A DNA stretch of 64,000 nt, taken from the NCBI RefSeq assembly GCF_000830885.1, contig NZ_CP006951.1, positions 682,001 to 746,000 on the forward strand. The letters are read 5' to 3'. This stretch comes from Dehalococcoides mccartyi CG5 (GTDB lineage Bacteria; Chloroflexota; Dehalococcoidia; Dehalococcoidales; Dehalococcoidaceae). Positions 1 through 64,000 of the stretch are shown here, one piece after another (position 1 is the first letter of the stretch; every line of letters starts with the position of its first letter). The notes under the pieces were generated by a model. It was not told the DNA's origin, did not search any database, and saw only the letters and a list, made by a program, of their open reading frames with translations. The position numbers and the translations under genes are program-made.

Positions 1-1120
1 TTTGGGTGAGGAGTCCCGCTTTATCCATATGGGCATGACTTCTTCAGATGTTATGGACACGGCTCTCAGCCTCCAGCTGGTAGAAGCCTCAAAAATACTT
101 AACAGCGGCATTAAAGAGCTGATAAATGCTCTGGCAGCCAAAGCTATGGAGCATAAATATACCGTTCAGGTAGGCCGCACTCATGGCGTACATGCCGAAC
201 CCATCTCCTTCGGGCTGAAACTAGCCCTGTGGATGGAAGAAATGAAACGCAACCGTCAGCGTCTTACCGAAGCTACCAAAGCCATTACAGTTGGTAAAAT
301 GTCAGGGGCGGTGGGCACTTATGCTACTCTGTCACCCGAAATTGAAGAGATAGCCTGTAAAAAACTGGGGCTTTCACCTGCCCCCATATCAAATCAGGTA
401 ATCCAGCGTGACCGCCATGCCCAGTACATGACTACTCTGGCCATTATTGCCGGTTCACTGGAGAAATTTGCAACCGAAATACGGGCACTCCAAAAGACTG
501 AATGCCACGAGGCCGAAGAACCCTTTGAAAAAGGTCAAACCGGTTCATCAGCTATGCCTCATAAGAAAAATCCTGAGCTTTGCGAACGTATTTGCGGTAT
601 TGCCCGCATAATACGCGGTTATTCCGTTACTGCCATGGAAAATCAGCCGCTCTGGCATGAGCGTGATATCAGCCATTCTTCTACCGAACGGGTGATAATG
701 CCTGACGGGTGTTTGCTGCTGGATTATGCTTTGCACATCTTTACCAATGTTATAAAGGGCTTGAATGTTTTCCCCGAACAGATGGAAAAGAATTTGAATC
801 TGACCGGCGGTTTAGTTTATTCGCAGAGGGTTATGCTTGCACTGATAAACAAGGGTCTTTCCCGCCAGCAGGCTTACAAAATGGTACAGCGGAATGCCAT
901 GCGTACCTGGCAGGGTGAAGATAATTTCATGAATCTGCTCAAAGCTGATACCGAGGTTATGGAATATATGTCTTGTGGCGAAATTGATGAATTATTTGAT
1001 TACAAGTTTTACCTGCGTTATATAGATGATATATTCAGACGGGTAGGACTTACTAATTCCCAGTGGAAGAAAGATGGGGAGGCTTCCTCTGATGAGGGGT
1101 TGGCTCCCAGAGCTATATAA
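1..1120 (+). CDS. purB: Adenylosuccinate lyase, 5' end outside window
   Basis: This is the 3' part of adenylosuccinate lyase, which releases fumarate at two purine steps (SAICAR to AICAR, and adenylosuccinate to AMP). The window opens inside the gene: the frame is open from base 2, so the N-terminal part of a roughly 430-residue enzyme lies upstream. Visible are TSSD (visible residues 13-16), GRTHG (58-62) and the lyase superfamily signature GSSAMPHKKNPE (181-192), whose serine is the usual catalytic residue. purC follows with no gap, so the two are probably one transcript for adjacent purine steps. Assignment is firm; only the start is missing. Confidence 0.95.
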   Translation, partial: LGEESRFIHMGMTSSDVMDTALSLQLVEASKILNSGIKELINALAAKAMEHKYTVQVGRTHGVHAEPISFGLKLALWMEEMKRNRQRLTEATKAITVGKMSGAVGTYATLSPEIEEIACKKLGLSPAPISNQVIQRDRHAQYMTTLAIIAGSLEKFATEIRALQKTECHEAEEPFEKGQTGSSAMPHKKNPELCERICGIARIIRGYSVTAMENQPLWHERDISHSSTERVIMPDGCLLLDYALHIFTNVIKGLNVFPEQMEKNLNLTGGLVYSQRVMLALINKGLSRQQAYKMVQRNAMRTWQGEDNFMNLLKADTEVMEYMSCGEIDELFDYKFYLRYIDDIFRRVGLTNSQWKKDGEASSDEGLAPRAI

Positions 1121-2035
1121 ATGACTGATATCAAAGTACTAATGGAAACAGCCCTGCCCCTGCCTTCTTTCATAAAAGGCAAAGTGCGTGACACCTATTT
1201 GCTGGGTGATAAACTGCTTATCGTGGCTAGTGACCGCATTTCAGCCTTCGATGTAATATTGCCTTCAGGCATATCCGGCAAAGGGCGTGTTCTGAACCGT
1301 ATTTCATCATTCTGGTTTGAAAAAACAGCTCATATAATACCTAACCATGTAATAGAGCTGGTTGAAAATACCAGTTGTCTGGATAAATACCTGACATCAG
1401 CAGAACGTTTCAAATACCCTGAATATCTGATTGGCAGAAGTATGGTAGTTAAAAAGGTAAATCGGGTTTCTGTTGAATGTGTAGTGCGTGGTTATATTGC
1501 CGGGTCAGCTTGGAGTGAATACAAAAAACTGGGTACAGTGAATGGCGTCTCCATGCCAAAAGGTCTTCAGCAAAGTCAGGAGCTACCCAAACCTATCTTT
1601 ACCCCTACCACTAAGGGTGATGGCGAACATGACCGCCCTATGTCTATTGCTGAACTGGAAGGTATGGTTGGCAAGGATCTGGCGGATAAACTGGCTAGAA
1701 AGAGCTTGGAGCTCTATAAATTCGGCCGTGAATATGCCCGTAATAGGGGCATTATTATTGCCGACACCAAGTTTGAGTTTGGTCTGGATGGGACTGAACT
1801 TATCCTTATTGACGAAGCTCTTACCCCGGATTCCAGCCGCTTTTGGGATGAAAAAACCTATAAAGTGGGCGAAGCGCAGGACAGCTATGACAAACAGCCT
1901 GTGCGGGATTATCTGGAGACTATCAGCTGGAACAAAGAGCCTCCCGGTCCGGTACTGCCGGATGAGGTTATCAAATCAACTACCCGCCGCTATGAATATG
2001 CTTATGAAAGAATAACCGGCCTGAAGTTGGGTTAA
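1121..2035 (+). CDS. purC: Phosphoribosylaminoimidazole-succinocarboxamide synthase
   Basis: SAICAR synthetase joins aspartate to CAIR with ATP, the step just before the PurB lyase encoded immediately upstream. The 304-residue length fits the longer, yeast ADE1-like subfamily. Motifs seen are KGKVRDTY (19-26) near the N-terminus, SDRISAFD (37-44) and RGYIAGSA (123-130). The ATG directly follows the purB stop codon, and the Shine-Dalgarno sequence is weak, which suggests translational coupling. A strong hairpin terminator lies just downstream. Confidence 0.95.
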   Translation: MTDIKVLMETALPLPSFIKGKVRDTYLLGDKLLIVASDRISAFDVILPSGISGKGRVLNRISSFWFEKTAHIIPNHVIELVENTSCLDKYLTSAERFKYPEYLIGRSMVVKKVNRVSVECVVRGYIAGSAWSEYKKLGTVNGVSMPKGLQQSQELPKPIFTPTTKGDGEHDRPMSIAELEGMVGKDLADKLARKSLELYKFGREYARNRGIIIADTKFEFGLDGTELILIDEALTPDSSRFWDEKTYKVGEAQDSYDKQPVRDYLETISWNKEPPGPVLPDEVIKSTTRRYEYAYERITGLKLG

Positions 2036-2062
2036 TTCTGCTATATATATGATATAAAAAAT

Positions 2063-2087
2063 AAAAGGGGCTTTCCGCCCCTTTTTT
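2063..2087. terminator. Bidirectional terminator between purC and hisB
   Basis: A perfect 9-bp inverted repeat (AAAAGGGGC at 2063-2071, GCCCCTTTT at 2077-2085) encloses a 5-nt loop. It has T runs on the plus side and the matching A run on the other side, so it can end transcription of both purC and the convergent his operon. Confidence 0.9.
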
Positions 2088-2107
2088 AATTCTGTAAATT
2101 ATTTAAA

Positions 2108-2698
2108 TCAGTTTTCCAGCATGCCTTTGGTGCTGGGGGCAACACCCTCGCGTCTGGGGTCAATACTGGTAGCTTTGTCCAGTGCCCTCGCCAGCGCCTT
2201 AAAAAGGGCTTCGGCTTTATGGTGGTCATTAGAGCCATAAAGAATACGGGCATGCAAATTAAGCCGCCCTTCAATAGCAAAGGTCTCCAGAAAGTGCCTG
2301 ACCAAGTCTGTAGGGAAGCCGGTAAGGTCGTTTTTGGCAAAAGACAAATCCATTACCGCATATCCCCTTCCGCTTAAGTCCAAGGCTACTGAAGCCAAAG
2401 AATCATCCATGGGTACAGTAGCATCAGCCATGCGGACAATCCCTTTGCGTTCCCCTAAAGCTTCATTAAAGGCTTTGCCAAGGGTAAGTGCCACATCTTC
2501 AACCAGATGATGGATATCATCTCCGTTGGCAGAAATATTTATGTCAAATAACCCATGCTTAGCCAGTTGGGAAAGCATATGGTCAAACAGCCTGACCCCG
2601 GTACACATGTCTGCCTGACCGGTGCCGTCCAAATTAAGGCTCAGGCTAATGGTAGTTTCGGTAGTCTGCCTTTTTATAGAAGCTGTTCTTTTGGTCAT
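2108..2698 (-). CDS. hisB: Imidazoleglycerol-phosphate dehydratase
   Basis: HisB dehydrates imidazoleglycerol phosphate to imidazoleacetol phosphate in histidine synthesis. The protein is 196 residues, the normal size of the monofunctional enzyme, with no phosphatase domain. The two metal-binding repeats are visible: HHLVED (about 63-68) and a second DHHKAEA motif near residue 160. I chose the ATG at 2698 because GGGGGA sits 5 nt upstream; an in-frame ATG at 2716 lies inside hisC and has no such site. It is the last gene of the operon, and hisC ends 2 nt before it. Confidence 0.95.
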
Positions 2699-2699
2699 A

Positions 2700-3776
2700 T
2701 TATTCCCCCATTTCACCCAGAGCTTTTAACAGCCCGTCTGTATCTTCGGGTTTGCCCACTGAAAAACGCAGGCAGTTCTCCATCATCGGGGCATCAAAGC
2801 ACCTTACCAGAATACCCTTTGACTCCAGTTCATGCTGAACTTCTTTGGCTTTGCCTTTAAGAAGTTTGCACAAAATAAAATTGGCCACAGAAGGATATGG
2901 TTTCAGCCAGCCAAATTTACTTAGTTCAGTATATAACCGCTGCCGTTCATTAACAATCTTTTTTACAGTTTCCAGCATATACTCACGCTGGAGCATGGTC
3001 TGGCGGATGGCCGCATCAGCTGCAATATTTACCGAATAAGGGTCTTTGATACGTGACAGATAGTCGGCAATTATCGGTGGGAATAGTCCATAACCTACTC
3101 GGAGACCTGCCAGTCCAGCCCATTTTGAAAAGGTGCGGAGTATCATAAGGTTAGGGTATTTTGACATATCCGAAACCATAGTCTGTCCGGTAAATTCGTA
3201 ATAGGCTTCATCAACTACGGTGGGTACACCCAAATCCAGTATTTGACGGATTTCCTCTTTGCTTATGGCCGTGCCTGTGGGGTTATTGGGGGCGGCTATA
3301 AATATCAGCTTGGTTTGCGGGGTAATGGCATTGTTTATCGCGGCAATATTTATGTTATAGCTGGCATCACGCGGTACATTGACTATCTTGCCTCGGTTCA
3401 GCTCAGTATAAAATTTATACATGGCAAAGGTAGGCGGACAATTAATAACCTCGTCTCCGGGGTTTATAAACAGCCGAAGCAACAAATCTATCAGCTGGTC
3501 AGAACCTGCCCCGCAGACAATTTGCTCAACAGCTACACCTGTATATTCAGAGAGCAATCGGCGGATTTCAGACTGGGTGGCATCAGGGTAAATATGATAC
3601 TGATTGAACTCAGCCATAGCCTGCCGCACAGTTGGGGCAGCCCCGTACAGGTTTTCATTGGCATCCAGCTTGATTATCAGTTTGCTGGTTTTGACCAGTT
3701 CGGGTGCTTTGCAGGCAGAATATCCGGCAAAGTCCTCCAGGTCTGTGCGTATATATTTCTTTAGATTATAGGTCAT
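2700..3776 (-). CDS. hisC: Histidinol-phosphate aminotransferase
   Basis: A PLP-dependent fold-type I aminotransferase that converts imidazoleacetol phosphate and glutamate to histidinol phosphate. It has 358 residues, typical for HisC. The PLP lysine is K218 in [24 protein letters not shown] (163-169) and VVDEAYYEF (187-195) are the usual cofactor-binding segments. It lies between hisD (12 nt upstream) and hisB in the operon, which supports the histidine role over a general aromatic aminotransferase. Confidence 0.94.
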
Positions 3777-3788
3777 ATTATTTCTCGC

Positions 3789-5099
3789 TTATTCCAGTCG
3801 CTTCAAAACAGCTTCGGCATGGCATTCCAGCCCTTCAGCCTTGGCAATAGTAGCGGCAGCTTGCCCTAGCTTTGCAATATCCTGTTTATCCACTTTGACA
3901 ATATCTATATATTTTACAAAATCCAGTATATTAAGGGGAGAACTGAAACGGGCTGTGCCGGAAGTGGGCAAAGCATGGCTTGGTCCGGCTACGTAATCCC
4001 CCATTACTACACTGGCTTTTTCTCCGTAGAATATGCAACCGGCATGATTTATTTGGGTAAGGTATTTCTCCGAATCTTTTACCAGCAGGCACAGATGTTC
4101 GGCGGCATACATGTTGGCCAGTTTGATAGCCTCGTTTATATTATCCACCACCGCAATCAGTCCATTATCCCGTAGAGATTGCTTGATAATATCCCTGCGG
4201 GAACAGGTATCGGCTTTTGATTCCACAATATCATTTACCCTGTTAGCCAAATCTTCAGACGTGGTTATAAGTATTGATGAAGCCAGTGCATCATGTTCTG
4301 CCTGTGCTAAAATATCCGAGGCACAATATTCGGCGTTAGCATACTGGTCAGCTACTATCAACACTTCGCTGGGCCCCTGAAGTCCGTCAATATCTACTAC
4401 CCCGAATACGGCTTTTTTAGCCAATGTAACAAATATATTACCCGGCCCGCATATCTTGTCTACTTTGGGTATGGACTTTGTACCAAAAGCCAAGGCTGCC
4501 ACTGCTTGAGCGCCTCCACAAGCGAATATGCGGTCTACACCGGCTATCTGAGCTGCCGCCAAGGTTGGTGCCGGTATTTTGCCGTTTGCTCCCGGAGGAG
4601 TAACCAGTATAATTTCTTTAACCCCGGCTTCTCTGGCTGGAATAGCGGTCATAAGCACGGTTGAGGGGTAAAAAGCTTTGCCGCCGGGCACATATAAACC
4701 TACCCGTTCCAGCGGGCGGATAAGCTGTTTGCCTTGCATGATTTCAGCCGTTTTCCAGACGGCTTCTTTCTGAAAACGGTGATAAGCCCGTATTTGAGAG
4801 GCTGCCAATTGAAGGGCTTCAAATAGTTCAGCAGGAATTTCACTGGCGGCTTGCTGGATTTCCGGCTGTCCAACCTCCAGCTTTGACAGATTGGCGCGGT
4901 CAAACTTCAGGGTGTACCCTAACACAGCTTCATCGCCCTGCTTGCGTACATCTGCAATTATGCCGTTTACAGCCTTTTCAGGGTCAACCCCCAGCCGTCT
5001 GGCAAGTTCGGTTCTTTCAGTTTCATCCAGAAAGAACCCGGCCTTATCCCGGCGGGAAAGCCTTTTTTCTGCTTGGGCAAACCCGCGGATTATTTTCAT
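3789..5099 (-). CDS. hisD: Histidinol dehydrogenase
   Basis: HisD carries out the last two steps of histidine synthesis, oxidising L-histidinol to histidine with two NAD and a zinc ion. The 436-residue length matches the family. Characteristic segments include GGKAFYPSTVLM, CGPGNIFVTLAKK and GPSHALPTSGTARF. An upstream GGAGG about 11 nt before the ATG serves as ribosome site. It starts 6 nt after hisG ends and is followed by hisC, so translation is probably coupled along the operon. Confidence 0.96.
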   Translation of the reverse strand: MKIIRGFAQAEKRLSRRDKAGFFLDETERTELARRLGVDPEKAVNGIIADVRKQGDEAVLGYTLKFDRANLSKLEVGQPEIQQAASEIPAELFEALQLAASQIRAYHRFQKEAVWKTAEIMQGKQLIRPLERVGLYVPGGKAFYPSTVLMTAIPAREAGVKEIILVTPPGANGKIPAPTLAAAQIAGVDRIFACGGAQAVAALAFGTKSIPKVDKICGPGNIFVTLAKKAVFGVVDIDGLQGPSEVLIVADQYANAEYCASDILAQAEHDALASSILITTSEDLANRVNDIVESKADTCSRRDIIKQSLRDNGLIAVVDNINEAIKLANMYAAEHLCLLVKDSEKYLTQINHAGCIFYGEKASVVMGDYVAGPSHALPTSGTARFSSPLNILDFVKYIDIVKVDKQDIAKLGQAAATIAKAEGLECHAEAVLKRLE

Positions 5100-5105
5100 T
5101 TTACT

Positions 5106-6512
5106 TTAGGCCTCCAATGCCTTCTTAAGCATATTTATCACTTTGTTTATCCGCTCACTCTTGGCTGCGGAAACTACACTCTGGTAGTTTGCTATAACAC
5201 AGGCGGTAGATTCAAACAAGGTATCTATTATTTTCAGGTTATGGCGGGCAATAGTGCCGCCGGTCTCGGTATTTTCCACCAGCATATCGGCATCTTCAGG
5301 CAGAAAGGCCTCAGTTGCTCCCCATGTAGGAACAATGCGGTAATGCCCCAAATGGTTGCTTCTGGCATAAAAGTCAGAAATATTGGTATATTCGGAGGCT
5401 ATCCGCATTTCACGGTTGCCGCAGTAGTTTTTCAGTTCCTCCAAATTGGCAACCGGTACATCATTGTGTACTACCGCTACCAGTTTCACCCAGCCGTATT
5501 TCAGGTCCAGCAGTTCTTTGACCGGGCTGGTCGGGAATTGGTAGAGATGGTCGGTCAGCCAGTCACGCCCGGTAATAGCCAGATCAAAATTGCCGTTGGC
5601 TACCTGTATAGGCATATCCTGCGGACGGATTACTTTTACCGCAATGCCGTTTATGCCGAAAGCAGGCCGATGGTTGCCGCTGGCGGAAGGGTAATCTTCA
5701 ATAGATATCCCGGCGGCATCCAGTATCTTACGGACATGGGGTTGCTGGTGTCCGTCAGGCAGTGCCAAACGGACAGTGTCATCCGGCATATCCAGAAATG
5801 ACGGCTGGCAGGCATTTAACGGCTCAATTTTAATATCTTCAGCCTTGGGTTCAATATACTGGCTGATATTTGCCATTACAGATGAAATAGCCCCGCTCAG
5901 GTCCTTTTTTTCAAGGCTTTGGCTGTTAGCTATAAGATAGGCTTTAAAATCCAGCACTTTGGCGATGGAACGCAGATTTTTCTTGGCCAAATCCGCCTCA
6001 GATTTGCGGGGCAGGATAACCACTTCAGCTGTATCCGGCGGATAAGCTTCTGCCGAACCCCAAAGGGGGAAAATACTAAAATTTTTAAGCCGCAACTGCA
6101 TGGCAAACGCCTCGGCAATATTGGGGTATTCACTGGCAATGCGTATGCGGGTAGTGCAGGCAGACAGTGCTGCCAGACTGTCATACCGGCTATTAATAGC
6201 CGTAGCGGCATATAACGCGCCATGCCCGTAGCCCAGATTTTTCAGCTTGATTATATTGCTGGAGGGATAGCGTGAAGTCAGCTCGGTAAGCCAGTCTGCT
6301 CCGCATACACCCAAATCATAGTTGCCTATGGCCAGCTGAATGGGTATGTCTTTCTCGTGAAATATCTTGGCGGACATTTTAGGATTTGAGACAGATTTGA
6401 AGCAATAGATTTTAGCTTTATCCATGTATCCGTCAAGCCCCCACTGGCTTTTCTCCAGCAGGGTTTTGGTATCACCAAGCAATCTGCCCTTTGGCAGAGC
6501 CACTCTAAGCAT
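5106..6512 (-). CDS. hisG: Tandem-duplicated ATP phosphoribosyltransferase (double HisG)
   Basis: HisG condenses ATP with PRPP, the first and feedback-controlled step of histidine synthesis. This protein is about 468 residues, twice the usual short form (about 210), and consists of two HisG-like halves. Half 1 has RVALPKGRL (3-11), GNYDLGVCG and IASEYPN (125-131), but where the PRPP loop belongs it reads VVILPRKSEADL (164-175). Half 2 has RLALPDGHQQ (248-257) in place of the KGRL motif, then GNFDLAITG, IASEYTN (371-377) and an intact ENTETGGTI loop (413-421). Each half therefore keeps a different part of the active site. The hisZ gene overlaps its start, consistent with a HisG-HisZ complex. 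I prefer ATG 6512 with GGTGA upstream; GTG 6521 is the alternative. Confidence 0.9.
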   Translation of the reverse strand: MLRVALPKGRLLGDTKTLLEKSQWGLDGYMDKAKIYCFKSVSNPKMSAKIFHEKDIPIQLAIGNYDLGVCGADWLTELTSRYPSSNIIKLKNLGYGHGALYAATAINSRYDSLAALSACTTRIRIASEYPNIAEAFAMQLRLKNFSIFPLWGSAEAYPPDTAEVVILPRKSEADLAKKNLRSIAKVLDFKAYLIANSQSLEKKDLSGAISSVMANISQYIEPKAEDIKIEPLNACQPSFLDMPDDTVRLALPDGHQQPHVRKILDAAGISIEDYPSASGNHRPAFGINGIAVKVIRPQDMPIQVANGNFDLAITGRDWLTDHLYQFPTSPVKELLDLKYGWVKLVAVVHNDVPVANLEELKNYCGNREMRIASEYTNISDFYARSNHLGHYRIVPTWGATEAFLPEDADMLVENTETGGTIARHNLKIIDTLFESTACVIANYQSVVSAAKSERINKVINMLKKALEA

Positions 6513-7743
6513 CTTCTTCACCGTTTAACAAGTAAATAACCTCAGACTGTTCTTTAAGCTCTAAAGTTTTGTCTTCAATCAGGTCTGTTACCTCGTAGCA
6601 ATCTTCAGCTTTGACGGTTACTGCCCAGCCATAGGCTGCCGTATCCACACCGGGGTAAAAAAGCTCGGCGCTTATACCGCACTCGCGGATAAGGTTAGCT
6701 ATTTCATAGGCATTCTTAAGGTTATCACCCTGGTATTTAATAAGTATCTTTTCTTCAACCATATCGTACATATCTTCAGCATCTATCATGGGGATAAGAC
6801 GGTTCAGATACAAAGCAAACCCGGCCGCCGGCTTATCAGGTCCGCCCAGCAGAGGTATCAGTTTATCATAGCGGCCGCCGCCGCCTACATGTTCGCCGTT
6901 TACAAACAGGTGGAAAATTACACCGGTATAGTATTCAAAACCCTTGCCGGATGCAAGGTCTATCTGATAGCTGACACCCAGTTTATCCAGCACGTCCACC
7001 CCGGCAATGAAATCATTAAGGGGTTCTTCCAGCTCGCCGCCTGCGGTACCGGCCATGGCCATCACATTTTTCAGGAAAGAGGCTGAAGTGCCTTTATTTT
7101 CCATAAGCAGTTTCAGGGTGCGGAAAAGTTCTGGCTTTTCGGTTTCAAGCCTGCTCATCAGGGCAATATCTCCGTCCAGCAGCTGGTCAAATATTTTATG
7201 CTGTTCATCAGCATTCGGCTCAAGCTGGGCCAGCACCGCTTTTATAAGCTGGGCATGTGAAAGCCTTAGCTCCACGTCTTCAAAACCCAGTCTGGCAAGG
7301 GTTTCCAGCGCCAGCGTAATCAGCTCGGCATTGGCTTCAGGGCTGGTAACCCCTATCAGTTCAGCTCCCAGTTGCCAGTTTTCGCGGGATTTTTTGCCCG
7401 TTTCATCAAAACGGAAAATACTGGAGGTGTAACAAAGACGGGCAACATCCATTTCCTGCAGGCTGTCAATATACAGTCTGGCAGCAGGTATAGTGCCATC
7501 CGGGCGTAAAACCACTCTTTCACCGCTCCAGCCGTCCCAATCCAAAAAGGAATACACCCTTTTTAACATCTGGGGGGTAAGTGTGCCGCTGGAAGTAAAC
7601 AGACTCAGATATTCAAGCATGGGGGTACGCACTTCTTCGTATCCCCAGGTGATGCAACTGTCATGGAAAATGCTCTCTATATACCTGAACCGAAGCATAT
7701 CTTCGGGCAATAAATCGCTGCAACCTTTACAACGCGCAATCAT
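6505..7743 (-). CDS. hisZ: ATP phosphoribosyltransferase regulatory subunit
   Basis: HisZ is a histidyl-tRNA synthetase paralogue that binds short-form HisG and is needed for its activity and histidine feedback. The 412-residue protein has the class II synthetase core (RPDGTIPAAR, GGGRYDKLI, AAGFALYLNRL). The catalytic HisS motif RGLDYYT is altered to GKGFEYYTG, losing the arginine, which argues against a working synthetase. Residues from about 325 resemble a C-terminal anticodon-binding-like domain, somewhat longer than minimal HisZ. It is the first gene of the his operon and overlaps hisG by a few bases. The alternative call, a true hisS, is unlikely from context. Confidence 0.85.
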   Translation of the reverse strand: MIARCKGCSDLLPEDMLRFRYIESIFHDSCITWGYEEVRTPMLEYLSLFTSSGTLTPQMLKRVYSFLDWDGWSGERVVLRPDGTIPAARLYIDSLQEMDVARLCYTSSIFRFDETGKKSRENWQLGAELIGVTSPEANAELITLALETLARLGFEDVELRLSHAQLIKAVLAQLEPNADEQHKIFDQLLDGDIALMSRLETEKPELFRTLKLLMENKGTSASFLKNVMAMAGTAGGELEEPLNDFIAGVDVLDKLGVSYQIDLASGKGFEYYTGVIFHLFVNGEHVGGGGRYDKLIPLLGGPDKPAAGFALYLNRLIPMIDAEDMYDMVEEKILIKYQGDNLKNAYEIANLIRECGISAELFYPGVDTAAYGWAVTVKAEDCYEVTDLIEDKTLELKEQSEVIYLLNGEEDA

Positions 7744-7775
7744 AGTCTTCTACTCCATTTTATGTTAGTGTGTAG

Positions 7776-7804
7776 ATTTTACAATACCCGGCGTGACCAA
7801 TCAA
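7776..7804 (-). promoter_or_regulatory. Promoter of the histidine operon
   Basis: Read on the minus strand, TTGATT (7799-7804) and TAAAAT (7776-7781) are 17 bp apart and lie about 33 bp before the hisZ start. No T-box or attenuator-like leader fits in the short untranslated region. Confidence 0.55.
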
Positions 7805-7819
7805 ATAATAGTCAAACCA

Positions 7820-7849
7820 TTGAAATATTATACCTTAAAGCAATATACT
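7820..7849 (+). promoter_or_regulatory. Promoter of the NfeD/slipin pair
   Basis: TTGAAA (7820-7825) and TATACT (7844-7849) are separated by 18 bp, with the start codon 34 bp downstream. It is arranged back to back with the his promoter. Confidence 0.55.
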
Positions 7850-7883
7850 TTAGGCGTCTGGTGTGGCAGGTGAAGGAGAAAAA

Positions 7884-8174
7884 ATGAGCTGGTATTGGAT
7901 AGCCTCTTTAATCGTCATAGTTGTTCTGATAATTATTTTTGTGGTGAATCAAGTAGTCAGTGCCCACCTGAAACAGGCTGCTACAGGTAAAGAAGAACTA
8001 TATGGCAAGAAAGCTTTGGTAAAAACCCCGCTTAACCCCGAAGGCAAGGTGCTGTATGATGGGGAAATATGGGCAGCACATATTGAAAACGGTTCTGCCG
8101 AAGTGGGGCAGGAAGTAGTTATAGTCCGGCTGGAAGGACTTAAGTTGTATGTCAAGATGGAAAGGAGTGAATAA
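7884..8174 (+). CDS. NfeD-like membrane protein (short form)
   Basis: A 96-residue protein with one N-terminal membrane helix (about residues 3-22, rich in Ile and Val) followed by an OB-fold-like NfeD C-terminal domain (GKKALVKTPLNPEGKV and VVIVRLEGLKLYV). Short NfeD proteins partner SPFH/slipin proteins in membrane microdomains; the slipin gene follows directly. I chose ATG 7884 because AAGGAG lies 5 nt upstream; the in-frame GTG at 7863 lacks a site. It has no ClpP-like protease domain, unlike long NfeD. The cellular role of the pair here is not known. Confidence 0.8.
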   Translation: MSWYWIASLIVIVVLIIIFVVNQVVSAHLKQAATGKEELYGKKALVKTPLNPEGKVLYDGEIWAAHIENGSAEVGQEVVIVRLEGLKLYVKMERSE

Positions 8175-8978
8175 ATGGAGGAAACCTTAAACACCTTAAT
8201 TACTGTTGGTGTGGTTCTGGTTGTACTGTTGCTTATACTCAGTATGGCCATCAAGGTAGTTACCGAGTATGAAAGGGGTGTCATATTCCGTCTGGGCCGT
8301 CTTATCGGCGGCAAAGGGCCGGGTTTATTCTTCCTTATACCCTTTGTAGACCGCATGGTAAAGGTTGACCTTCGGGTAGTTACTATGGATGTACCCGGAC
8401 AGGAAGTTATCACCCGTGACAACGTAACCGTACGGGTTAACGCCGTAGTCTATTTCAGAGTGGTAGACCCTGAAGCCTCAGTGGTCAAGGTAGTAGACCA
8501 TTTCCGGGCAACTTCGCAGATTTCACAGACTACTCTTAGAAATGTACTAGGCCAGTCCGAACTTGACGAATTGCTCTCTCAGCGCGAAAAACTGAACCAG
8601 ATACTTCAGCAGATTATAGACGAAGCAACTGCCCCCTGGGGTATCAAGGTCAGTATTGTGGAAATAAAAGAAGTGGAACTGCCCGAAGCTATGAAACGTT
8701 CCATGGCTGCGCAGGCGGAAGCTGAACGCGTACGCCGTGCCAAGATTATTCATGCCGAAGGTGAAATGCAGGCTTCCCAGAAACTGGCTCAGGCCGGCAA
8801 AGTTATTGCCCAAGAACCGGTCAGCCTGCAGTTGCGTTATCTGCAAACTATGACCGAAATCGCTTCCGAACATTCCAATACCATTATATTCCCCGTACCC
8901 ATAGACCTTATCAGTATGTTTATGGACAAAGGGAAGGGCATGACAAACCCAAAAACTGAAAAAGATACCAAAGAATAG
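8175..8978 (+). CDS. SPFH/band 7 family slipin (stomatin-like) protein
   Basis: A 267-residue stomatin-like protein: an N-terminal membrane helix (about 8-27), then the SPFH core with [23 protein letters not shown] and [20 protein letters not shown], and a C-terminal coiled-coil stretch ([20 protein letters not shown]). Slipins oligomerise on the membrane and scaffold or regulate membrane proteins. It starts one base after the NfeD stop with AAGGAG upstream, so the two are co-translated. A strong terminator follows. Confidence 0.9.
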
Positions 8979-9000
8979 TCTTAACCCTCGAAGAAATCAG

Positions 9001-9029
9001 AAGGCCTGCCTTTTGGGCAGGCCTTTTTG
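9001..9029. terminator. Terminator between slipin gene and birA
   Basis: A 10-bp perfect inverted repeat (AAGGCCTGCC at 9001-9010, GGCAGGCCTT at 9016-9025) is followed by more T residues. It lies between convergent genes and can serve both. Confidence 0.9.
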
Positions 9030-9047
9030 AATAAAGATATATAAATA

Positions 9048-9836
9048 TCACACAGCATGCCGCAGGCTTACGTCACCGGCCACTATATGTACCAGATTGC
9101 CGTCCGCCAGCCGAATTTTAAGGCTTCCGTCTGAGGCTACCGTTTCCACAATACCGCTATAAATATCTTTGCCGCTGGTTACATCTACTTCTTTACCCAG
9201 CGTAATCAGCCGTTTTTTCCACATCTCAAAAACACATTTCCCGTGTTCATTCAGGTCAAGGTATAGCCTTTCAAACTCGTGCAAAAAGCTTAGTATCAGT
9301 TTCTCACGGCTGACAGGTTTACCTGTATGGTTTATCAGGCTGGTAGCAATATCTTTCAGTTCAGGATAATCCTGCATATCAGCGTTTACATTTATACCCA
9401 GCCCCACCACGCTGAAATTCACCTGCCCGTCCCGGATATCATTTTCCACCAGCATGCCGCAAACTTTCTTGCCGTTTATCAGGATATCATTCGGCCATTT
9501 CAGCTCGGTCATTATGCCGGTGGTATCTTGTATAGCGAAGCTGATTGCCAGTGAAGCGGCCATTATCAGGCGTGAAATCTCAGTCTGACTGGGACGCAGT
9601 ATAAACGACATATATATATTACCCTGAGGCGATACCCATAGTCTTTTCAGCCTGCCATGTCCATCAGTCTGCCTTTCAGTTATTATTACAGTACCGTCAC
9701 CCGCACCCTTGCGGGCCATCTCCATAGCTACTATCTGGGTAGATGCGGTTTCCGGCAAATATATTATTTCCCTGCCCATGAAACAAGTGCGCAGGTTATT
9801 TTGTATATCATTTAGGGAAATACAAGCTGTATTCAT
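9048..9836 (-). CDS. birA: Biotin--[acetyl-CoA carboxylase] ligase
   Basis: Biotin protein ligase activates biotin with ATP and attaches it to a lysine of biotin-dependent carboxylases. The biotinyl-AMP site is seen as ERQTDGHGRLKRLW (GRGR-type loop), followed by LKWPNDILINGKKVCGMLVEN and VVGLGINVN. The enzyme begins almost at the catalytic domain and lacks the DNA-binding domain of E. coli BirA, so it is a class I ligase without repressor function. ATG 9836 is favoured by GGAGA 5-6 nt upstream; ATG 9848 is also in frame. The gene is monocistronic. Confidence 0.93.
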   Translation of the reverse strand: MNTACISLNDIQNNLRTCFMGREIIYLPETASTQIVAMEMARKGAGDGTVIITERQTDGHGRLKRLWVSPQGNIYMSFILRPSQTEISRLIMAASLAISFAIQDTTGIMTELKWPNDILINGKKVCGMLVENDIRDGQVNFSVVGLGINVNADMQDYPELKDIATSLINHTGKPVSREKLILSFLHEFERLYLDLNEHGKCVFEMWKKRLITLGKEVDVTSGKDIYSGIVETVASDGSLKIRLADGNLVHIVAGDVSLRHAV

Positions 9837-9926
9837 ATATTTCTCCATATAACCTTAAGTATCTGGACTTTATAGCCGAGACCGTTATATTATACAACAA
9901 CAGGCACATCGGGGGAGTAAACTGCT

Positions 9927-10481
9927 ATGCCGTCCAACCCTCTGGAAGAATATAATCGCAAGCGTAATTTTGCTCAAACTGCCGAACCATCAGGAGTAAA
10001 AAGCGTACCCTCTGACAAGCCCGTATTTGTTATTCAAAAACATCTTGCCAGCCATCTGCATTATGATTTCAGATTGGAAATTGATGGGGTATTAAAATCA
10101 TGGGCTATTCCCAAAGGACCTTCTGCCAATCCCAAAGAAAAACGATTGGCGGTTGCTACCGAAGACCACCCTATGCAGTACGCATCTTTTGAAGGGGTAA
10201 TACCCGAAGGGGAATATGGTGCGGGCAAAGTGATAGTGTGGGACAAAGGCACTTTTGGCAACCTGAAGGAGGGTAAAACACTGGCTGAGTCTTATGATAC
10301 AGGGCATTTGGTTATAAACCTTCAGGGTAAAAAACTGAAAGGCGGATATTCGCTTTTACGGACCAAAATGGGCTGGCTGATGGTGAAGATGGAAGATGCA
10401 TTTGCTGACCGTTTGTCAGATATACTTAACGAACAACCGGCTTCGGTAATAACTGGTAAACTGGTAGAAGAAATTATTTAA
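9927..10481 (+). CDS. Stand-alone LigD-type 3'-phosphoesterase
   Basis: A 184-residue protein made only of the phosphoesterase domain found at one end of bacterial DNA ligase D. Diagnostic segments are FVIQKHLASHLHYDFRLE (His and Asp/Arg metal and phosphate ligands), WAIPKGPS, HPMQYASFEGVIPEGEYG and VIVWDKGTF. In the family this domain removes 3'-phosphates and ribonucleotides from primer ends during end joining. No ligase, polymerase or Ku gene is nearby. The ribosome site GGGGGAG is clear. The same 13-base string GGGGAGTAAACTG precedes this gene and the next one. Confidence 0.88.
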   Translation: MPSNPLEEYNRKRNFAQTAEPSGVKSVPSDKPVFVIQKHLASHLHYDFRLEIDGVLKSWAIPKGPSANPKEKRLAVATEDHPMQYASFEGVIPEGEYGAGKVIVWDKGTFGNLKEGKTLAESYDTGHLVINLQGKKLKGGYSLLRTKMGWLMVKMEDAFADRLSDILNEQPASVITGKLVEEII

Positions 10482-10519
10482 TACAGGCTAAGTGTCTGCA
10501 TATACCGGGGAGTAAACTG

Positions 10520-11416
10520 ATGTACGTAGTAGAAACACACGGCATATCCAAAATATATGGATGCAACGTTATTGTAGATAATCTATCCCTTAGCCTTGAG
10601 CAAGGGCAGATTATGGGGCTGATTGGACCTAACGGGGCAGGCAAAACTACAACTCTGCGCATGATGATGGATATTATCAAGCCTGACAGCGGGAAAGTGC
10701 TTATACTGGGTGAGCAAATGAATGCTGATGCCCAGAACCATATCGGTTATCTGCCTGAAGAACGGGGTCTTTACCGCAAACAGAAAATCATAGATTCTCT
10801 GGTATATCTGGCCAGTCTTAAAGGCATGAACCCTGTCGTTGCCAGAACCAGAGCTATGGAGTTATTGGAAAAAGTGGGTCTTTCAGCCCATGCCGAAAAA
10901 AAGGTGGAACAGCTTTCGCATGGCATGGGGCAACTGGTACAGCTGGTCTCCACCATTATCCATGACCCAGTTCTAATGATAATAGACGAGCCTTTTAACG
11001 GGCTGGATCCGGTAAATGTCCAACTGGTAAAAGACCTGATGCTGGAACTGCGTAGCCAAAACAAATCACTTATCCTTTCTACTCACCGTATGAATGAAGT
11101 AGAGGAAATGTGTGACCGTATTTGCATGCTTAACAAAGGCCAGCAGGTGCTGTACGGCAATCTGCTTGATATTAAAAACCGCTATCGCAGCAATACGCTT
11201 GAGGTAGATTATGAAGGCGAGTTTCCTCCCCTATCTAACGTCAGTGATACCAAAGCGGCAAACGGCAAAGCCCATATTATATTAAACGGGAGCACTACTG
11301 CCCAAGATGTGCTGGTGCAACTGGTTAAAAGCGGGCTGGTTATACACCGCTTTGAAATAGCTACCCCTACTTTAAATGATATTTTTATCAGCATTGCAGG
11401 TAAGAAAAATGTCTAA
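10520..11416 (+). CDS. ABC transporter ATP-binding protein, NatA-like
   Basis: The ATPase of an ABC exporter, 298 residues. Walker A is GPNGAGKTT (about 35-43), the signature is LSHGMGQ, and Walker B is LMIIDEPFNGLDP. The DRA/NatA-type C-terminal extension (about 220-298) is present. It overlaps the following permease gene by 8 bases, so the pair forms one exporter. The family includes sodium and drug exporters; the substrate cannot be told from sequence. Confidence 0.9.
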   Translation: MYVVETHGISKIYGCNVIVDNLSLSLEQGQIMGLIGPNGAGKTTTLRMMMDIIKPDSGKVLILGEQMNADAQNHIGYLPEERGLYRKQKIIDSLVYLASLKGMNPVVARTRAMELLEKVGLSAHAEKKVEQLSHGMGQLVQLVSTIIHDPVLMIIDEPFNGLDPVNVQLVKDLMLELRSQNKSLILSTHRMNEVEEMCDRICMLNKGQQVLYGNLLDIKNRYRSNTLEVDYEGEFPPLSNVSDTKAANGKAHIILNGSTTAQDVLVQLVKSGLVIHRFEIATPTLNDIFISIAGKKNV

Positions 11417-12626
11417 ATACCGTATTGTTTTAAAGCACGAATTTATGTCAACCTTAAAACGCAAAGGCTTTTTGATAACTTCACTGGCTTTGCCGGTGCT
11501 GGGTTTGCTGGGTATTCTGGTGGGTATGGTAGTGCAGAACATAAACGCAAAACCTGATACCAACGAACCTCTGCAAATAGGGTATGTGGATCAGGTGGGG
11601 GTTTTCAGTGGTTACCAAGAACAACCCGGTGTTGTGTTGATTCCTTTTGCTGACTCGCAGACAGCTGTTGATAATATGCTAAGCGGTGAGCTGGACGAAT
11701 TTCTTATTATACCTGCGGATTATATAAATACGGGTATAATTCAGCGTTTTACCCTGAAAGCTGAAATCTCCCCCGGCGGGGATACTTCTTATGCTATATC
11801 CAGCTTTCTTACCTCCAATCTTTTGGGCGGAAAGGTGGATGCTGATATTCTTAGCCGGGTACAAAACCCGTTTGCTCTGATAAATACCGTTATAGATGAG
11901 TCCGGTCAACCGGCACCCGGTCAGGGCGGAATTCCCAATTATATTGTTTCATACTTGTTCGGCATACTTTTGCTTTTAGCTATATTTACTGCCTCAGGTT
12001 ATTTACTGCAAGGTCTGAGCGAGGAAAAAGAAAACCGTATTATGGAGGTACTGCTTTCCTCTGTCACTACCCGTGAACTTATGACGGGCAAAATAGTCGG
12101 CTTGGGTTTGGCAGGACTGATTCAGGTTGCCTTCTGGCTGGTTTGTGCGTGGGGGCTGGTCAAATTTGCCACTAAAACCTTTGGTGATATACTGGGTGCT
12201 TTGTCTATACAGGCGGATATGATAGTAGTCTGTCTGGTTTTCTTTATACTTGGTTACTTCCTGTACTCCATTCTTATGGCGGCTATCGGTGCCATAACCC
12301 CTAATGTGCGTGACGGACAGCAGCTATCGGTTATTGTTACCATGTCTGCCGCTTTCCCCTTTTACCTTATGCCGTTTATCTTAAACGGAGGAGACAATCT
12401 CCTGAATAAAGTGCTTTCACTTTTCCCGCTTACCTCACCCCTTACTATTATTATGCGTATGGGTACAGGTATACCTGTATGGGAAATTATTCTGGCGGCT
12501 ATTCTTTTAAGTCTTACTATATGGCTGTTTTTCGGACTGGCCGCCAAATTATTCAGGGTGTTTTTGCTTATGTATGGCAAAACCCCCAGCATAAAAGAAA
12601 TAATGCACTTAATCAGGCAAACTTAG
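11409..12626 (+). CDS. ABC-2 type permease, NatB-like
   Basis: A 405-residue membrane protein: one N-terminal helix (about 20-40), a roughly 130-residue extracytoplasmic region, then five to six helices from about residue 165. The segment GLSEEKENRIMEVLLSS is typical of the ABC-2/NatB coupling region. ATG 11409 lies inside the end of the ATPase gene with a purine-rich stretch upstream, so translation is coupled. The export substrate is unknown. Confidence 0.88.
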   Translation: MSKYRIVLKHEFMSTLKRKGFLITSLALPVLGLLGILVGMVVQNINAKPDTNEPLQIGYVDQVGVFSGYQEQPGVVLIPFADSQTAVDNMLSGELDEFLIIPADYINTGIIQRFTLKAEISPGGDTSYAISSFLTSNLLGGKVDADILSRVQNPFALINTVIDESGQPAPGQGGIPNYIVSYLFGILLLLAIFTASGYLLQGLSEEKENRIMEVLLSSVTTRELMTGKIVGLGLAGLIQVAFWLVCAWGLVKFATKTFGDILGALSIQADMIVVCLVFFILGYFLYSILMAAIGAITPNVRDGQQLSVIVTMSAAFPFYLMPFILNGGDNLLNKVLSLFPLTSPLTIIMRMGTGIPVWEIILAAILLSLTIWLFFGLAAKLFRVFLLMYGKTPSIKEIMHLIRQT

Positions 12627-12730
12627 TCTTGGCATAACGGGTAGTTTTATACAGATTTTCGGTTAGGATATTTGAGTGATACAAATGCCATTATTTGTAC
12701 TCATGGTTTGTCCGGAAAGCTGCCAAGCCC

Positions 12731-12759
12731 TTTACTATTCAGCCAAATTGCTCTAAAAT
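12731..12759 (+). promoter_or_regulatory. Promoter of tRNA-Gly
   Basis: TTTACT (12731-12736) and TAAAAT (12754-12759) are spaced 17 bp apart, with the tRNA 5' end 14 bp downstream. Confidence 0.6.
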
Positions 12760-12772
12760 AGCCTCAAAACTT

Positions 12773-12847
12773 GCGGGTGTAACTCAGCGGTAGAGTGCTT
12801 GCTTCCCAAGTAAGACGTCGCGGGTTCGAATCCCGTCACCCGCTCCA
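12773..12847 (+). tRNA. tRNA-Gly (anticodon CCC)
   Basis: A 75-nt cloverleaf: acceptor GCGGGTG paired with CACCCGC (12837-12843), D arm ACTC/GAGT, anticodon arm CTTGC/GTAAG around loop TTCCCAA (anticodon CCC, reads GGG), and T loop TTCGAAT. The 3' CCA (12845-12847) is encoded. The two small paralogous genes follow 26 nt later and may be on the same transcript. Confidence 0.95.
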
Positions 12848-12872
12848 TAACAAATTTAGAAAGAGGTGCTGC

Positions 12873-13088
12873 GTGGGAACTGCAATTGATTATCAGAAGC
12901 AAATGACCGAAATAGTGTATGTGAACCTGCCAGGGCCTGAAGAACCTCAACCAGGCATGACCGGCGGGGAACTCCTCCATGGTTTTTTGGCTGAACTTAA
13001 CAGGGCTCCTTCGGCTGAAACGAGGGCTTTCGTAAGCACATTAGCCGCCAAGTGGAATATTCATTACCGCAATAACAGCGGGCGTTAA
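12873..13088 (+). CDS. Small conserved-looking protein, tandem copy 1
   Basis: A 71-residue protein I do not recognise. It starts at GTG 12873 with AAGAGGTG upstream; an upstream in-frame ATG would run through the tRNA and is not credible. It is about 80% identical to the next gene over its whole length, without gaps. The shared core is MTEIVYVNLPGPEEP, then GMTGGELLHGFLAEL, then LAAKWNIHYRN. The protein is soluble, has no cysteines, and has no recognisable motif. Conservation at the protein level between copies, with silent differences in DNA, shows it is translated. Confidence 0.85.
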   Translation: MGTAIDYQKQMTEIVYVNLPGPEEPQPGMTGGELLHGFLAELNRAPSAETRAFVSTLAAKWNIHYRNNSGR

Positions 13089-13091
13089 TAT

Positions 13092-13119
13092 CCCCCTTGC
13101 AATTATCCCGACAAGGGGG
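13092..13119 (+). other. Hairpin between the tandem small genes
   Basis: CCCCCTTG (13092-13099) and CAAGGGGG (13112-13119) form a perfect 8-bp stem with a 12-nt loop. It is not followed by a T run but by the ribosome site of the second gene, so it looks like an intercistronic mRNA stability or translation element rather than a terminator. Confidence 0.6.
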
Positions 13120-13134
13120 TAAAAGAGGTGCGAC

Positions 13135-13350
13135 ATGGGTGTAGCAATTGAATACCAGAAAATAATGACCGAGATTGTGTATGTCAATCTTCCCGGTCCC
13201 GAAGAGCCTATGCCCGGTATGACAGGCGGGGAACTCCTTCATGGTTTCTTGGCGGAGCTTAACCGTGCAGTTTCACCTGAAAGCCGGGCATATGTTGCTT
13301 CTCTGGCTGCCAAGTGGAATATCCATTACCGTAATGTTCCTTCCAGATAA
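13135..13350 (+). CDS. Small conserved-looking protein, tandem copy 2
   Basis: A 71-residue paralogue of the preceding gene, starting at ATG 13135 with AAGAGGTG upstream, the same ribosome site as copy 1. The differences from copy 1 are mainly conservative (E/D, Y/F, S/T) or in the linker around residues 45-55 and the last three residues. Function is unknown. The pairing, identical length and shared translation signals suggest a recent duplication kept under selection, perhaps to make a heteromer or two differently regulated forms. Confidence 0.85.
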   Translation: MGVAIEYQKIMTEIVYVNLPGPEEPMPGMTGGELLHGFLAELNRAVSPESRAYVASLAAKWNIHYRNVPSR

Positions 13351-13666
13351 GCCCTTTTTTAATAAGTAAACCCGGTAAATTGTCGCTTTAAAATGCGTCT
13401 GTAGTTAGTATTGTCAAGGCGCTCACAATAGCTGTTCTTCAAGACCGTTTCAGAAAACACGATATTTGCGGTAAAGACGGCTATTTGTCTATATATTCAA
13501 AGTTAAGCCTCGCTATCCATAAGTCTTTTTATTTTATAGGCAGTTTCAAGTATATTTGCCTGTTTGACCTTACTTCCGGCTTGTCATTTTGGTGCAGCAT
13601 AAAAATTGGTTGACAAAAGCACTTTTCTGAAATAACCTTTTTAGATAACCAAAAAGGTGAAATTGC
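13351..13666. other. Intergenic region without a gene
   Basis: About 316 bases. I find no credible ORF, tRNA or strong hairpin. A short T run follows the small gene without a stem. The only clear signal is the promoter at 13610-13638 near the right end. Confidence 0.6.
13610..13638 (+). promoter_or_regulatory. Promoter of the MacB-like ABC operon
   Basis: A perfect -35 box TTGACA (13610-13615) is followed after 17 bp by TAACCT (13633-13638), a weak -10. The TTG start codon lies 28 bp further on. Confidence 0.45.
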
Positions 13667-14890
13667 TTGAAAGAAATTTTGCACTATGCCTGGATAGAAA
13701 TTATCCGCCGTCCTGCCCGCAGCATTGGCAATATGCTGGGATACAGTCTGGCACTGGCTATTGCGATAGTTTTATTTTCTGTCCTCAGTTTTTCTCAGGA
13801 CGCTTCCGCCAGTGTACTAAATTCCACCGGTACTCATTTCATAACTTATTTGCCGCAGTGCAATTCAGAGGCCTGTGCTGTAGATTTGAAAGATCCGCTT
13901 CATGAAGGTTTTATAGCCAACAATACCCTTTCAAAAGTGCTTTCGGCTGATATTGTCAGCCAGATAACTGCACTGGATACGGTGAAAGATGCTTCGTCTT
14001 TTATACTATTCCGCTTTTATGACAAAATTACCGATACATATACTCTGGTTGCTGGGTTTGACCCTTTAAATACAACAGCTGTTAAAACCAATTGTTGTTC
14101 CTCAGAGGATATTATAACAGGTGAATTCCTTAAACCCACTGATACCGGTCTGGTAATGCTGGAGGAATCATTTGCTTTAGCCGAGACCCTTCCGGTTGGC
14201 TTCCGTGTGGATATAGGCGGCCAGAGTTTCAGGGTGGGCGGTATTATAAATGCCGGTGTGCGCCCCGGTAAAGCTGACATCTATATGACCATAACAGAGC
14301 TTCGCAATCTTATAAATACCCGTCTTAATACCGCACTGCCCCCGGATGCAACCAACATAATATTGGTGGAATCTAATGGAGCGAATGTGCATTACCAAGC
14401 TATAGACCAGGTCAAAGAAATAATGGGTGACCGCAGTTTGGTTTCCACCTATGCTTGCTCAAAACCTGCCTCTACTGCCATGGGTATAGGCGAGAACGGC
14501 ATTTGGCTGGTTTCGGGGATTCTCCTGATAAGTGTAATTGCTTTGGCCTTGAAATCCGAATATTCTGCTGTACTGGAACGGCGGCGGGATATCGGTATCC
14601 TGAAAGCGATAGGCCTTAGTGACAGCACTATTCTTTGGCAGATAGTAAGCCAATCAGTTATACAGGCAGTTATCGGAGCTGTAGCAGGTATTTTGCTGGG
14701 AGTTTTACTTATATATACGATACCCTTTGCCAGTATCAGCGGAATCAGCAGTCAGGATACACTGGGAGTGGATTGGATAGTAACACTGAGTGCCTTTGGG
14801 CTGGCAGTGATAGGCGGAATAGCAGCCGGGATAATTCCGGCTTTAAGTGCAGCTTCCGTGCGTCCGGCTGAAAGCCTGAGGGGATTATAA
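13667..14890 (+). CDS. ABC transporter permease, MacB/FtsX family
   Basis: A 407-residue permease: N-terminal helix (about 20-42), a roughly 220-residue extracytoplasmic domain, then three C-terminal helices of the FtsX domain (ERRRDIGILKAIGLS precedes the second). It starts at TTG 13667 with AGGTGA 6 nt upstream. The external domain has five cysteines (QCNSEAC, NCC, YACS), which could form disulfides; that is unusual for the family. The partner ATPase follows after one base. MacB-type pairs export peptides, lipids or drugs by mechanotransmission, but no outer membrane or membrane-fusion partner is present. The substrate is unknown. Confidence 0.88.
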   Translation: MKEILHYAWIEIIRRPARSIGNMLGYSLALAIAIVLFSVLSFSQDASASVLNSTGTHFITYLPQCNSEACAVDLKDPLHEGFIANNTLSKVLSADIVSQITALDTVKDASSFILFRFYDKITDTYTLVAGFDPLNTTAVKTNCCSSEDIITGEFLKPTDTGLVMLEESFALAETLPVGFRVDIGGQSFRVGGIINAGVRPGKADIYMTITELRNLINTRLNTALPPDATNIILVESNGANVHYQAIDQVKEIMGDRSLVSTYACSKPASTAMGIGENGIWLVSGILLISVIALALKSEYSAVLERRRDIGILKAIGLSDSTILWQIVSQSVIQAVIGAVAGILLGVLLIYTIPFASISGISSQDTLGVDWIVTLSAFGLAVIGGIAAGIIPALSAASVRPAESLRGL

Positions 14891-14891
14891 A

Positions 14892-15602
14892 ATGAAAAAA
14901 TCCCGTCTTGAAGCTATTAATATCAGCCGCTCTTTTCAAAAAGGCGCCCAGTCCATACCTGTTTTAAAGGAAATAAATCTGAGGGCAGAGCCGGGTGAAG
15001 TGGTGGTTATCCGGGGTAAAAGCGGCGCAGGCAAATCAGTGCTTCTCTGGATACTTTCCGGGCTGGACAATACGGATTCAGGGCGGGTGGTTTTTGACGG
15101 GCTGGAATTAAACTCACTTGGCAACTCCCAGCGGGCTGAACTCCGCCGCAGCCGTTTGGGTATTATCTTCCAGAATTTCAATCTGATTGGTTCGTGGACT
15201 GCATATGAAAATGTGGAAATCGCCCTACGCAATTCGAAGCTTTCGCCACTTGAGAAATCAAAGCGAATTAACCGGATATTGTCTGAACTGGGGCTTTCTG
15301 ACAGGCTTCAAAACCTGCCCGCTGAATTGAGTATAGGCCAACAGCAAAGGGTAGCAATTGCCCGAACACTGGCAACCAACCCTGAACTTATACTGGCAGA
15401 CGAACCCACCGGTGATGTAGACCCTGAAACAGGGGCCGAAATAATCGAGATGCTGCTGACACCTGTTAAGGCAGGTAAAGCAGGGCTGATAGTCGCCACC
15501 CACGGGAATTTCCCTCTGGAAATAGCTACGCGGGTATATACCCTTGATAACGGCGTTCTGATACCATTTAAGCTTGCCAGTACACCCCATCTCCAATCCT
15601 GA
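14892..15602 (+). CDS. ABC transporter ATP-binding protein, LolD/MacB-like
   Basis: A 236-residue ATPase partner of the preceding permease. Walker A is GKSGAGKSV (about 39-47), the signature is LSIGQQQR (normally LSGGQQQR, one glycine replaced by isoleucine), and Walker B is LILADEPTGDVDP. The ADEPTG segment is typical of the LolD/MacB/FtsE group. It lies one base after the permease stop. The extended -10 proposed for hemW overlaps its stop codon. Confidence 0.9.
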   Translation: MKKSRLEAINISRSFQKGAQSIPVLKEINLRAEPGEVVVIRGKSGAGKSVLLWILSGLDNTDSGRVVFDGLELNSLGNSQRAELRRSRLGIIFQNFNLIGSWTAYENVEIALRNSKLSPLEKSKRINRILSELGLSDRLQNLPAELSIGQQQRVAIARTLATNPELILADEPTGDVDPETGAEIIEMLLTPVKAGKAGLIVATHGNFPLEIATRVYTLDNGVLIPFKLASTPHLQS

Positions 15603-15608
15603 TATAAT
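15600..15608 (+). promoter_or_regulatory. Extended -10 element directly before hemW
   Basis: TGATATAAT (TGn plus consensus TATAAT at 15603-15608) ends 6 nt before the hemW ATG, with no good -35 and no Shine-Dalgarno. The expected start of transcription coincides with the ATG. Confidence 0.45.
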
Positions 15609-15614
15609 ATTCTT

Positions 15615-16751
15615 ATGACCCAAAACAGCCTTGCTTTGTATATGCATTTCCCTTTTTGCCTGAAAAAATGCGGATACTGCTCGTTTATTTCTTATCCGGA
15701 CAAACTGGAGAGTGTGCCGGATTATGTAAACTGCCTTAAGAAAGAAATTAAACTACGGACAGAGGGGCTTTGCTTGCACAGCCTTTATTTTGGCGGAGGA
15801 ACGCCCAGCCTTTTATCACCTTCGCAGGTGGCAGATATCATGAGTAGTATACAAACAGTATCGCATCTTTTGCCCGGTGCAGAGATTACATTTGAAGCTA
15901 ATCCGGGTACTCTTAGCCTGCCCTATCTTAAACAGTTAAGCGGGCTCGGCATCAACCGTTTGAGCTTGGGTATCCAAAGTTTTTCAGATGCAGAGCTGAC
16001 AATGCTGGGCCGTTTGCATGACGCTCAACAAGCACGGCATATATACACACAAGCCAGAATCTCCGGTTTTGACAATATAAATCTTGATCTTATTTATGGT
16101 TTACCCCATTCCACCCTGCTTTCTTTTAAAGCCAATCTGAGTGAAATGCTGAAACTTGAGCCGGAACATATTTCACTTTACGGTCTCACTCTGGAGGAAG
16201 ACACCCCCATGTATCTTCAGGTGCAAAAAGGATTATTGCCCTTTATGGATTCCGAAATTGCGGCTGACCAGTATCAGCTGGCTGAAGAAATGCTGGAGAG
16301 TGCCGGCTACCATCACTATGAGATTTCCAACTGGGCTAAACAGGGCTATGAGAGCCGTCATAACCTTACTTACTGGCAAAACAGGCCTTATCTGGGTTTG
16401 GGTGTGGCTGGGCATTCCTTTTTTCAGAATTGGCGTACAGCCAATACCATAGACCTTGATGAGTATTTACTTTGCTGGCAAAATAATTCCCCGCCGTCAC
16501 CGTCTGAAAATATAAATGTAGATTTAGCTAATCAGCTGGCTGAAACTATAATATTGGGGCTTAGGCTGGATAAGGGTGTAACCGCTGAAGATATTGAAGC
16601 CCGTTTCGGGACGTGTGTGATGGATATGTATTATCCCCAGATTCAAGAATGTGTTGAATTGGGGCTTTTGGAAGAGCATGATGGCTGTATCCGCCTGACC
16701 CCCAGAGGCAGGTTGCTCTCTAACGAGGTATTCTGGCGTTTCTTGCCTTAA
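15615..16751 (+). CDS. hemW: HemW-like radical SAM protein
   Basis: A 378-residue radical SAM protein of the HemW/oxygen-independent coproporphyrinogen oxidase-like family. The cluster motif CLKKCGYCSF (C-x3-C-x2-C) starts near residue 14. LYFGGGTPSLL and FEANPGTL, and the C-terminal HemW domain (SRHNLTYWQNRPYLGLGVAGHS), follow. HemW binds haem and is a probable haem chaperone; it lacks the features of true HemN. No other haem genes are nearby. The gene has no Shine-Dalgarno site and may be read from a leaderless mRNA. lepA follows 63 nt later, as in many bacteria where the two genes are neighbours. Confidence 0.92.
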   Translation: MTQNSLALYMHFPFCLKKCGYCSFISYPDKLESVPDYVNCLKKEIKLRTEGLCLHSLYFGGGTPSLLSPSQVADIMSSIQTVSHLLPGAEITFEANPGTLSLPYLKQLSGLGINRLSLGIQSFSDAELTMLGRLHDAQQARHIYTQARISGFDNINLDLIYGLPHSTLLSFKANLSEMLKLEPEHISLYGLTLEEDTPMYLQVQKGLLPFMDSEIAADQYQLAEEMLESAGYHHYEISNWAKQGYESRHNLTYWQNRPYLGLGVAGHSFFQNWRTANTIDLDEYLLCWQNNSPPSPSENINVDLANQLAETIILGLRLDKGVTAEDIEARFGTCVMDMYYPQIQECVELGLLEEHDGCIRLTPRGRLLSNEVFWRFLP

Positions 16752-16814
16752 AGATTAAAATACGCTAATTTATATATTCGGTAGTATATAAGCCTAAAGT
16801 TAAAAGTTGGTGAT

Positions 16815-18632
16815 ATGAGTCAATCCAGTGTAAGAAATTTCTGCATTATTGCCCATATAGATCATGGCAAGTCCACTCTGGCTGACCGCCTGATAGAAAT
16901 GACAGGCACTCTTCGCCACGATGAAATGTGCGAACAGGTCATGGATAGTATGGAACTTGAACGTGAGCGTGGCATAACCATAAAAGCCAAAGCTATCCGT
17001 CTGCGGTATATCTCAAAAGACAAACAGGAATACCGCCTGAATCTTATAGATACTCCCGGACATGTGGATTTCTCCTATGAAGTTTCACGGACTATCGCTG
17101 CCTGCGAAGGGGCAATACTCGTTATAGACGCTACCCAGGGTATCCAAGCCCAAACTCTGGCAAATGTTTACCTGGCCATAGAATATAATCTGGAAATTAT
17201 TCCGGTTATCAATAAGATAGACCTGCCGGGGGCTGATATCCCGAGGGTAATGGGTGAAATCAAAAGCGTACTAGGTTATGATGAAGATTCCGTACTGCAA
17301 ATCAGCGCCAAACTGGGGCTGGGTGTACCGGAATTGCTGGAAGCCATTGTCAACAAAGTGCCTGCCCCCAAAGGAAACGCAAACCAGCCTCTGCGGGCGC
17401 TTATATTTGATTCCCATTATGACCCGTATAAAGGGGTGGTAGCCTATCTGCGGGTGGCAGACGGTAATATAAACAAGGGCGATGACCTGCGTCTTATGGG
17501 GCAAGGTACGGAATTCCGGGTACTTGAAGCGGGATATTTCGCCCCTGCCCAAGTAGCCGCATTAAGGCTGGATGTGGGTGATGTAGGCTATATAGCTACC
17601 GGGCTTAAATCCGTAGGTGAATGCCGGGTGGGTGATACTGTTACTCTGCAACACGGTGGTGCAATCCAGCCACTTATCGGTTATCATCCGGCCAAAGCCA
17701 TGGTTTTTGCAGGTATTTATCCAACCCAGACAGATGACTATCACGAACTGCGTGAAGCTATGGAAAAGCTGAGTCTGAATGATGCTTCACTATCTTCCGA
17801 ACCGGAATCCAGTCCCCTTTTGGGTCACGGCTTTCGCTGCGGGTTTTTAGGCCTGCTGCATCTGGATATTATAGTGGAAAGATTGGAACGTGAGTTTAAT
17901 CTTTCACTGGTAGTAACTTCTCCCGGCGTCAGCCTGACAGTCACCCGTATCGGAGGTGAGGCTTTTACCGTAGTAAATCCGAATGAGATGCCTCTCCCCC
18001 ATGAAATTGCCCGTATTGAAGAACCGTGGGTTTCAGTGGTTATCATCACTCCTTCAAAATACATTGGCACAGTCATGGATTTAGTCAGAGAGAACTACGG
18101 CGTATACAAAAATACCGAATATCTGGGGCAACTGGCCATGAGTGAGCTTGGGCAACGGGTACAGCTTCATTATGATATGCCATTGCGTTCCATACTCACT
18201 ACTTTTCATGACCAGCTGAAAAGCCGCACTCAGGGTTATGCCTCACTGGACTATGAATTTATTGGATATCGTGATGCCAATCTTTCGAAGATAGATGTGC
18301 TGGTAAATGATGTTCCGGTAGATGCTTTCAGCCGCATTATTCCTCCGGATAAAGCCCATGAAATAGGAGAAGCACTGGTAAAAAAGCTGAAGGAAATGAT
18401 ACCCAGGCAGCTTTATCAGGTCACTCTTCAGGCGGCTATCGGCAGCAAGATTGTAGCCCGGGCTGACATATCTGCCAAGCGTAAAGACGTAATCGCCAAG
18501 TGTTACGGCGGTGATATTACCCGTAAACGCAAACTTCTGGATAAGCAGAAGGAAGGCAAGAAGAAAATGCGCCAAATAGGCAAAGTAGAAGTCCCCAAAG
18601 AAGCATTTTTAAGTGTCCTAAAACTCCAGTAA
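16815..18632 (+). CDS. lepA: Elongation factor 4 (LepA)
   Basis: A 605-residue ribosomal GTPase that remodels or back-translocates ribosomes. G1 is AHIDHGKST (about 12-20), G3 DTPGHVDF and G4 NKIDLP. The GHGFRCGFLGLLHLDI segment and the LepA-specific C-terminal domain (YGGDITRKRKLLDKQKEGKKKMRQ, quoted here only as its positions near 565-590) are present. Length is normal for the family. GGTGAT upstream of the ATG is the ribosome site. Confidence 0.97.
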   Translation: MSQSSVRNFCIIAHIDHGKSTLADRLIEMTGTLRHDEMCEQVMDSMELERERGITIKAKAIRLRYISKDKQEYRLNLIDTPGHVDFSYEVSRTIAACEGAILVIDATQGIQAQTLANVYLAIEYNLEIIPVINKIDLPGADIPRVMGEIKSVLGYDEDSVLQISAKLGLGVPELLEAIVNKVPAPKGNANQPLRALIFDSHYDPYKGVVAYLRVADGNINKGDDLRLMGQGTEFRVLEAGYFAPAQVAALRLDVGDVGYIATGLKSVGECRVGDTVTLQHGGAIQPLIGYHPAKAMVFAGIYPTQTDDYHELREAMEKLSLNDASLSSEPESSPLLGHGFRCGFLGLLHLDIIVERLEREFNLSLVVTSPGVSLTVTRIGGEAFTVVNPNEMPLPHEIARIEEPWVSVVIITPSKYIGTVMDLVRENYGVYKNTEYLGQLAMSELGQRVQLHYDMPLRSILTTFHDQLKSRTQGYASLDYEFIGYRDANLSKIDVLVNDVPVDAFSRIIPPDKAHEIGEALVKKLKEMIPRQLYQVTLQAAIGSKIVARADISAKRKDVIAKCYGGDITRKRKLLDKQKEGKKKMRQIGKVEVPKEAFLSVLKLQ

Positions 18633-18646
18633 ATTGTCTTTTTGCC

Positions 18647-18675
18647 TTGCCAAAGGGCAATTAGTGTGTTACAAT
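18647..18675 (+). promoter_or_regulatory. Promoter of the Ech hydrogenase operon
   Basis: TTGCCA (18647-18652) and TACAAT (18670-18675) are spaced 17 bp, with a TGT extended -10 at 18667-18669. The leader to the first gene is about 90 nt. Confidence 0.6.
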
Positions 18676-18771
18676 ACCGCCACTTAAGCTACTTTCGGGT
18701 ATACTATTGTCCTTCACCTGCGTGTGCCCTTGTGTCTGAAGTAGACATTATTTAAAAAGGAAGAAAAGATT

Positions 18772-20718
18772 TTGGCCAGTAGTTTTATTGCTATAGCCGT
18801 TCTCTTCCCCTTTGTAGCCGGCTTGATTTGTCTGTTCCTAAAACACAACCTTCTGAGGTCCGGGCTTGTTGCCCTGTCTGCCGTTGTGCTCATTTCCAGT
18901 TCTATCCTGCTGTTTTCGCAGGGCGGTTTGCCGATAGAGTACAGCCCTGCCCACCAGTGGGATAGCATCATTATGGTGCTTGATTATGCACTGCTGGCTT
19001 TCTTCCTGTTGGTGGGTGTGAAGGATATTATCAAAAACGGCTGGAGTGTCAGAGGTATTCTGACGGCCAGTCTGGTACTGTCACAGATAGTGCTGCTTGG
19101 GTTATTTGAGTTTGTTTGGGCACCCGCCGTACCTCTCCCTTCCGAACCGGCCTTCTTTATTGACCAGCTTTCCATTATCATGTGCCTTATTATTTCAATT
19201 ATCGGTTCACTTATACTTCTTTACGCCATCAAATACATGAAAGACCATGAGCATCACCAGCATCTTAAAATCACCCGCCAGCCTCGTTTCTTTTTCTTTA
19301 TGACCATATTGCTAGGCGCTATGAACGGTATTGTATTTTCTGACAATCTGCTCTGGTTATACTTTTTCTGGGAAATCACTACTTTATGTTGTTTCGCCCT
19401 TATCGGCCACGAGCAAACTAAGGAAGCTGTTAACAATGCCTTCCGTGCCCTCTGGATGAACCTGATAGGCGGTTTGGGATTTGTGCTGGCCATAATTTAT
19501 GTCTTTACAAATTACGGCAGTATTTCCCTGCAAGCACTTATTACCAACCCCATTATAGCCATGGCACCTCTTTTCTTCTTGTTTATGGCGGCTTTCACCA
19601 AAGCTGCGCAGGTGCCTTTTCAGGGTTGGCTTTTAGGTGCTATGGTGGCACCGGTGCCTGTTTCGGCTTTGCTTCACTCTTCTACCATGGTCAAAGCGGG
19701 TATTTACCTTTCCATCCGTTTGGCTCCGGCTATTACTGATACCACTTTAGCCACTTTGATTGCTCTGTTCGGGGCATTTACATTTATGGTAACCGCCCTT
19801 ATGGCTATCAGCCAACGTGAATCCAAGAAAGTTCTGGCCTATTCCACTATTTCAAACCTTGGCCTGATTATAATGTGCGTAGGTATAAATACCCCTCTGG
19901 CAATTACCGCTGCCATTGTCCTTACCATTTTCCATGCCATATCCAAAGCCCTCCTCTTTATGTGTGTGGGCGTCATAGACCACTCTATGGGCAGCCGTGA
20001 TATTGAAGATATGGAGGGGCTGGTACGCCGCTATCCGCTGATAGCCGGTATAACTGTCGCCGGTATCCTTTCCATGATGCTGGTGCCTTTTGGCATGCTG
20101 CTGGGCAAATGGGCTGCCATAGAGGCTACTTCGGCTATGTCAGGGTTTATTTCACCGCTGGTTTTCATACTTTTGGTTATAGGTTCAGCGGCGACCACTG
20201 TTTTCTGGGTAAAATGGCTGGGGCGTTTCTTCAGTGTGACGCCGGGTATTGAGAAAATAAGGTTTGAACGTTTTTCATTTTTGTATCACAGCCCTTTGAT
20301 TGTACTGCTGGCCTTGGCCGGAATATTCAGTTTAGCGGTTATCCCATTTTACGAAAATTTCATCTTGCCGGCTGTAACTGCTTTCTATCCGAATGTTGTA
20401 GATACCTCAACCGGTTTCTTCGGAAGTGCTGTAGGTTTATTTACCGCTTGGCCGTTATTTATCCTGCTGGCAGTCGCCCTCATACTGGTACCTGTTTTAT
20501 TCAAACCCAAAGCCAAAAACCTTAGCACTGCCTATATGTGCGGTGAAAATGTAAGCACCTCGGCTGACAGTTTTTATTCGGTAGCTGATGGTGAGACTAA
20601 AATCAAACTGGGCTCAATGTATCTGGATACCCAGTTTGCTAACCCTAATCTGGATACCGGGCTTAAGATAGTTGGGCTTTTGATACTTGTTAGTATGCTG
20701 GTAGTGGTGCTGATATGA
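18772..20718 (+). CDS. echA: Ech-type hydrogenase, antiporter-like membrane subunit
   Basis: A 648-residue proton-pumping membrane subunit related to NuoL, HyfB and EchA, with about 15 or more hydrophobic helices. The antiporter core shows FFFWEITTLCCFALIGHE, the KAAQVPFQGWLLGAM segment (conserved lysine) and a lysine-bearing KVLAYSTISNLGLI helix. Near the C-terminus YMCGEN is a mark of the hydrogenase-type members. It starts at TTG 18772 with AAGGAAG upstream and is the first of nine tightly packed genes. Together with EchB it would couple electron flow to ion movement. Confidence 0.9.
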   Translation: MASSFIAIAVLFPFVAGLICLFLKHNLLRSGLVALSAVVLISSSILLFSQGGLPIEYSPAHQWDSIIMVLDYALLAFFLLVGVKDIIKNGWSVRGILTASLVLSQIVLLGLFEFVWAPAVPLPSEPAFFIDQLSIIMCLIISIIGSLILLYAIKYMKDHEHHQHLKITRQPRFFFFMTILLGAMNGIVFSDNLLWLYFFWEITTLCCFALIGHEQTKEAVNNAFRALWMNLIGGLGFVLAIIYVFTNYGSISLQALITNPIIAMAPLFFLFMAAFTKAAQVPFQGWLLGAMVAPVPVSALLHSSTMVKAGIYLSIRLAPAITDTTLATLIALFGAFTFMVTALMAISQRESKKVLAYSTISNLGLIIMCVGINTPLAITAAIVLTIFHAISKALLFMCVGVIDHSMGSRDIEDMEGLVRRYPLIAGITVAGILSMMLVPFGMLLGKWAAIEATSAMSGFISPLVFILLVIGSAATTVFWVKWLGRFFSVTPGIEKIRFERFSFLYHSPLIVLLALAGIFSLAVIPFYENFILPAVTAFYPNVVDTSTGFFGSAVGLFTAWPLFILLAVALILVPVLFKPKAKNLSTAYMCGENVSTSADSFYSVADGETKIKLGSMYLDTQFANPNLDTGLKIVGLLILVSMLVVVLI

Positions 20719-21563
20719 ACGAATGGTTGCTGGTTGCTTTAGCTCTGGTTTTGCCGCCTGTACTGGGGAGTTTGCTTCGCGGTTTTGACCGTATACTGAC
20801 TGCCCGAATGCAGGGAAGGTTCGGGCCGCCCCTCCTCCAGCCTGTTTACGATACTATCAAACTTTTGGCCAAACGCCGCATGATTACCGGTCGTATGCAG
20901 GCCGTAAGTTCTATAGGTTACCTGCTTTTTATCATGGCGGCTACAGTTATGTTTTTCCTCGGTCAGGATCTTCTACTTATTGTACTGGTACTGGGCGTGG
21001 CAGATATGTTTCTGGTTGTGGGTGCCTTTGCCACCCGCTCCCCGTATAGCCAGATTGGTGCCAACCGCGAGCTTCTGCAGATACTTTCTTATGAGCCTAT
21101 CCTGATTATAACGGCTATCGGGCTGTATATAGCTAACGGTAGTTTTATGATTTCTGAAATCAGCCAGCCTTTATTGCCTTCTTTATGGCCAATATTTATC
21201 GCCCTTGTTTTGGTGCTGATTATACTTATGCGAAAATCTCCTTTTGATATTTCATCTTCGGAGCATGCTCATCAGGAACTGGTCAGGGGTGTATTCACCG
21301 AATATTCGGGTATTCACTTGGGGCTTATAGAGATTGCCCATATGTACGAACTTATACTGGTACTGGGTGTTATTTCTCTCATGTGGCTTCCGGGTGTTGT
21401 GCCCGGTATTGCACTGGCACTTGCCTGCTGGTTTTTAGTACTGGTGATTGATAATATAACTGCCCGCCTTACCTGGTCTTCCATGCTGAAAATATTATGG
21501 ATGTTCGGGCTGGGTCTGGCACTGGTTAACCTTATCGGACTTTCAGTGCTGGGAGGGGTCTAA
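20715..21563 (+). CDS. echB: Ech-type hydrogenase, NuoH-like membrane subunit
   Basis: A 282-residue NuoH/HyfC/EchB family protein with about eight helices. It links the soluble [NiFe] module to the membrane arm. Family segments are LLRGFDRILTARMQGRFGPP, LLQPVYDTIKLL, NRELLQILSYEP and the loop SPFDISSSEHAHQELVRG, which carries acidic residues important in NuoH. It overlaps the stop of the previous gene by 4 bases (ATGA) and the next gene starts immediately. Confidence 0.92.
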   Translation: MNEWLLVALALVLPPVLGSLLRGFDRILTARMQGRFGPPLLQPVYDTIKLLAKRRMITGRMQAVSSIGYLLFIMAATVMFFLGQDLLLIVLVLGVADMFLVVGAFATRSPYSQIGANRELLQILSYEPILIITAIGLYIANGSFMISEISQPLLPSLWPIFIALVLVLIILMRKSPFDISSSEHAHQELVRGVFTEYSGIHLGLIEIAHMYELILVLGVISLMWLPGVVPGIALALACWFLVLVIDNITARLTWSSMLKILWMFGLGLALVNLIGLSVLGGV

Positions 21564-22031
21564 GTGGATTTTGTTACGAAGTCCCAGATAAAATCACCCT
21601 GGCTGCTCCATTTTGATTGCGGCAGTTGCAACGGGTGTGATATTGAAATACTGGCCTGTCTTACACCTCTTTATGATGTTGAACGTTTCGGCATTGTAAA
21701 CATGGGTAACCCCAAGCATTCGGATGTCCTTCTGGTAACTGGTCCTGCCAATAAACGTAATTACCGGGTTTTACGAAATCTGTACGAACAAATGCCTGAA
21801 CCAAAGGTAGTCATAGTTATAGGTACCTGCGGTTGCAGCGGCGGCGTTTTTCATAACTGCCCCAATATACTGGGCGGAGTGGATAAAGTAATACCGGTGG
21901 ATGTTTATGTTCCCGGCTGTGCCGCCAGACCTGAGGCCATTATAGACGGCGTGGTTATGGGGCTTGGCAAACTGGCTGATAAAAAAGCTAAGGCTAAAGC
22001 TCAAACCAAACGCGAGGAACAGAATGTGTAA
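21564..22031 (+). CDS. echC: [NiFe] hydrogenase small subunit, Ech/NuoB-like
   Basis: A 155-residue small subunit that holds the proximal [4Fe-4S] cluster next to the NiFe site. The ligand cysteines are visible in DCGSCNGCDIE (C19, C22), GTCGCSGG and PGCAARPE. It has the short, single-cluster form typical of group 4 hydrogenases. GTG start directly after echB. The lysine-rich C-terminal tail (KKAKAKAQTKREEQ) extends past the family core and overlaps the next gene by 8 bases. Confidence 0.94.
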   Translation: MDFVTKSQIKSPWLLHFDCGSCNGCDIEILACLTPLYDVERFGIVNMGNPKHSDVLLVTGPANKRNYRVLRNLYEQMPEPKVVIVIGTCGCSGGVFHNCPNILGGVDKVIPVDVYVPGCAARPEAIIDGVVMGLGKLADKKAKAKAQTKREEQNV

Positions 22032-22509
22032 TTGTGAATCCAAATCCCCTGAGGTTATAGACCTGTCAAAACTGGATAATATTCTGGATGGTTACCGTGA
22101 TAAAGCCGATATGCTTATTCAGGTGCTCCTCAAAATTCAAAAAGAGTATAACTGGCTTCCCAAAGAAGCCTTGTATAAAGTAAGCCAAACCCTGAATGTG
22201 CCCGTAAACAGAGTTTACCATGTAGCTACCTTCTATAAACTTTTTAGCGTAATACCCAAAGGCAAACATAACGTAAGTGTTTGCGTGGGTACTGCCTGTC
22301 ACGTGTTTGGTGCGCCCAAGATACTGGATCGTTTGGAGAAATCACTGGGTATAAAAGCCGGTGAAACTACTTCTGACCTGAAATTTTCCCTTGAAACAGT
22401 AAACTGTCTGGGTTGTTGTGCTTTGGGACCGGTGGTGGTGGTTGATGGTCATTACCACGGCAAACTACCTACCGCCGATGCCGAAAAAATACTGGCAGAC
22501 TACGATTAA
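22024..22509 (+). CDS. NuoE/HoxE-like thioredoxin-fold [2Fe-2S] subunit
   Basis: A 161-residue homologue of NuoE (24 kDa complex I subunit). The helical N-terminal half is followed by a thioredoxin-like [2Fe-2S] domain with ligands CVGTAC and CLGCC. In diaphorase modules it works with the NuoF-like FMN subunit encoded next. It is placed inside a hydrogenase operon between EchC and EchD equivalents, which is not the standard Ech layout. The start at ATG 22024 is set by the end of echC. Confidence 0.93.
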   Translation: MCNCESKSPEVIDLSKLDNILDGYRDKADMLIQVLLKIQKEYNWLPKEALYKVSQTLNVPVNRVYHVATFYKLFSVIPKGKHNVSVCVGTACHVFGAPKILDRLEKSLGIKAGETTSDLKFSLETVNCLGCCALGPVVVVDGHYHGKLPTADAEKILADYD

Positions 22510-22522
22510 TTAGGAGCATATA

Positions 22523-24445
22523 ATGCCAAGGCTAAATACTCCGGCTGAGCTGGAAATACTGCGTGAAAAACTGGCAAAAAAACAGTCTGCCAGCCGTCCC
22601 TGCATAACGGTATGTTGCGGTACGGGTTGCCGGGCTTTGGGTTCAGTTAAACTGGTAGATGCCTTCCGAAGTGAACTTGCCAAACAAGGGCTGGAGAATC
22701 AGGTTGATATCAAAGAAACCGGCTGTCACGGTTTTTGCGAAAAAGGTTCGGTAGTCGTTATATATCCCCAAAATATCTGCTATTTCCATGTCAAACCTGA
22801 AGATGCAGCTGACGTTATCGAAAAAACTATTAAAACCGGTGAATTAGTGGAACGCTTACTGTATGCAGATCCTGCCACCGGAGAGAAACTGGTCTACCAC
22901 CATGACATCCCCTTTTATAAATATCAGAAGCGTATTGTACTGGGTGATAACGAACATATAAACCCCCAAAATATAGAGGATTATATCCAGCGTGGTGGTT
23001 ATTCCGCTCTGGTTAAAACCCTTTTCCATATGACTCCTGAATCTGTGCTGGAAGAGGTAGACAAAGCCAATTTGCGGGGACGCGGCGGCGGAGGTTTCCC
23101 GGCCGGTAAAAAATGGCGCACTACCCGTGATGCCGCAGACCCGGTCAAGTATGTACTGGTTAACTGTGACGAAGGTGATCCGGGTGCTTTCATGGACCGT
23201 TCCATAATGGAGGGCAATCCTCATTGTGTACTGGAAGGTCTGGCTATCGGGGCTTTTGCCATTGGTGCTAAAGAAGGTTATATATATGTTAGGGCTGAAT
23301 ACCCTTTGGCGGTAGAAAATCTGTATGCTGCTTTAAGGCAGGCTGAAGAATATGGCTTGCTGGGCAAAAACATACTCGGCTCAGGTTTTGATTTTGTAGT
23401 CAAAGTCCATGAGGGCGCCGGTGCTTTTGTATCCGGTGAATCATCCGCTTTAATGACTGCTATCGAAGGCCGGGTTGGTGAACCTCGCCCCAAATATATC
23501 CGCACCGCTATCAAAGGCCTCTGGGATAAACCTTCAAACCTGAATAACGTGGAAACTTGGGCTAACGTACCCCACATAATAAATAAAGGGGCAGACTGGT
23601 TCAGGTCTATCGGCACAGAGGGCAGCAAAGGCACCAAGATATTCGCACTGGTTGGCAAGGTCAATAATACCGGACTGGTGGAAGTGCCTATGGGGACTAC
23701 TCTTCGGGACATTATATTTAAAATAGGCGGCGGTTTGCGTGACGGTAAAAAAATAAAAGCTGTCCAGACAGGCGGGCCTTCAGGCGGATGTATACCGGAA
23801 AATCTGCTGGATTCGCCTGTTGATTATGATGCACTAAGCAAGCTGGGTTCTATGGTAGGCTCAGGCGGGCTGATAATAATGGACGAAGAAACCTGCATGG
23901 TAGACATCGCCCGTTATTTTATAAACTTTTTATCAGACGAATCTTGCGGCAAGTGCTTACCCTGCCGTGAGGGTCTGCGCCAGCTGGTAGATATACTTAC
24001 CCGTATTACCGAAGGCAAAGGCACTATGGTTGACATGGATACACTGGAAGACCTGAGCGGCGTAATGAGTGAAGCCTGTTTGTGTGCCCTGGGACAACAA
24101 GCCCCCAACCCCTTGCTCACTACTCTTAAATATTTCCGCCACGAATATATTGACCATATTAAAAATAAGCATTGCGAAGCCGGTGTTTGTAAAGCCTTGC
24201 TTACTTTTTATATTGACCCTGACAAATGCAAAGCCTGTATGATTTGTGCCAGAAACTGCCCCACTGACGCCATCAAGGGCGGCAAGGGGCTTATTCATAC
24301 GATTGAGCAGGGAAAATGCATCAAATGCGGTGCTTGTGTAGATACCTGCCCTGCCAAATTTGATGCCGTTATTAAAATATCCGGCAAACCTATTCCAAAA
24401 AATGTACCGGCTGAACCTATTCCTTTAAACCGGAAGGCAGAATAA
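22523..24445 (+). CDS. NuoF/HymB-like NAD(P)-binding flavoprotein
   Basis: A 640-residue flavin subunit with three parts: an N-terminal [2Fe-2S] thioredoxin-like domain (CCGTGC 31-36, GCHGFC 68-73), a NuoF core with the FMN/NADH loop RGRGGGGFPAGKKW (185-198) and the N3 cluster motif ESCGKCLPCREG, and a C-terminal pair of [4Fe-4S] clusters (CKACMICARNCP, CIKCGACVDTCP). This architecture matches HydB/HndC-type subunits of bifurcating hydrogenases more than plain NuoF. It should exchange electrons with NADH or NADPH. The next gene starts on its stop codon (TAATG). Confidence 0.94.
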   Translation: MPRLNTPAELEILREKLAKKQSASRPCITVCCGTGCRALGSVKLVDAFRSELAKQGLENQVDIKETGCHGFCEKGSVVVIYPQNICYFHVKPEDAADVIEKTIKTGELVERLLYADPATGEKLVYHHDIPFYKYQKRIVLGDNEHINPQNIEDYIQRGGYSALVKTLFHMTPESVLEEVDKANLRGRGGGGFPAGKKWRTTRDAADPVKYVLVNCDEGDPGAFMDRSIMEGNPHCVLEGLAIGAFAIGAKEGYIYVRAEYPLAVENLYAALRQAEEYGLLGKNILGSGFDFVVKVHEGAGAFVSGESSALMTAIEGRVGEPRPKYIRTAIKGLWDKPSNLNNVETWANVPHIINKGADWFRSIGTEGSKGTKIFALVGKVNNTGLVEVPMGTTLRDIIFKIGGGLRDGKKIKAVQTGGPSGGCIPENLLDSPVDYDALSKLGSMVGSGGLIIMDEETCMVDIARYFINFLSDESCGKCLPCREGLRQLVDILTRITEGKGTMVDMDTLEDLSGVMSEACLCALGQQAPNPLLTTLKYFRHEYIDHIKNKHCEAGVCKALLTFYIDPDKCKACMICARNCPTDAIKGGKGLIHTIEQGKCIKCGACVDTCPAKFDAVIKISGKPIPKNVPAEPIPLNRKAE

Positions 24446-25038
24446 TGGAAGAAATTAAGCTGACTATAGATGGCAGGGAAGTTATTGCCAAGAGCGGACA
24501 GACTGTTTTTCAGGCGGCCACCGCAGCCGGTATCCATATACCTTCGCTCTGTTTTCATGAGCAACTGGAGCCTTACGGCGGATGCCGTATATGCAGTGTG
24601 GAAGTCGTAGCCGGGTCACGTTCAAAGGTGGTGGCTTCCTGCGTTTATCCGGTGGCAAATGGTTTGGTAGTAAATACTAGTACCGATAAAATCCGCCATA
24701 TCCGCAAGGTGCTTATAGAGCTTTTGCTTACTAAAGCCCCTGCTTCAAAACCCATACGGGACTTGGCTGAAGAATATGGGGCGGATACTGCCCGTTTCAG
24801 CCATGATGCTTCGTTCTGTATACTTTGCGGCTTGTGCGTCCGATACTGTGCCGAGGTTAAAAAAGCCAACGCCCTGTGCTTTATCAGCCGGGGTACTCAA
24901 CGTGAAGTGACCTTTGTACCTGAAACAGCCAACCGGGAATGTGAAAAGTGCCAGCAATGTTTTGATATTTGTCCCACCAACTTTATCAGGGCTAATTTTG
25001 AAATGGCAAAAGCTCTCACTTTCGAAACTAAGGAATAG
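24445..25038 (+). CDS. NuoG N-terminus/HoxU-like iron-sulfur subunit
   Basis: A 197-residue protein equal to the N-terminal part of NuoG or to HoxU. A plant-type [2Fe-2S] site (C at LCFHEQ, CRIC, and ASC) is followed by two [4Fe-4S] sets (CILCGLCVRYC and CEKCQQCFDIC). It lacks the molybdopterin-type C-terminal domain of full NuoG. It would wire the NuoE/NuoF-like flavin unit to the hydrogenase or to the flavoprotein fusion that follows 2 nt later. Confidence 0.92.
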   Translation: MEEIKLTIDGREVIAKSGQTVFQAATAAGIHIPSLCFHEQLEPYGGCRICSVEVVAGSRSKVVASCVYPVANGLVVNTSTDKIRHIRKVLIELLLTKAPASKPIRDLAEEYGADTARFSHDASFCILCGLCVRYCAEVKKANALCFISRGTQREVTFVPETANRECEKCQQCFDICPTNFIRANFEMAKALTFETKE

Positions 25039-25040
25039 TT

Positions 25041-26426
25041 ATGTTAGAAAATGCGGAATATATAAAGGCAGGAGAACTGCTAGACCATACCCAGAAACTC
25101 TATGACGAAGGGGCAATATTTTGCACTGCCTCCTGCGTAGATCTGGGGAATGAATTTGAGGTTATTTACCACTATAATCTGGAAAAGGGTCTGCGGATGA
25201 AACACCTCAGGCTCAAGATAGACAAAAATGAAACTGTTCCCAGTATTTCAAACATCTACTTGTGTGCTTCACTTATTGAAAATGAAATGCAGGAGCTTTA
25301 CCAGCTAAAACTCAGTAAAATTGCCATAGATTTCAGCGGCGGTTTTCTGGTCACCAAAGAAACCCCCACGAGCTATATGATAAAAGCCCCTGATTACAAA
25401 CTGATTCCGGTAGAACGCCTGACTGCCCCCTGCCAGAAAACCTGTCCGGCAGGCATAGATGTATCCCGTTATGTCCGCCTGTGTGGTGAGGGTAACTATG
25501 ACGCGGCTTTGGCTGTTATCAAGCAAGCCATGCCTTTCCCCGGAATACTGGGGCGGGTTTGTCTGGCTCCCTGCGAATCTGCCTGCCGTCAGGGCAAGTG
25601 CGGAGAATCTATAAGTATCAAACAGCTTAAACGCGCCGCCTACGAATACGGCCATTATACGGATAGTATCACCGCCAAACCCACCGGCAAAAAAGTAGCC
25701 ATTGTGGGTTCCGGCCCGTCAGGTCTGGCTACTGCCTATTTTCTGGCTAAAAAAGGGCATAAGGTAACCGTATTTGAAGCTTTGCCGAAGGCTGGCGGAT
25801 ATATGCGGGTAGGCATACCTGAGTATACACTTCCCCGCCAAATACTTGATGCCGAGATTGAAAATGTCTCCAAACTTGGAGTTGAATTCAAGCTGGGTAC
25901 AACTGTAAATTCACTTGGCAGCCTGAAAGAAATGGGATTTGATGCCACACTGTTGGCACTGGGTGCCAATCAGGGCGTACGCCGATCCAATATCATTGCC
26001 GCCTTCAGCGGCGGTACAGACGTATTCAAAAGATTCGGTCTGGCGGTTGAGAACATAAACGGCAATAATGTGCTGAAAATTGATGATGATACTTTGACCA
26101 CTTCTCAGCAGGGTGTCTTTGCCTGCGGAGATGCCGTAAATGGGCCTACATCTGTAATTCACGCCGTAGCTTCAGGCAAAAAAGCGGCTGCAAGCATAGA
26201 CAAGTATCTGGGCAGTGACGGCAAATGGGTGTTTGAAAATATTGTTGCCCACGAACCTGTATCACGTGATACTTTCCTTGAACGTATTTTGCCCAAGAGC
26301 AAACCTTTAAGTGTTAAATACGATATTAAGCAAGCCAAAGAGCGAAACGAAGAAACCGCCGGCTATAACCGTGAAGTTGCCTCCACTGAAGGCAAACGCT
26401 GTTGGCGCTGTGATTTGGAGGAATAA
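25041..26426 (+). CDS. echD: NuoC/EchD-like domain fused to GltD-like FAD protein lacking NAD(P) domain
   Basis: A 461-residue fusion. Residues 1-115 resemble the 30-kDa NuoC/EchD subunit. Residues 125-200 form the GltD-type double [4Fe-4S] domain (CQKTC at 131-135, C148, C174, C178, C182, C187). A Rossmann FAD site follows (GSGPSG 223-228) and closes with FACGDAVNGPTSVI (360-373). In GltD/NfnB relatives about 120 residues with a second GxGxx(G/A) NAD(P) fold lie between the two FAD halves. Here DATLLALGANQG runs into the C-terminal FAD half after only some 30 residues, so the NAD(P) domain appears absent. A C-terminal CWRC is an extra motif. EchE follows without a gap. This fusion may connect FAD chemistry with the hydrogenase. 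Confidence 0.85.
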   Translation: MLENAEYIKAGELLDHTQKLYDEGAIFCTASCVDLGNEFEVIYHYNLEKGLRMKHLRLKIDKNETVPSISNIYLCASLIENEMQELYQLKLSKIAIDFSGGFLVTKETPTSYMIKAPDYKLIPVERLTAPCQKTCPAGIDVSRYVRLCGEGNYDAALAVIKQAMPFPGILGRVCLAPCESACRQGKCGESISIKQLKRAAYEYGHYTDSITAKPTGKKVAIVGSGPSGLATAYFLAKKGHKVTVFEALPKAGGYMRVGIPEYTLPRQILDAEIENVSKLGVEFKLGTTVNSLGSLKEMGFDATLLALGANQGVRRSNIIAAFSGGTDVFKRFGLAVENINGNNVLKIDDDTLTTSQQGVFACGDAVNGPTSVIHAVASGKKAAASIDKYLGSDGKWVFENIVAHEPVSRDTFLERILPKSKPLSVKYDIKQAKERNEETAGYNREVASTEGKRCWRCDLEE

Positions 26427-27506
26427 ATGGCACGAACAGTAATACCCTTCGGGCCACAGCATCCGGTATTTCCTGAACCGGTACAACTTAAACTTGAATG
26501 CGAAGATGAAACCGTAGTCGGGGTCACACCAGTTATTGGTTATGTACACCGCGGGGTAGAAAAAGCCTGTGAGCTAAATACTCTTAGGCAGAATATATTT
26601 CTGGTAGAACGTATTTGCGGTATCTGTTCCATACAGCACGCACTTTGTTACTGTCAGGGTATAGAAGAACTGGCAAATATTGAAATTCCCCAGCGGGCGC
26701 AGTATCTGCGTACTGCCTGGGCAGAGCTTTCCCGCCTGCACAGCCATAGCCTCTGGCTTGGTCTGCTGGCAGATGCACTTGGTTTTGAAAGCCTGTTTAT
26801 GCAAATTTGGCGTGCCCGTGAGATTATTCTGGATATACTGGAAATAACCGCCGGACACCGGGTTATCACCTCTGCCTGTGTGGTTGGCGGGGTACGCCGT
26901 GACATAGATGCCGAAATGCTCAAAAAGACAGAAGCTATGCTGGGTGATTTCAGAAAGATGATGGATAAGACCATTCTGCCCACACTGCTAAATGACCCCA
27001 CCTTGAAGAAAAGAACGGTCGGCAAGGGTATTTTGTCTTATGACCAGGCTGTTACACTGGGAGCTTGCGGTCCTACCATGCGTGGCAGCGGTGTTCCTTC
27101 TGACGTCCGTTCCACCGGTTATGCCGCCTTTAAAGAGCTTGGTTTTGAGCCGGTAGTGGAAACAGCCGGTGACAGTTATGCCCGTACTCTGGTGCGCACC
27201 CGCGAACTATACCAGTCCATAGACCTTACTCTGGCAGCACTCCACCAGATGCCTGCCGGCGAAATAATGGTTAAGGCAGATGCCTATCCCGAGGGAGAAA
27301 TATTTACCCGGGTGGAACAGCCGCGCGGTGAGCTTACTTATTATATCAAGGCCAATGGCACAAACCATCTGGACAGGTGCAAAATACGCACCCCCACTTT
27401 TGCCAATATACCCACCCTGCTGGTTATGCTGCCGGGGTGCGAACTGGCAGACGTGCCTGTTATTACCTTATCTATAGATCCTTGTATATCCTGTACGGAG
27501 CGTTAG
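26427..27506 (+). CDS. echE: [NiFe] hydrogenase large subunit, Ech-type
   Basis: A 359-residue large subunit carrying the NiFe site. Both cysteine pairs are intact: RICGICSIQH (62-71) and DPCISCTER (351-359). This separates it from NuoD, which has lost them, and marks a real hydrogenase. The protein ends directly after the second pair, so there is no C-terminal peptide for a maturation protease to remove. It starts on ATG 26427 immediately after the fusion gene. Confidence 0.95.
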   Translation: MARTVIPFGPQHPVFPEPVQLKLECEDETVVGVTPVIGYVHRGVEKACELNTLRQNIFLVERICGICSIQHALCYCQGIEELANIEIPQRAQYLRTAWAELSRLHSHSLWLGLLADALGFESLFMQIWRAREIILDILEITAGHRVITSACVVGGVRRDIDAEMLKKTEAMLGDFRKMMDKTILPTLLNDPTLKKRTVGKGILSYDQAVTLGACGPTMRGSGVPSDVRSTGYAAFKELGFEPVVETAGDSYARTLVRTRELYQSIDLTLAALHQMPAGEIMVKADAYPEGEIFTRVEQPRGELTYYIKANGTNHLDRCKIRTPTFANIPTLLVMLPGCELADVPVITLSIDPCISCTER

Positions 27507-27515
27507 GAGAAGGCC

Positions 27516-27860
27516 ATGCCTTGGATGATCGGAACAGTATTAAAAAATTTGTTTTCAGCTCCCGCCACCCGCCGTTATCCTTATGAAAAACGGGAGTCTT
27601 TTGAAGGTTCACGCGGAAGTATTGTTTGGGATGCTAAACGCTGTGATATGTGCAGTGATTGTGCCAGAGTTTGCCCTGCCCGTGCCATCACTGTTGATTC
27701 GGAAAAACACCAGATAGAATATGACCCGCTTAAGTGCATCTACTGCGGCACTTGCACCGAAACCTGCCTTCAGCATGCTATTATCCAGCACCCTCTTTAT
27801 GCTGCCCCACAGGGTGCACATGCCAGCCAGATAACCGAAGTACACCACTACCGCTACTAA
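27516..27860 (+). CDS. echF: Ech-type hydrogenase ferredoxin-like subunit
   Basis: A 114-residue NuoI/EchF homologue with two [4Fe-4S] motifs, CDMCSDCARVCPA and CIYCGTCTETCLQ. It passes electrons between the NiFe small subunit and the electron partner. AGGAG is 5-6 nt before ATG 27516. It is the last gene of the operon, and a hairpin terminator follows. Confidence 0.93.
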   Translation: MPWMIGTVLKNLFSAPATRRYPYEKRESFEGSRGSIVWDAKRCDMCSDCARVCPARAITVDSEKHQIEYDPLKCIYCGTCTETCLQHAIIQHPLYAAPQGAHASQITEVHHYRY

Positions 27861-27885
27861 GTATAATTTTAAGCCTAAAGAAAAG

Positions 27886-27912
27886 CCCCGGTCTTGGCCG
27901 GGGTATATTTAT
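27886..27912. terminator. Bidirectional terminator between echF and epmA
   Basis: CCCCGG (27886-27891) and CCGGGG (27898-27903) form a 6-bp GC stem with a 6-nt loop. Transcripts from the minus strand get a CTTTTCTTT tail and plus-strand transcripts a weaker T-rich one. Confidence 0.8.
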
Positions 27913-27941
27913 TAGTAAAAATATAATATTATGTAAATATG

Positions 27942-28871
27942 TCAGGCAGTATCTGCCGTAAAGGGCATTACGTCCTGTATCTGGTCTGTATTGCAGAAAA
28001 ACATCACCAAACGGTCTATCCCAAGCGCATTTCCAGTGCAAACCGGCAGATATTTCACTGCCTCCAAAAATATTTCAGGCGTAACCACCCGCCTGTTTTG
28101 CTCAGCCTCTATCAGCTTTTTTTCTTCGGCAAAACGGGCTGATTGTTCAAGCGGATTAGTCAGCTCGGAATATGCATTTGCCATTTCCAAACCCGATATG
28201 AAAAACTCTGCCCGTTCAGCAACTTCAGGATTGGTTTTCTTGAGTCTGGCCAAAGACGCCATTTTAGCAGGATAATCCAGTAGCACAGTAGGACGATGGG
28301 ACTGAAAAGATGGTATAACCTTCAGCACCAGATCTTCATCAAAACGCTTCTCATCATCGGTATTCACCGGATCCCAGCCTACTGTATTCAGAAAAGCATC
28401 ACGCACGGTTAGGCGTTCCCAGGGGGGTGTCAGGTCAATATCCTGTCCCAAATAACGGATTTGGATCTTGCCAAACAGCTTCATTGAAATATGGTAGAAC
28501 AGATTTTCGGTATCATTTATCATCTGGAGATAATCTGCCCCGACCCTGTACCACTCCAGCATACTAAATTCAGGATTATGGTGACGGCCTTTTTCGCCAT
28601 CCCGAAAGCAGCGGCTTATCTGGTAGATATTGGTATAGCCGGATGCCAGCATGCGTTTCATATACAGTTCGGGCGAGGTAGACAGATAACCGTTTTGACA
28701 CTCTACCGGTTTTATATAGCGTTCCGGGACAACTGAGGGAACAAAAACAGGGGTCTCCACTTCCAGAAACCCCTGTTCATTAAAAAAACTGCGTATTAAC
28801 CCCAAGATTTGCATACGGCTTTTTAAGTTGTCTTCCAGTCTTCCCAGCCGTTGCCTCTCATCAGAATACAT
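27942..28871 (-). CDS. epmA: EF-P lysine ligase (EpmA/PoxA/GenX)
   Basis: A 309-residue class II lysyl-tRNA-synthetase-like enzyme without the anticodon-binding domain, which attaches (R)-beta-lysine to EF-P. Motifs seen are FLEVETPVFVPSVVPE (motif 1), CFRDGEKGRHHNPEFSMLEWYR (motif 2, positions about 86-107) and a C-terminal GNALGIDRLVMF (motif 3). The efp gene ends 5 nt before its start, on the same strand, which supports the modification role. The EpmB aminomutase that makes beta-lysine is not in the window. Confidence 0.92.
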   Translation of the reverse strand: MYSDERQRLGRLEDNLKSRMQILGLIRSFFNEQGFLEVETPVFVPSVVPERYIKPVECQNGYLSTSPELYMKRMLASGYTNIYQISRCFRDGEKGRHHNPEFSMLEWYRVGADYLQMINDTENLFYHISMKLFGKIQIRYLGQDIDLTPPWERLTVRDAFLNTVGWDPVNTDDEKRFDEDLVLKVIPSFQSHRPTVLLDYPAKMASLARLKKTNPEVAERAEFFISGLEMANAYSELTNPLEQSARFAEEKKLIEAEQNRRVVTPEIFLEAVKYLPVCTGNALGIDRLVMFFCNTDQIQDVMPFTADTA

Positions 28872-28876
28872 TATAG

Positions 28877-29443
28877 TTACTTCTTATTGCCCACTCTTTC
28901 AACGTAGGCACCGGTGCGGGTATCCACCCTTATTACGTCCCCTGCTTTCATAAAGGTGGGCACACCTATTTCCATACCATTTGAAAGTTTAGCAGGTTTA
29001 TTCTGGGCGGTTACGGTTTCTTTGCCGGTACTCATAGAGGTTTCCATTACTTCCAGCTCAATAAAATTGGGCAAAGTAATTTCAATGGGATTATCCCCCA
29101 GAAGTTGCACCGGGACAACCATGCCGTCTTTTAGAAAAACGCCTCTTGAACCCATACGGTCTTCGGCCATAAAGTGCTGTTCAAAAGTATCGGTATTCAT
29201 AAATATATAATTGCCATTTTCATGGTAAAGATACTGCATATCATAGGTAGATACATCAGCTTCTTTCAGTTTGTCACCGGAATGAAAAGTGCGCTCCAGA
29301 ATGCCGCCATCCATCAGGTTGCGGAATTTTATCCGGTATACGGCACTTCCCTTGCCCGGTTTCATAAAATCCACATCATCCACGTTGTATGGTATATCAT
29401 CCAACATGATTTTTTTATTCTTGCTGATTTCCTCTATATTCAT
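28877..29443 (-). CDS. efp: Elongation factor P
   Basis: A 188-residue translation factor that relieves ribosome stalling at proline runs. The loop KPGKGSA (28-34) carries K31 at the position modified in EpmA-type EF-P. Three beta-barrel domains of normal length follow, ending in a typical IRVDTRTGAYVERV segment. It is co-directional with epmA, 5 nt apart, so the factor and its modifying enzyme are made together. Confidence 0.96.
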   Translation of the reverse strand: MNIEEISKNKKIMLDDIPYNVDDVDFMKPGKGSAVYRIKFRNLMDGGILERTFHSGDKLKEADVSTYDMQYLYHENGNYIFMNTDTFEQHFMAEDRMGSRGVFLKDGMVVPVQLLGDNPIEITLPNFIELEVMETSMSTGKETVTAQNKPAKLSNGMEIGVPTFMKAGDVIRVDTRTGAYVERVGNKK

Positions 29444-29535
29444 ACTGGCCTTTCGTAACGGAAAATACTAAGCGGTTCAATCCGAAAATAATAATGTATA
29501 TACGTATAACAAGTCAAATTAACTTCCAATATATA

Positions 29536-29564
29536 TTGACACTGCTTTTGGGCAAAACTATAAT
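29536..29564 (+). promoter_or_regulatory. Consensus promoter of the marR-MMPL operon
   Basis: TTGACA (29536-29541) and TATAAT (29559-29564) are both perfect and separated by exactly 17 bp. Such a strong promoter suits a repressed operon. Confidence 0.85.
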
Positions 29565-29598
29565 TAGTGTAATATAAAATATATGTGTGATAGTAATA

Positions 29599-29621
29599 TT
29601 ATCTATAAACATAATAGATAA
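29599..29621 (+). promoter_or_regulatory. Candidate MarR operator
   Basis: A perfect inverted repeat TTATCTAT / ATAGATAA (8-bp arms, 7-bp spacer) lies between the promoter and the marR start. Its size fits a MarR dimer site, so autoregulation is likely. Confidence 0.5.
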
Positions 29622-29632
29622 AGAGGATATAA

Positions 29633-30118
29633 ATGACACCAGAAAATAGCCCTGAAAATGCAAAATCAATCTTGGTTAAAGATATTCTGGTACTTATCCA
29701 GAAGCTTTATACTGAAGCACTGGTAATACCGCAAGGCTTGCTGGAAACAGAAATTACCATGCCTCAACTACGAGTGCTCTTGCTCTTGCACCTCAACGGG
29801 CCGCTTTCTATGGGGATTATATCCAAAAAACTTTGCATCGGGCTGGCTACTCTTACCGGTATTGTAGACCGTCTGGTCAAACAAGGCTTTGTAGAACGTG
29901 AAACCCCACCGGACAACCGCCGCGTTGTTATCTGTCATCTGACCGAAAAGGGGAACGCCCATTATGAAAGCCTGTGGCAATTTACTACCGGCAAGGTAGC
30001 CGAATTGCTGGACGGTGTAGATAATGAAGATTTATCGGTAATACGAAACGGTTTCTGCATACTTGAAAAGTCCGCTGCAAATAAATCAGCGGCTATTGAA
30101 AATACTGATAGGATATAA
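29633..30118 (+). CDS. MarR family transcriptional regulator
   Basis: A 161-residue winged-helix regulator. The recognition region is LSMGIISKKLCIGLATLTGIVDRLVKQGFVER (about 58-90), followed by the wing PPDNRRVVICHLTEKG. MarR proteins repress exporters and release DNA when a ligand binds. It sits 4 nt upstream of an MMPL exporter under a consensus promoter with a dyad downstream, so it probably represses its own operon. AGAGGA is the ribosome site. Confidence 0.93.
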   Translation: MTPENSPENAKSILVKDILVLIQKLYTEALVIPQGLLETEITMPQLRVLLLLHLNGPLSMGIISKKLCIGLATLTGIVDRLVKQGFVERETPPDNRRVVICHLTEKGNAHYESLWQFTTGKVAELLDGVDNEDLSVIRNGFCILEKSAANKSAAIENTDRI

Positions 30119-30122
30119 GCAC

Positions 30123-33047
30123 ATGTTCAAAGCTATTGCCGGCTGGGTTATCAAATTTAAATATTTGGTGGTCAGTTTCTGGGTGATACTGGCCGCTTTA
30201 ATGGCATTTACCGCCCCTTCCCTGCAGGAAGTAAGCAAACTGGATCAGTCCGGCTTCATGCCTGCAGATTCAGATTCTGCTAAAGCAAGTGCGCTTTTAA
30301 AACAATATTTCCCGAATGAAAGCGCCTCTGTTTCAAGCCTGTATCTCATTATCTACAATCATTCCACCCTAAACCAGAATGATATGGATTATGCGCATTC
30401 TCTTAGCCTATGGCTGTCTTCGGAAAGTGCGCCTGCCGGTATTGGGGAGATAAATTCGGTCTTCAGTCACCCCCAGCTTTCCAGCCGCCTTATCAGTCCG
30501 GATAACACTACCATGCTAATAGATGTCGGCTTGCTTCAATCGGCCCAAGACCAGCAGTCAGAAAATATTATAACCAGCATCCACGCTCAGATTACAAACA
30601 TGCCTGACGGACTTGAGGTATTTGTCTCAGGTGAAGCCGGCATGATGAAGGACCTGTATGCGGCACTGGCAGAGAGCATAGACCTGACTACCATAGTTAC
30701 CATTATCCTGGTTTCGGTCTTGCTGCTTATCATCTATCGTTCACCGGTAGCTTCTCTGGTACCTTTGGTAACTATCGGTATTGCCTATCTGGTAAGCCGG
30801 GGAGTACTTGGATACATGGCTGAAGCCGGGGTAAATATCTGGTCACAGCTGGATGTATTTATAGTGGTGCTGATATTTGGGGTAGGTACGGATTATTGTC
30901 TGTTCATTATGTCACGTTTCCGGGAAGAACTGCATAAAAACCAAACCCGTTGGGAAGCACTGAAAACCGCTCTGGGGCGTATCAGTGCGGTTGTGTCTGC
31001 CAGTGCCATAGCCCTTATTGTAGGCCTTATGGGCATGTCTATAGCCCGTTACCAAATGATTCAAACCATGGGGCCTTCATTAAGTGTCTCAATTGCTATC
31101 ACCCTGCTGAGTGCCATTACCATCACGCCTGCACTGGCATCTATATTCGACGGTAAAATATTCTGGCCAAGCAAAACTAATGCAACCCGGCCGGAAAAAC
31201 TTGCGGTCTCACCTTCCAAAGATAAGTTCCGCTTCTGGAATTGGGTGGGTACTATTACTACCAAGCACCCCCTGCCGATAGCCCTGGTTATCATCGGGTT
31301 GCTCCTCATACCCTATACCCAGCTATCCCATCAGCGGCTTTCATTTGATACCATAAGTGAACTCCCTCAGGATGCCGAATCCGTCATAGGGTTTAACAAA
31401 CTGACGGAACATTTCAATATAGGTGAGATGATGCCTGCCACACTGGTACTGGCAGATGAAAACGGTGGGAACCTGAGTAATATTGCAATTCTTGCAGAAC
31501 TGGCAGATTTAACCGCCAGTCTGGAAAGTCTGAAAGGAGTAGATGCAGTTCAGTCTGTGCTTCAGCCGGACGGTACAGCTGCGTCAGGTGCGGCACTCCG
31601 GGCGGCAAACCAGGTACTGGGTTTGATACCGGTAGAATCTTCGGGAAATACCAACCCGGTAAATCTGGTTTCAGACCAAACTTTGGCAGGTTTTGAGTTT
31701 ATCAGGACCTACCTGCAGGAACTTGGGCAGAGTTTCCCCTGGCTGACAGAAGAAACATCTTACCGGGATTCCATATCCTCTCTGGACAATATAATAGATA
31801 CACTGCAGGATATCAGGTATGCCGCCCAGATAGATACCCAGTTAAATACCTTAACTGGCCAGCTTCGCCAAACTGCAGATGCCTTACGCCTTGGCTACCC
31901 TGCCCAAGCTGAAATAGCCTTCCTTGTAAAGGCCTATATGTTAGAAAGTGCCCAAACCTATAGCTTTATTGCTGACTTGTATGACTACCAGCAAGCTATG
32001 CTGAAAGTTGACAAGCTGGCTACGTTGATTGCTCAGGCAAATGCTGATGGAAGCATTGCTTCCGAACTGGATAGTCTGGCATATTCCACCGAACATCTGG
32101 CATTTGTAATTGGCAGCCAGGGGGTATTTTATCTGTTTCCGCAATCACTCCCGGCAGACAACTCACCTGCCAATCCAGTTGAAATACTGCTTGGTGAAAC
32201 CCGGCTATTCAGCCAGAATATGCGCTCTTTGAGTAATACCTTCACCGCTAACGGCAATCCATATTTTATATCTCAAACCCTGATGCAAACCTCACTTGAA
32301 CTTGATAGTCTGGTCAATATGTTTTATTCAGAAGACCAATCCGGTACCCGTTTATTTCTGATACTCTCTGACTCCCCTTATAGCAACGAGTCTATGGATA
32401 CCATTTCTGAAGTAAAAGCACTGTTACAGACAGACACATTGGGCAGTCATATTTCCGGTTTAGACTGCGGTATTCAGGGTACCAGTGCAGACATGCAAGA
32501 CGTCAGAGATATAATGGAGCAGGATTTTACCCATATCCAGCTGATAATAATTGCCGGGGTGTTTTTAGTTTTGCTGGTGCTTTTGCGAAGCATAGTCGCC
32601 CCTATCTACCTGCTGCTTACAGTCATGCTAAGTTACGGAGCAACCATGGGTATTATCACTTGGCTCTTTCAAGACGTACTGGGACATTCCGGCATAAGCT
32701 TTATGCTGCCGATTATATTATTTACCCTCATTGTGGCGTTGGGTTCAGATTACAATATTTTTCTGGTATCCCGCATCCGCGAAGAATCCGAGACTAAACC
32801 CATTAAAGAGGCTGTAAAAAATGCCATCTCCTCAACCGGCGGAGTTATTGTGGCTTGCGGCCTTATCTTGGGAGGTACATTTGCGGCTATGCTAACGTCA
32901 CCCATACTAACCATGTATCAGCTAGGGGCTGCAGTAGCTATTGGCATAATAATGGATACTGTTATTGTAAGAGGAATTTTAGTGCCATCACTGGCAACCA
33001 TAGTTGGCCGTTGGAACTGGTGGCCATTTCATAATCTGAAAAAATAG
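30123..33047 (+). CDS. MMPL/RND family exporter
   Basis: A 974-residue export pump with the RND pseudo-repeat: a helix near the N-terminus, an external domain, a helix group around 185-350, a second external domain (about 370-780) and a second helix group around 790-970. GVGTDYCLFIMSRFREEL and GSDYNIFLVSRIREES are the paired MMPL signatures, each with an aspartate in the helix (proton relay). The second external domain is unusually long and helix-rich. Start ATG 30123 is preferred, since the longer frame lies inside marR. It probably exports lipids or toxic compounds; the substrate is unknown. Confidence 0.9.
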   Translation: MFKAIAGWVIKFKYLVVSFWVILAALMAFTAPSLQEVSKLDQSGFMPADSDSAKASALLKQYFPNESASVSSLYLIIYNHSTLNQNDMDYAHSLSLWLSSESAPAGIGEINSVFSHPQLSSRLISPDNTTMLIDVGLLQSAQDQQSENIITSIHAQITNMPDGLEVFVSGEAGMMKDLYAALAESIDLTTIVTIILVSVLLLIIYRSPVASLVPLVTIGIAYLVSRGVLGYMAEAGVNIWSQLDVFIVVLIFGVGTDYCLFIMSRFREELHKNQTRWEALKTALGRISAVVSASAIALIVGLMGMSIARYQMIQTMGPSLSVSIAITLLSAITITPALASIFDGKIFWPSKTNATRPEKLAVSPSKDKFRFWNWVGTITTKHPLPIALVIIGLLLIPYTQLSHQRLSFDTISELPQDAESVIGFNKLTEHFNIGEMMPATLVLADENGGNLSNIAILAELADLTASLESLKGVDAVQSVLQPDGTAASGAALRAANQVLGLIPVESSGNTNPVNLVSDQTLAGFEFIRTYLQELGQSFPWLTEETSYRDSISSLDNIIDTLQDIRYAAQIDTQLNTLTGQLRQTADALRLGYPAQAEIAFLVKAYMLESAQTYSFIADLYDYQQAMLKVDKLATLIAQANADGSIASELDSLAYSTEHLAFVIGSQGVFYLFPQSLPADNSPANPVEILLGETRLFSQNMRSLSNTFTANGNPYFISQTLMQTSLELDSLVNMFYSEDQSGTRLFLILSDSPYSNESMDTISEVKALLQTDTLGSHISGLDCGIQGTSADMQDVRDIMEQDFTHIQLIIIAGVFLVLLVLLRSIVAPIYLLLTVMLSYGATMGIITWLFQDVLGHSGISFMLPIILFTLIVALGSDYNIFLVSRIREESETKPIKEAVKNAISSTGGVIVACGLILGGTFAAMLTSPILTMYQLGAAVAIGIIMDTVIVRGILVPSLATIVGRWNWWPFHNLKK

Positions 33048-33092
33048 AGTAGCGGAAAATGTGAATAGCGAAGGTTAAACGCTGATTGCCAT

Positions 33093-33737
33093 TTAAAAAA
33101 CTTTGCACTTGTAACTTAAAAGTATCCTGCCCAGAACCTTTATCTCAGATAAAGGCAAATCATGGCTTGTGCCGTTTCCATTGGAAATCCGGAAGCCGTT
33201 TTCAGTGGAATAAAGGTTATATCCGTAAACACCTTGGTCAATCTGGCAGGCATATAAGTTACCATCTTCAATGGTATGTTCAGCCTGAATAACCACCATT
33301 TCACCCGGGTAAATGCCAAAATGTTCAAGATGATTGTCTTCTACCTGAAGAGCATAAATGTTTTTTAAATTTTCAACTATGCTGCGGGGAATAAGAAAAC
33401 TCTTATACGCCAATTCATTATAAGTTTTTCGTTCAGGCATGCACCCGTGTACACAAACCTCCACCGTCTCAAGTCTTTTAAAAATAGACCGGACTTCGGC
33501 CAGTATATCTTCAATTTGCCTAGGGGAGGAATTATCGTTTTCAGAAATAAGTTTGGCTGGTTCAATTCCAAAAGCATTGGAAAGCTTATTAGCTGTTGCC
33601 AGAGTAATACTCTGACGTTCACCTTTTTCCAGTTTTCTTATATATTGCCCGGAAAGCCCTGAACGAGTGCCCAGATATTCAGGCGTCCAGCCTCTGGCTT
33701 TCCGAAACTCTCGTATCTTTTCGCCTATACTCATCAT
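33093..33737 (-). CDS. XRE-family regulator with S24-like C-terminal domain
   Basis: A 214-residue protein: helix-turn-helix of the XRE/Cro type (residues 4-60, YLGTRSGLSGQYIRKLEKGE), a linker, then a LexA/CI-like S24 domain (about 115-214, FGIYPGEMVVIQAEHTIEDGNLYACQI, at its positions 135-160). The position where self-cleaving repressors have Ser-Met is N-H (EDNHLEHFG), so autocleavage is unlikely. A shared start region has two ATG codons at 33737 and 33734. Inverted repeats upstream suggest autoregulation. Regulated genes are not evident; the neighbouring MMPL operon is convergent. Confidence 0.85.
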   Translation of the reverse strand: MMSIGEKIREFRKARGWTPEYLGTRSGLSGQYIRKLEKGERQSITLATANKLSNAFGIEPAKLISENDNSSPRQIEDILAEVRSIFKRLETVEVCVHGCMPERKTYNELAYKSFLIPRSIVENLKNIYALQVEDNHLEHFGIYPGEMVVIQAEHTIEDGNLYACQIDQGVYGYNLYSTENGFRISNGNGTSHDLPLSEIKVLGRILLSYKCKVF

Positions 33738-34061
33738 GGTAATTATATAGACATTATGCGCCTAAAATATGTAATTAACAACAGATATTTTAGCAACTAT
33801 TCATATACTTGGGTTATCATATCTTGCTGGAGTATCTTCCTGTATTGTTGTTTCGTCACAAATTGGTTTACGATTGACATATTAAAACAGATAACAATAA
33901 AGAATAATGTCTATGACGGATACTTAATCAAACAAATACTGCGTTGATTAAATAAACAACAAGTTTAGCTATTTGCGAGGTTATAAAACGGAACAAGGCG
34001 TACAAAACTAATCCTGCAAATATTGAAGAATGATTTGATATGCAAAACACGAAGGAGTAAG
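33738..34061. other. AT-rich intergenic region with inverted repeats
   Basis: About 324 bases without a convincing gene. It contains CTAAAATAT (33762-33770) and ATATTTTAG (33785-33793), a 9-bp inverted repeat just upstream of the XRE gene. It also holds ATAGACATTAT (33747-33757) and its exact complement ATAATGTCTAT (33904-33914). These are candidate operators. A 63-codon frame here is hydrophobic and AT-driven, and I do not call it. Confidence 0.5.
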
Positions 34062-34137
34062 TGGTGAGCCGTGCGGGGTTCGAACCCACGACCCTCTGAT
34101 TAAAAGTCAGATGCTCTACCAGCTGAGCTAACGGCCC
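34062..34137 (-). tRNA. tRNA-Lys (anticodon TTT)
   Basis: A 76-nt cloverleaf on the minus strand: acceptor GGGCCGT with ACGGCTC, D arm GCTC/GAGC, anticodon stem CTGAC/... around TTTTAAT (anticodon TTT), T loop TTCGAAC and encoded CCA (34062-34064). Confidence 0.96.
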
Positions 34138-34150
34138 ACAAACAGACGTT

Positions 34151-34180
34151 ATTTTAGCATCGTTGGGTAGGTTTTGACAA
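34151..34180 (-). promoter_or_regulatory. Promoter of tRNA-Lys
   Basis: On the minus strand TTGTCA (34175-34180) and TAAAAT (34151-34156) are 18 bp apart, with TGC forming an extended -10. Confidence 0.6.
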
Positions 34181-34242
34181 ACTTTAATCAGCCATTTTGC
34201 AGTTATATTTGAAATATTTGTTATTACGCCGCAAAATATCCG

Positions 34243-34578
34243 CTACTTTGCTGTTACTTCCGTCGGAATAACCTTGATATCGCTGGCTGATTTTCGTTTG
34301 CGCCGTTTCCAGCCCAGACCCTCCAGGAAGTCACCGATAATTATTTCCTGATATGATTCATGTCTGAGAGATAAATCCGGATTGATGCGGTATTTTATTC
34401 CCCTGCCCTCTTTTTTCTTGGCAATATAACCTTCGGTTTCAAGGTCAGCAATAATTTTTCTTACAGCCCGTTCGGTAATATGTATATTTTCAGCGATTTC
34501 GCGTGCTGTAATACGTGAATGTCGGGCTAAAAAGCTTAGCACCAGTGCGTGGTTTGTGAGAAAAGTCCAGCTCGCCAT
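34243..34578 (-). CDS. Winged-helix transcriptional regulator
   Basis: A 111-residue MarR/ArsR-like winged helix. The recognition helix region is ITAREIAENIHITERAVRKIIADLETEGYI (about 23-52), followed by the wing KKKEGRGIKYRIN. A basic stretch WKRRKRK (about 93-99) lies near the C-terminus. It has no cysteine or histidine metal site, so it is not a classical ArsR sensor. It is divergent from the leader and permease at 34616-36216 and may control them; that is inference. Confidence 0.8.
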   Translation of the reverse strand: MASWTFLTNHALVLSFLARHSRITAREIAENIHITERAVRKIIADLETEGYIAKKKEGRGIKYRINPDLSLRHESYQEIIIGDFLEGLGWKRRKRKSASDIKVIPTEVTAK

Positions 34579-34615
34579 TCATATCTCCCCTTTAATTTAT
34601 GCCCAATTCTACCAT

Positions 34616-34644
34616 TTGACAAGGTCTTTGATTAGTGATAAATT
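34616..34644 (+). promoter_or_regulatory. Promoter of the permease leader
   Basis: TTGACA (34616-34621) and TAAATT (34639-34644) are 17 bp apart. Transcription would start near 34651, giving an unusually long leader of about 290 nt before the permease. Confidence 0.55.
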
Positions 34645-34651
34645 ATTCATG

Positions 34652-34734
34652 TTTTAGATATCATAACTAAATAAGCATGAATAACAGAACATCTTGATTG
34701 TAAACTATTTTGTTTGTGCATGCAATATCTAAAA
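34652..34734 (+). other. Inverted repeats in permease leader
   Basis: TTTTAGATAT (34652-34661) is the exact complement of ATATCTAAAA (34725-34734), and TTATTCATG (34643-34651) pairs with CATGAATAA (34676-34684). The two pairings would compete or nest in RNA, or could be DNA sites for the divergent regulator. Confidence 0.4.
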
Positions 34735-34794
34735 TTGACAACGTAGGTGTTGCCACATCGGGTACATTAAAGTGCACGAAAGGGGGTGACTAAA

Positions 34795-34866
34795 ATGGTT
34801 GATAAAAAACCCATGGCTCCTGCTTCCAAACCCGGCGCTCCCGCTGCCAAGCCCGTTAAAAAGTAA
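34795..34866 (+). CDS. 23-residue Pro/Ala/Lys-rich micro-ORF
   Basis: An ATG at 34795 preceded by AGGGGGTGA, the strongest ribosome site in this stretch, opens a frame of 23 codons. It encodes K, P and A almost only (ending PVKK), with no hydrophobic segment. It sits in the leader of the permease gene and is followed by a strong hairpin, the layout of a leader peptide or of a small standalone protein. Function is unknown. Confidence 0.5.
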   Translation: MVDKKPMAPASKPGAPAAKPVKK

Positions 34867-34890
34867 CTGGTAATTCACTGATGGTAAAGG

Positions 34891-34928
34891 GCAGGAGAAT
34901 CTCCCTAGCATCAAGGTGATTCTCCTGC
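34891..34928 (+). other. Strong hairpin just before the permease gene
   Basis: GCAGGAGAATC (34891-34901) and GATTCTCCTGC (34918-34928) form a perfect 11-bp stem with a 16-nt loop. There is no T run, and it ends 7-13 nt before the possible starts of the permease. The only AGGAG lies in its left arm, so folding could control ribosome access. Confidence 0.65.
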
Positions 34929-34941
34929 ATTATATTTGGAT

Positions 34942-36216
34942 ATGCTCTGGTTAGCCTTATCAATATTTATAGCCACCATTTTATTGGTGATTTTTAAACC
35001 TCGGCCCTTTAATGAAGCCGGGGCTATTTGTTTAGGCGCCATTCTTATGTTTATTCTGGGGCTTGTTCCCCTTTCAAATATCAGCCAGATTTTTTCTGCT
35101 AATCTGAATATCCTGCTATTTTTCCTTGGGCTTATGCTAGTAAGTTATTTCGCAGAGTTATCCGGCTTTTTCAATTCGGCTGTCAATCTGGCTCTAAAAC
35201 TGTCTGGTGGCAGTTCGTGGCGTTTGCTGGGTTTGGTTTTTGCTCTTGGCATAGTTATTACCATGTTTATGTCAAATGACGCTACTGCCCTGCTCCTGAC
35301 TCCTGTAGTTTTTATGCTTGTTAGCCGCTATGGCTTGAAACCTTTGCCGTATATATTTGCCTGTGCCTTTGTAGCAAATACGGCATCATTTATTTTCCCA
35401 TTTTCCAATCCAGTCAATCTGCTGGCGGTAGACAAGTTTAATCTGAACCTTGGGGAATACACTACTTACATGTTAATACCCAGCATACTGGCTATCACGA
35501 TTACTATAGCCATATTTTATGTTGTCTTCAGACATGATCTTAGAACAGGGTTTTCGCTTGTGGAGACTAAAGCTGTTGCCTCAGACAAGTTTTCACACTC
35601 TGTCAGGCTGGTACTAATTTTTCTGGCAGCAGCTTGTCTTTTGACTTCGTTTATGGGGTGGCCACTGGCAATACCTCTGGTGCTTACTGCTTTTATACTG
35701 CTGGGCATAACTTCATTTTATAAAAAATTGGATTTTAACCACTTGAAGCATTCGGTTGCTTGGTCAATACTGCCATTTGTACTTGGTTTGGCATTTATGG
35801 TAAACGGACTCGAAAATACAGGGCTTACTGCAACATTGGGTAACTTTCTTTCAAATACTCTAGCTGATGGAGGCCAGCTGGAAGCTGGTTTGATTACTTC
35901 TTTCGGTACAGCTATCGGATCTAACCTTATAAATAATTGGCCGATGATGATGGTCTCGGTATCCAGCCTGTCGGCTGTCAGTGACATTGGCGGGGCCAAT
36001 TCAGGTTTGATTTATCAAGCTATTTTGGGAGCAGACTTGGGCCCTAATCTGCTTATAATGGGCTCTTTGTCTACCATGCTCTGGTTGATACTTCTGCGCA
36101 AACGGGGGCTGGCAATAAAGCCCATGGAATTTACAAAACTGGGGCTTACAATCACCCCTCTGGTTCTTCTGGTATCAACATTGGCCATATTTCAGTTAGG
36201 GAAATTGAGTAGTTAA
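34942..36216 (+). CDS. ArsB/NhaD-like ion transporter (permease)
   Basis: A 424-residue membrane protein of the ion transporter superfamily (ArsB/NhaD/SLC13-like), with about 10-12 helices. FMSNDATALLLTPVVF and FPFSNPVNLLAVDKF are the paired discontinuous-helix motifs of this family; SNLINNWPMMM is the matching motif in the second half. The substrate could be arsenite, sodium or an organic anion. No ars genes are nearby. The start may be ATG 34942 or TTG 34936, and neither has a normal ribosome site. Confidence 0.82.
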   Translation: MLWLALSIFIATILLVIFKPRPFNEAGAICLGAILMFILGLVPLSNISQIFSANLNILLFFLGLMLVSYFAELSGFFNSAVNLALKLSGGSSWRLLGLVFALGIVITMFMSNDATALLLTPVVFMLVSRYGLKPLPYIFACAFVANTASFIFPFSNPVNLLAVDKFNLNLGEYTTYMLIPSILAITITIAIFYVVFRHDLRTGFSLVETKAVASDKFSHSVRLVLIFLAAACLLTSFMGWPLAIPLVLTAFILLGITSFYKKLDFNHLKHSVAWSILPFVLGLAFMVNGLENTGLTATLGNFLSNTLADGGQLEAGLITSFGTAIGSNLINNWPMMMVSVSSLSAVSDIGGANSGLIYQAILGADLGPNLLIMGSLSTMLWLILLRKRGLAIKPMEFTKLGLTITPLVLLVSTLAIFQLGKLSS

Positions 36217-36217
36217 A

Positions 36218-37603
36218 ATGAAGACAATCACTCGCAAGAGTTTAGATAACAGTATTAAGGACGGGGCTGCATATTCAGCTATGCTAGGTTTGACCCAGGA
36301 TTATATAACGCCTTTTGCCTTGGCCCTTAAGGCATCTGTACCTCAGATAGGTATACTTTCGGCTTTGCCGAATCTATCTGTTGCGCTTTCACAACTATTT
36401 GCCCCATTCCTTTCCGAAAAGGCCAAAAGCCGCAAGAGTTTCGTATTTAAAGCAGTATTACTTCAGGCGGTGTGTTTTTTGCCGGCATTTGTGCTGCCTT
36501 TGCTTTTTCGTGATTTCGGAGTTTGGTGGCTGATACTCTGGTATACCTTAGGAACCATGTTTGGTTCACTGGGCAATCCTGCCTGGTCAAGCCTTATGGC
36601 AGACTTGGTGCCGGGTTCTATCCGAGGACGTTTTTTCGGTTACCGTGGCATGATAGCCGGGATTATGACTTTGGCGTTCTCACTGGCCAGCGGTTTACTC
36701 CTCCAAATAAGCGCTGACACCCTGTTTTTGGGTTTCGGGCTCATATTTTTCGGTGCCAGTCTGGCTCGTTTTATCTCAAGTTTCTTTTTAAATAAAATGG
36801 AAGACCCCCAGGCCAAAGCCCCGATTAAAGACGGGGTCAGCATGAAAGCTCTAGTAAAGGACTTGAATAAAACCCCTATGGGCAAATTCATATCCTACTC
36901 CGCACTTATAAATTTCAGTACTTATATAGCCGCTCCGTTCTTTGCGGTTTATATGCTGCGTGAGCTTGGCTTTGACTACCTGACTTATATAATAGTAATA
37001 TCCTCAGCTTCAATAGCCAACTTTGTTTTCATGAAGGTATGGGGGCGGATTTGTGATATCTGCGGCAATGTAAAGATACTCAAGCTGTGCAGTGTCTTTG
37101 TGCCGATTGTGCCTTTACTATGGATATTCAGCCACAATACATATTACTTGATAGGCGTTCAGGCACTTTCAGGTATTATATGGGCTGGTTTCCTGTTATC
37201 CGGTACCAATTATATTTTTGAAAGTTCCAGCCGCCGTAACCGTATGCGTGGTTTTGCCCTTTATACCGGAGGAAACAGTCTGGGTATTGCACTGGGTTCA
37301 TTGGTTGGCGGCTTACTTGTCAGTGTTTTGCCGCAGCTTAACGGCTACCATATGCTAAGCCTCTTTTTAGTCTCGGTAATAGCCAGAACTCTAGTGGTGG
37401 GACTATTTATAAACAGCATAAAAGAACTAAAGCCTGCCGGCAGTGCTATTCCCCAAGCATTTGTATCAGCCTACCGGCTGGATATATTTGCCCTGAAATT
37501 CAGGGCTATACTTCAGGCAGTTTTACAGTTGCCGCGTATCTTCCGTCAGCCGCTTCGTTCGGGAATGGTAATACGGATATTCCAGCTTATAATCCGCTTC
37601 TAA
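36218..37603 (+). CDS. MFS transporter
   Basis: A 461-residue protein with about 12 hydrophobic helices and MFS features: LVPGSIRGRFFGYRGM between helices 4 and 5, and FESSSRRNRMRGFALYTGG in the second half. It starts 1 nt after the permease stop and is probably co-transcribed. The last ~60 residues form an unusual, partly basic tail (RIFRQPLRSGMVIRIF). Substrate unknown. Confidence 0.85.
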   Translation: MKTITRKSLDNSIKDGAAYSAMLGLTQDYITPFALALKASVPQIGILSALPNLSVALSQLFAPFLSEKAKSRKSFVFKAVLLQAVCFLPAFVLPLLFRDFGVWWLILWYTLGTMFGSLGNPAWSSLMADLVPGSIRGRFFGYRGMIAGIMTLAFSLASGLLLQISADTLFLGFGLIFFGASLARFISSFFLNKMEDPQAKAPIKDGVSMKALVKDLNKTPMGKFISYSALINFSTYIAAPFFAVYMLRELGFDYLTYIIVISSASIANFVFMKVWGRICDICGNVKILKLCSVFVPIVPLLWIFSHNTYYLIGVQALSGIIWAGFLLSGTNYIFESSSRRNRMRGFALYTGGNSLGIALGSLVGGLLVSVLPQLNGYHMLSLFLVSVIARTLVVGLFINSIKELKPAGSAIPQAFVSAYRLDIFALKFRAILQAVLQLPRIFRQPLRSGMVIRIFQLIIRF

Positions 37604-37692
37604 TTGCTGAACCAGCTATACCCGGATATTTTTATCACTCTGTATCAGCTGCTATGTTTTAATATTTGCTAAAGCCTTTCGGGGATAGATGA

Positions 37693-37721
37693 TTGGATTT
37701 GTTCACCCCCGGTACTATAAT
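37693..37721 (+). promoter_or_regulatory. Promoter of the M29 aminopeptidase gene
   Basis: TTGGAT (37693-37698) and a perfect TATAAT (37716-37721) are 17 bp apart. Because transcription starts near 37728, the upstream in-frame TTG 37693 cannot be the start codon. Confidence 0.55.
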
Positions 37722-37752
37722 AAACTGTAATATGTTTTGTGTGAGGCTTGCC

Positions 37753-38862
37753 ATGATTGACCCGCGTGTAGAAAAACTGGCTGATTTACTGGTTAATTAC
37801 TCCATTGAGGTAAAACCCGGTGATACTGTGGCTGTAAACTATTTCAGCGGTGCATTGCCTCTGGCGGTTGAGGTATACAAAAAAATACTGGCCGCCGGCG
37901 GCCATCCGCTTATGCAGGTTTCTAAAAACGAATTTCTGGAGTATCTGCTCAGGTACGGTTCGGACGAACAGATAAGCTATGTACATTTCCCCCAGAGGTA
38001 TATTACCGAAAAGTACGATGCCACTATCCACCTGCTGGCAGAAGAAAACACCAAATCTATGACCAGCATTGACCCTCAAAAAATGGTGGCCTTTGAGAAA
38101 GCCCGTACAGACCTTATGGAAACAAGCATGCGCCGTACGGCTGAGGGAAATTTCCGCTGGGTTTTAGCCATCTATCCCACTAACGGATACGCCCAGGATG
38201 CGGGTATGAGTCTGGAAGAATATACCGATTTTGTTTATAGTGCCTGTCTGCCGGATATGAATGACCCGGTAGCTTTTTGGAAAAACTTAAATGCCCGTCA
38301 GCAAAAAGTAGTAAATTGGCTTAAAGGTAAAAAACAGGTCCATATAAAGGCCAAGGAAACTGACCTCCGCCTGAGTATTGAAGGACGCAAATTTATAAGC
38401 TGTGACGGCAAACTCAATATGCCTGACGGCGAAGTATTTACAGGTCCTGTGGAAGACAGTGCGGAAGGGCATGTCTATTTCTCGTATCCGGCCATAGAAA
38501 GCGGACGTGAAGTTACCGGGATACGCCTTTGGTTTAAAAAGGGCAAGGTAGTAAAAGCTACAGCCGAAACCAATGAAGATTTTCTGCTTAAAACACTGGA
38601 TACCGACCCCGGCGCCCGCTATCTGGGTGAGTTTGCCATTGGCACCAGCGAAGGAATCCAGAAATTTACCAAGCAAATACTCTTTGATGAAAAAATCGGC
38701 GGCAGTTTCCATCTAGCCTGTGGTGCGGGCTATCCGGAAACTGGCAGTATCAATAAATCTGCTGTTCATTGGGATATGGTATGTGACTTGCGGGATGGCG
38801 GTGAAATCTGGGTAGACAGTGAGTTATTATATAAAAATGGTAAATTCGTTATAGATTACTAA
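37753..38862 (+). CDS. Aminopeptidase, M29 (AmpS/PepS) family
   Basis: A 369-residue metallo-aminopeptidase of family M29, normal length. The dinuclear metal site residues are recognisable near the C-terminus (SAVHWDMVCDL with H-x-D, and SFHLACGAGYPET before it), and the conserved EGHVYFSYPA segment in the middle. The enzyme removes N-terminal residues from peptides in the cytoplasm. ATG 37753 has GAGG 6 nt upstream; ATG 37732 in the same frame is possible. Confidence 0.9.
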   Translation: MIDPRVEKLADLLVNYSIEVKPGDTVAVNYFSGALPLAVEVYKKILAAGGHPLMQVSKNEFLEYLLRYGSDEQISYVHFPQRYITEKYDATIHLLAEENTKSMTSIDPQKMVAFEKARTDLMETSMRRTAEGNFRWVLAIYPTNGYAQDAGMSLEEYTDFVYSACLPDMNDPVAFWKNLNARQQKVVNWLKGKKQVHIKAKETDLRLSIEGRKFISCDGKLNMPDGEVFTGPVEDSAEGHVYFSYPAIESGREVTGIRLWFKKGKVVKATAETNEDFLLKTLDTDPGARYLGEFAIGTSEGIQKFTKQILFDEKIGGSFHLACGAGYPETGSINKSAVHWDMVCDLRDGGEIWVDSELLYKNGKFVIDY

Positions 38863-38898
38863 TTCTACCCGGGAAATAATACGGCGGGGTGGCGGGAT

Positions 38899-39570
38899 AT
38901 GCTCAAAATCGTATCACAAGACCATTCGGCTTTTACAGACAGATACGAAGCCGGTGCTTTTCTGGCTATCGAATTTGGCCAGTTGAAAGGCAAGCAGGCA
39001 GTTGTACTGGGTATACCCCGCGGCGGTGTAGTTATTGCCGCCCAAATAGCTGAACGCCTGCGTGATGCCAGACTGGATATCATACTCTCCCGAAAGCTTC
39101 GTGCCCCATCCAGCCCTGAGCTGGCTATAGGCTCTATATCCGAAAATGGCCAGATATACTTAAACCGCCATCTTATTCAGCAACTGGGCATTTCCTCTGA
39201 CTATATACAACAGGAGTCTGAATTTCAGTTTGATGAGCTTAAAAGACGGGCCCGTGTCTACCGTGAAGTTATTCCCCGTATCCCCTTAAATAACCGCCTG
39301 GTTATCATAGCAGATGACGGCATAGCTACCGGAGCTACTTTTGAAGCGGCTCTGAATTCAGTCCGTCAAGAATGCCCTGCCTATCTTATTGCCGCCCTGC
39401 CGGTAGGGCCTGAGAGTACTCTGAAGCGGCTGGAGCATTTGGCGGACGAAGTTATCTGCTTAAAATGTCCCGAGGAGTTTGAATCTGTGGGGCAGTATTA
39501 TTGCTACTTTACCCAGGTTGATGACGCTGATGTACTTAATACATTAAAACGCTTTCGCCATATCGTTTAG
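38899..39570 (+). CDS. Phosphoribosyltransferase-family protein
   Basis: A 223-residue type I PRTase fold. The PRPP loop is VIIADDGIATGAT (about 134-146), and VLGIPRGGVVIAAQIAERL (35-53) is the N-terminal PRTase segment. It matches a family often annotated as putative phosphoribosyltransferase with unknown substrate, sometimes fused to a hydrolase that is absent here. It follows the M29 gene by 36 nt. Function is not assigned. Confidence 0.85.
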   Translation: MLKIVSQDHSAFTDRYEAGAFLAIEFGQLKGKQAVVLGIPRGGVVIAAQIAERLRDARLDIILSRKLRAPSSPELAIGSISENGQIYLNRHLIQQLGISSDYIQQESEFQFDELKRRARVYREVIPRIPLNNRLVIIADDGIATGATFEAALNSVRQECPAYLIAALPVGPESTLKRLEHLADEVICLKCPEEFESVGQYYCYFTQVDDADVLNTLKRFRHIV

Positions 39571-39679
39571 CCCAAACCTCACAGCCTCTACCCTAATAGG
39601 TTGCATATTTGCCAGTGATTTATTGTCATATATTTATCACATATGTTTTGTAAATGAATTACCCCAAGAACGACCTGCC

Positions 39680-39688
39680 TGTTATAAT
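39680..39688 (+). promoter_or_regulatory. Extended -10 of the ferritin-like gene
   Basis: TGTTATAAT (TGn at 39680-39682, TATAAT at 39683-39688) lies 90 bp before the GTG start. No good -35 is present, as expected for an extended -10. Confidence 0.45.
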
Positions 39689-39778
39689 AAAGCTCAAAGA
39701 ACGGATCTTATATGCAGAAACGTTTTATGGTATTACCTGAAAGCAAATTTTTTTGTATACCAGAAAGGACATCGTCAA

Positions 39779-40234
39779 GTGAGTGAAGAATTAAAAGAAC
39801 TAATTGAAGCGGCTATATACAAGGAAGTTGCTTCCCAGTCACTTTACCAGTTCGCCATACAAAAAACGGATGACGACGCAGTCAGGCAGCTTCTTAATTC
39901 GCTGATACAGAGCGAAGAAAACCATCTGAAAGTGCTTAAAGATTTGTTGGTCAAAGGTGAATTCAAACCAAAAGCAGTCACACCCCGCTTGCAGTCTCTT
40001 AAACTGGATACTTATGTAACAGGTGGTAACCAGTTGGAAGGAGCAGACCTGCAAAATATTCTTCTTTATGCCATCAAAGAAGAACAATCTTCTTCGGAAT
40101 TTTATTCCCACCTGATGTCTACTTTTATTAACCAGGAAACCAAAAATATGTGCCGGGTCTTGGCTTCCGAGGAACTGGAACATAAACTGAAGCTGGAGTT
40201 GATTTATGATGATCTGTTTTTCCCCGAAAATTAG
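39779..40234 (+). CDS. Ferritin-like/rubrerythrin-type diiron protein
   Basis: A 151-residue four-helix protein. The metal ligand pattern is IYKEVAS, SEENHLK (ExxH), IKEEQSS and SEELEHKLK (ExxH), as in rubrerythrin-like ferritins. It lacks a rubredoxin C-terminal domain. Likely roles are iron handling or peroxide protection. The GTG 39779 start has AAAGGA upstream; a longer frame to 39623 contains poor, Cys- and Tyr-rich sequence and is upstream of the promoter. Confidence 0.85.
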   Translation: MSEELKELIEAAIYKEVASQSLYQFAIQKTDDDAVRQLLNSLIQSEENHLKVLKDLLVKGEFKPKAVTPRLQSLKLDTYVTGGNQLEGADLQNILLYAIKEEQSSSEFYSHLMSTFINQETKNMCRVLASEELEHKLKLELIYDDLFFPEN

Positions 40235-40236
40235 GT

Positions 40237-40265
40237 TTGATAGACCGGATTTTGGCTGCTAGAAT
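40237..40265 (+). promoter_or_regulatory. Promoter of the 231-residue unknown gene
   Basis: TTGATA (40237-40242) and TAGAAT (40260-40265) are 17 bp apart with TGC as extended -10. The gene starts 30 bp later. Confidence 0.6.
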
Positions 40266-40295
40266 ACATATATACCCTACAAACAGGAGGTCAGA

Positions 40296-40991
40296 GTGTC
40301 TGAAGATATAGCTAAAATACAAAAACCAGAAAGCAATCAGTATACGGATAAAAAGAAACTTTACGTAGTGCCGCTGGTACTTGGCTGGAAGGATGCCCCA
40401 ACGGAATACGACGCCATGTTAAGGCGTTACTGGACAGAAGTGGGCGTACAGCTGGCCCACTTGGAAAGCCGCATTGGTACGGTTGATTATGTGTTTCATG
40501 AATCCGTAGATCAAAACGGGGTTGAAGGTTTGGAAGTACTCACCAATTTCAGCCCTATAAGCAAAGAAATGGCACTTCGTTTCGTGGAAAAAGGCGCATT
40601 GGTAGAGGTTACTGAAGACAGTGAACTGGTACGGGAATGTTTGGACTGGGAACGCTTTATGCTTATAGGATTTACCAGCCAAAATGTATCCAAACTGGTT
40701 TCAGAGAAATTTATTCAGGCGGTAAAGAGCCGTTATGAATTTATCCGCCGCCGAATAAGCGAAATGATAAAAGAAAATCAGGCCGGTGTATTGTTTATCC
40801 GCGAAGGCAACTTGATGCAGTTCCCATCGGATATTGAGGTCTTCAGTGTAGCCCCGCCGGTACTGGACGAGATTCACCGCTGGCTTAGAGAACGACGTGA
40901 TAAAATGCCGTCTTCTTCGGAAGGTGACGATGTTGGTTCGTGTTTTACCGAAACCACTGAAGAAACACCCCTGGCTGACGACATAAAATAA
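40296..40991 (+). CDS. Uncharacterised 231-residue protein
   Basis: I do not recognise this family. It starts at GTG 40296 with a perfect AGGAGG 5 nt upstream and has its own promoter. The protein is soluble and rich in charged residues. It has a hydrophobic strand (LYVVPLVLGW, about 22-31) and a helical middle (SKLVSEKFIQAVKSRYEFIRRRISEMIKE, positions 131-159). A strand (GVLFIREGNLMQFP) precedes an acidic Ser/Thr-rich tail (about 205-231). No metal motif or membrane segment is seen. The convergent PAC2 genes lie just downstream. Confidence 0.75.
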   Translation: MSEDIAKIQKPESNQYTDKKKLYVVPLVLGWKDAPTEYDAMLRRYWTEVGVQLAHLESRIGTVDYVFHESVDQNGVEGLEVLTNFSPISKEMALRFVEKGALVEVTEDSELVRECLDWERFMLIGFTSQNVSKLVSEKFIQAVKSRYEFIRRRISEMIKENQAGVLFIREGNLMQFPSDIEVFSVAPPVLDEIHRWLRERRDKMPSSSEGDDVGSCFTETTEETPLADDIK

Positions 40992-41009
40992 CCCCGGGCA
41001 CTTGAAAAA

Positions 41010-41816
41010 CTAGCGATTATCAAAAAGGCGGCTTATCTGGTCACCAAGCTGATTACGGACAGAGGTATCCAGACTAAGCCCGCCTTCCAGCATTCTCAAC
41101 CCGTTTTCCACCTGCGCATTTGCCTGCCTCAGGTTTTGTATCCGGTCAGATTGGTATTGCACCCTTTGTTCTATTTCATCCAGATTAAGTTCCAGTTCAA
41201 ACCTATCACACAGAAATTCAAGCAGGATTAGCTCAGCTGCGGCATCACCGCTTGCCTGAAGGTAAAAAGGCAGAACCTGCCATAAGCTCATGGCATTCAA
41301 ACCGTATTTCCCTGCCTGCCAGATTACAAAAGAGTTTATGTCTACTTTCTGGTTAGGCGGAGTATCAAAATCCATATTGCACTCAACCCCGGTATTTTCC
41401 AGACTGTATTTATGGATATCAGAATTTACTACCGCCATAAGGCGGTGAGGCGCAGTATGGGAAATCATGGCGCCCACACTTCCCAGACAAATAATTTCAT
41501 TTGCCTGATAATCCATTGCCGTATCAATTATCTTTTTAAGGTATTCATATTGGTTAAATTCGGGGATACTGCCTTTAAATACCAGTAACTGCCATTTGGG
41601 CAGATATTCAAGTTCCCCGGCTGGGAAATTTGCCAAATCTTCTCTGACAGCTACTCCGCCAAGGGAAAAATATTTTTCTATCTCTAGTTCAAATACTATG
41701 GATGGTGTATCCTGTTTCTCTATCTCAGCCAATACTCTTTCACCGAGCAAGCCGAATTCACCCTGCCAAGATATAATCAGGCACTTCGCCTGGATTTTTT
41801 TAACTTCCATGTTCAT
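41010..41816 (-). CDS. PAC2-family protein, second of pair
   Basis: A protein of about 268 residues of the PAC2 (proteasome assembly chaperone 2-like) family. The core alternates strands and helices, including IICLGSVGAMISHTAPHRLMAVVN near residue 110-135. A C-terminal helical part (about 225-268) looks coiled (QSDRIQNLRQANAQVENGLRMLEGG by position). The start overlaps the upstream paralogue by 17 bases; ATG 41816 or 41810 are both possible. The role of bacterial PAC2 proteins is not established. No proteasome genes are in the window. Confidence 0.75.
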   Translation of the reverse strand: MNMEVKKIQAKCLIISWQGEFGLLGERVLAEIEKQDTPSIVFELEIEKYFSLGGVAVREDLANFPAGELEYLPKWQLLVFKGSIPEFNQYEYLKKIIDTAMDYQANEIICLGSVGAMISHTAPHRLMAVVNSDIHKYSLENTGVECNMDFDTPPNQKVDINSFVIWQAGKYGLNAMSLWQVLPFYLQASGDAAAELILLEFLCDRFELELNLDEIEQRVQYQSDRIQNLRQANAQVENGLRMLEGGLSLDTSVRNQLGDQISRLFDNR

Positions 41817-42708
41817 TCTGATTATGGTCTTTCTTGAAAAAGTCATTTATATTTTCTTTGAGCCACTTTTCATCATCATCGGAAATACCCCGGTTCTCAT
41901 TAGTATGAAAGCGGTTATCCAGTTTTTGCCTTACCAGTTCTGGAAAACGGGAGTACATATCTGCAATCATTTCATCTACTTCTTTGACCGACTCATCCAT
42001 ACGGAATAAATCTACGCTGATACGTATCACATATCTCAGAGCTTCAAGTGTGGAACGCGAAGCATGAGGATATACCAGCGGCAAATGAGAAAGATAATCA
42101 GGTATTTCACCCATAAGGCAGGCGGCGGACATATTTCTTTTATTGGCTACGCCAAGTAATAATCCGTTTAAACCGGATATATTAGCCACAAAGTTTTTGC
42201 CTGCCAGACTACTTTTAAGTTCCGCCGGCATGCGTTCCTGTATCGTATTAAGAAATTTTTTGTTGTTGGCAACTGCCCATACCTTGGGTTTTATTTTATG
42301 ATGAGTCATGGTAACTGCTGCACCAAACGTAATAATGCGTTGGCAGCCCAGCTCTTCGGCTACATCCAGTACTCTGTTTGCCATGTTGTATGCCCGGCTT
42401 CCCTGAGCATAGGTGTTCTGACCATCAGCCGGCTGTTCGTCACCCATAAATATTACAATATCCTGACCGCACCACTGCTGATAATAAAAACGGCTCAAAG
42501 GGAAACGCAATTCCTGTTGAACCCCGTTTTTTATATTTACCCCGGCAGGATAAAAAAACTCTTCCGGCTCTATGTCCGCCAAAACACCTGCCCCCAGTTG
42601 GTCCCGCAAAGTGGCTAAGGTAATAATACCTACGTTGCCAATGCCCGGCCAGGCTGCCAGCAGGATGGGTGATTTCATTTCAGGTTTATTATGGTAAATG
42701 ATTCCCAT
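41800..42708 (-). CDS. PAC2-family protein, first of pair
   Basis: A 302-residue PAC2-family protein. The N-terminal LLAAWPGIGNVGIITLATL and the central IITFGAAVTMTHHKIKPKVWAVANN and GLLLGVANKR are the family's core blocks. It is clearly homologous to the next gene but diverged. Archaeal and eukaryotic PAC2 relatives act in pairs to help proteasome assembly, so two linked paralogues may form a heteromer. The C-terminal 60 residues (about 240-302) are charged and helical. Confidence 0.82.
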   Translation of the reverse strand: MGIIYHNKPEMKSPILLAAWPGIGNVGIITLATLRDQLGAGVLADIEPEEFFYPAGVNIKNGVQQELRFPLSRFYYQQWCGQDIVIFMGDEQPADGQNTYAQGSRAYNMANRVLDVAEELGCQRIITFGAAVTMTHHKIKPKVWAVANNKKFLNTIQERMPAELKSSLAGKNFVANISGLNGLLLGVANKRNMSAACLMGEIPDYLSHLPLVYPHASRSTLEALRYVIRISVDLFRMDESVKEVDEMIADMYSRFPELVRQKLDNRFHTNENRGISDDDEKWLKENINDFFKKDHNQNEHGS

Positions 42709-42924
42709 ATCTTTGATTCTACCCTTTTAATATTATATTAAAATCAATTTAGACGAAAATCCAGTCAGGTATCATTTTGTAAAATGAATGGTACATATAC
42801 GAGATTGCCTAATAGCAGAACGTACCTTTTCAGGTCACAAATCAACTCAAATATTCTTGACGGTAATCAGTAATATCAAATATATGTGACAATATTTTAT
42901 ATTTATATACTTAGCAGGCTATTT

Positions 42925-43125
42925 TCAGTTTTCAAATAACCCCAGTAATTTCCCGAACAAAAAGAATCCGCCCAAACTGATAATCAAGATAAGACTGAAT
43001 GTCAAAATAACCCGCGGGGAAAGGCAAGCTTTTACTATGGCACCCCGCACCAGTTTGGCATGATGTTGTTTTATCAGTTTTTCGGCTGTGCGCCCGGCTA
43101 AATATTCATCCTGCAAGGTAGGCAT
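42925..43125 (-). CDS. Small membrane protein, 66 residues
   Basis: A 66-residue protein with a charged N-terminal half (AGRTAEKLIKQHHAKLVRG) and a single hydrophobic segment near the C-terminus (about 40-60, VILTFSLILIISLGGFFLF). It is likely tail-anchored. It follows the next small gene by 26 nt on the same strand. No family is recognised. Confidence 0.55.
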   Translation of the reverse strand: MPTLQDEYLAGRTAEKLIKQHHAKLVRGAIVKACLSPRVILTFSLILIISLGGFFLFGKLLGLFEN

Positions 43126-43151
43126 GGCAAAAACCTTCTTATATTAGGCAG

Positions 43152-43406
43152 TCAACCAAGATATATTTCCATGGCATCTTCGGCTACGGTTATCAAGCGG
43201 CGGGTCGTATCCAGTTTTATAGAATACATATAGCTTGTAATGGGAGGCTTTTCGTTTTTGGGGTCCATGTAGCGCACAAAATAATCTTCTATAATTACAC
43301 CGGTTTCGGAAACATATTTATCAATTTCAGGGTACTTGGAGGTCATGTTGGCTAAACGTACTGATAATATTTTTACTCTTTGGCCTTTTAGAAAACGTGG
43401 TGCCAT
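43152..43406 (-). CDS. Small uncharacterised protein, 84 residues
   Basis: A mostly beta protein, APRFLKGQRVKILSVRL followed by TGVIIEDYFVRYMDP and SYMYSIKLDTTRRLITVAEDAME, reminiscent of an SH3-like barrel. The start at 43406 is chosen because GGAGGG lies 6 nt upstream; longer frames reach 43463. It is probably co-transcribed with the small membrane protein. Function unknown. Confidence 0.6.
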   Translation of the reverse strand: MAPRFLKGQRVKILSVRLANMTSKYPEIDKYVSETGVIIEDYFVRYMDPKNEKPPITSYMYSIKLDTTRRLITVAEDAMEIYLG

Positions 43407-43563
43407 TCCCATCCCTCCGTTGAAGCTATTTTGCTTTCTTAAAACAGCTGCTTTATCCCGCACTATTACTCAGTAACCATTTTATAAAACAGGGGAAGGT
43501 ATTAGCGACCGTAATCTACCATCCCTGAGTATGTACACCGAACATACTTTACCATATCTTTAA

Positions 43564-44316
43564 TTATTCGGATACTTTCAGGTCAGCGTGGGGAGATATA
43601 GGGCATAGTTTTACATTCCCCCAGATACCTATCTTGTCGTCCTTAATAACCACCAACCCGCTGACGCCCTCTATTTTCTGTCCATGTTCCAGTGCTAGTG
43701 GAATATCATCGCTGGTTTGTACCAGATTGGCTACAGCCGTAGCGGCAGCATCCGCCAAAATTGCAGATTTAGATATGACTATGGCCGCATCGGCTTTCCC
43801 GAAACTGAAGCTGTGCCCCACCGTACCTGAAGAAGTGCAAATACCAAGCGGGCTTTGGTCAGGGCTTATTTCCAGTGCCAGTGTGCCACTTAGGGTGGAC
43901 TTGCCGGCAAATATCCCAATACGCCTGGTGGATAGAGTATGCACAAATATATCTCCGCCATTTTCAACCAGAACTTCAGAACTGTAAGCCAGAAGCTCTT
44001 TGCCCACATATTCGGCCACAGCCCCGGCAACGGCAGCCATAGGGCCTACACTTGCTTTAGCGGCGGCTTCGGCCATATCCCGTATAATGGAACTGGCATC
44101 AAGGTGGATTTTGACAGGTTTGAGACTGGAAGCAAATTCTGGCTGGCGTTTTATATAGTCAATAATTTCCTGACGGTATTTTTTAACAAAATAATAACCT
44201 AATTCTTTGAGTTCGGTTGAGGCCAGTATAAATAGATCAGTTTCCTCTTCCATCACCTGAAAGGGAATCAAGCATCCTGCATTTTCCCAGTTTCTGTAAG
44301 TACGGGGTTCATACAT
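43564..44316 (-). CDS. UPF0280 (COG2122) protein, homocysteine synthesis helper
   Basis: A 250-residue protein of the UPF0280/COG2122 family, related in fold to ApbE. Features include LDASSIIRDMAEAAAKASVGPMAAVAGAVAEY (positions 72-103), the GGDIF motif and ICTSSGTVGHSFSFGKADA. In methanogens this family member is needed for homocysteine formation from aspartate semialdehyde, along with the two genes that precede it here. It starts 9 nt after the NIL-ferredoxin gene, which supports the same role. Confidence 0.88.
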   Translation of the reverse strand: MYEPRTYRNWENAGCLIPFQVMEEETDLFILASTELKELGYYFVKKYRQEIIDYIKRQPEFASSLKPVKIHLDASSIIRDMAEAAAKASVGPMAAVAGAVAEYVGKELLAYSSEVLVENGGDIFVHTLSTRRIGIFAGKSTLSGTLALEISPDQSPLGICTSSGTVGHSFSFGKADAAIVISKSAILADAAATAVANLVQTSDDIPLALEHGQKIEGVSGLVVIKDDKIGIWGNVKLCPISPHADLKVSE

Positions 44317-44325
44317 AGTATTCAG

Positions 44326-44736
44326 CTAAAAGTGCAGTTCCATGGCCCGCGGCGGGCAACCCTGGATACATATGCCGCAAACAATACATTTCTTGGCATC
44401 AAACTTAATCTCCCGGCTTTCTTCATCTATGCTGAAAGCATATACCGGACACATAGTCACGCATGCCCCGCAGTGAGTACAGCGGTGTTCATTACGGGTT
44501 ACTTCGCGGTTAAGAGCATCTATTTTAACCCCGGCTTCATTCAGATAGGCAATGCCTTTATCGTATGCCTCGCGTTCACCGGTGATTTCCAGCACCATCA
44601 GACCCTCTTTGTCAGGGGTTATGGAAGCTTTTAGAATATTGAAAGCCAAATCATAGCCACGTATCAGGTGGTAAACAATGGGGCGGTCTACCAGCCTTTG
44701 AGGAAAACGTAAAACTATTCTTTTGGATGTTTTCAT
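44326..44736 (-). CDS. NIL domain ferredoxin of homocysteine synthesis
   Basis: A 136-residue protein with an N-terminal NIL domain (about 1-75, LVDRPIVYHLIRGYDLAFNI) and two [4Fe-4S] motifs, CTHCGACVTMCPV and CIVCGICIQGCPP. NIL-ferredoxins partner the COG1900 enzyme and are thought to deliver electrons or sulfur during reduction of aspartate semialdehyde to homocysteine. It is 8 nt from the COG1900 gene. Confidence 0.92.
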   Translation of the reverse strand: MKTSKRIVLRFPQRLVDRPIVYHLIRGYDLAFNILKASITPDKEGLMVLEITGEREAYDKGIAYLNEAGVKIDALNREVTRNEHRCTHCGACVTMCPVYAFSIDEESREIKFDAKKCIVCGICIQGCPPRAMELHF

Positions 44737-44744
44737 ATTATCAC

Positions 44745-45971
44745 CTACAAGAGATGCTGATTACTGTCACCAATGGGGCGTTCATTAAAGGGACGGACTG
44801 AAAGCCCCGAATCTATTCCCGGTAACGGAGCAACCGGGCTGGTAATTTCAAATGTACCCTTTTCAATCCAGCTTTTCAGTTTACCGGCAATTTCCCGGGC
44901 ACGGGAGTAACTGCACAGAGAAGCAGTAGGGATTTCTTTGCCGTTTATATGTACTTTGCCGCTGCGTAGCTGCGCATAGGTAACTTCAGCCACCGCACCG
45001 GGGCGCAGATTGGGATAGGCAGATGAATAGTCTATAACCGTACCCACAATATCATTATCCGTAACCAGAGTAGACTGGAGTATTTCTTCAGAAAGTATAG
45101 GGATGGGCACACCGATGCCTACTGATAATGTAACGCCGTACCCCAGCATGCTGGTTCCTACCAGATAGCGGGCATCCATTTGCTTTAAATCACCTATAAC
45201 TGCCAGTGTACCTGACCCGCCTTTGGGCACGCCGCCATCTGTTCTGGCAACACCGGGGTTATGCTGAGTACCCTGCCAAGCCACGTATCCCACACCGCCG
45301 CCTAAAAATATGCGGCTGCCAATACCTATAGTACGGTAATACGGGTCATTGAGAAGCGGCGACAGCATACCGGCAGTGCAGTAGTTTATATTGCCCATAT
45401 TAGGTTTCAGAACACCCATGTAGGTGTATATGGTTTTATCTGAAAGATTAATGGCTACATTATAGTTTTGATATGCATTACGCATATTAAACAGTACAGC
45501 CTCGTTAAGGTCTTTTATATTTATGTAGCTGGAAAGCCGCCGTCTGGGATAACAATCAGTCCCGTAGGCACTGGCTTCAAGACGCACATCTTTGCCGGCT
45601 ACCAATTCCTCTATAACATGCCCTCCGCCATAGTTAAATTCGCCGGGGTGAATGCGGTTACGGGGATCATCATCCGGAAGGGCATTGGCACCTATATATA
45701 AATCTGCAGCAGCAAAAGCAGCATAAGCAGGCACATCATTCAGATAGGCTCTGCCGCCGCCCAGTTTCATGCGGGGAGTAGTATGGCCTATATTAAAGTA
45801 AGCGCCAGAGGAACACATAGGGCCGAAAGTACCGGTGGTGACAACGTCCACTTCTTTGAAAGCTGTTTTCAGTCCTTTTTCTTTGGCATAGCCCACAATT
45901 TCTTCAGCCGTAAGGACAACAGCCTTGCCTTCTTTGATTCTCTGGTTTATTTCCTCCAGTGTTTTTTGCAT
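44745..45971 (-). CDS. COG1900/DUF39 homocysteine biosynthesis protein
   Basis: A 408-residue member of the DUF39/HcyBio family, shown in methanogens to convert L-aspartate semialdehyde to homocysteine with sulfide. Sequence marks include GTFGPMCSSGAYFNIGH (a conserved cysteine), GTDCYPRR and NYCTAGMLSPLLNDP. It lacks the C-terminal CBS domains of some archaeal versions. It is the first gene of the cluster, with AGGGCTGAG near its start. It would supply homocysteine without homoserine acylation. Confidence 0.9.
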   Translation of the reverse strand: MQKTLEEINQRIKEGKAVVLTAEEIVGYAKEKGLKTAFKEVDVVTTGTFGPMCSSGAYFNIGHTTPRMKLGGGRAYLNDVPAYAAFAAADLYIGANALPDDDPRNRIHPGEFNYGGGHVIEELVAGKDVRLEASAYGTDCYPRRRLSSYINIKDLNEAVLFNMRNAYQNYNVAINLSDKTIYTYMGVLKPNMGNINYCTAGMLSPLLNDPYYRTIGIGSRIFLGGGVGYVAWQGTQHNPGVARTDGGVPKGGSGTLAVIGDLKQMDARYLVGTSMLGYGVTLSVGIGVPIPILSEEILQSTLVTDNDIVGTVIDYSSAYPNLRPGAVAEVTYAQLRSGKVHINGKEIPTASLCSYSRAREIAGKLKSWIEKGTFEITSPVAPLPGIDSGLSVRPFNERPIGDSNQHLL

Positions 45972-45993
45972 CTCAGCCCTGCCTTGACCACAG

Positions 45994-46008
45994 CCTGAAA
46001 CAGGTATG
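45994..46008. promoter_or_regulatory. Candidate operator copy 1
   Basis: CCTGAAACAGG (45994-46004) is a palindrome. The overlapping TGAAACAGGTATG (45996-46008) recurs as an exact complement at 46167-46179. It lies just downstream of the proposed homocysteine promoter. Confidence 0.45.
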
Positions 46009-46030
46009 TCTTCAAGCTAAAATTTAGATA

Positions 46031-46059
46031 ACTATATCACTTACAATACTAGTCTTCAA
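46031..46059 (-). promoter_or_regulatory. Promoter of the homocysteine cluster
   Basis: On the minus strand TTGAAG (46054-46059) and TATAGT (46031-46036) are 17 bp apart, with TGA as an extended -10. The operator candidate lies 20-30 bases inside the transcript. Confidence 0.55.
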
Positions 46060-46126
46060 ACAAATATATCCACTCCAGTGGTAATATAGTTATAATATAA
46101 TAAACCAAAGTAGTACTTTCGGGGGA

Positions 46127-46155
46127 TTTACCTTACTAAAACTAACTTATACTAT
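46127..46155 (+). promoter_or_regulatory. Promoter of pilT
   Basis: TTTACC (46127-46132) and TACTAT (46150-46155) are 17 bp apart, ending 36 bp before the start codon. Both boxes are moderate matches. Confidence 0.4.
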
Positions 46156-46166
46156 GATTATGATAT

Positions 46167-46179
46167 CATACCTGTTTCA
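46167..46179. promoter_or_regulatory. Candidate operator copy 2
   Basis: CATACCTGTTTCA is the exact 13-base complement of 45996-46008 and sits just before the pilT ribosome site, at the other end of the divergent region. Confidence 0.45.
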
Positions 46180-46191
46180 AAAGGAAGACAA

Positions 46192-47274
46192 ATGCGCGCA
46201 GACGAATTACTAAAAATAGCGGTAGACAAAAAAGCCTCGGACTTGCATCTTCGGGTGCCGAACCCTCCTGTACTCAGAATAGATGGCGCACTTCAACCTC
46301 AGACTGACTGGCCGGTTATGTACAACAAGGCCATTGAACAGATACTGGAAGAGATAACCACGCCTGAACAGCGCGAAGTATTTTATGCTGAAAAAGAATT
46401 GGATTTCGCCTACAGCGTACCCGGAGTAGCCCGTTTCAGGGTAAATGTAATGAGACAACGCGGCTCAATAAGCATTGCTTTCCGCCAGGTGCCCTTTCAG
46501 ATACGAAGTATAGATGAACTGGGCGTACCCCAAATCTGCAAAGAGCTTATTCTGAAGCCGCGCGGGCTTATTCTCATAACCGGACCTACCGGCAGCGGTA
46601 AATCCACCACCATGGCTGCTATGGTAGATCACCTGAACCGCACAGATGCACGTAATATCATTACCATAGAAGACCCCATTGAATACCTATATACCAATAA
46701 CCGCTGTATCATTGCCCAGAGAGATTTGGGTGACGATACCAAATCTTTTTCCACTGCTCTGAAACACGCCTTGCGGCATGACCCTGATGTAATACTGGTG
46801 GGTGAAATGCGTGACCTGGAGACTATTTCTACGGCTATAAGCGCAGCCGAAACAGGCCATCTGGTAGTGGGCACACTGCATACTACAGACGCCCCCCAGA
46901 CTATAGACCGTCTGATAGATATATTCCCGCCTGACCAGCAGCAACAAATACGCATGCAGTTATCCTTGGTTATTGAAGCAGTACTGGTACAAACGCTGCT
47001 GCCCAAACTTGGAGGCAAAGGGCGGGTAGCAGCGTTTGAAATAATGGTGGCCAATACAGCCGTACGCAACCTGATACGGGATAAAAAAGCTCATGAATTG
47101 CATAACGTAATGCAGCTAAGTGTCAAAGACGGGATGCAGACACTAGACCAATCTTTGGCAAATTTGGTACGTCAAAACATGGTTTCGATGGAAGAAGCCT
47201 TACTAAAAAGCAGTTACCCTGAACGGTTACAAAAACTGCTCCAGTACCAGCAGACCAAGCAGAATCCATTTTAA
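46192..47274 (+). CDS. pilT: Type IV pilus retraction ATPase
   Basis: A 360-residue PilT-type hexameric ATPase. Walker A is GPTGSGKST (about 130-138), the Asp box is IEDPIEY, Walker B is DPDVILVGEMRD, and the His box is GHLVVGTLHTTDAPQTI. A PilT-type AVRNLIRDKK (AIRNLIRE class) motif is near the C-terminus and argues for PilT over PilB. AAGGAAG is 5-6 nt upstream. No pilin, PilB or PilC gene is in the window, so its use with pili or another function cannot be judged here. Confidence 0.93.
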   Translation: MRADELLKIAVDKKASDLHLRVPNPPVLRIDGALQPQTDWPVMYNKAIEQILEEITTPEQREVFYAEKELDFAYSVPGVARFRVNVMRQRGSISIAFRQVPFQIRSIDELGVPQICKELILKPRGLILITGPTGSGKSTTMAAMVDHLNRTDARNIITIEDPIEYLYTNNRCIIAQRDLGDDTKSFSTALKHALRHDPDVILVGEMRDLETISTAISAAETGHLVVGTLHTTDAPQTIDRLIDIFPPDQQQQIRMQLSLVIEAVLVQTLLPKLGGKGRVAAFEIMVANTAVRNLIRDKKAHELHNVMQLSVKDGMQTLDQSLANLVRQNMVSMEEALLKSSYPERLQKLLQYQQTKQNPF

Positions 47275-47320
47275 AAATTCCTAGCGCATTATCCGCATAG
47301 TCTACACAAGTAATTTCAAT

Positions 47321-47357
47321 ATGGGTGAGGTTGTACATGGGGTATTACCTCACCCAT
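47321..47357 (+). other. Hairpin after pilT
   Basis: ATGGGTGAGGT (47321-47331) and ACCTCACCCAT (47347-47357) form an 11-bp perfect stem with a 15-nt loop. No T run follows, so it is either an imperfect terminator or a protein or RNA signal upstream of nuo. Confidence 0.6.
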
Positions 47358-47500
47358 ACACCGCTTATGCATACACGTTTTCATCAACCAACTGAAGTTT
47401 TAATACTTTAGTATTAGACTTTATTATTATTATTTATCTATTTATACTTAATAACTAAGTATTCTTACCATTTTATAATACCCTTACATTATACTTAAAC

Positions 47501-47530
47501 TTTACTCGGAAAGGGGACTAATGCTATAGT
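47501..47530 (+). promoter_or_regulatory. Promoter of the nuo operon
   Basis: TTTACT (47501-47506) and TATAGT (47525-47530) are 18 bp apart, with TGC giving an extended -10. It follows a very AT-rich stretch (47395-47500). Confidence 0.55.
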
Positions 47531-47556
47531 AGTAAAAAGTATTTCAGGGGGGAATT

Positions 47557-47928
47557 ATGCTGGTAGATTATAGCTATATTGCACTATTCCTTGTAGCTGC
47601 GATACTTTTTACGGCAGTAGTACTAGGACTGCCTGTCCTCCTCAAAAAACTGGGCATTGTACCCAGTAAACCTAATCCGGTTAAAAACTCCGCCTACGAA
47701 TGTGGCGTAGAAACTCATGGACGCACTTGGGTTCAGTTCAATTTCCGCTACTATTACTACGCACTTCTGCTTATTGCTTTTGATGTGTTGCTGGTTTTCC
47801 TCTTTCCTTGGGCAACACAAATCGGTTCGCTCGGGTTTTATGCCTTCGGGATAGTATTTGCCTTTCTGTTAATAGTTTTGGCGGGCTATCTGTATGCGTG
47901 GAAGAAGGGAGCTTTGGAATGGAACTAA
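47557..47928 (+). CDS. nuoA: Complex I subunit NuoA
   Basis: A 123-residue membrane protein with three helices and the NuoA signature [28 protein letters not shown] (positions 45-72; the CGxE loop is conserved). It is part of the junction between peripheral and membrane arms. AGGGGGG is 5 nt before the ATG. It is the first gene of the eleven-gene operon and overlaps nuoB by 10 bases. Confidence 0.95.
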
Positions 47929-48521
47929 ACTTCGAAAAACCGCTAAGCCTGCTTACTCTGGACGAGATTGACCAGCAGGAAGGCGGGGTAATTCAAAGCT
48001 TTCGTACCGGACATACATCCCCCTATCCTGACCCTGCAGACTGGCTAAATGGCGAAGAGCCGCCTCCGGGTGTATTTATCACCAGTGTGGAAAAGGTACT
48101 TAACTGGTCACGCCATTATTCCCTTTGGCCGGTGATGTTCGGTTTAGCTTGTTGTGCTATTGAGATGATGTGCATGGCAGCCTCCCGCTGGGATTTAGCC
48201 CGTTTTGGCATGGATATATTCCGTGCTTCTCCCCGTCAGGCAGACCTGATGATAGTTGCGGGCACTCTTACATGGAAAATGGCTCCCTGGCTGAAAAGGA
48301 TTTATGATCAGATGCCTGAACCAAAATGGGTATTGGCCATGGGGGCTTGCGGAACCAGCGGCGGTTTATTTAGGGATTCATATTCGGTAGTACCCGGTTT
48401 TAATCTGGTAGTCCCGGTTGATGTATATGTGCCCGGTTGCCCTCCCCGCCCGGAAGCACTTATGAGGGCTATTATGGATATACACGAAAAAATAGATAAA
48501 ACCCGTATCCTAAAGAGATAA
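47919..48521 (+). CDS. nuoB: Complex I subunit NuoB
   Basis: A 200-residue subunit that holds the N2 [4Fe-4S] cluster. The ligands are the tandem cysteines of [19 protein letters not shown] and PGCPPRPE. The N-terminal ~65 residues extend beyond the core. ATG 47919 lies in the end of nuoA, with GGGAG upstream. Confidence 0.96.
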
Positions 48522-48525
48522 CTTT

Positions 48526-48975
48526 ATGACCGCTGTACTTGATTACCCACAACTTAAGGCTGCCTTATCCAAAGAACTGCCCGGAATTAAAATTCAGGCA
48601 GATGGCAGCTTCCTGCTGGTTTCACCCGAAGATATGCACAAGGTATGTGAACGCCTAACTTCCTTACCGTCTATTCAAATGGATTATCTGACAAACCTGA
48701 CTGCTGCAGATTATCCTGAATATATAGAAATTATTTTTCATTTGAACTCAATTACGCATAATACCTCTGCTACTGTAAAAACCCGCCTGACTGACAAGAA
48801 AAACCCCAAAATAGCTTCGGTAGTAGATATCTGGCGCGGAGCAGAGCTGCAGGAACGTGAAATATATGACCTTTTTGGGGTGTTTTTTGAAAACCATATA
48901 GGCCTGAAACGCATTTTCCTGTGGGAAGGTTTTGAAGGTTATCCTCTGCGCAAGGATTTTGTAAATGGCCATTAA
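48526..48975 (+). CDS. nuoC: Complex I subunit NuoC
   Basis: A 149-residue 30-kDa-subunit homologue with the signature [22 protein letters not shown] (positions 102-123) and LRKDF at the end. It is shorter than the fused or long NuoC proteins, as in several anaerobes. It overlaps nuoD by 11 bases, so translation is coupled. Confidence 0.95.
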
Positions 48976-50068
48976 AACTGAAAACTTTATTCTGAATATA
49001 GGCCCCCAGCATCCAAGCACCCACGGTGTGTTCCGCCTGCGTATTGTTCTGGATGGTGAGGTTATTACTGACCTTGAGCCGGTTTTCGGTTATCTGCATC
49101 GGGGTATTGAAAAGCTGGCAGAGGGGCGCACCTATCTGCAGGATATACCTTTTACAGACCGTCTGGATTATCTGGGCTCCATGACCAATAACCATGCTTA
49201 TGTTATGGCAGTGGAAAAACTAGCCGGCATAACAGTGCCTGAACGGGCTGAATATATAAGGGTGATACTGGACGAACTCCAGCGGATAGCCAGCCATCTG
49301 GCCGGTTTGGGTTTTTTCTTAAATGACTTGGGCGCCCTTCAAACCCCTTTGCTGTATATGTTCCGCGAACGTGAAAAGATTGTGGAACTGTTTGATATGT
49401 GCAGCGGTCAGCGTTTAAATTACAACTACTACCGCTTTGGCGGATTTGTTCAGGATTTGCCGGAAGAATTTCTGCCCGCCCTAAAAATACTACTGGATAC
49501 TTTGCCCGGTTTTATTGACGAATACGAACAGCTTATTTCCACCAATGAAATTGTGCTTATCCGCACCAAAGGCGTTGGCGTACTTAAGCGTGATTTGGCT
49601 ATAAATTCCAGTGCGGCCGGCCCGGTACTTCGGGCAAGCGGCATAAACTGGGATATCCGCCGGAATGACCCTTATTCCATTTATAACCGTTTTGAGTTTG
49701 ATATACCCATCGCCAAAAACGGTGATACCTATGACCGTTACATGATACGTATTTTAGAAATGCGCCAGAGTGTGCGGATACTTCGTCAGGCAGTAAAAGA
49801 CCTGCCCGAAGGTGAAATAATGGGTAAAGCCCCCAAACTTCTTAAACCACCGGCGGGTGAGGTGTACAGCCGTATAGAAGGCCCTAAAGGTGAACTGGGC
49901 TTCTACCTGGTATCAGACGGCACAGACAAACCCTACCGCTGGCGGGTACGCCCACCCTGTCTTTTAAATTTGTCGGCTTTAAAAGATATGGTAGTAGGCT
50001 GGAAAGTGGCTGACCTTATGGCTATTTTCGGCAGTATAGATATAGTGATGGGTGAGGTGGACAGATAA
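48965..50068 (+). CDS. nuoD: Complex I subunit NuoD
   Basis: A 367-residue 49-kDa-subunit homologue, the quinone-site subunit. [13 protein letters not shown] begins near residue 12, and the His-rich [11 protein letters not shown] segment follows. It ends [11 protein letters not shown], where hydrogenase large subunits would have a cysteine pair; the nickel ligands are absent, which separates it from EchE in the same window. Confidence 0.96.
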
Positions 50069-51129
50069 TGTCTGACTTCTGGATCCATCTTTTGGTTTAC
50101 TTGGTCATACTCTTTGGTTTTGTAATTGTGAGTGTGCTTATATTTATCTGGCTGGAACGCCGCCTTATCGGCCGTTTTCAGCTTCGCCCCGGCCCGAACA
50201 GAGCCGGCCCTTTCGGTCTGCTACAGCCTATAGCTGATGCGATCAAGGTGCTTATCAAAGAAGACATTATCCCCTCAGAGGCAGATAAAGGGGTCTTCTG
50301 GTTAGCCCCTTTAGTGGCTTTCGTACCGGTAATGCTAATGTTTGCTGCCATACCCTTTGCTGATGGAGTTATGCTGGTTGACCTGAATATAGGCATACTT
50401 TATATACTGGCAGTAAGTTCGGTAACCGTGATAGGTATATTTATGGCCGGTTGGAGCAGCAACAACAAGTATTCCCTGCTGGGTGCCATGCGTACCATAG
50501 CTCAGGAAGTCAGCTATGAAATACCGCTGGTGCTTTCCATACTCGGTGTTGTTATGTTAACCGGCTCGCTCTCTATGAATGAGATAGTAAAAGCTCAGGA
50601 TGTTCCCTTTATACTGCTGCAGCCGCTGGGCTTTTTTGTTTACCTGTCTGCCGCCATGGCAGAAGTAAACCGCACTCCTTTTGATTTACTCGAAGCCGAG
50701 TCTGAAATCATTGCCGGTTTTCACACCGAATATTCCGGCATGAAATTCGGGCTTTTTTACCTTATGGAATACGCCGAGGTTCTGGCAGTTTCCGCCATCG
50801 CCACCACCCTTTTTCTGGGAGGCTGGCAGGGGCCGCTGCTGCACCCGGTTTTCTGGTTTATCGCCAAAGTTCTTCTGGTTTTCATGTTTATAATCTGGGT
50901 GCGTGCCACCCTACCTCGTCTGCGTATAGACCAGGTAATGGCTTTCGGCTGGAAATTCCTGTTGCCTTTGTCCCTTGCCAATCTGGTTATTACTGCATTT
51001 GAAATACTGATTGCGCCGGATATAAACACGGCTGTGCTTATAGGCATAAATATAGCTGTAATGTTCGGGCTTATCCTCCTGTTCAGTAGATTTTACAAGC
51101 TGGGAGGCGGACGTGTCAGTATTAAGTAA
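50068..51129 (+). CDS. nuoH: Complex I subunit NuoH
   Basis: A 353-residue membrane subunit with about eight helices that forms part of the quinone chamber. RRLIGRFQLRPGPNRAGPFGLLQPIADAIKVL lies at about 31-62, and FDLLEAESEIIAGFHTEYSGM carries the acidic loop. ATG 50068 overlaps the nuoD stop by one base. Confidence 0.96.
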   Translation: MSDFWIHLLVYLVILFGFVIVSVLIFIWLERRLIGRFQLRPGPNRAGPFGLLQPIADAIKVLIKEDIIPSEADKGVFWLAPLVAFVPVMLMFAAIPFADGVMLVDLNIGILYILAVSSVTVIGIFMAGWSSNNKYSLLGAMRTIAQEVSYEIPLVLSILGVVMLTGSLSMNEIVKAQDVPFILLQPLGFFVYLSAAMAEVNRTPFDLLEAESEIIAGFHTEYSGMKFGLFYLMEYAEVLAVSAIATTLFLGGWQGPLLHPVFWFIAKVLLVFMFIIWVRATLPRLRIDQVMAFGWKFLLPLSLANLVITAFEILIAPDINTAVLIGINIAVMFGLILLFSRFYKLGGGRVSIK

Positions 51130-51664
51130 TACCGGCGGCGGTATTCTGAAAGGAATGCGCCTGACCTTTAAGCACCTGTTCCGCCCATGGATAACTGTCC
51201 AGTATCCGGAAGAAAAACTGGCCATGTCAAAAAGGATACGCGGCAATCAAGTTATCTGGGTGAAAGAGACCTGTATTGCCTGCCTGGCCTGTGCCCGTGC
51301 CTGCCCGGTAAAGGCTATCAATATGGAGGTTTCCAGAGGCGAGGACCGCAAGCTTAAGGTTGACCATATGTCTATAGACTTTGGGTTATGCATCTTTTGC
51401 GGGCTGTGTGTTGAATCATGCCCCACTAAAAACGCTATTTACATGGGCTGCGGCTACGAAACCACAACCTACCGCTGTACAAATGTTGAAAAGGCGGAAG
51501 GTCAAAGTTTCTCAGAATGCCGTTGCCGTGAGCTGATACTGACAGGTGATGAACTTGGCCCTTCGGAAACACGGGTACTTAGCGGATACGACCGCCCTGA
51601 TGCCGCCGAGAAACTGCCTCTGCAAACCCTGCTTATAAACAAGAAAGGCTACTTTGAAAGGTAA
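51113..51664 (+). CDS. nuoI: Complex I subunit NuoI
   Basis: A 183-residue ferredoxin-like subunit with two [4Fe-4S] clusters (CIACLACARACPV and CIFCGLCVESCPT). In the absence of NuoEFG, this subunit is the likely entry point for electrons. The C-terminal half (about 115-183) is longer than in EchF and includes further cysteines (RCTNVEKAEGQSFSECRCRE by position). GTG 51113 overlaps the nuoH end, with GGGAGG upstream. Confidence 0.95.
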   Translation: MSVLSNTGGGILKGMRLTFKHLFRPWITVQYPEEKLAMSKRIRGNQVIWVKETCIACLACARACPVKAINMEVSRGEDRKLKVDHMSIDFGLCIFCGLCVESCPTKNAIYMGCGYETTTYRCTNVEKAEGQSFSECRCRELILTGDELGPSETRVLSGYDRPDAAEKLPLQTLLINKKGYFER

Positions 51665-51670
51665 ACCTGG

Positions 51671-52153
51671 GTGGAAATAGCGTTCTGGATTATAGCCATA
51701 ACCTGTATAGTCTCCGCCTTGCTGGTGGTGGGAGTGAAAAATATTTTCCACTCATCCCTCTGGCTGATACTCTGTTTCCTTTCGGTGGCAGGTGTGTTCC
51801 TGCTTCTTTCAGCTGACTTTCTGGCGGCAGTGCAGATACTTATCTATATCGGCGCTATATCAGTGCTTATTATACTGGCCATCATGCTTACCCGTGAGGT
51901 TCAGCGCGGCAATCTTACCAATAAACTCAAGATACCGGCTCTATTTGTTGTTACCGCTCTAGGCGGGATAATGACCTATATGCTTATCAGTTCAAACTGG
52001 ACTTCAAGCGACGCCCCTCCCCCATCTACCACCACTGCCGGGCTTGCGGATATGCTTTTCGGGGCAGACGGGTTTGGGCTGGGAGTACTGCTGACGGGCG
52101 TAATATTACTAGTCGCCATTATCGGGGCTATAGTGCTGGTGAGGGATAAATAA
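51671..52153 (+). CDS. nuoJ: Complex I subunit NuoJ
   Basis: A 160-residue membrane protein with five helices; AVQILIYIGAISVLIILAIMLTRE (positions 54-77) is the typical third helix region. It starts at GTG 51671. A Pro/Thr-rich loop (DAPPPSTTTAG) lies between helices 4 and 5. Confidence 0.93.
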   Translation: MEIAFWIIAITCIVSALLVVGVKNIFHSSLWLILCFLSVAGVFLLLSADFLAAVQILIYIGAISVLIILAIMLTREVQRGNLTNKLKIPALFVVTALGGIMTYMLISSNWTSSDAPPPSTTTAGLADMLFGADGFGLGVLLTGVILLVAIIGAIVLVRDK

Positions 52154-52154
52154 T

Positions 52155-52460
52155 ATGGGACTGACTCACTTTTTGGTACTGGCGGTAATATTGTTCTGCA
52201 TCGGGCTTTACGGGGCACTGGTTAAGAAGAGTGCTGTAGTAATACTGATGTGCATAGAAATAATGCTGAATGCGGTTACCATAGCGGCAGTTGCCTTTAA
52301 CCGTTTCGCTTCACCCGAATTATTTACCGGGCAAATATTCACCCTGTTTATTATTGCGGTGGCCGCAGCCGAGGCAACTATAGGTCTGGCCATAATAATA
52401 TCCATCTACAAAAACCGGGATACTATTGACGCAACTAAGATAGATTTGATGAAGTGGTAA
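52155..52460 (+). CDS. nuoK: Complex I subunit NuoK
   Basis: A 101-residue membrane subunit with three helices. The key glutamates lie in IEIMLNAVTIAAV (about 34-46) and VAAAEATIGLAIIISIYKN (about 70-88), as in proton-pumping NuoK. It begins 1 nt after the nuoJ stop. Confidence 0.95.
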   Translation: MGLTHFLVLAVILFCIGLYGALVKKSAVVILMCIEIMLNAVTIAAVAFNRFASPELFTGQIFTLFIIAVAAAEATIGLAIIISIYKNRDTIDATKIDLMKW

Positions 52461-52476
52461 AGAGGAAGAATAAGCC

Positions 52477-54441
52477 ATGACCCAAACCGGACTCTGGCTC
52501 ATAATGCTGCTCCCCCTTATCTGCGGGGCGTTGATAGCTCTGGGGTATGCCTTTTTCTGCAGAAAACCAGCCATCAGCGGTTATCTGGGTATAGCCGGTG
52601 TAGGCGGTTCCCTTTTGCTTTCAATATGGGGGCTGATAGGTCTGCTGGGTAAAGAAGGGGCTTCTTACTACGCACCCGGTTTCAGCTGGTTTGCGGTAGG
52701 AAATTCCATTGATATCAGCTTTAACCTCAGCTTTGACCCGCTGGCCGCTATAATGTGTTTTGTAATCCTTTTTGTTAGCCTGATGGTGCATATATATTCA
52801 CAGGGCTATATGCACGGTGACAAGGGATATCCCCGTTATTATGCCTTTTTATCTTTCTTTACCGCCTCCATGCTGGGGCTGGTACTCTCGGATAATTTAC
52901 TGTTTACCTTTTTCTTCTGGGAACTGGTAGGCTTGGCATCATATCTCCTTATCGGATTCTGGTTTACCCGCCCGGCCGCGGCCAATGCCGCTAAAAAAGC
53001 TTTTATCGTAACCCGTATCGGTGATGTGGGCTTTTTAGCCGCCATAATAATCCTGTTTGCCAATACCGGCACGCTGGATATACACAGCTTAAACGGCATG
53101 GCTGAAATGGGGCTGATAGGGGCTGGCGTGGTTACCATAGCTGCTCTGGGGATATTTGCAGGTGCGGTAGGCAAATCTGCCCAGTTCCCACTGCATGTAT
53201 GGCTGCCGGACGCTATGGAAGGTCCTACCCCGGTTTCCGCCCTTATCCATGCTGCCACCATGGTTGCCGCCGGTGTGTTTCTGGTTGCCCGAACCTATCC
53301 CATATTTGAAAGTTCGGCTACCGCCATGCTTTGGGTATCCATCATCGGGGCGGTTACTGCCATATTTGCCGCCACCATGGCACTTGTTATGAATGATATG
53401 AAACGTATACTGGCCTATTCCACCGTCAGCCAGCTGGGCTATATGATGCTGGGTCTGGGTACAGGCGGTATTGCCATCGGTATATTCCACCTTTTCAACC
53501 ATGCTTTTTTCAAGAGTCTGCTTTTTTTGGGTTCGGGAAGTGTAAACCACGCTACCGGAACATTTGATATCCGCGAAATGGGCGGGCTTTCCAAACCCAT
53601 GCCTGTTACCAGCAGGACTTTCCTTATTGCTTCACTCAGTCTGGCAGGCATTTGGCCGCTTTCAGGTTTTTTCAGCAAGGATGAGATACTTGCAGGGGCT
53701 ATGGATGGTCAATTTATCCTGTTTATTCTGGCACTTATCACTGTATTTCTGACGGCCTTTTATATGTTCCGTCTTTACTTCGTGGCTTTTGGGGGTACAT
53801 ACCGCGGCAAGGGAAATCCCCATGAATCGCCTCGTGTTATGTCATGGCCGCTTTTAATACTGGTTGTGCCTTCGGTAATCAGCGGTTTGCTTAATGCAGG
53901 GGGCGGTTTCAGTTCCTTCCTTGGTGAAGAAGTCCATACCGGCTTTTTTGAAGGTTTACTCGGCATTTTGCTGCACCCGCTGGCACTGGTTTCACTGGCA
54001 GTCGCCGGCGGCGGCATATATCTGGCATTCCTGATGTATAAAAAGAAAAGCCTTTCACCCGCTATATTTACAGAACGCTTCAAAGGGCTTTACATGGTCT
54101 TTTCCAAAAAATACTGGATGGATGAGCTGTATGAAGGGGCTATAGCTAAAAACATACTTATGAAAGGTGTGTTTGCTTTTATGGCCTTCTTTGACCGCAA
54201 GGTAGTAGACGGCGGAATAAACGGGTTCTTCATTCAAAAAGTACTATTCAGCCGTCTTTTCAGCCGTTTCCGAACTGCCGATGAACGCATAGTGGACGGG
54301 GCTGTAAACGGAGTTGCCAGCATAACTCTGGAGGGTGGCAAAGTGGGTCGGAAAGCCCAGACAGGTCAGCTCCAGTCATATGGAATTTATCTTGCCGCCG
54401 GGGTGGTTGTACTGGTGATGGCGGCTCTTATTATCTGGTAA
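52477..54441 (+). CDS. nuoL: Complex I subunit NuoL
   Basis: A 654-residue antiporter-like subunit with about 16 helices and the long lateral C-terminal helix region. FTFFFWELVGLASYLLIGFW, the KSAQFPLHVWLPDAMEGPTPVSALIHAATM block and KRILAYSTVSQLGYMMLG (by position about 146, 236 and 314) carry the conserved glutamate and lysines of the proton path. AGAGGAAG precedes the ATG. Confidence 0.96.
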   Translation: MTQTGLWLIMLLPLICGALIALGYAFFCRKPAISGYLGIAGVGGSLLLSIWGLIGLLGKEGASYYAPGFSWFAVGNSIDISFNLSFDPLAAIMCFVILFVSLMVHIYSQGYMHGDKGYPRYYAFLSFFTASMLGLVLSDNLLFTFFFWELVGLASYLLIGFWFTRPAAANAAKKAFIVTRIGDVGFLAAIIILFANTGTLDIHSLNGMAEMGLIGAGVVTIAALGIFAGAVGKSAQFPLHVWLPDAMEGPTPVSALIHAATMVAAGVFLVARTYPIFESSATAMLWVSIIGAVTAIFAATMALVMNDMKRILAYSTVSQLGYMMLGLGTGGIAIGIFHLFNHAFFKSLLFLGSGSVNHATGTFDIREMGGLSKPMPVTSRTFLIASLSLAGIWPLSGFFSKDEILAGAMDGQFILFILALITVFLTAFYMFRLYFVAFGGTYRGKGNPHESPRVMSWPLLILVVPSVISGLLNAGGGFSSFLGEEVHTGFFEGLLGILLHPLALVSLAVAGGGIYLAFLMYKKKSLSPAIFTERFKGLYMVFSKKYWMDELYEGAIAKNILMKGVFAFMAFFDRKVVDGGINGFFIQKVLFSRLFSRFRTADERIVDGAVNGVASITLEGGKVGRKAQTGQLQSYGIYLAAGVVVLVMAALIIW

Positions 54442-54450
54442 GGGGGGAGT

Positions 54451-55944
54451 ATGAGCATACCATACTTAACACTAATAACATTCTTGCCCGCAGCGGGAGC
54501 TATACTAATGGCTCTGTGGCCGCGTTTGTCCGGGCGGGCAATAAAAATTACTTCGCTGCTGCTCACTCTTGTGCCGCTGGTGCTTTCAATTGCGGTCTTT
54601 GCCGGATTTGACCGAAGCAGTTCTATGGCCGGGGTTGTTCAGTTTGAAGAAAATCTCCCCTGGATATCGCTTTTAAACGCCAATTACCACCTTGGTGTTG
54701 ACGGATTAAGTTTGCCATTCCTTATTTTGACTACTTTGCTGGGTGTTCTGGCGGTTCTTATCAGCTGGAAGGTAGAACTGCGGGTAAAAGAGTACTTCGT
54801 TTGGTTGCTTATTCTGCAAACCAGCATCACAGGCGTATTTGTTTCACTGGATCTGCTGCTCTTCTTTATCTTCTGGGAGCTGGAGCTTATCCCCATGTAC
54901 TTCCTGATTTCCATTTGGGGTGCTGGCCGCAAAGAATATTCCGCTCTTAAATATGTCCTTTACACCCTGTTTGGCGGCGCTTTCATACTGGCCGGTATAC
55001 TGATATTATTCTTTGCCACCGGCAGTCTGGATATAGCATCTCTGGCGTCTTTAGACCTTAACAATTTCCTGCGTCCGGCCTTGATGGTGCTAACTTTCTT
55101 TATGTTCTTTATCGGCTTTGCCATTAAGCTTCCGGCCTTTCCGTTTCATACGTGGCTGCCGGATGCCCATACAGATGCACCCACTGCTGCCAGCGTTATT
55201 CTGGCCGGTACGTTGCTTAAGATGGGCGGCTATGCCATGCTGAGATTAAACGTGGCTATGTTTCCGGATGTCTGCCGTGACTGGGCACCCTTGATACTGA
55301 CAATTGCGGTTATAAATGTAATCTATGGCGCTGCCATAACACTCAAACAAACAGATATTAAAAGGCTTATTGCATACAGTTCGGTAAGCCACATGGGTTT
55401 TGTATTGCTGGGTATATTTACTCTGGGTGAAATATCCATGAACGGGGCGGTTCTGCAAATGTTCAGCCACGGCATAATTACCGGTCTGCTCTTTGCCATA
55501 ACCGGTGTGGTTATGCATAACACCCATGAACGTGATATTAATAAGATGGGCGGGCTGGCTAAACAGATGCCCCGAACGGCTATTATATTTATACTGGCCG
55601 GTCTGGGAGCTATGGCTGTGCCGGCTACCAGCGGATTTATTGCTGAAGTAAGCGTCTTTTTAGGCTCATTCCAGAGCTCGGTAGTTCCCAGTGGACAGGT
55701 ATTTACCATGATATGCCTTTTGGGATTGGTACTGGCGGCAGCCTATATTCTCTGGACAGTTCAACGGGTCTTTTTGGGTCCCGGACTGGACAAATTCCAG
55801 ATGGTAAAAGATGCCGACAAAACCGAAATAGTCTTCTCAGTGGTATTCCTGCTGGTTATGTTTGGGGTTGGGCTTTACCCTCAAATTATAGTAGATGTTA
55901 TTCAAACCGGAGTGGCCCCTCTGGCGGCCCTCTTCGGTGGATAG
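54451..55944 (+). CDS. nuoM: Complex I subunit NuoM
   Basis: A 497-residue antiporter-like subunit with about 14 helices. FFIFWELELIPMYFLI, KLPAFPFHTWLPDAHTDAPT and KRLIAYSSVSHMGFVLLG are the conserved helices with the proton-path glutamate and lysines. GGGGGG lies just before ATG 54451. Confidence 0.96.
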   Translation: MSIPYLTLITFLPAAGAILMALWPRLSGRAIKITSLLLTLVPLVLSIAVFAGFDRSSSMAGVVQFEENLPWISLLNANYHLGVDGLSLPFLILTTLLGVLAVLISWKVELRVKEYFVWLLILQTSITGVFVSLDLLLFFIFWELELIPMYFLISIWGAGRKEYSALKYVLYTLFGGAFILAGILILFFATGSLDIASLASLDLNNFLRPALMVLTFFMFFIGFAIKLPAFPFHTWLPDAHTDAPTAASVILAGTLLKMGGYAMLRLNVAMFPDVCRDWAPLILTIAVINVIYGAAITLKQTDIKRLIAYSSVSHMGFVLLGIFTLGEISMNGAVLQMFSHGIITGLLFAITGVVMHNTHERDINKMGGLAKQMPRTAIIFILAGLGAMAVPATSGFIAEVSVFLGSFQSSVVPSGQVFTMICLLGLVLAAAYILWTVQRVFLGPGLDKFQMVKDADKTEIVFSVVFLLVMFGVGLYPQIIVDVIQTGVAPLAALFGG

Positions 55945-55950
55945 AGACAA

Positions 55951-57408
55951 ATGGATTTGTTTATGCCTGAGATAATAATACTGATAACAGCCCTATTGGT
56001 AATAATAACCGACCTCTTTTTGACCAAAAGCAAGAGGCATCTGGCCTACCTGTCTTTGCTGGGTTTAGGGGCAGCGGCTGTTGCCACAGTGCTTAACTGG
56101 GATAACCCGCCGGAACTGGCTTTCGGCGGTATGTGGGCACTGGACGGATACGCCAATTTCTTCCGTATTCTTTTTATCAGCCTTTCAGGGCTGGTTATAA
56201 TGGCTTCAATAGATTATGTAAACAAGTTCAGGCGTTTCCAAGGCGAGTATTATGCACTGGTATTGCTTGCCCTGCTGGGCATGATAATGATGGCCTCCAC
56301 TACCAATCTTATTACCATGTACCTTTCGCTTGAACTGGCCGGGCTAGCTTTTTACGTACTGGTAGGTTTCCTTAAGGACCAGCATTCTACCGAATCTGCC
56401 CTCAAATACCTGCTTTTAGGCGGGGTAGCTTCCGCCATGCTGGTATTCGGTTTAGTGCTTATTTACGGTTTCAGCGGAGAAACCAATCTGGGCAGTATTC
56501 TTAACTATATACAGACACTTCCGTCCGGCATGGACATAACCGCCCATACCGGATTTATACTGGGTATTATACTGACTATTACCGGGCTGGGGTTCAAAGT
56601 GGCTGCCGTCCCGTTTCAGTTCTGGGCACCGGATGTTTATCAGGGTTCACCCACCCCTATCACTTTGTACCTTTCCATAGCCAGCAAAGCGGCTGGATTT
56701 GCCCTATTCCTGCGTCTTTTCTACACTGTTTTCACAGACCCGCTGGCACTAAGCCAAGAGTGGGCGCTGATAGTTGCCGTACTGGCAACTGCCGGTATGA
56801 CACTGGGTAACGTACTGGCTATACCCCAAAAGAATATTAAAAGAATGCTGGGTTATTCCAGCATAGCCCACGCCGGTTACATACTGGTAGCTTTGGCGGC
56901 AGTCGGCAATTCACCTGAACTGGCAGACGGACGGATAAGCCTGCTATTTTATCTGGTCGCCTTTGCGGTATCAGACCTGGTCGCCTTTGTTTCAATCATC
57001 GCCATCAGCCGCTCTACCGGCAGTGACGAGATATCATCTTACGAAGGGTTAGCCAAAACAAACCCTGTATATGCCTCTGCTCTTACACTGGCATTATTAT
57101 CGCTTACCGGTTTTCCTCCTTTGGCAGGCTTCCTTGCCAAGTATTATATATTCAGTGCGGCGGTTCAGGCAGACTTGCTGTGGCTTATGATTGTGGCGGC
57201 TGTAAATACCGTAATATCCGCCGTTTTCTACTTCAACGTAATACGGGTGATGTGGCTAAGACAACCCCGCGAGGAAGTGCGGGTGCTGGCTTCATGGCCG
57301 CTTAAACTGGCGCTTGGTATTTCGGGCTTGGCTGTGTTAATATTCGGCATTATACCTGAAACTCTTCTAAACCTTATAGAAAAGGCTACCGAGCTAATAA
57401 TTCATTAG
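55951..57408 (+). CDS. nuoN: Complex I subunit NuoN
   Basis: A 485-residue third antiporter-like subunit, with about 14 helices. It has YLSLELAGLAFYVLVGF, KVAAVPFQFWAPDVYQGSPTP and KRMLGYSSIAHAGYILVAL. It is the last nuo gene, 6 nt after nuoM, and tatD follows 10 nt later without a terminator, so tatD may share the transcript. Confidence 0.95.
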   Translation: MDLFMPEIIILITALLVIITDLFLTKSKRHLAYLSLLGLGAAAVATVLNWDNPPELAFGGMWALDGYANFFRILFISLSGLVIMASIDYVNKFRRFQGEYYALVLLALLGMIMMASTTNLITMYLSLELAGLAFYVLVGFLKDQHSTESALKYLLLGGVASAMLVFGLVLIYGFSGETNLGSILNYIQTLPSGMDITAHTGFILGIILTITGLGFKVAAVPFQFWAPDVYQGSPTPITLYLSIASKAAGFALFLRLFYTVFTDPLALSQEWALIVAVLATAGMTLGNVLAIPQKNIKRMLGYSSIAHAGYILVALAAVGNSPELADGRISLLFYLVAFAVSDLVAFVSIIAISRSTGSDEISSYEGLAKTNPVYASALTLALLSLTGFPPLAGFLAKYYIFSAAVQADLLWLMIVAAVNTVISAVFYFNVIRVMWLRQPREEVRVLASWPLKLALGISGLAVLIFGIIPETLLNLIEKATELIIH

Positions 57409-57418
57409 GAAATTTGCC

Positions 57419-58213
57419 GTGCAAATTTTGGAATACGTAGACACTCATGCTCATCTGGACATGGCTGAATTTGATGCTGACCGTTCTGAAATGCTCAAAC
57501 GGGCATATGATAACGGCGTAAAGACTATCATTACCACCGGTATAGACATACCTTCCAGCCAAAAAGCCATAGATTTGGCCGCTGCCAATTCGGGCATTTA
57601 TGCCGCGGTTGGTATCCACCCTCAGGAATGCACCGGTGTCACCGAAGCGGATTTCGCACGTCTGGATATACTCAGCATTACTGATAAAGTTGTAGCCATA
57701 GGCGAATGCGGGCTGGACTATTACCGCGATTATTCTCCCCGCCATACCCAGCTTGAAACCTTTTATCACCATCTGGATTTAGCTGATAAAAGCGGACTCC
57801 CGCTGATAATCCATTGCCGTCAGGCCGAAGAAGATGTGCTAAAGATACTTGCAGACTGGTCTGCCCAAAGCCCTGCTGGCGAAGGCAAAGGCGTAATCCA
57901 TTGTTTCAGCGGCTCGGCAGAAACCGCATTAAAATACATAAATATGGGTTTTTACATAGGGCTGGGCGGGTACATAGGCTATCCATCTTCCAAAAAGTAC
58001 AGGGCGGATTTTGCGGCTATACCCCTTGAACATATTGTGCTGGAAACAGACTGTCCGTTTTTGCCTCCCCAGCCTTACCGTGGAGAACGAAACGAACCTG
58101 CCTATGTCCCGCAAACAGCCTCAACTCTGGCAGAGATAAAAAACCTGCAGATTGAGGAAATAGCATCAGCCACCACTGCTAATGCCCGCCGTTTATTCCG
58201 CCTGGATAAATAA
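57419..58213 (+). CDS. tatD: TatD-family metal-dependent hydrolase
   Basis: A 264-residue TIM-barrel hydrolase of the TatD family (deoxyribonuclease, 3'-5' exonuclease in characterised members). Metal ligands are in DTHAHLDM (8-15), the glutamate of IGECGLDYYRD, IIHCRQ, VIHCFSG and LETDCPFL. It starts at GTG 57419. It lies right after nuoN and its 3' end overlaps the convergent nth gene by 21 bases. Confidence 0.94.
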   Translation: MQILEYVDTHAHLDMAEFDADRSEMLKRAYDNGVKTIITTGIDIPSSQKAIDLAAANSGIYAAVGIHPQECTGVTEADFARLDILSITDKVVAIGECGLDYYRDYSPRHTQLETFYHHLDLADKSGLPLIIHCRQAEEDVLKILADWSAQSPAGEGKGVIHCFSGSAETALKYINMGFYIGLGGYIGYPSSKKYRADFAAIPLEHIVLETDCPFLPPQPYRGERNEPAYVPQTASTLAEIKNLQIEEIASATTANARRLFRLDK

Positions 58214-58849
58214 AAAGGCAGACGGGCAGATATCCTTGAGAACACACTCCGGACAATGCGGTTTTTTGGCATCACAAACCGCCCTCCCGTGGTCAATCAG
58301 GTAGTAAGAAAAATCCCCCCAGTATGTACGGGGGAGAAGAGCCATCAAATCCTGCTCTATTTTCACCGGGTCAGTATTGCTGGTAAGACCCAGCCGTTCA
58401 GTTAGGCGTTTAACATGGGTATCTACCGCAATCCCCTCCACCAGCCCGAAAGCATTATGTAACACCACATTTGCCGTTTTACGCCCGACTCCCGGCAGGG
58501 TAAGCATATCAGCCATGCCAGAGGGTACAACCCCACCAAAACGGCTTACAACCCCTCTGGCAGCACCTATAATATTTGCGGCCTTGTTGTGAAAGAATCC
58601 TGAAGACTTTATATCTTGTTCCAGTTCTGCTAGAGATGCCTCTGCAAAAGCCTTTGGGTCGGGATATTTTTCAAACAGAGCCGGGGTGATTTTATTTATC
58701 ATCTTGTCGGTAGACTGGGCAGATAAAATAGTAGCTACCAGCATCTCAAATGGAGTAGTAAAGTTTAATGCCGTTTTAGCATCATGATAGACTACTGAAA
58801 GACGCTTTATTATTTCCAGTGCCTGTTTTTCAGGGTTTTCAACCAGCAT
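58193..58849 (-). CDS. nth: Endonuclease III
   Basis: A 218-residue DNA glycosylase/AP lyase that removes oxidised pyrimidines. LPGVGRKTANVVL carries the helix-hairpin-helix and the catalytic lysine, VDTHVKRL the catalytic aspartate. The [4Fe-4S] motif CDAKKPHCPECVLKDIC (C-x6-C-x2-C-x5-C) is complete. The last 21 bases overlap tatD on the other strand. Confidence 0.97.
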   Translation of the reverse strand: MLVENPEKQALEIIKRLSVVYHDAKTALNFTTPFEMLVATILSAQSTDKMINKITPALFEKYPDPKAFAEASLAELEQDIKSSGFFHNKAANIIGAARGVVSRFGGVVPSGMADMLTLPGVGRKTANVVLHNAFGLVEGIAVDTHVKRLTERLGLTSNTDPVKIEQDLMALLPRTYWGDFSYYLIDHGRAVCDAKKPHCPECVLKDICPSAFLFIQAE

Positions 58850-58957
58850 TTCAGCCTCTCCATTTTCATTTCAAATATTATACCTCAAAAACTTTTAAGT
58901 CAGGATATTAAATAATCATAATTAGTTGTTCTTTCTCTATTAGGCTTAAGAAAAAAC

Positions 58958-58966
58958 TGTTATAAT
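58958..58966 (+). promoter_or_regulatory. Extended -10 element directly before cobQ
   Basis: TGTTATAAT (TATAAT at 58961-58966) ends 7 nt before the cobQ ATG with no Shine-Dalgarno in between, suggesting transcription begins at or beside the start codon. Confidence 0.45.
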
Positions 58967-58973
58967 AGGCGTC

Positions 58974-60485
58974 ATGGCGAAATTGATAATGGTTCAAGGC
59001 ACTTCCTCAAACGTAGGTAAGAGCATACTGGTAACGGCTCTTTGCCGTATATTCAAGCAGGACGGCTACAAGGTAGCCCCATACAAATCCCAAAACATGG
59101 CTCTAAATGCCTTCGTTACCAAAGAAGGCGGTGAAATCGGGCGGGCACAGGCAGTTCAAGCGGAAGCCTGCGGCATTGAACCCAGTGTGGATATGAACCC
59201 GATTCTTATGAAGCCTGAGGCAGATTCCAGAAGCCAGATTATTGTCAACGGCAAAGTAGACCGCACTATTTCCGCCCGTGAGTATTATGAATATGCCCCC
59301 CTCCTGTTGGATACCGCACTGGCGGCCTTGAACCGCCTGCGTGAGAAAAACGATATTGTGGTTATAGAGGGTGCCGGCAGTCCGGCTGAAATAAACCTTA
59401 AACAGCGTGAAATTGTAAACATGCGCATTGCCAAAGAGGCAAGTGCGCCCGTGCTTCTGGCAGGAGATATTGACAGAGGCGGGGTTTTTGCTTCTCTTAT
59501 AGGTACCATAGACCTTTTAGAGCCAGATGAACGCTATTATATAAAAGGCTACCTGATAAACAAATTCAGGGGGGATGCCAGTTTATTGAAGCCGGCCATA
59601 GATGTTCTGGAAGACCGCACTTCCATACCGGTACTGGGAATTATCCCATATCTGCGGAATATGGCTATTGCCCAAGAAGATTCCGTTTATCTGGACGAAT
59701 GTAAAGGCAGTCTGGGCGAAACTGACTTGGATATTGCCGTTATCCGCTTGCCACGCATATCCAATTACGATGATTTTGACGCTTTGGCTACAGACGGGGC
59801 TTCAGTAAGATTTGTATCTAAAACTGCCGAAATCGGCAACCCAGATTTGATAATAATCCCCGGTACGAAATCCACCATACCTGATATGGAATACCTGGAG
59901 CAAAGCGGTCTGGCTGAGACTATTATTAAAAAAGCCCGTAAGGGCACACATGTTTTAGGTGTTTGCGGCGGTTACCAGATTTTGGGCAAAATGATATATG
60001 ACCCCCATAAAACAGAATCTGAAACTACTGAATTGAAGGGTCTGGGGCTGCTGGATACTGAAACTACCTTTGAAAAGGAAAAGGCTACCACCCAGATAAG
60101 CGGACAGGTTAAGTTTGATAGCGGTTTACTCTCAGGTCTGGCTGGTTGTGCGGTGAGTGGTTACGAAATCCACATGGGGCGTACCCGTTTATTTTCTGCC
60201 CAACCCGCATTCCATATTACCAAAACCCCAAAAGGTCCGGCAGATTATCTGGACGGGGCATCCAATGCAGAAGGCACGGTGCTGGGCACATATATACACG
60301 GGATATTTGAAAATGCCGCTTTCCGCAGAGGCTTTTTAAATGCAATCCGGCGCCACAAAGGCATTCCGGAGCGCCAGGCAGACTATTTTGACCGTGACAA
60401 AGAATATGATAAACTGGCAGACATAGTCAGGGCAAGTATAGATATGGAAAAGATTTACGCTATTTTGAACGAGGGTATACGATGA
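58974..60485 (+). CDS. cobQ: Adenosylcobyric acid synthase
   Basis: A 503-residue enzyme that amidates four side chains of adenosylcobyrinic diamide using glutamine and ATP (also CbiP). The N-terminal ATPase has QGTSSNVGKSILVTAL (8-23) and KSQNMALNAFVT. The class I glutaminase part has the catalytic cysteine in GVCGGYQILG and a histidine in GTYIHGIFEN. GYEIHMGRT is typical of CobQ. No other corrinoid genes are in the window. The start lies at an extended -10, and the next gene overlaps by 4 bases. Confidence 0.95.
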   Translation: MAKLIMVQGTSSNVGKSILVTALCRIFKQDGYKVAPYKSQNMALNAFVTKEGGEIGRAQAVQAEACGIEPSVDMNPILMKPEADSRSQIIVNGKVDRTISAREYYEYAPLLLDTALAALNRLREKNDIVVIEGAGSPAEINLKQREIVNMRIAKEASAPVLLAGDIDRGGVFASLIGTIDLLEPDERYYIKGYLINKFRGDASLLKPAIDVLEDRTSIPVLGIIPYLRNMAIAQEDSVYLDECKGSLGETDLDIAVIRLPRISNYDDFDALATDGASVRFVSKTAEIGNPDLIIIPGTKSTIPDMEYLEQSGLAETIIKKARKGTHVLGVCGGYQILGKMIYDPHKTESETTELKGLGLLDTETTFEKEKATTQISGQVKFDSGLLSGLAGCAVSGYEIHMGRTRLFSAQPAFHITKTPKGPADYLDGASNAEGTVLGTYIHGIFENAAFRRGFLNAIRRHKGIPERQADYFDRDKEYDKLADIVRASIDMEKIYAILNEGIR

Positions 60486-60892
60486 CCCCTGCTGAAGCCG
60501 AAGAAAATATCAAACTGCTCCTTGAAAAAAGCCGGACAGAGCCTGCCCTTAATTTTCTGGGCATAAAAATACTGGAACTGAAACCCGGTTACTCCAAGCT
60601 GAGTATCAAACTTAAACCGGAATTTTTAAATGCCTACGGGATAATCTTCGGAGGCATCACTATGTCTTTGGCAGATGAAGCTTTCGGGTATGCGGTAAAC
60701 AGCCTGAAACTACCCACAGTTGCAGCCCAGTTCAATATCCACTTTCTGGTTGCCCCGGATAATGATGATGAACTGGTAGCAGAAGCCAAAGTAATAAAGT
60801 CAGGCCGCCGCCTTGCAGTTGCCGAGGTAGAGGTGACCAATAGCAAGGGCAAACTGATAGCCAAGGTCAGCGCCAGCGGCGTTCCTCTTTAA
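60482..60892 (+). CDS. Hotdog-fold thioesterase, PaaI-like
   Basis: A 136-residue acyl-CoA thioesterase fold. AYGIIFGGITMSLADEAFGYAVNS (positions 49-72) holds the conserved Gly-Gly and the acidic catalytic region (His of typical PaaI is not evident; F-G-G-I in place of xHGG). ATGA overlap with cobQ indicates translational coupling. The nearby PaaK-like ligase lies on the other strand. Substrate unknown. Confidence 0.82.
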   Translation: MTPAEAEENIKLLLEKSRTEPALNFLGIKILELKPGYSKLSIKLKPEFLNAYGIIFGGITMSLADEAFGYAVNSLKLPTVAAQFNIHFLVAPDNDDELVAEAKVIKSGRRLAVAEVEVTNSKGKLIAKVSASGVPL

Positions 60893-60899
60893 ACCTAGA

Positions 60900-61730
60900 C
60901 TAAGCCTGAGCAGATGTTTCATCATCACCCAGATAAGCAGCTATCACATGGGTATTATTCTTGATTTCTTCGGGTTTGCCTTCGGCTATTTTGCGTCCGA
61001 AATCCAGCACCGCAATACGGTCAGCCAGATCCATTACTACACCCATGTCATGCTCAATAAGCACGATGCACTTTACCCCGTCACGAAGTATGGGCGTATC
61101 AGGATAAGTCTCACCCTGCCCTTCAAATATGTCTACAATAAAACGGGCAATATCTTCTTTTTCTTCCAGATTCATGCCAGCCATGGGTTCATCCAGCAGC
61201 AGTACCTGAGGCTCCAGAGCCAAAGCTCTGCCCAGTTCCACCCGTTTTCGCATACCGTACGGCAGCATGCTGACTACCTTTTTGCGGACGGGCTCTATCT
61301 CCAGAAAATCTATAATGTCTTCAACTATCTTGCGATGTTCTATTTCTTCTTTATGGGCCGGCCCAAAATAAGCTCCGCCGGTCAGAAAGTTCTGTTTCAT
61401 AAATATGTGTCGGGCGGCCATCAGGTTTTCAAGGGTGGTCAAGCCTGAGTAAAGCTCAATATTTTGAAAAGTACGGGCAATGCCCATTTTTGCCACCCGG
61501 TCAGGGCGGATACGGGCTATATTGTGCCCGTTATAAACAATACTGCCTGCCTGAGGTTTGTAAAAACCGTTAATACAGTTTAAAAGGCTGGTCTTGCCGG
61601 CTCCGTTTGGGCCAATTATGGCTGTTATCTGGTTATCATAAATATCCAGATTAATTTCCTTCAAGGCCTTTATACCGCCAAATGAAAGTGAGAGGTTATC
61701 TATTTTTATCTTGGCATTATCCGGACTCAT
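60900..61730 (-). CDS. livG: Branched-chain amino-acid-type ABC ATPase (LivG)
   Basis: A 276-residue ATPase of the LivG family. Walker A is GPNGAGKTS, the signature LPYGMRKRVELGRA, Walker B VLLLDEPMAGM, and the LivG-type C-terminal tail (KIAEGKPEEIKNNTHVIAAYLG) is present. Start 61730 is set by GAGGAGAGG about 8 nt upstream. It overlaps the small Cys-rich gene. The livF partner lies two genes upstream, separated by the PaaK-like ligase. Confidence 0.9.
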   Translation of the reverse strand: MSPDNAKIKIDNLSLSFGGIKALKEINLDIYDNQITAIIGPNGAGKTSLLNCINGFYKPQAGSIVYNGHNIARIRPDRVAKMGIARTFQNIELYSGLTTLENLMAARHIFMKQNFLTGGAYFGPAHKEEIEHRKIVEDIIDFLEIEPVRKKVVSMLPYGMRKRVELGRALALEPQVLLLDEPMAGMNLEEKEDIARFIVDIFEGQGETYPDTPILRDGVKCIVLIEHDMGVVMDLADRIAVLDFGRKIAEGKPEEIKNNTHVIAAYLGDDETSAQA

Positions 61731-61983
61731 TCTGTTGCCTCTCCTCATTCATAATTTTATCCCGATAGTTAATGACCCTGTGGCACAGAGGGCCTTCGCA
61801 TTTTAAGCTATGTCCGCATTTCTTAGCCTTTTTAGCCATCTCTTTCAGGGTATCACGGGAGGGCGAACCATAGGTGTCAAAAGCGGTGCAACGTACAGAA
61901 CCATCTTCTTTTACTATTATGGTTATCTCATCACAAACCGCTTCGCAGAGTATGGTACAGGCGGTAATCTGCCAATCAGCCAT
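61717..61983 (-). CDS. Cys-rich 88-residue protein
   Basis: A small protein with seven cysteines (about C9, C13, C17, C32, C56, C62, C67) and no CxxC pair. It looks like a metal- or cluster-binding protein or a disulfide protein, but no family is recognised. Its gene lies between the PaaK-like ligase (9 nt upstream) and livG (14-base overlap), so it is part of that operon. Confidence 0.8.
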   Translation of the reverse strand: MADWQITACTILCEAVCDEITIIVKEDGSVRCTAFDTYGSPSRDTLKEMAKKAKKCGHSLKCEGPLCHRVINYRDKIMNEERQQNESG

Positions 61984-61992
61984 ATATTTCCC

Positions 61993-63282
61993 CTAATCCC
62001 ACTTGCGTTCGTCCAGCATAAGTTTTGTTTCGTTTGCCAGAACACTTGCAGGTACAAATTCTATGTGGTCTGCTTTTAAAAGACACCTGTCCTGAAATTT
62101 TTTATTCAGTTCATCAGACAGCTTTTTAGCATCAAATTCCTTCTCATCATGCACACAGACAAACGTCAGTTCATCCCTGTTTGCCGGGCGGTTTATTTTT
62201 ATCTGGTAACGGACTATTTCAGGAAAAAGCTTAAAGACATCTTCGGTCTGCTTGCCAACCACAAACATGCCCCGTACTTTTACTGCATCACCTACCCGCC
62301 CTATTATGCCGCTGAGTTTATATGCAGTACGTCCGCAGCTGCATTTCTCTTTTTTCAAACAGGACAAATCACCGGTGCCAAAACGCATCAATCCCCAGGT
62401 CTTGTTATTCACCGGAGTAACCACCACTTCACCAACTTCCCCTTCGGGCAGTTGTTTACCTGTTTTGGGGTCTACTATTTCCACTACATATTCATCAGAC
62501 ATAAGGTGCAGGCCGTTTTTTTCTTCGCACTCATAGGCTAGACAACCGCCGGTTTCGGTCACTCCGTACGCCTGAAAAGTCTCTAAACCATAATCTTTTT
62601 CAAGCGTCTTTCGGGTGGAAGATGTAAGCATCTCGCCCGTAAACCAAGCACGTTTAAGATTCAAGTCCTTTTTAACATCCAATCCCATCTCTTCGGCCTT
62701 GCCCAGAAGGCTCAGCAGATAGCTGGGAGTACCTACAAATGCGGTTACTTTCAGCTCCTGAATTGTTTTAATCTGCATCTCGGTATGGCCTGTGCCGGAA
62801 GCAATGGGGGTAGCCCCGCAGTCACGCAATCCTTCGTGGAAAAGTATGCCTGCCGGAGACAGGTGATAGGTAAAGGTGTTTATAACTATATCAGCCTTGC
62901 GGAAACCGGCTGCCCAGAAAGAACGCCCAAACCAGTGAATAGTGCTGGTGTGCAGTGGTTCATAAACAGGACCGGGTGAAATAAATATGCGTTCAATATT
63001 ATCTTCAGGTATCATCAGAAAACCGCCATAAGGCAGGTTTTGTTTCTGCATCTCAATAAGGTCTGCTTTACGAATAATGGGCAACCTCTCCAGATCTTCC
63101 ACTTTGCGTATCAAATCCGGTTTAAGCCCGGCCTTTTGGAAAATCGCTTTGGTTGCTGCCGAATTTTCATATGCGTAGACAGTAGTTTCCTTCAGTCTGT
63201 TATTCAGAAATTCAACCCTTTCGTCAAGCCCCATCGCCTCCAGCTTGTCAAAGTGGTTGTTCTTGCCATTTTCTAAAGCCAT
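61993..63282 (-). CDS. PaaK-like acyl-CoA ligase
   Basis: A 429-residue member of the phenylacetate-CoA ligase/F390 synthetase-like family. The C-terminal parts match: YGVTETGG, MRFGTGDLSCL, CSCGRTAYKL and GRVGDAVKVRGM. The family's P-loop, normally SSGTTG, is replaced by ISPGPVYEP (about 96-104), so ATP use may differ or be lost. It sits inside a Liv-type transporter operon. A role in activating a carboxylic acid imported by that transporter is plausible but unproven. Confidence 0.85.
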   Translation of the reverse strand: MALENGKNNHFDKLEAMGLDERVEFLNNRLKETTVYAYENSAATKAIFQKAGLKPDLIRKVEDLERLPIIRKADLIEMQKQNLPYGGFLMIPEDNIERIFISPGPVYEPLHTSTIHWFGRSFWAAGFRKADIVINTFTYHLSPAGILFHEGLRDCGATPIASGTGHTEMQIKTIQELKVTAFVGTPSYLLSLLGKAEEMGLDVKKDLNLKRAWFTGEMLTSSTRKTLEKDYGLETFQAYGVTETGGCLAYECEEKNGLHLMSDEYVVEIVDPKTGKQLPEGEVGEVVVTPVNNKTWGLMRFGTGDLSCLKKEKCSCGRTAYKLSGIIGRVGDAVKVRGMFVVGKQTEDVFKLFPEIVRYQIKINRPANRDELTFVCVHDEKEFDAKKLSDELNKKFQDRCLLKADHIEFVPASVLANETKLMLDERKWD

Positions 63283-64000
63283 CTTTTACGCCTCTTGTAA
63301 TGTTTGACCTCACGATAGCTTTTTTTAGCGCCCACCGTGGAAAGCCCCATATAAAATTCCTTAACATCCTCGTTATTGGTTAAAAACGAAGTATCCCCAT
63401 CCAGCACTATTCGCCCGTTTTCCAGCACGTAGCCATAATGGGCAATGGATAGGGCAACTTTTACATTTTGCTCAACCAGTAGTACGGACGTGCCCTGTTC
63501 TTCGTTAAATCTTTTGATAATGCCGAATATCTCTTTGACCATAAGCGGTGCCAAACCAAGTGAAGGCTCATCCAGCATCATCAGTTTGGGGCGTGCCATC
63601 ATGGCACGCCCGATAACCAACATTTGCTGTTCCCCGCCGGAAAGATATCCGGCTGTATTATGCTGAACATGTTTCAGGCGGGGGAAATATTCATATACCA
63701 TAGATAAATCCGGTTTAATATTCTGCCGATCTTTCCGGTTAAAAGCCCCTACAATCAGGTTCTCCTCGGTGGTAAGGTGCTCAAAAACATGTCGGCCTTC
63801 CAAAGCCTGAACTATACCCAGCTTGCCGATAGCTTCCGGATTTTTTTTCTCAATCCGCGTGCCGTCCCACTCTATATTGCCGTCTGTGACCAGCCCTTCT
63901 TCAGTGTGCAGCAGGCCGGAAATAGCTTTGAGTGTGGTGGTTTTACCGGCACCGTTGCCACCCAGCAAAGCCACAATAGACTTCTCCGGCACTTCCAGCG
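63273..64000 (-). CDS. livF: Branched-chain amino-acid-type ABC ATPase (LivF), 5' end outside window
   Basis: The 3' part of a LivF-type ATPase. The first codons lie past base 64000; the frame reads ..LEVPEKSIVALLGGNGAGKTT with Walker A at GGNGAGKTT. The signature is LSGGEQQM and Walker B LMMLDEPSLGLAP. The tail (LEVKEFYMGL-like) is normal. The ligase gene overlaps its end by 10 bases, so the two are translationally coupled. Confidence 0.93.
   Translation of the reverse strand, partial: LEVPEKSIVALLGGNGAGKTTTLKAISGLLHTEEGLVTDGNIEWDGTRIEKKNPEAIGKLGIVQALEGRHVFEHLTTEENLIVGAFNRKDRQNIKPDLSMVYEYFPRLKHVQHNTAGYLSGGEQQMLVIGRAMMARPKLMMLDEPSLGLAPLMVKEIFGIIKRFNEEQGTSVLLVEQNVKVALSIAHYGYVLENGRIVLDGDTSFLTNNEDVKEFYMGLSTVGAKKSYREVKHYKRRKRWL

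Follow-up and report, generated by a model that had tools for sequence, protein, structure and literature searches.

Double HisG of Dehalococcoidia: a tandem enzyme with key residues divided between its halves and a proposed composite active site

The double hisG locus and its product

The window, a stretch of 64,000 nucleotides of the Dehalococcoides mccartyi CG5 genome, contains a his cluster in the order hisZ-hisG(double)-hisD-hisC-hisB (Table 1), whose hisG gene, read from its ATG, encodes a protein of 468 amino acids; an alternative GTG start at 6521 is possible and would extend the double HisG to 471 amino acids. An earlier note on this DNA had described the product as two HisG halves in tandem, and profile searches bear this out: the Pfam family PF01634 (HisG) matches it in two stretches (E 2.8e-64, 216 bits, cut-off 25.5), as does TIGR00070 (hisG), with a score of 266 bits against a curated cut-off of 75.75. 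PF01634 is the sole Pfam family matched at E ≤1, and no HisG_C regulatory domain was found in the double HisG; in an alignment of 70 double HisGs, each member likewise matches the general hisG model and no other NCBIfam model. A search of the whole 1.36-Mb genome (one contig) returned no further HisG beyond these two domains. Half 1 carries ALPKGRL and has VVILPRKSEADL in the place of the PRPP loop; half 2 carries ALPDGHQ and ENTETGGTI. A plus-strand frame of 242 amino acids (window 5073-5801), antisense to half 2, has no Pfam match and is probably spurious.

Table 1. Window positions of the double hisG gene, of sites in its protein and of the adjoining his genes
Feature	Position	Strand	Remark
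Double HisG gene	5106..6512	minus	468 aa from ATG 6512; stop 5106-5108
Half 1 (residues 1-219), HisG fold without PRPP loop	5856..6512	minus	model/fold alignment; loop absent 165/165
Linker, residues 220-240	5793..5855	minus	pLDDT <50
Half 2 (residues 241-468), HisG fold with PRPP loop	5109..5792	minus	model/fold alignment
KGRL of half 1, residues 8-11	6480..6491	minus	Arg in 113/165 half 1s
Lys34 of half 1, P. arcticus Arg56 position (trans PPi residue)	6411..6413	minus	alignment
His52 of half 1, P. arcticus Arg73 position (trans ATP γ-phosphate residue)	6357..6359	minus	R/K in 21/165
Degenerate PRPP-loop region of half 1, residues 167-174	5991..6014	minus	alignment
DGHQ of half 2 replacing KGRL, residues 253-256	5745..5756	minus	D 164, G 165, H 165 of 165
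Gly279 of half 2, Arg56 position, Arg lost	5676..5678	minus	R 3, K 1 of 165
PRPP loop ENTETGGT of half 2, residues 413-420	5253..5276	minus	intact in 164/165 half 2s
hisZ	6505..7743	minus	overlaps hisG upstream; likely regulatory partner
hisD	3789..5099	minus	next gene of cluster
hisC-like aminotransferase	2700..3776	minus	his cluster
hisB (IGPD)	2108..2716	minus	his cluster

The neighbouring gene, which the earlier note had named hisZ, fails to reach the curated cut-off of either the hisZ or the hisS model. Since a separate and far better hisS exists elsewhere in the CG5 genome (474 versus 216 bits for hisZ), this neighbour is a HisZ-type paralogue. Linkage of hisZ to the double gene is conserved, hisZ being found upstream on the same strand in 154 of 158 fused loci, while the other four loci have at most 147 bases upstream; HisZ is a likely partner of the double HisG. 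The CG5 genome also contains hisI, and it gives three strong His_biosynth (HisA/HisF) matches (G000:C1:1030144, 871766 and 763210) where two are expected. At 9927-10481 the window carries a stand-alone LigD 3'-phosphoesterase domain protein of 184 amino acids.

An AlphaFold model of the fused chain, built on the 70-sequence alignment, has a pLDDT of 85.7 and a pTM of 0.80, the latter value setting the relative placement of the halves with some confidence only. In single-chain fold comparisons, HisG chains align over residues 1-221 for half 1 (Z about 18-23) and over residues 242-468 for half 2 (Z up to 23); aligned in this way with HisG structures, as the earlier note had proposed, both halves are predicted to have the HisG fold. 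The two halves may be arranged with the geometry of a pseudo-dimer.

Distribution and conserved residues of the two halves

HisG was found in 135 of 148 class genomes, many of them with two domains in one frame, and a half-1 profile indicates that about 243 of 393 class genomes carry half 1 (a hand count: 307 matches less 64 single-HisG matches with E at least 4e-27). Among the matches listed for 400 phylum genomes, full-length double HisG occurs only in its own class (worst E 9.5e-123), and matches beyond the class extend over half 2 alone (best E 1.5e-38). Scanning 84,980 species genomes gave 251 confirmed loci; the best 80 of the 251 are all two-domain frames, two of them in genomes titled Deltaproteobacteria and the rest under Chloroflexi, Chloroflexota or Dehalococcoidia-type titles. 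The double-HisG architecture is old and, in the genomes scanned, confined to the class Dehalococcoidia. A sequencing or fusion artefact was considered and rejected, as the same form is seen in 80 of the 80 named loci (the best 80 of 251). The two Deltaproteobacteria-titled MAGs (L147 and L164) carry copies with 91-94% mutual identity and about 70% identity to Dehalococcoidia copies, and reflect either a mislabelled bin or a transfer. A further candidate, L224 (G053), was rejected as a double: it is a single HisG whose second lobe contains a long insertion, and the profile had split it in two.

The two halves are inherited together. An unrooted tree of 138 domains sets the half 1s apart by one branch (SH-aLRT 100), the half 2s by a second (95) and the single HisGs with references by a third (99), and some end branches are long; the pattern is as would be given by one duplication followed by joint descent. 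The survey of relatives that the earlier note had suggested yielded 165 non-redundant pairs, of which 163 are fused and two (L059 and L067, both in draft genomes) are encoded as separate overlapping genes, both beside hisZ. The overlap is TGATG in L067 and involves a GTG upstream of the stop in L059. In the tree, L059 is the first to diverge among the half 2s (86) and sits at the unresolved base of half 1, and L067 also branches deeply; either the unfused state is ancestral or fission occurred.

Residues were compared, in P. arcticus HisGS numbering (5m8h), over these 165 pairs, with identical domains counted once, and over 48 single HisGs of Chloroflexota. The pair sample drew on two-domain class genomes with listed places; four genomes with two matches whose places were not listed (G016, G031, G043 and G092) and two cases with a single, short or contig-end match (G046 and G139) were left out. 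The statistics for R56 and R32 are uncorrected for kinship, except for the parsimony counts, which were made on a 44-tip subset.

The split read from the CG5 protein in the earlier note, KGRL without a PRPP loop in half 1 and ENTETGGTI with DGHQ in half 2, is as described and holds across the 165 pairs. At the aligned columns, the loop (T/S-G-x-T/S) is present in 164 half 2s and in no half 1; a looser window around it contains [ST]Gx[ST] in seven of 165 half 1s. R73, D94, E163 and an acid at 176 are each kept in all 165 half 2s; in half 1, the acid at 176 is found in 0 of 165 and E98 in 165. A full active site in both halves, the outcome that was to speak against specialised halves, is thereby rejected for half 1, which has neither the loop nor the acid at 176. 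Complementary loss of motifs, as originally proposed, stands for the loop of half 1; it does not stand for the DGH of half 2 (D30 in 164, G31 in 165 and H32 in 165), which is near-invariant and therefore a conserved substitution, not decay. Nor is the missing Arg32 of half 2 a sign of a dead site, because only two of the 48 Chloroflexota singles have Arg there (R56 is found in 44, R73 in 48 and E98 in 48).

Position 56 is divided the other way: half 1 has Arg in 152 pairs, Lys in four and another residue in nine, and half 2 has Arg in three and Lys in one. Half 2 has gained conserved arginines nearby, at 58 (140/165) and 59 (155/165). In half 1, the KGR Arg (position 32) is Arg in 113 pairs and Asp in 22, and position 73 is Arg in 20 and Lys in one, having lost R/K in the other 144, with a conserved K/R two residues further on in 159. 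Of 27 columns conserved in the 48 singles, 11 are kept in half 2 only, three in half 1 only (56 among them), 10 in both and three in neither. Within half 1, parsimony on the 44-tip subset gives six changes for the KGR Arg versus three for Arg56; the 13 half 1s that lack Arg56 all have the KGR Arg and the 52 that lack the KGR Arg all have Arg56 (Fisher p 0.01, without correction for kinship). Mean pairwise identity is 45% for half 1 versus 54% for half 2, by which measure half 1 evolves the faster.

Readings of the two halves and of the missing HisE

In P. arcticus HisGS, Arg56 of one subunit extends as far as the PPi of PRPP bound in its partner, and the mutants R32A, R56A and R56K carry costs of 25-fold, 42-fold and about 24-fold, respectively (PMC9734150). 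Arg32 of the KGR motif is taken to act within its own subunit, because the available text of that source does not describe crossing for Arg32. Arg73 of the adjacent subunit forms a salt bridge with the γ-phosphate of ATP (PMC10998830), and the two active sites of the A. baumannii enzyme are found where its head-to-tail subunits form a crevice (PMC10795190).

Against this background, the reading that we consider rather probable is that duplication and divergence, usually with fusion as well, have converted a HisG homodimer into an obligate pseudo-heterodimer with a single composite active site. Half 2 would be the substrate site, with the PRPP loop, the acidic residues and the invariant DGH; half 1 would have lost its own site and been retained as the other half of the dimer, and its basic residue 56 (mostly Arg; Lys34 here) would reach over the interface of the pseudo-dimer into half 2, to the PPi of the PRPP held there. 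Half 2 probably does the chemistry, half 1 lending a residue. A composite site is supported because the loop is kept in 164 half 2s and no half 1, and position 56 is basic in 156 half 1s and four half 2s. Also in its favour are the crossing Arg56 of P. arcticus, the branching of the two halves in the tree, the two unfused loci beside hisZ, the predicted fold of both halves, the linkage to hisZ and the lack of another HisG in the CG5 genome. HisZ would bind as it does to HisGS, with two fused chains to four HisZ expected, compared with four HisGS to four HisZ. Several observations count against the composite site: Dehalococcoides itself has Lys at 56, and R56K is costly in P. arcticus HisGS (PMC9734150); neither Arg nor Lys is found there in nine of 165 half 1s; the half-2 Arg at 58/59 may stand in for Arg56; and, with position 56 among three half-1-only columns out of 27, a chance match is only modestly unlikely. 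The loss of Arg73 from 144 of 165 half 1s further means that half 1 does not retain every trans contact, so that a half-2 site served by half 1 would keep the PPi contact and, in most lineages, lose that to the γ-phosphate.

On another reading, half 1 would serve purely as scaffold or regulator, in HisZ docking or allostery, and half 2 would hold all catalytic residues (including His255 and Arg 58/59). The near-invariance of DGH and of R58 (140/165) and R59 (155/165) in half 2, the Lys at residue 56 of half 1 here and the lack of either R or K in nine relatives, and the faster evolution of half 1 (identity 45% vs 54%) are all in keeping with such a role; however, scaffolding alone does not demand that position 56 stay basic in 156 of 165 half 1s whose substrate site is degenerate, and we regard such a half 1 as unlikely, though a serious contender; a half 1 needed only for folding, the alternative named in the earlier note, falls under the same judgement. 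The earlier note had arrived at one composite site with specialised halves, which remains the best reading; it probably named the wrong pair of motifs, however, and completion of the half-2 TGxT loop by the KGRL of half 1 appears quite improbable. Both motifs do occur in the CG5 double HisG, and every half 1 that lacks Arg56 has the KGR Arg (13 versus 0; Fisher p 0.01, kinship uncorrected). Yet the KGR Arg is found in just 113 of 165 half 1s, with six changes versus three for Arg56 (44 tips), it is rare in single HisGs of the phylum (2/48), and the available text of PMC9734150 describes no dimer crossing for Arg32; position 56 (R 152/K 4 versus R 3/K 1) is the better complement.

A separate matter is step 2 of histidine synthesis. 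The HisE family, PF01503, gives no hit in the CG5 genome (14 of 14 controls positive), and among 393 class genomes a strong match (E ≤6.2e-14) occurs in 72, of which 0 carry half 1; the half-1, HisE and MazG genome comparisons were made by eye, and the HisE statistics are uncorrected for kinship. In the phylum, HisE is found at 1e-9 in 144 of 300 genomes. Half 1 and HisE, the latter detected by a custom profile, do meet in G118 (L262) and G611 (L263) (PF01503 E 5.2e-9 and 5.2e-10), where the HisE gene immediately precedes an additional single hisG, besides the double HisG, as if a canonical pair had been acquired. Hits in G131 and G518 were rejected as HisE of double-HisG genomes; weak PF01503 hits also occur in other double-HisG genomes. 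MazG, which serves in step 2 in Desulfovibrio (PMC5764234), is present in 249 of 272 class genomes and in CG5. In eleven half-1 carriers, all of 92% completeness or more, neither MazG nor HisE was matched: nine of family f45 (G097, G509, G519, G575, G583, G592, G652, G662 and G726), G142 and G711. The f45 loci L063 (G048), L072 (G067) and L088 (G097) all keep hisZ, hisD, hisC and hisB, and of these only G097 is among the eleven; the G097 genome is 99% complete and has a double HisG and his cluster with no HisE or MazG match. The class has cultured members growing in defined medium (cited in PMC5764234).

This near-exclusion of double HisG and HisE suggests that the second step is either unfilled or bypassed, and, with HisE absent, ATP is only the presumed substrate to be joined with PRPP to PR-ATP. 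The more plausible explanation is that the two are unrelated: the enzyme would make ordinary PR-ATP, another pyrophosphohydrolase would do step 2, and the association would come from a shared ancestor. The MazG of CG5 fits this, as does family f22, with a single HisG, MazG and no strong HisE match, in which HisE was evidently lost without a double HisG; but MazG cannot serve in all of the carriers, eleven of which have neither protein, and HisE is back in family f35, where its gene immediately precedes a single hisG. We think it doubtful that the double HisG instead uses AMP (or ADP) in place of ATP, AMP giving PR-AMP directly and making HisE unneeded. AMP is an inhibitor of HisG and is not known as one of its substrates. 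An AMP route would be consistent with the lack of half 1 in all 72 strong-HisE genomes, with the existence of MazG-less carriers and with the loss from 144 of 165 half 1s of the trans Arg73 that contacts the ATP γ-phosphate (PMC10998830). It is given little weight because f22, and families such as f18 and f36, in which pairs with R73 in half 1 occur with no strong HisE seen, weigh against a causal link; 21 half 1s keep R/K at 73, and 159 of 165 have the K/R two residues beyond it. If true, the route would amount to a shortened histidine pathway in energy-limited anaerobes.

Relation to known ATP phosphoribosyltransferases

HisG homodimers with an interface-crossing arginine are a model of allosteric activation by HisZ. 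Unlike a homodimer, a natural pseudo-heterodimer with a single live site would allow the two copies of each residue to be changed separately, making cis and trans roles testable. No paper on hisG in Dehalococcoides and no report of division of labour between duplicated HisG subunits was found in the open-access literature; a survey of his gene fusions includes two Dehalococcoidetes, and its available text does not mention a double HisG (PMC1963479).

Two forms of the enzyme have been described, HisGL and HisGS, the catalytic chain of the short form normally having one HisG domain of about 214 amino acids (PMC8305728). In comparison with the HisGS-HisZ enzymes of P. arcticus, A. baumannii, L. 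lactis and T. maritima, the double HisG is alike in the HisG fold of both halves (Z about 20-23), in its HisZ partner gene, in that no C-terminal regulatory domain was found and, in half 2, in its PRPP loop. It differs in having two unlike domains per chain (or two genes), one without the substrate loop, in the replacement of KGR by an invariant DGH in the live half, and in its length of 468 amino acids with two domains, which falls outside the one-domain norm. With the HisGL of E. coli, M. tuberculosis and C. jejuni it shares the catalytic domain fold; unlike them, it has a hisZ neighbour and a doubled catalytic domain, and no C-terminal regulatory domain was found in it. As part of the pseudo-heterodimer reading, and with the same fair likelihood, it would represent a third ATP phosphoribosyltransferase architecture beside HisGL and HisGS. 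Duplicated homodimers in which one partner has lost catalysis yet completes the site of the other are a known general kind of enzyme, and with these the double HisG would share a division of labour between duplicated subunits.

Follow-up and report, generated by a model that had tools for sequence, protein, structure and literature searches.

The window analysed is a 64,000-nucleotide stretch of Dehalococcoides mccartyi CG5 (contig NZ_CP006951.1). On its plus strand lies a tight operon of nine genes in the order NuoL-H-B, BfuC-B-A, a NuoC-GltD fusion, [NiFe]-NuoD and NuoI, whose neighbouring members abut or overlap (Table 1). The fusion is the seventh gene; its ORF has no internal stops and its limits are exact by the ORF list and translation. 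The BfuC start was called mechanically at TTG 21964, with a 68-base overlap of NuoB; ATG 22024, with an 8-base overlap, is likelier and is the one tabulated.

Table 1. Genes of the predicted Mbh-Bfu operon and features of the fusion protein (window coordinates)
Feature	Coordinates	Strand	Evidence
NuoL/MbhH-like antiporter-type membrane subunit	18772..20718	+	Pfam PF00361
NuoH-like membrane subunit	20715..21563	+	Pfam PF00146
NuoB-like hydrogenase small subunit	21564..22031	+	Pfam
BfuC (NuoE-like, one [2Fe-2S])	22024..22509	+	Pfam PF01257, E 1e-50
BfuB (2Fe-2S + NuoF/FMN + 2x[4Fe-4S])	22523..24445	+	Pfam, alignment to 7t2r_B
BfuA (NuoG-like), 197 aa, one [2Fe-2S] + two [4Fe-4S], Type 2	24445..25038	+	sequence, Pfam
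NuoC-GltD fusion protein, 461 aa, NAD(P) domain absent	25041..26426	+	ORF, Pfam, phmmer, alignment
NuoC/EchD (Complex1_30kDa), residues 1-100	25041..25340	+	Pfam PF00329 at 8-90
Double [4Fe-4S] domain (Fer4_20), residues 129-203	25425..25649	+	Pfam, alignment
FAD-binding half 1, residues 216-309 (GSGPSG, E246, GG252-253)	25686..25967	+	Pfam, alignment
Codon 263, Thr in place of Arg beside FAD N5 (NfnL R201 / StnC R239)	25827..25829	+	alignment
Junction R315/S316, site of absent 132-residue NAD(P)-binding Rossmann insert	25985..25986	+	alignment
FAD-binding half 2, residues 343-391 (GD363-364, GPTSV)	26067..26213	+	Pfam, alignment
C-terminal CxxC (454-457)	26400..26411	+	alignment, 25/25 GltD-containing sequences
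NuoD-like group 4 [NiFe]-hydrogenase large subunit	26427..27506	+	L1 CGICSIQH, L2 DPCISCTER in sequence
NuoI-like 2x[4Fe-4S] subunit	27516..27860	+	Pfam

Since both the L1 and the L2 nickel motif are present, the large subunit belongs to a real group 4 [NiFe] hydrogenase and is not a quinone-type NuoD; NuoL- and NuoH-like membrane subunits are encoded with it, and the NuoL-H-B-C-D-I core is that of Ech and Mbh enzymes. A standard Ech takes electrons directly from ferredoxin, whereas in this operon a flavoprotein is attached to NuoC and BfuABC is present in addition. BfuB has the domains of its family (N-terminal 2Fe-2S, NuoF core, C-terminal 2x[4Fe-4S]) and lies beside BfuC, as is typical of Bfu enzymes. 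Alignment to 7t2r_B finds equivalents of the family-diagnostic B2-cluster His (H525) and of C531, C536 and C438; the residue matching C476 is Thr, which about two-thirds of BfuB proteins also have there. BfuA has [2Fe-2S] cysteines followed by eight Cys for two [4Fe-4S], and its positions 97-118 hold no Cys; it thus has clusters A1, A2 and A4 without A3 or A5, and is of Type 2.

Schut et al. 2022 (PMC9304861) predicted an 'Mbh-Bfu' complex (BfuB clade 45) in Dehalococcoides, and by its sequence the operon is this system: nine genes, six of them Mbh/Ech-type around BfuABC, a Type 2 BfuA and one subunit with an extra flavin. From the gene count and flavin site, the fusion is probably their 'Mbh-BfuG'. 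The text of their paper calls the flavin site 'of unknown function' and mentions neither NuoC, GltD nor NfnB; the absent NAD(P) domain, the relatives with the insert and the loss of the N5 Arg are likewise not described there. A literature search found no further account of a NuoC-GltD fusion, of Mbh-Bfu, or of an Ech with NADPH and GltD in Dehalococcoidia, and no biochemistry for any member of the complex. As far as we found, this is a predicted, uncharacterised enzyme; what is new here is its ancestry, a strict trade of two electron sockets, and a change at the flavin site.

The original prediction, of a NuoC/EchD domain fused to a GltD-like flavoprotein with a double cluster domain and a GSGPSG FAD site, agrees with Pfam, phmmer and the alignments. 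The NuoC part is homologous to stand-alone NuoC proteins of three other operons described below. In the GltD part, Pfam detects the FAD Rossmann motif at 218-256 and the C-terminal part of Pyr_redox_2, ending at 379; FAD binding is predicted from such motifs. The top phmmer matches among solved structures are the GltD-bearing A/C subunits of Bfu-type transhydrogenases (9bov, 8oh5 = StnC, 9n5u), with NfnL next. Each of the three matches is split in two, about 129-310 and the C-terminal half, which is what an absent middle would lead one to expect. The best fold matches (Z 34-36) are likewise to the StnABC or Nfn-Bfu transhydrogenases of Sporomusa (8oh5), Caldicellulosiruptor (9bov) and Thermococcus (9n5u).

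Cluster ligands in the double [4Fe-4S] domain are Cys 131, 135, 174, 178 and 182 and Lys 197 (codon 25629-25631, equivalent to StnC K170). The N-terminal half has five of the usual Cys, and the absent CxxC sits at the C-terminus; StnC-type proteins have the same arrangement. The N-terminal RCLQC segment of NfnB aligns weakly (5.8 bits) to the position of the C-terminal CxxC in 9bov_A, a position that the VIA alignment of the fusion model also reaches. We infer from DPD/GltD chemistry that the CxxC is a relocated ligand pair completing the first cluster. This was preferred over a truncated extra ferredoxin, which was rejected, because all Stn-type GltDs aligned carry CxxC at the C-terminus.

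Loss of the NAD(P) Rossmann domain, also predicted, is confirmed by alignment and modelling. The insert had been put at about 120 residues, with about 30 left between the FAD halves; both figures are close, and alignment with relatives gives 132 residues absent between R315 and S316. The fusion therefore has the double [4Fe-4S] domain and two-part FAD site of GltD/NfnB proteins but lacks their NAD(P)-binding insert. Its AlphaFold model, of moderate confidence (pLDDT 78.7, pTM 0.65) and with NuoC and the cluster domain joined by a disordered linker, contains no second Rossmann fold; residues 310-325 are disordered, then followed by a short helix and small strands. As a control, identical modelling of an insert-bearing relative (P0002, from L030) built the Rossmann domain at pLDDT 86-97. 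Over one and the same stretch of 9bov_A, VIA alignment covered 305 residues of the fusion model (Z 35.6, rmsd 2.9) and 446 of the relative (Z 44.4, rmsd 2.3). The FAD, as predicted, lacks a nucleotide site of its own and is encoded beside a NuoF-like NADH site, that of BfuB in the operon.

A phylum search found insert-less fusions in three Dehalococcoides-type genomes (G000-G002), in a genome of the same family (G009, 51% identity) and in a more distant Chloroflexota MAG (G282, 53%), that is, in three lineages diverged to 51-53% identity. Insert-bearing fusions were found by contig scan (L030, L031) and by class- and family-level searches (G688, G785, G787). BfuC-BfuB-BfuA immediately precedes each of the five insert-less fusions, in the same nine-gene order, and all five insert-bearing ones, which keep a 132-residue insert with a GGGN motif, lie in L-H-B-fusion-D-I operons without Bfu genes. 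In three further operons (L032, G664/L051 and the Thermoplasmatota MAG L034) NuoC is plain, about 117-126 aa long, and both GltD and Bfu are absent. Genes in common keep the same order across all compared operons, and viral contigs gave no relative. Bfu presence and NAD(P)-domain loss coincide in 10 of 10 fusion operons, a count that represents few evolutionary events (three Bfu lineages and one insert-fusion clade), and insert loss tracks the gain of Bfu and of no other gene in the ten. Genes for hypA and hypB lie downstream of the operon in G282 and L031.

Relatives with the insert had been expected to imply a local sequence error. They exist, but in operons without BfuABC, and are informative rather than a sign of error. 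Apart from their existence, which such an error or a decaying pseudogene would be in keeping with, the evidence runs the other way: the junction is identical and in frame in five genomes of three lineages, as the proposed check on conservation had asked; the five proteins have the derived residues S323, G324 and F234 in common, plus an extra residue at 341; and between Dehalococcoides genomes dN/dS is about 0.04 for the whole gene, for both FAD halves and for the junction. Error or decay is so improbable as to be negligible and is ruled out by junction conservation; the feature is real, conserved and not an artefact.

Changes at the flavin site accompany the deletion. In NfnB, R201 keeps N5 of the bifurcating FAD from being protonated; its counterpart in StnC, R239, is about 6 A away, and the R239A variant has almost no activity (PMC10482914). 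The proximal-cluster ligand is Glu in NfnB and Lys (K170) in StnC, a close relative with a solved structure, whose GltD FAD does not bifurcate but transfers electrons to a BfuBC-type core (PMC10482914). Position 263 of the fusion corresponds to R201/R239 (numbering verified on the 5jca_L and 8oh5_C alignments); it is Arg in 20 of 20 insert-bearing homologues and T, A, A, E and E in the five insert-less fusions. K197 is invariant in all 25 GltD-containing sequences. Further consistent changes in the insert-less fusions cluster near the vacated interface, at 234, 322-324 and 329, and include Y234F and, beside the junction, AIG(Q/E) to A-x-SG at 321-324. The Gly-rich loop, E246, GD363-364, GP368-369 and the cluster Cys, C-terminal CxxC included, are unchanged. 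The fusion resembles NfnB/NfnL and GltD in its double-cluster and two-part FAD domains, and differs from them in lacking the NAD(P) domain and R201 (T263, or A/E in its relatives), in having Lys (K197) for Glu at the proximal cluster, and in being joined to NuoC. With StnABC it has in common the proximal-cluster Lys, the C-terminal CxxC and a FAD associated with a BfuBC-type core; StnC, however, keeps the NADPH domain and the N5-region Arg, includes the NuoG part in its own chain, and lacks any hydrogenase or membrane component.

The history of the operon is not one of simple descent. A tree of the hydrogenase core groups G282 with the insert-bearing L030, L031, G688, G785 and G787 and the plain-NuoC G664 (100/99), apart from Dehalococcoides and G009, and an AU test on the core rejects a single clade of the five Bfu operons (p 1.15e-5), so that the coincidence of Bfu with insert loss spans two hydrogenase lineages. 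Vertical descent of Bfu with the hydrogenase core is thereby rejected; exchange of the module or of the fusion tail, or parallel loss, must have occurred. The tree of the GltD part, on the other hand, splits the five insert-less from the five insert-bearing fusions at 99/99. On the two trees together, the deletion probably arose once and then travelled, or was exchanged, between hydrogenase lineages with BfuCBA. Independent deletion in each lineage is disfavoured by the GltD split and by the common junction, S323, G324, F234 and extra residue at 341. All other aligned GltDs of the class have the insert, which makes the insert-bearing form the ancestral one.

As the explanation that we tentatively favour, a proton-translocating hydrogenase once plugged into NADP(H) would have been re-plugged with an NAD/ferredoxin bifurcating module, its leftover FAD serving, most likely, as a relay with BfuA docked in line. 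In this membrane-bound [NiFe] enzyme the fusion would be the hydrogenase-anchoring linker, and evolution would have swapped the enzyme's electron input/output. Relatives show the starting state, NuoC fused to a Stn-type GltD, in which the NADP(H) domain and FAD could link the hydrogenase to NADP(H). BfuC-BfuB-BfuA, with NAD, ferredoxin and FMN-based bifurcation, would then have been inserted upstream of the fusion, giving the pattern observed, and the NAD(P) domain would have been lost together with the hydride-chemistry Arg at FAD N5. The kept FAD and two [4Fe-4S] clusters would now form a one-electron relay. BfuA would, somewhat probably, dock at the face where the NAD(P) domain used to be, on a path from BfuA through FAD, the proximal and distal clusters, NuoI and NuoB to [NiFe]. 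NAD and ferredoxin would exchange electrons at BfuBC, and BfuA would pass electrons to the fusion. Overall, as Schut et al. propose in their account of the complex, H2 oxidation would give NADH and reduced ferredoxin with the proton gradient helping, or the reverse. H2 would set the direction: at nanomolar H2 (about -0.28 V by estimate), forming reduced ferredoxin (about -0.5 V) and NADH (about -0.28 V) would be uphill, and the proton gradient could pay for it.

A relay or a bifurcating flavin had both been suggested originally, and the relay is the better supported, through the StnC precedent, the BfuBC residues present, the invariant FAD and cluster residues, and the changed N5 Arg and interface. 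Its chief competitor, possible but a good deal less probable, is that the FAD is a structural or dead-end relic, bound off the main path or acting as a small electron store, with the GltD remnant as scaffold or docking surface and BfuA delivering to the distal cluster or NuoI directly. The NuoG-like part of StnC meets the distal cluster, not the FAD (PMC10482914); BfuA could do likewise, and the FAD would then be out of line. The StnC path is FAD-C7-C6-C5, with the BfuA-like part next to the clusters and the FAD as the far terminus. Two clusters retained in StnC have been described as an evolutionary remnant without function, and loss of the N5 Arg fits a relic as well. A redox-tuned proximal cluster would nevertheless be superfluous for a pure scaffold, and the FAD motifs, the Lys-liganded cluster and all cluster Cys are invariant over the three lineages at the low dN/dS given above.

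The other suggestion, that the FAD also bifurcates, in the manner of NfnB or HdrA, and stands in series with the FMN of BfuB, is very unlikely. The fusion does share its fold with NfnL (Z 27.8-28.4) and HdrA (Z 19.4 to 5odh_A), and HdrA gives a precedent for a bifurcating FAD fed by an Fe-S partner; the likeness to HdrA is one of fold only, and HdrBC is absent from the genes of the window operon. The Arg that stops N5 protonation in NfnB is replaced in five of five insert-less fusions, the proximal ligand is of the Stn type, no third partner for the FAD is evident, and bifurcation in the complex is already accounted for by the predicted BfuBC core; the Arg loss, Lys ligand and existing core together make an NfnB-like role unlikely. 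Should both flavins nonetheless tune energy in series, for which we see little chance, the BfuB FMN would bifurcate between NAD and ferredoxin and the pyridine-nucleotide-free FAD, with its new N5 surroundings, would split or gate electrons to the proton-pumping [NiFe] site; nanomolar H2 could then reduce ferredoxin, with bifurcation and proton gradient joined in one enzyme. Also improbable is that the exposed FAD face docks a soluble one-electron carrier (ferredoxin or flavodoxin) or a small substrate, as an input independent of BfuBC. Without the NAD(P) domain, the isoalloxazine side should lie open, and the fusion matches the related FprA/adrenodoxin-reductase fold, which exchanges electrons with ferredoxins; a ferredoxin site is, however, already present on BfuB, and among the genes of the ten operons the loss tracks only the gain of Bfu.

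If the exchange of sockets is as proposed, it bears on the source of NADH and reduced ferredoxin in dehalorespirers that are obligate consumers of H2 and live where H2 is low. The relatives with the insert supply a concrete ancestry for the Mbh-Bfu flavin published, in the account cited above, without a function, and the intact relative, the deletion and the matching active-site change together make an unusually clear case, within the complex I superfamily, of one electron-entry module being exchanged for another. The prediction is that Dehalococcoidia MAGs encode NADP(H)-linked proton-translocating hydrogenases, and Dehalococcoides the re-plugged version. NADP(H) linkage of the insert-bearing operons is proposed because their GGGN and YRR motifs resemble those of NADP-binding NfnL.

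Six-gene Ech operons with NuoC fused to a complete GltD, its NAD(P) domain intact, are present on five contigs of Dehalococcoidia MAGs (L030 3018-4847; L031 2074-3849; L049 5742-7517; L072 2107-3882; L073 8730-10505), and apparently represent an undescribed NADP(H)-linked energy-converting hydrogenase. The plain-NuoC Ech operon of G664 (L051 7521-18001) adjoins a formate dehydrogenase alpha/beta/gamma set and an FdhE-like gene, which suggests a formate-linked arrangement. In the window, about 20 kb downstream of the Mbh-Bfu operon, a NuoB/D/H/I/L/M/N cluster (47808-57408) apparently encodes the complex I of 11 subunits, lacking NuoEFG, that has been described for Dehalococcoides. The minus-strand stretch 27942-29443, which converges on the hydrogenase operon, has a gene for an EpmA/GenX-like lysyl ligase (309 aa) next to that of elongation factor P.
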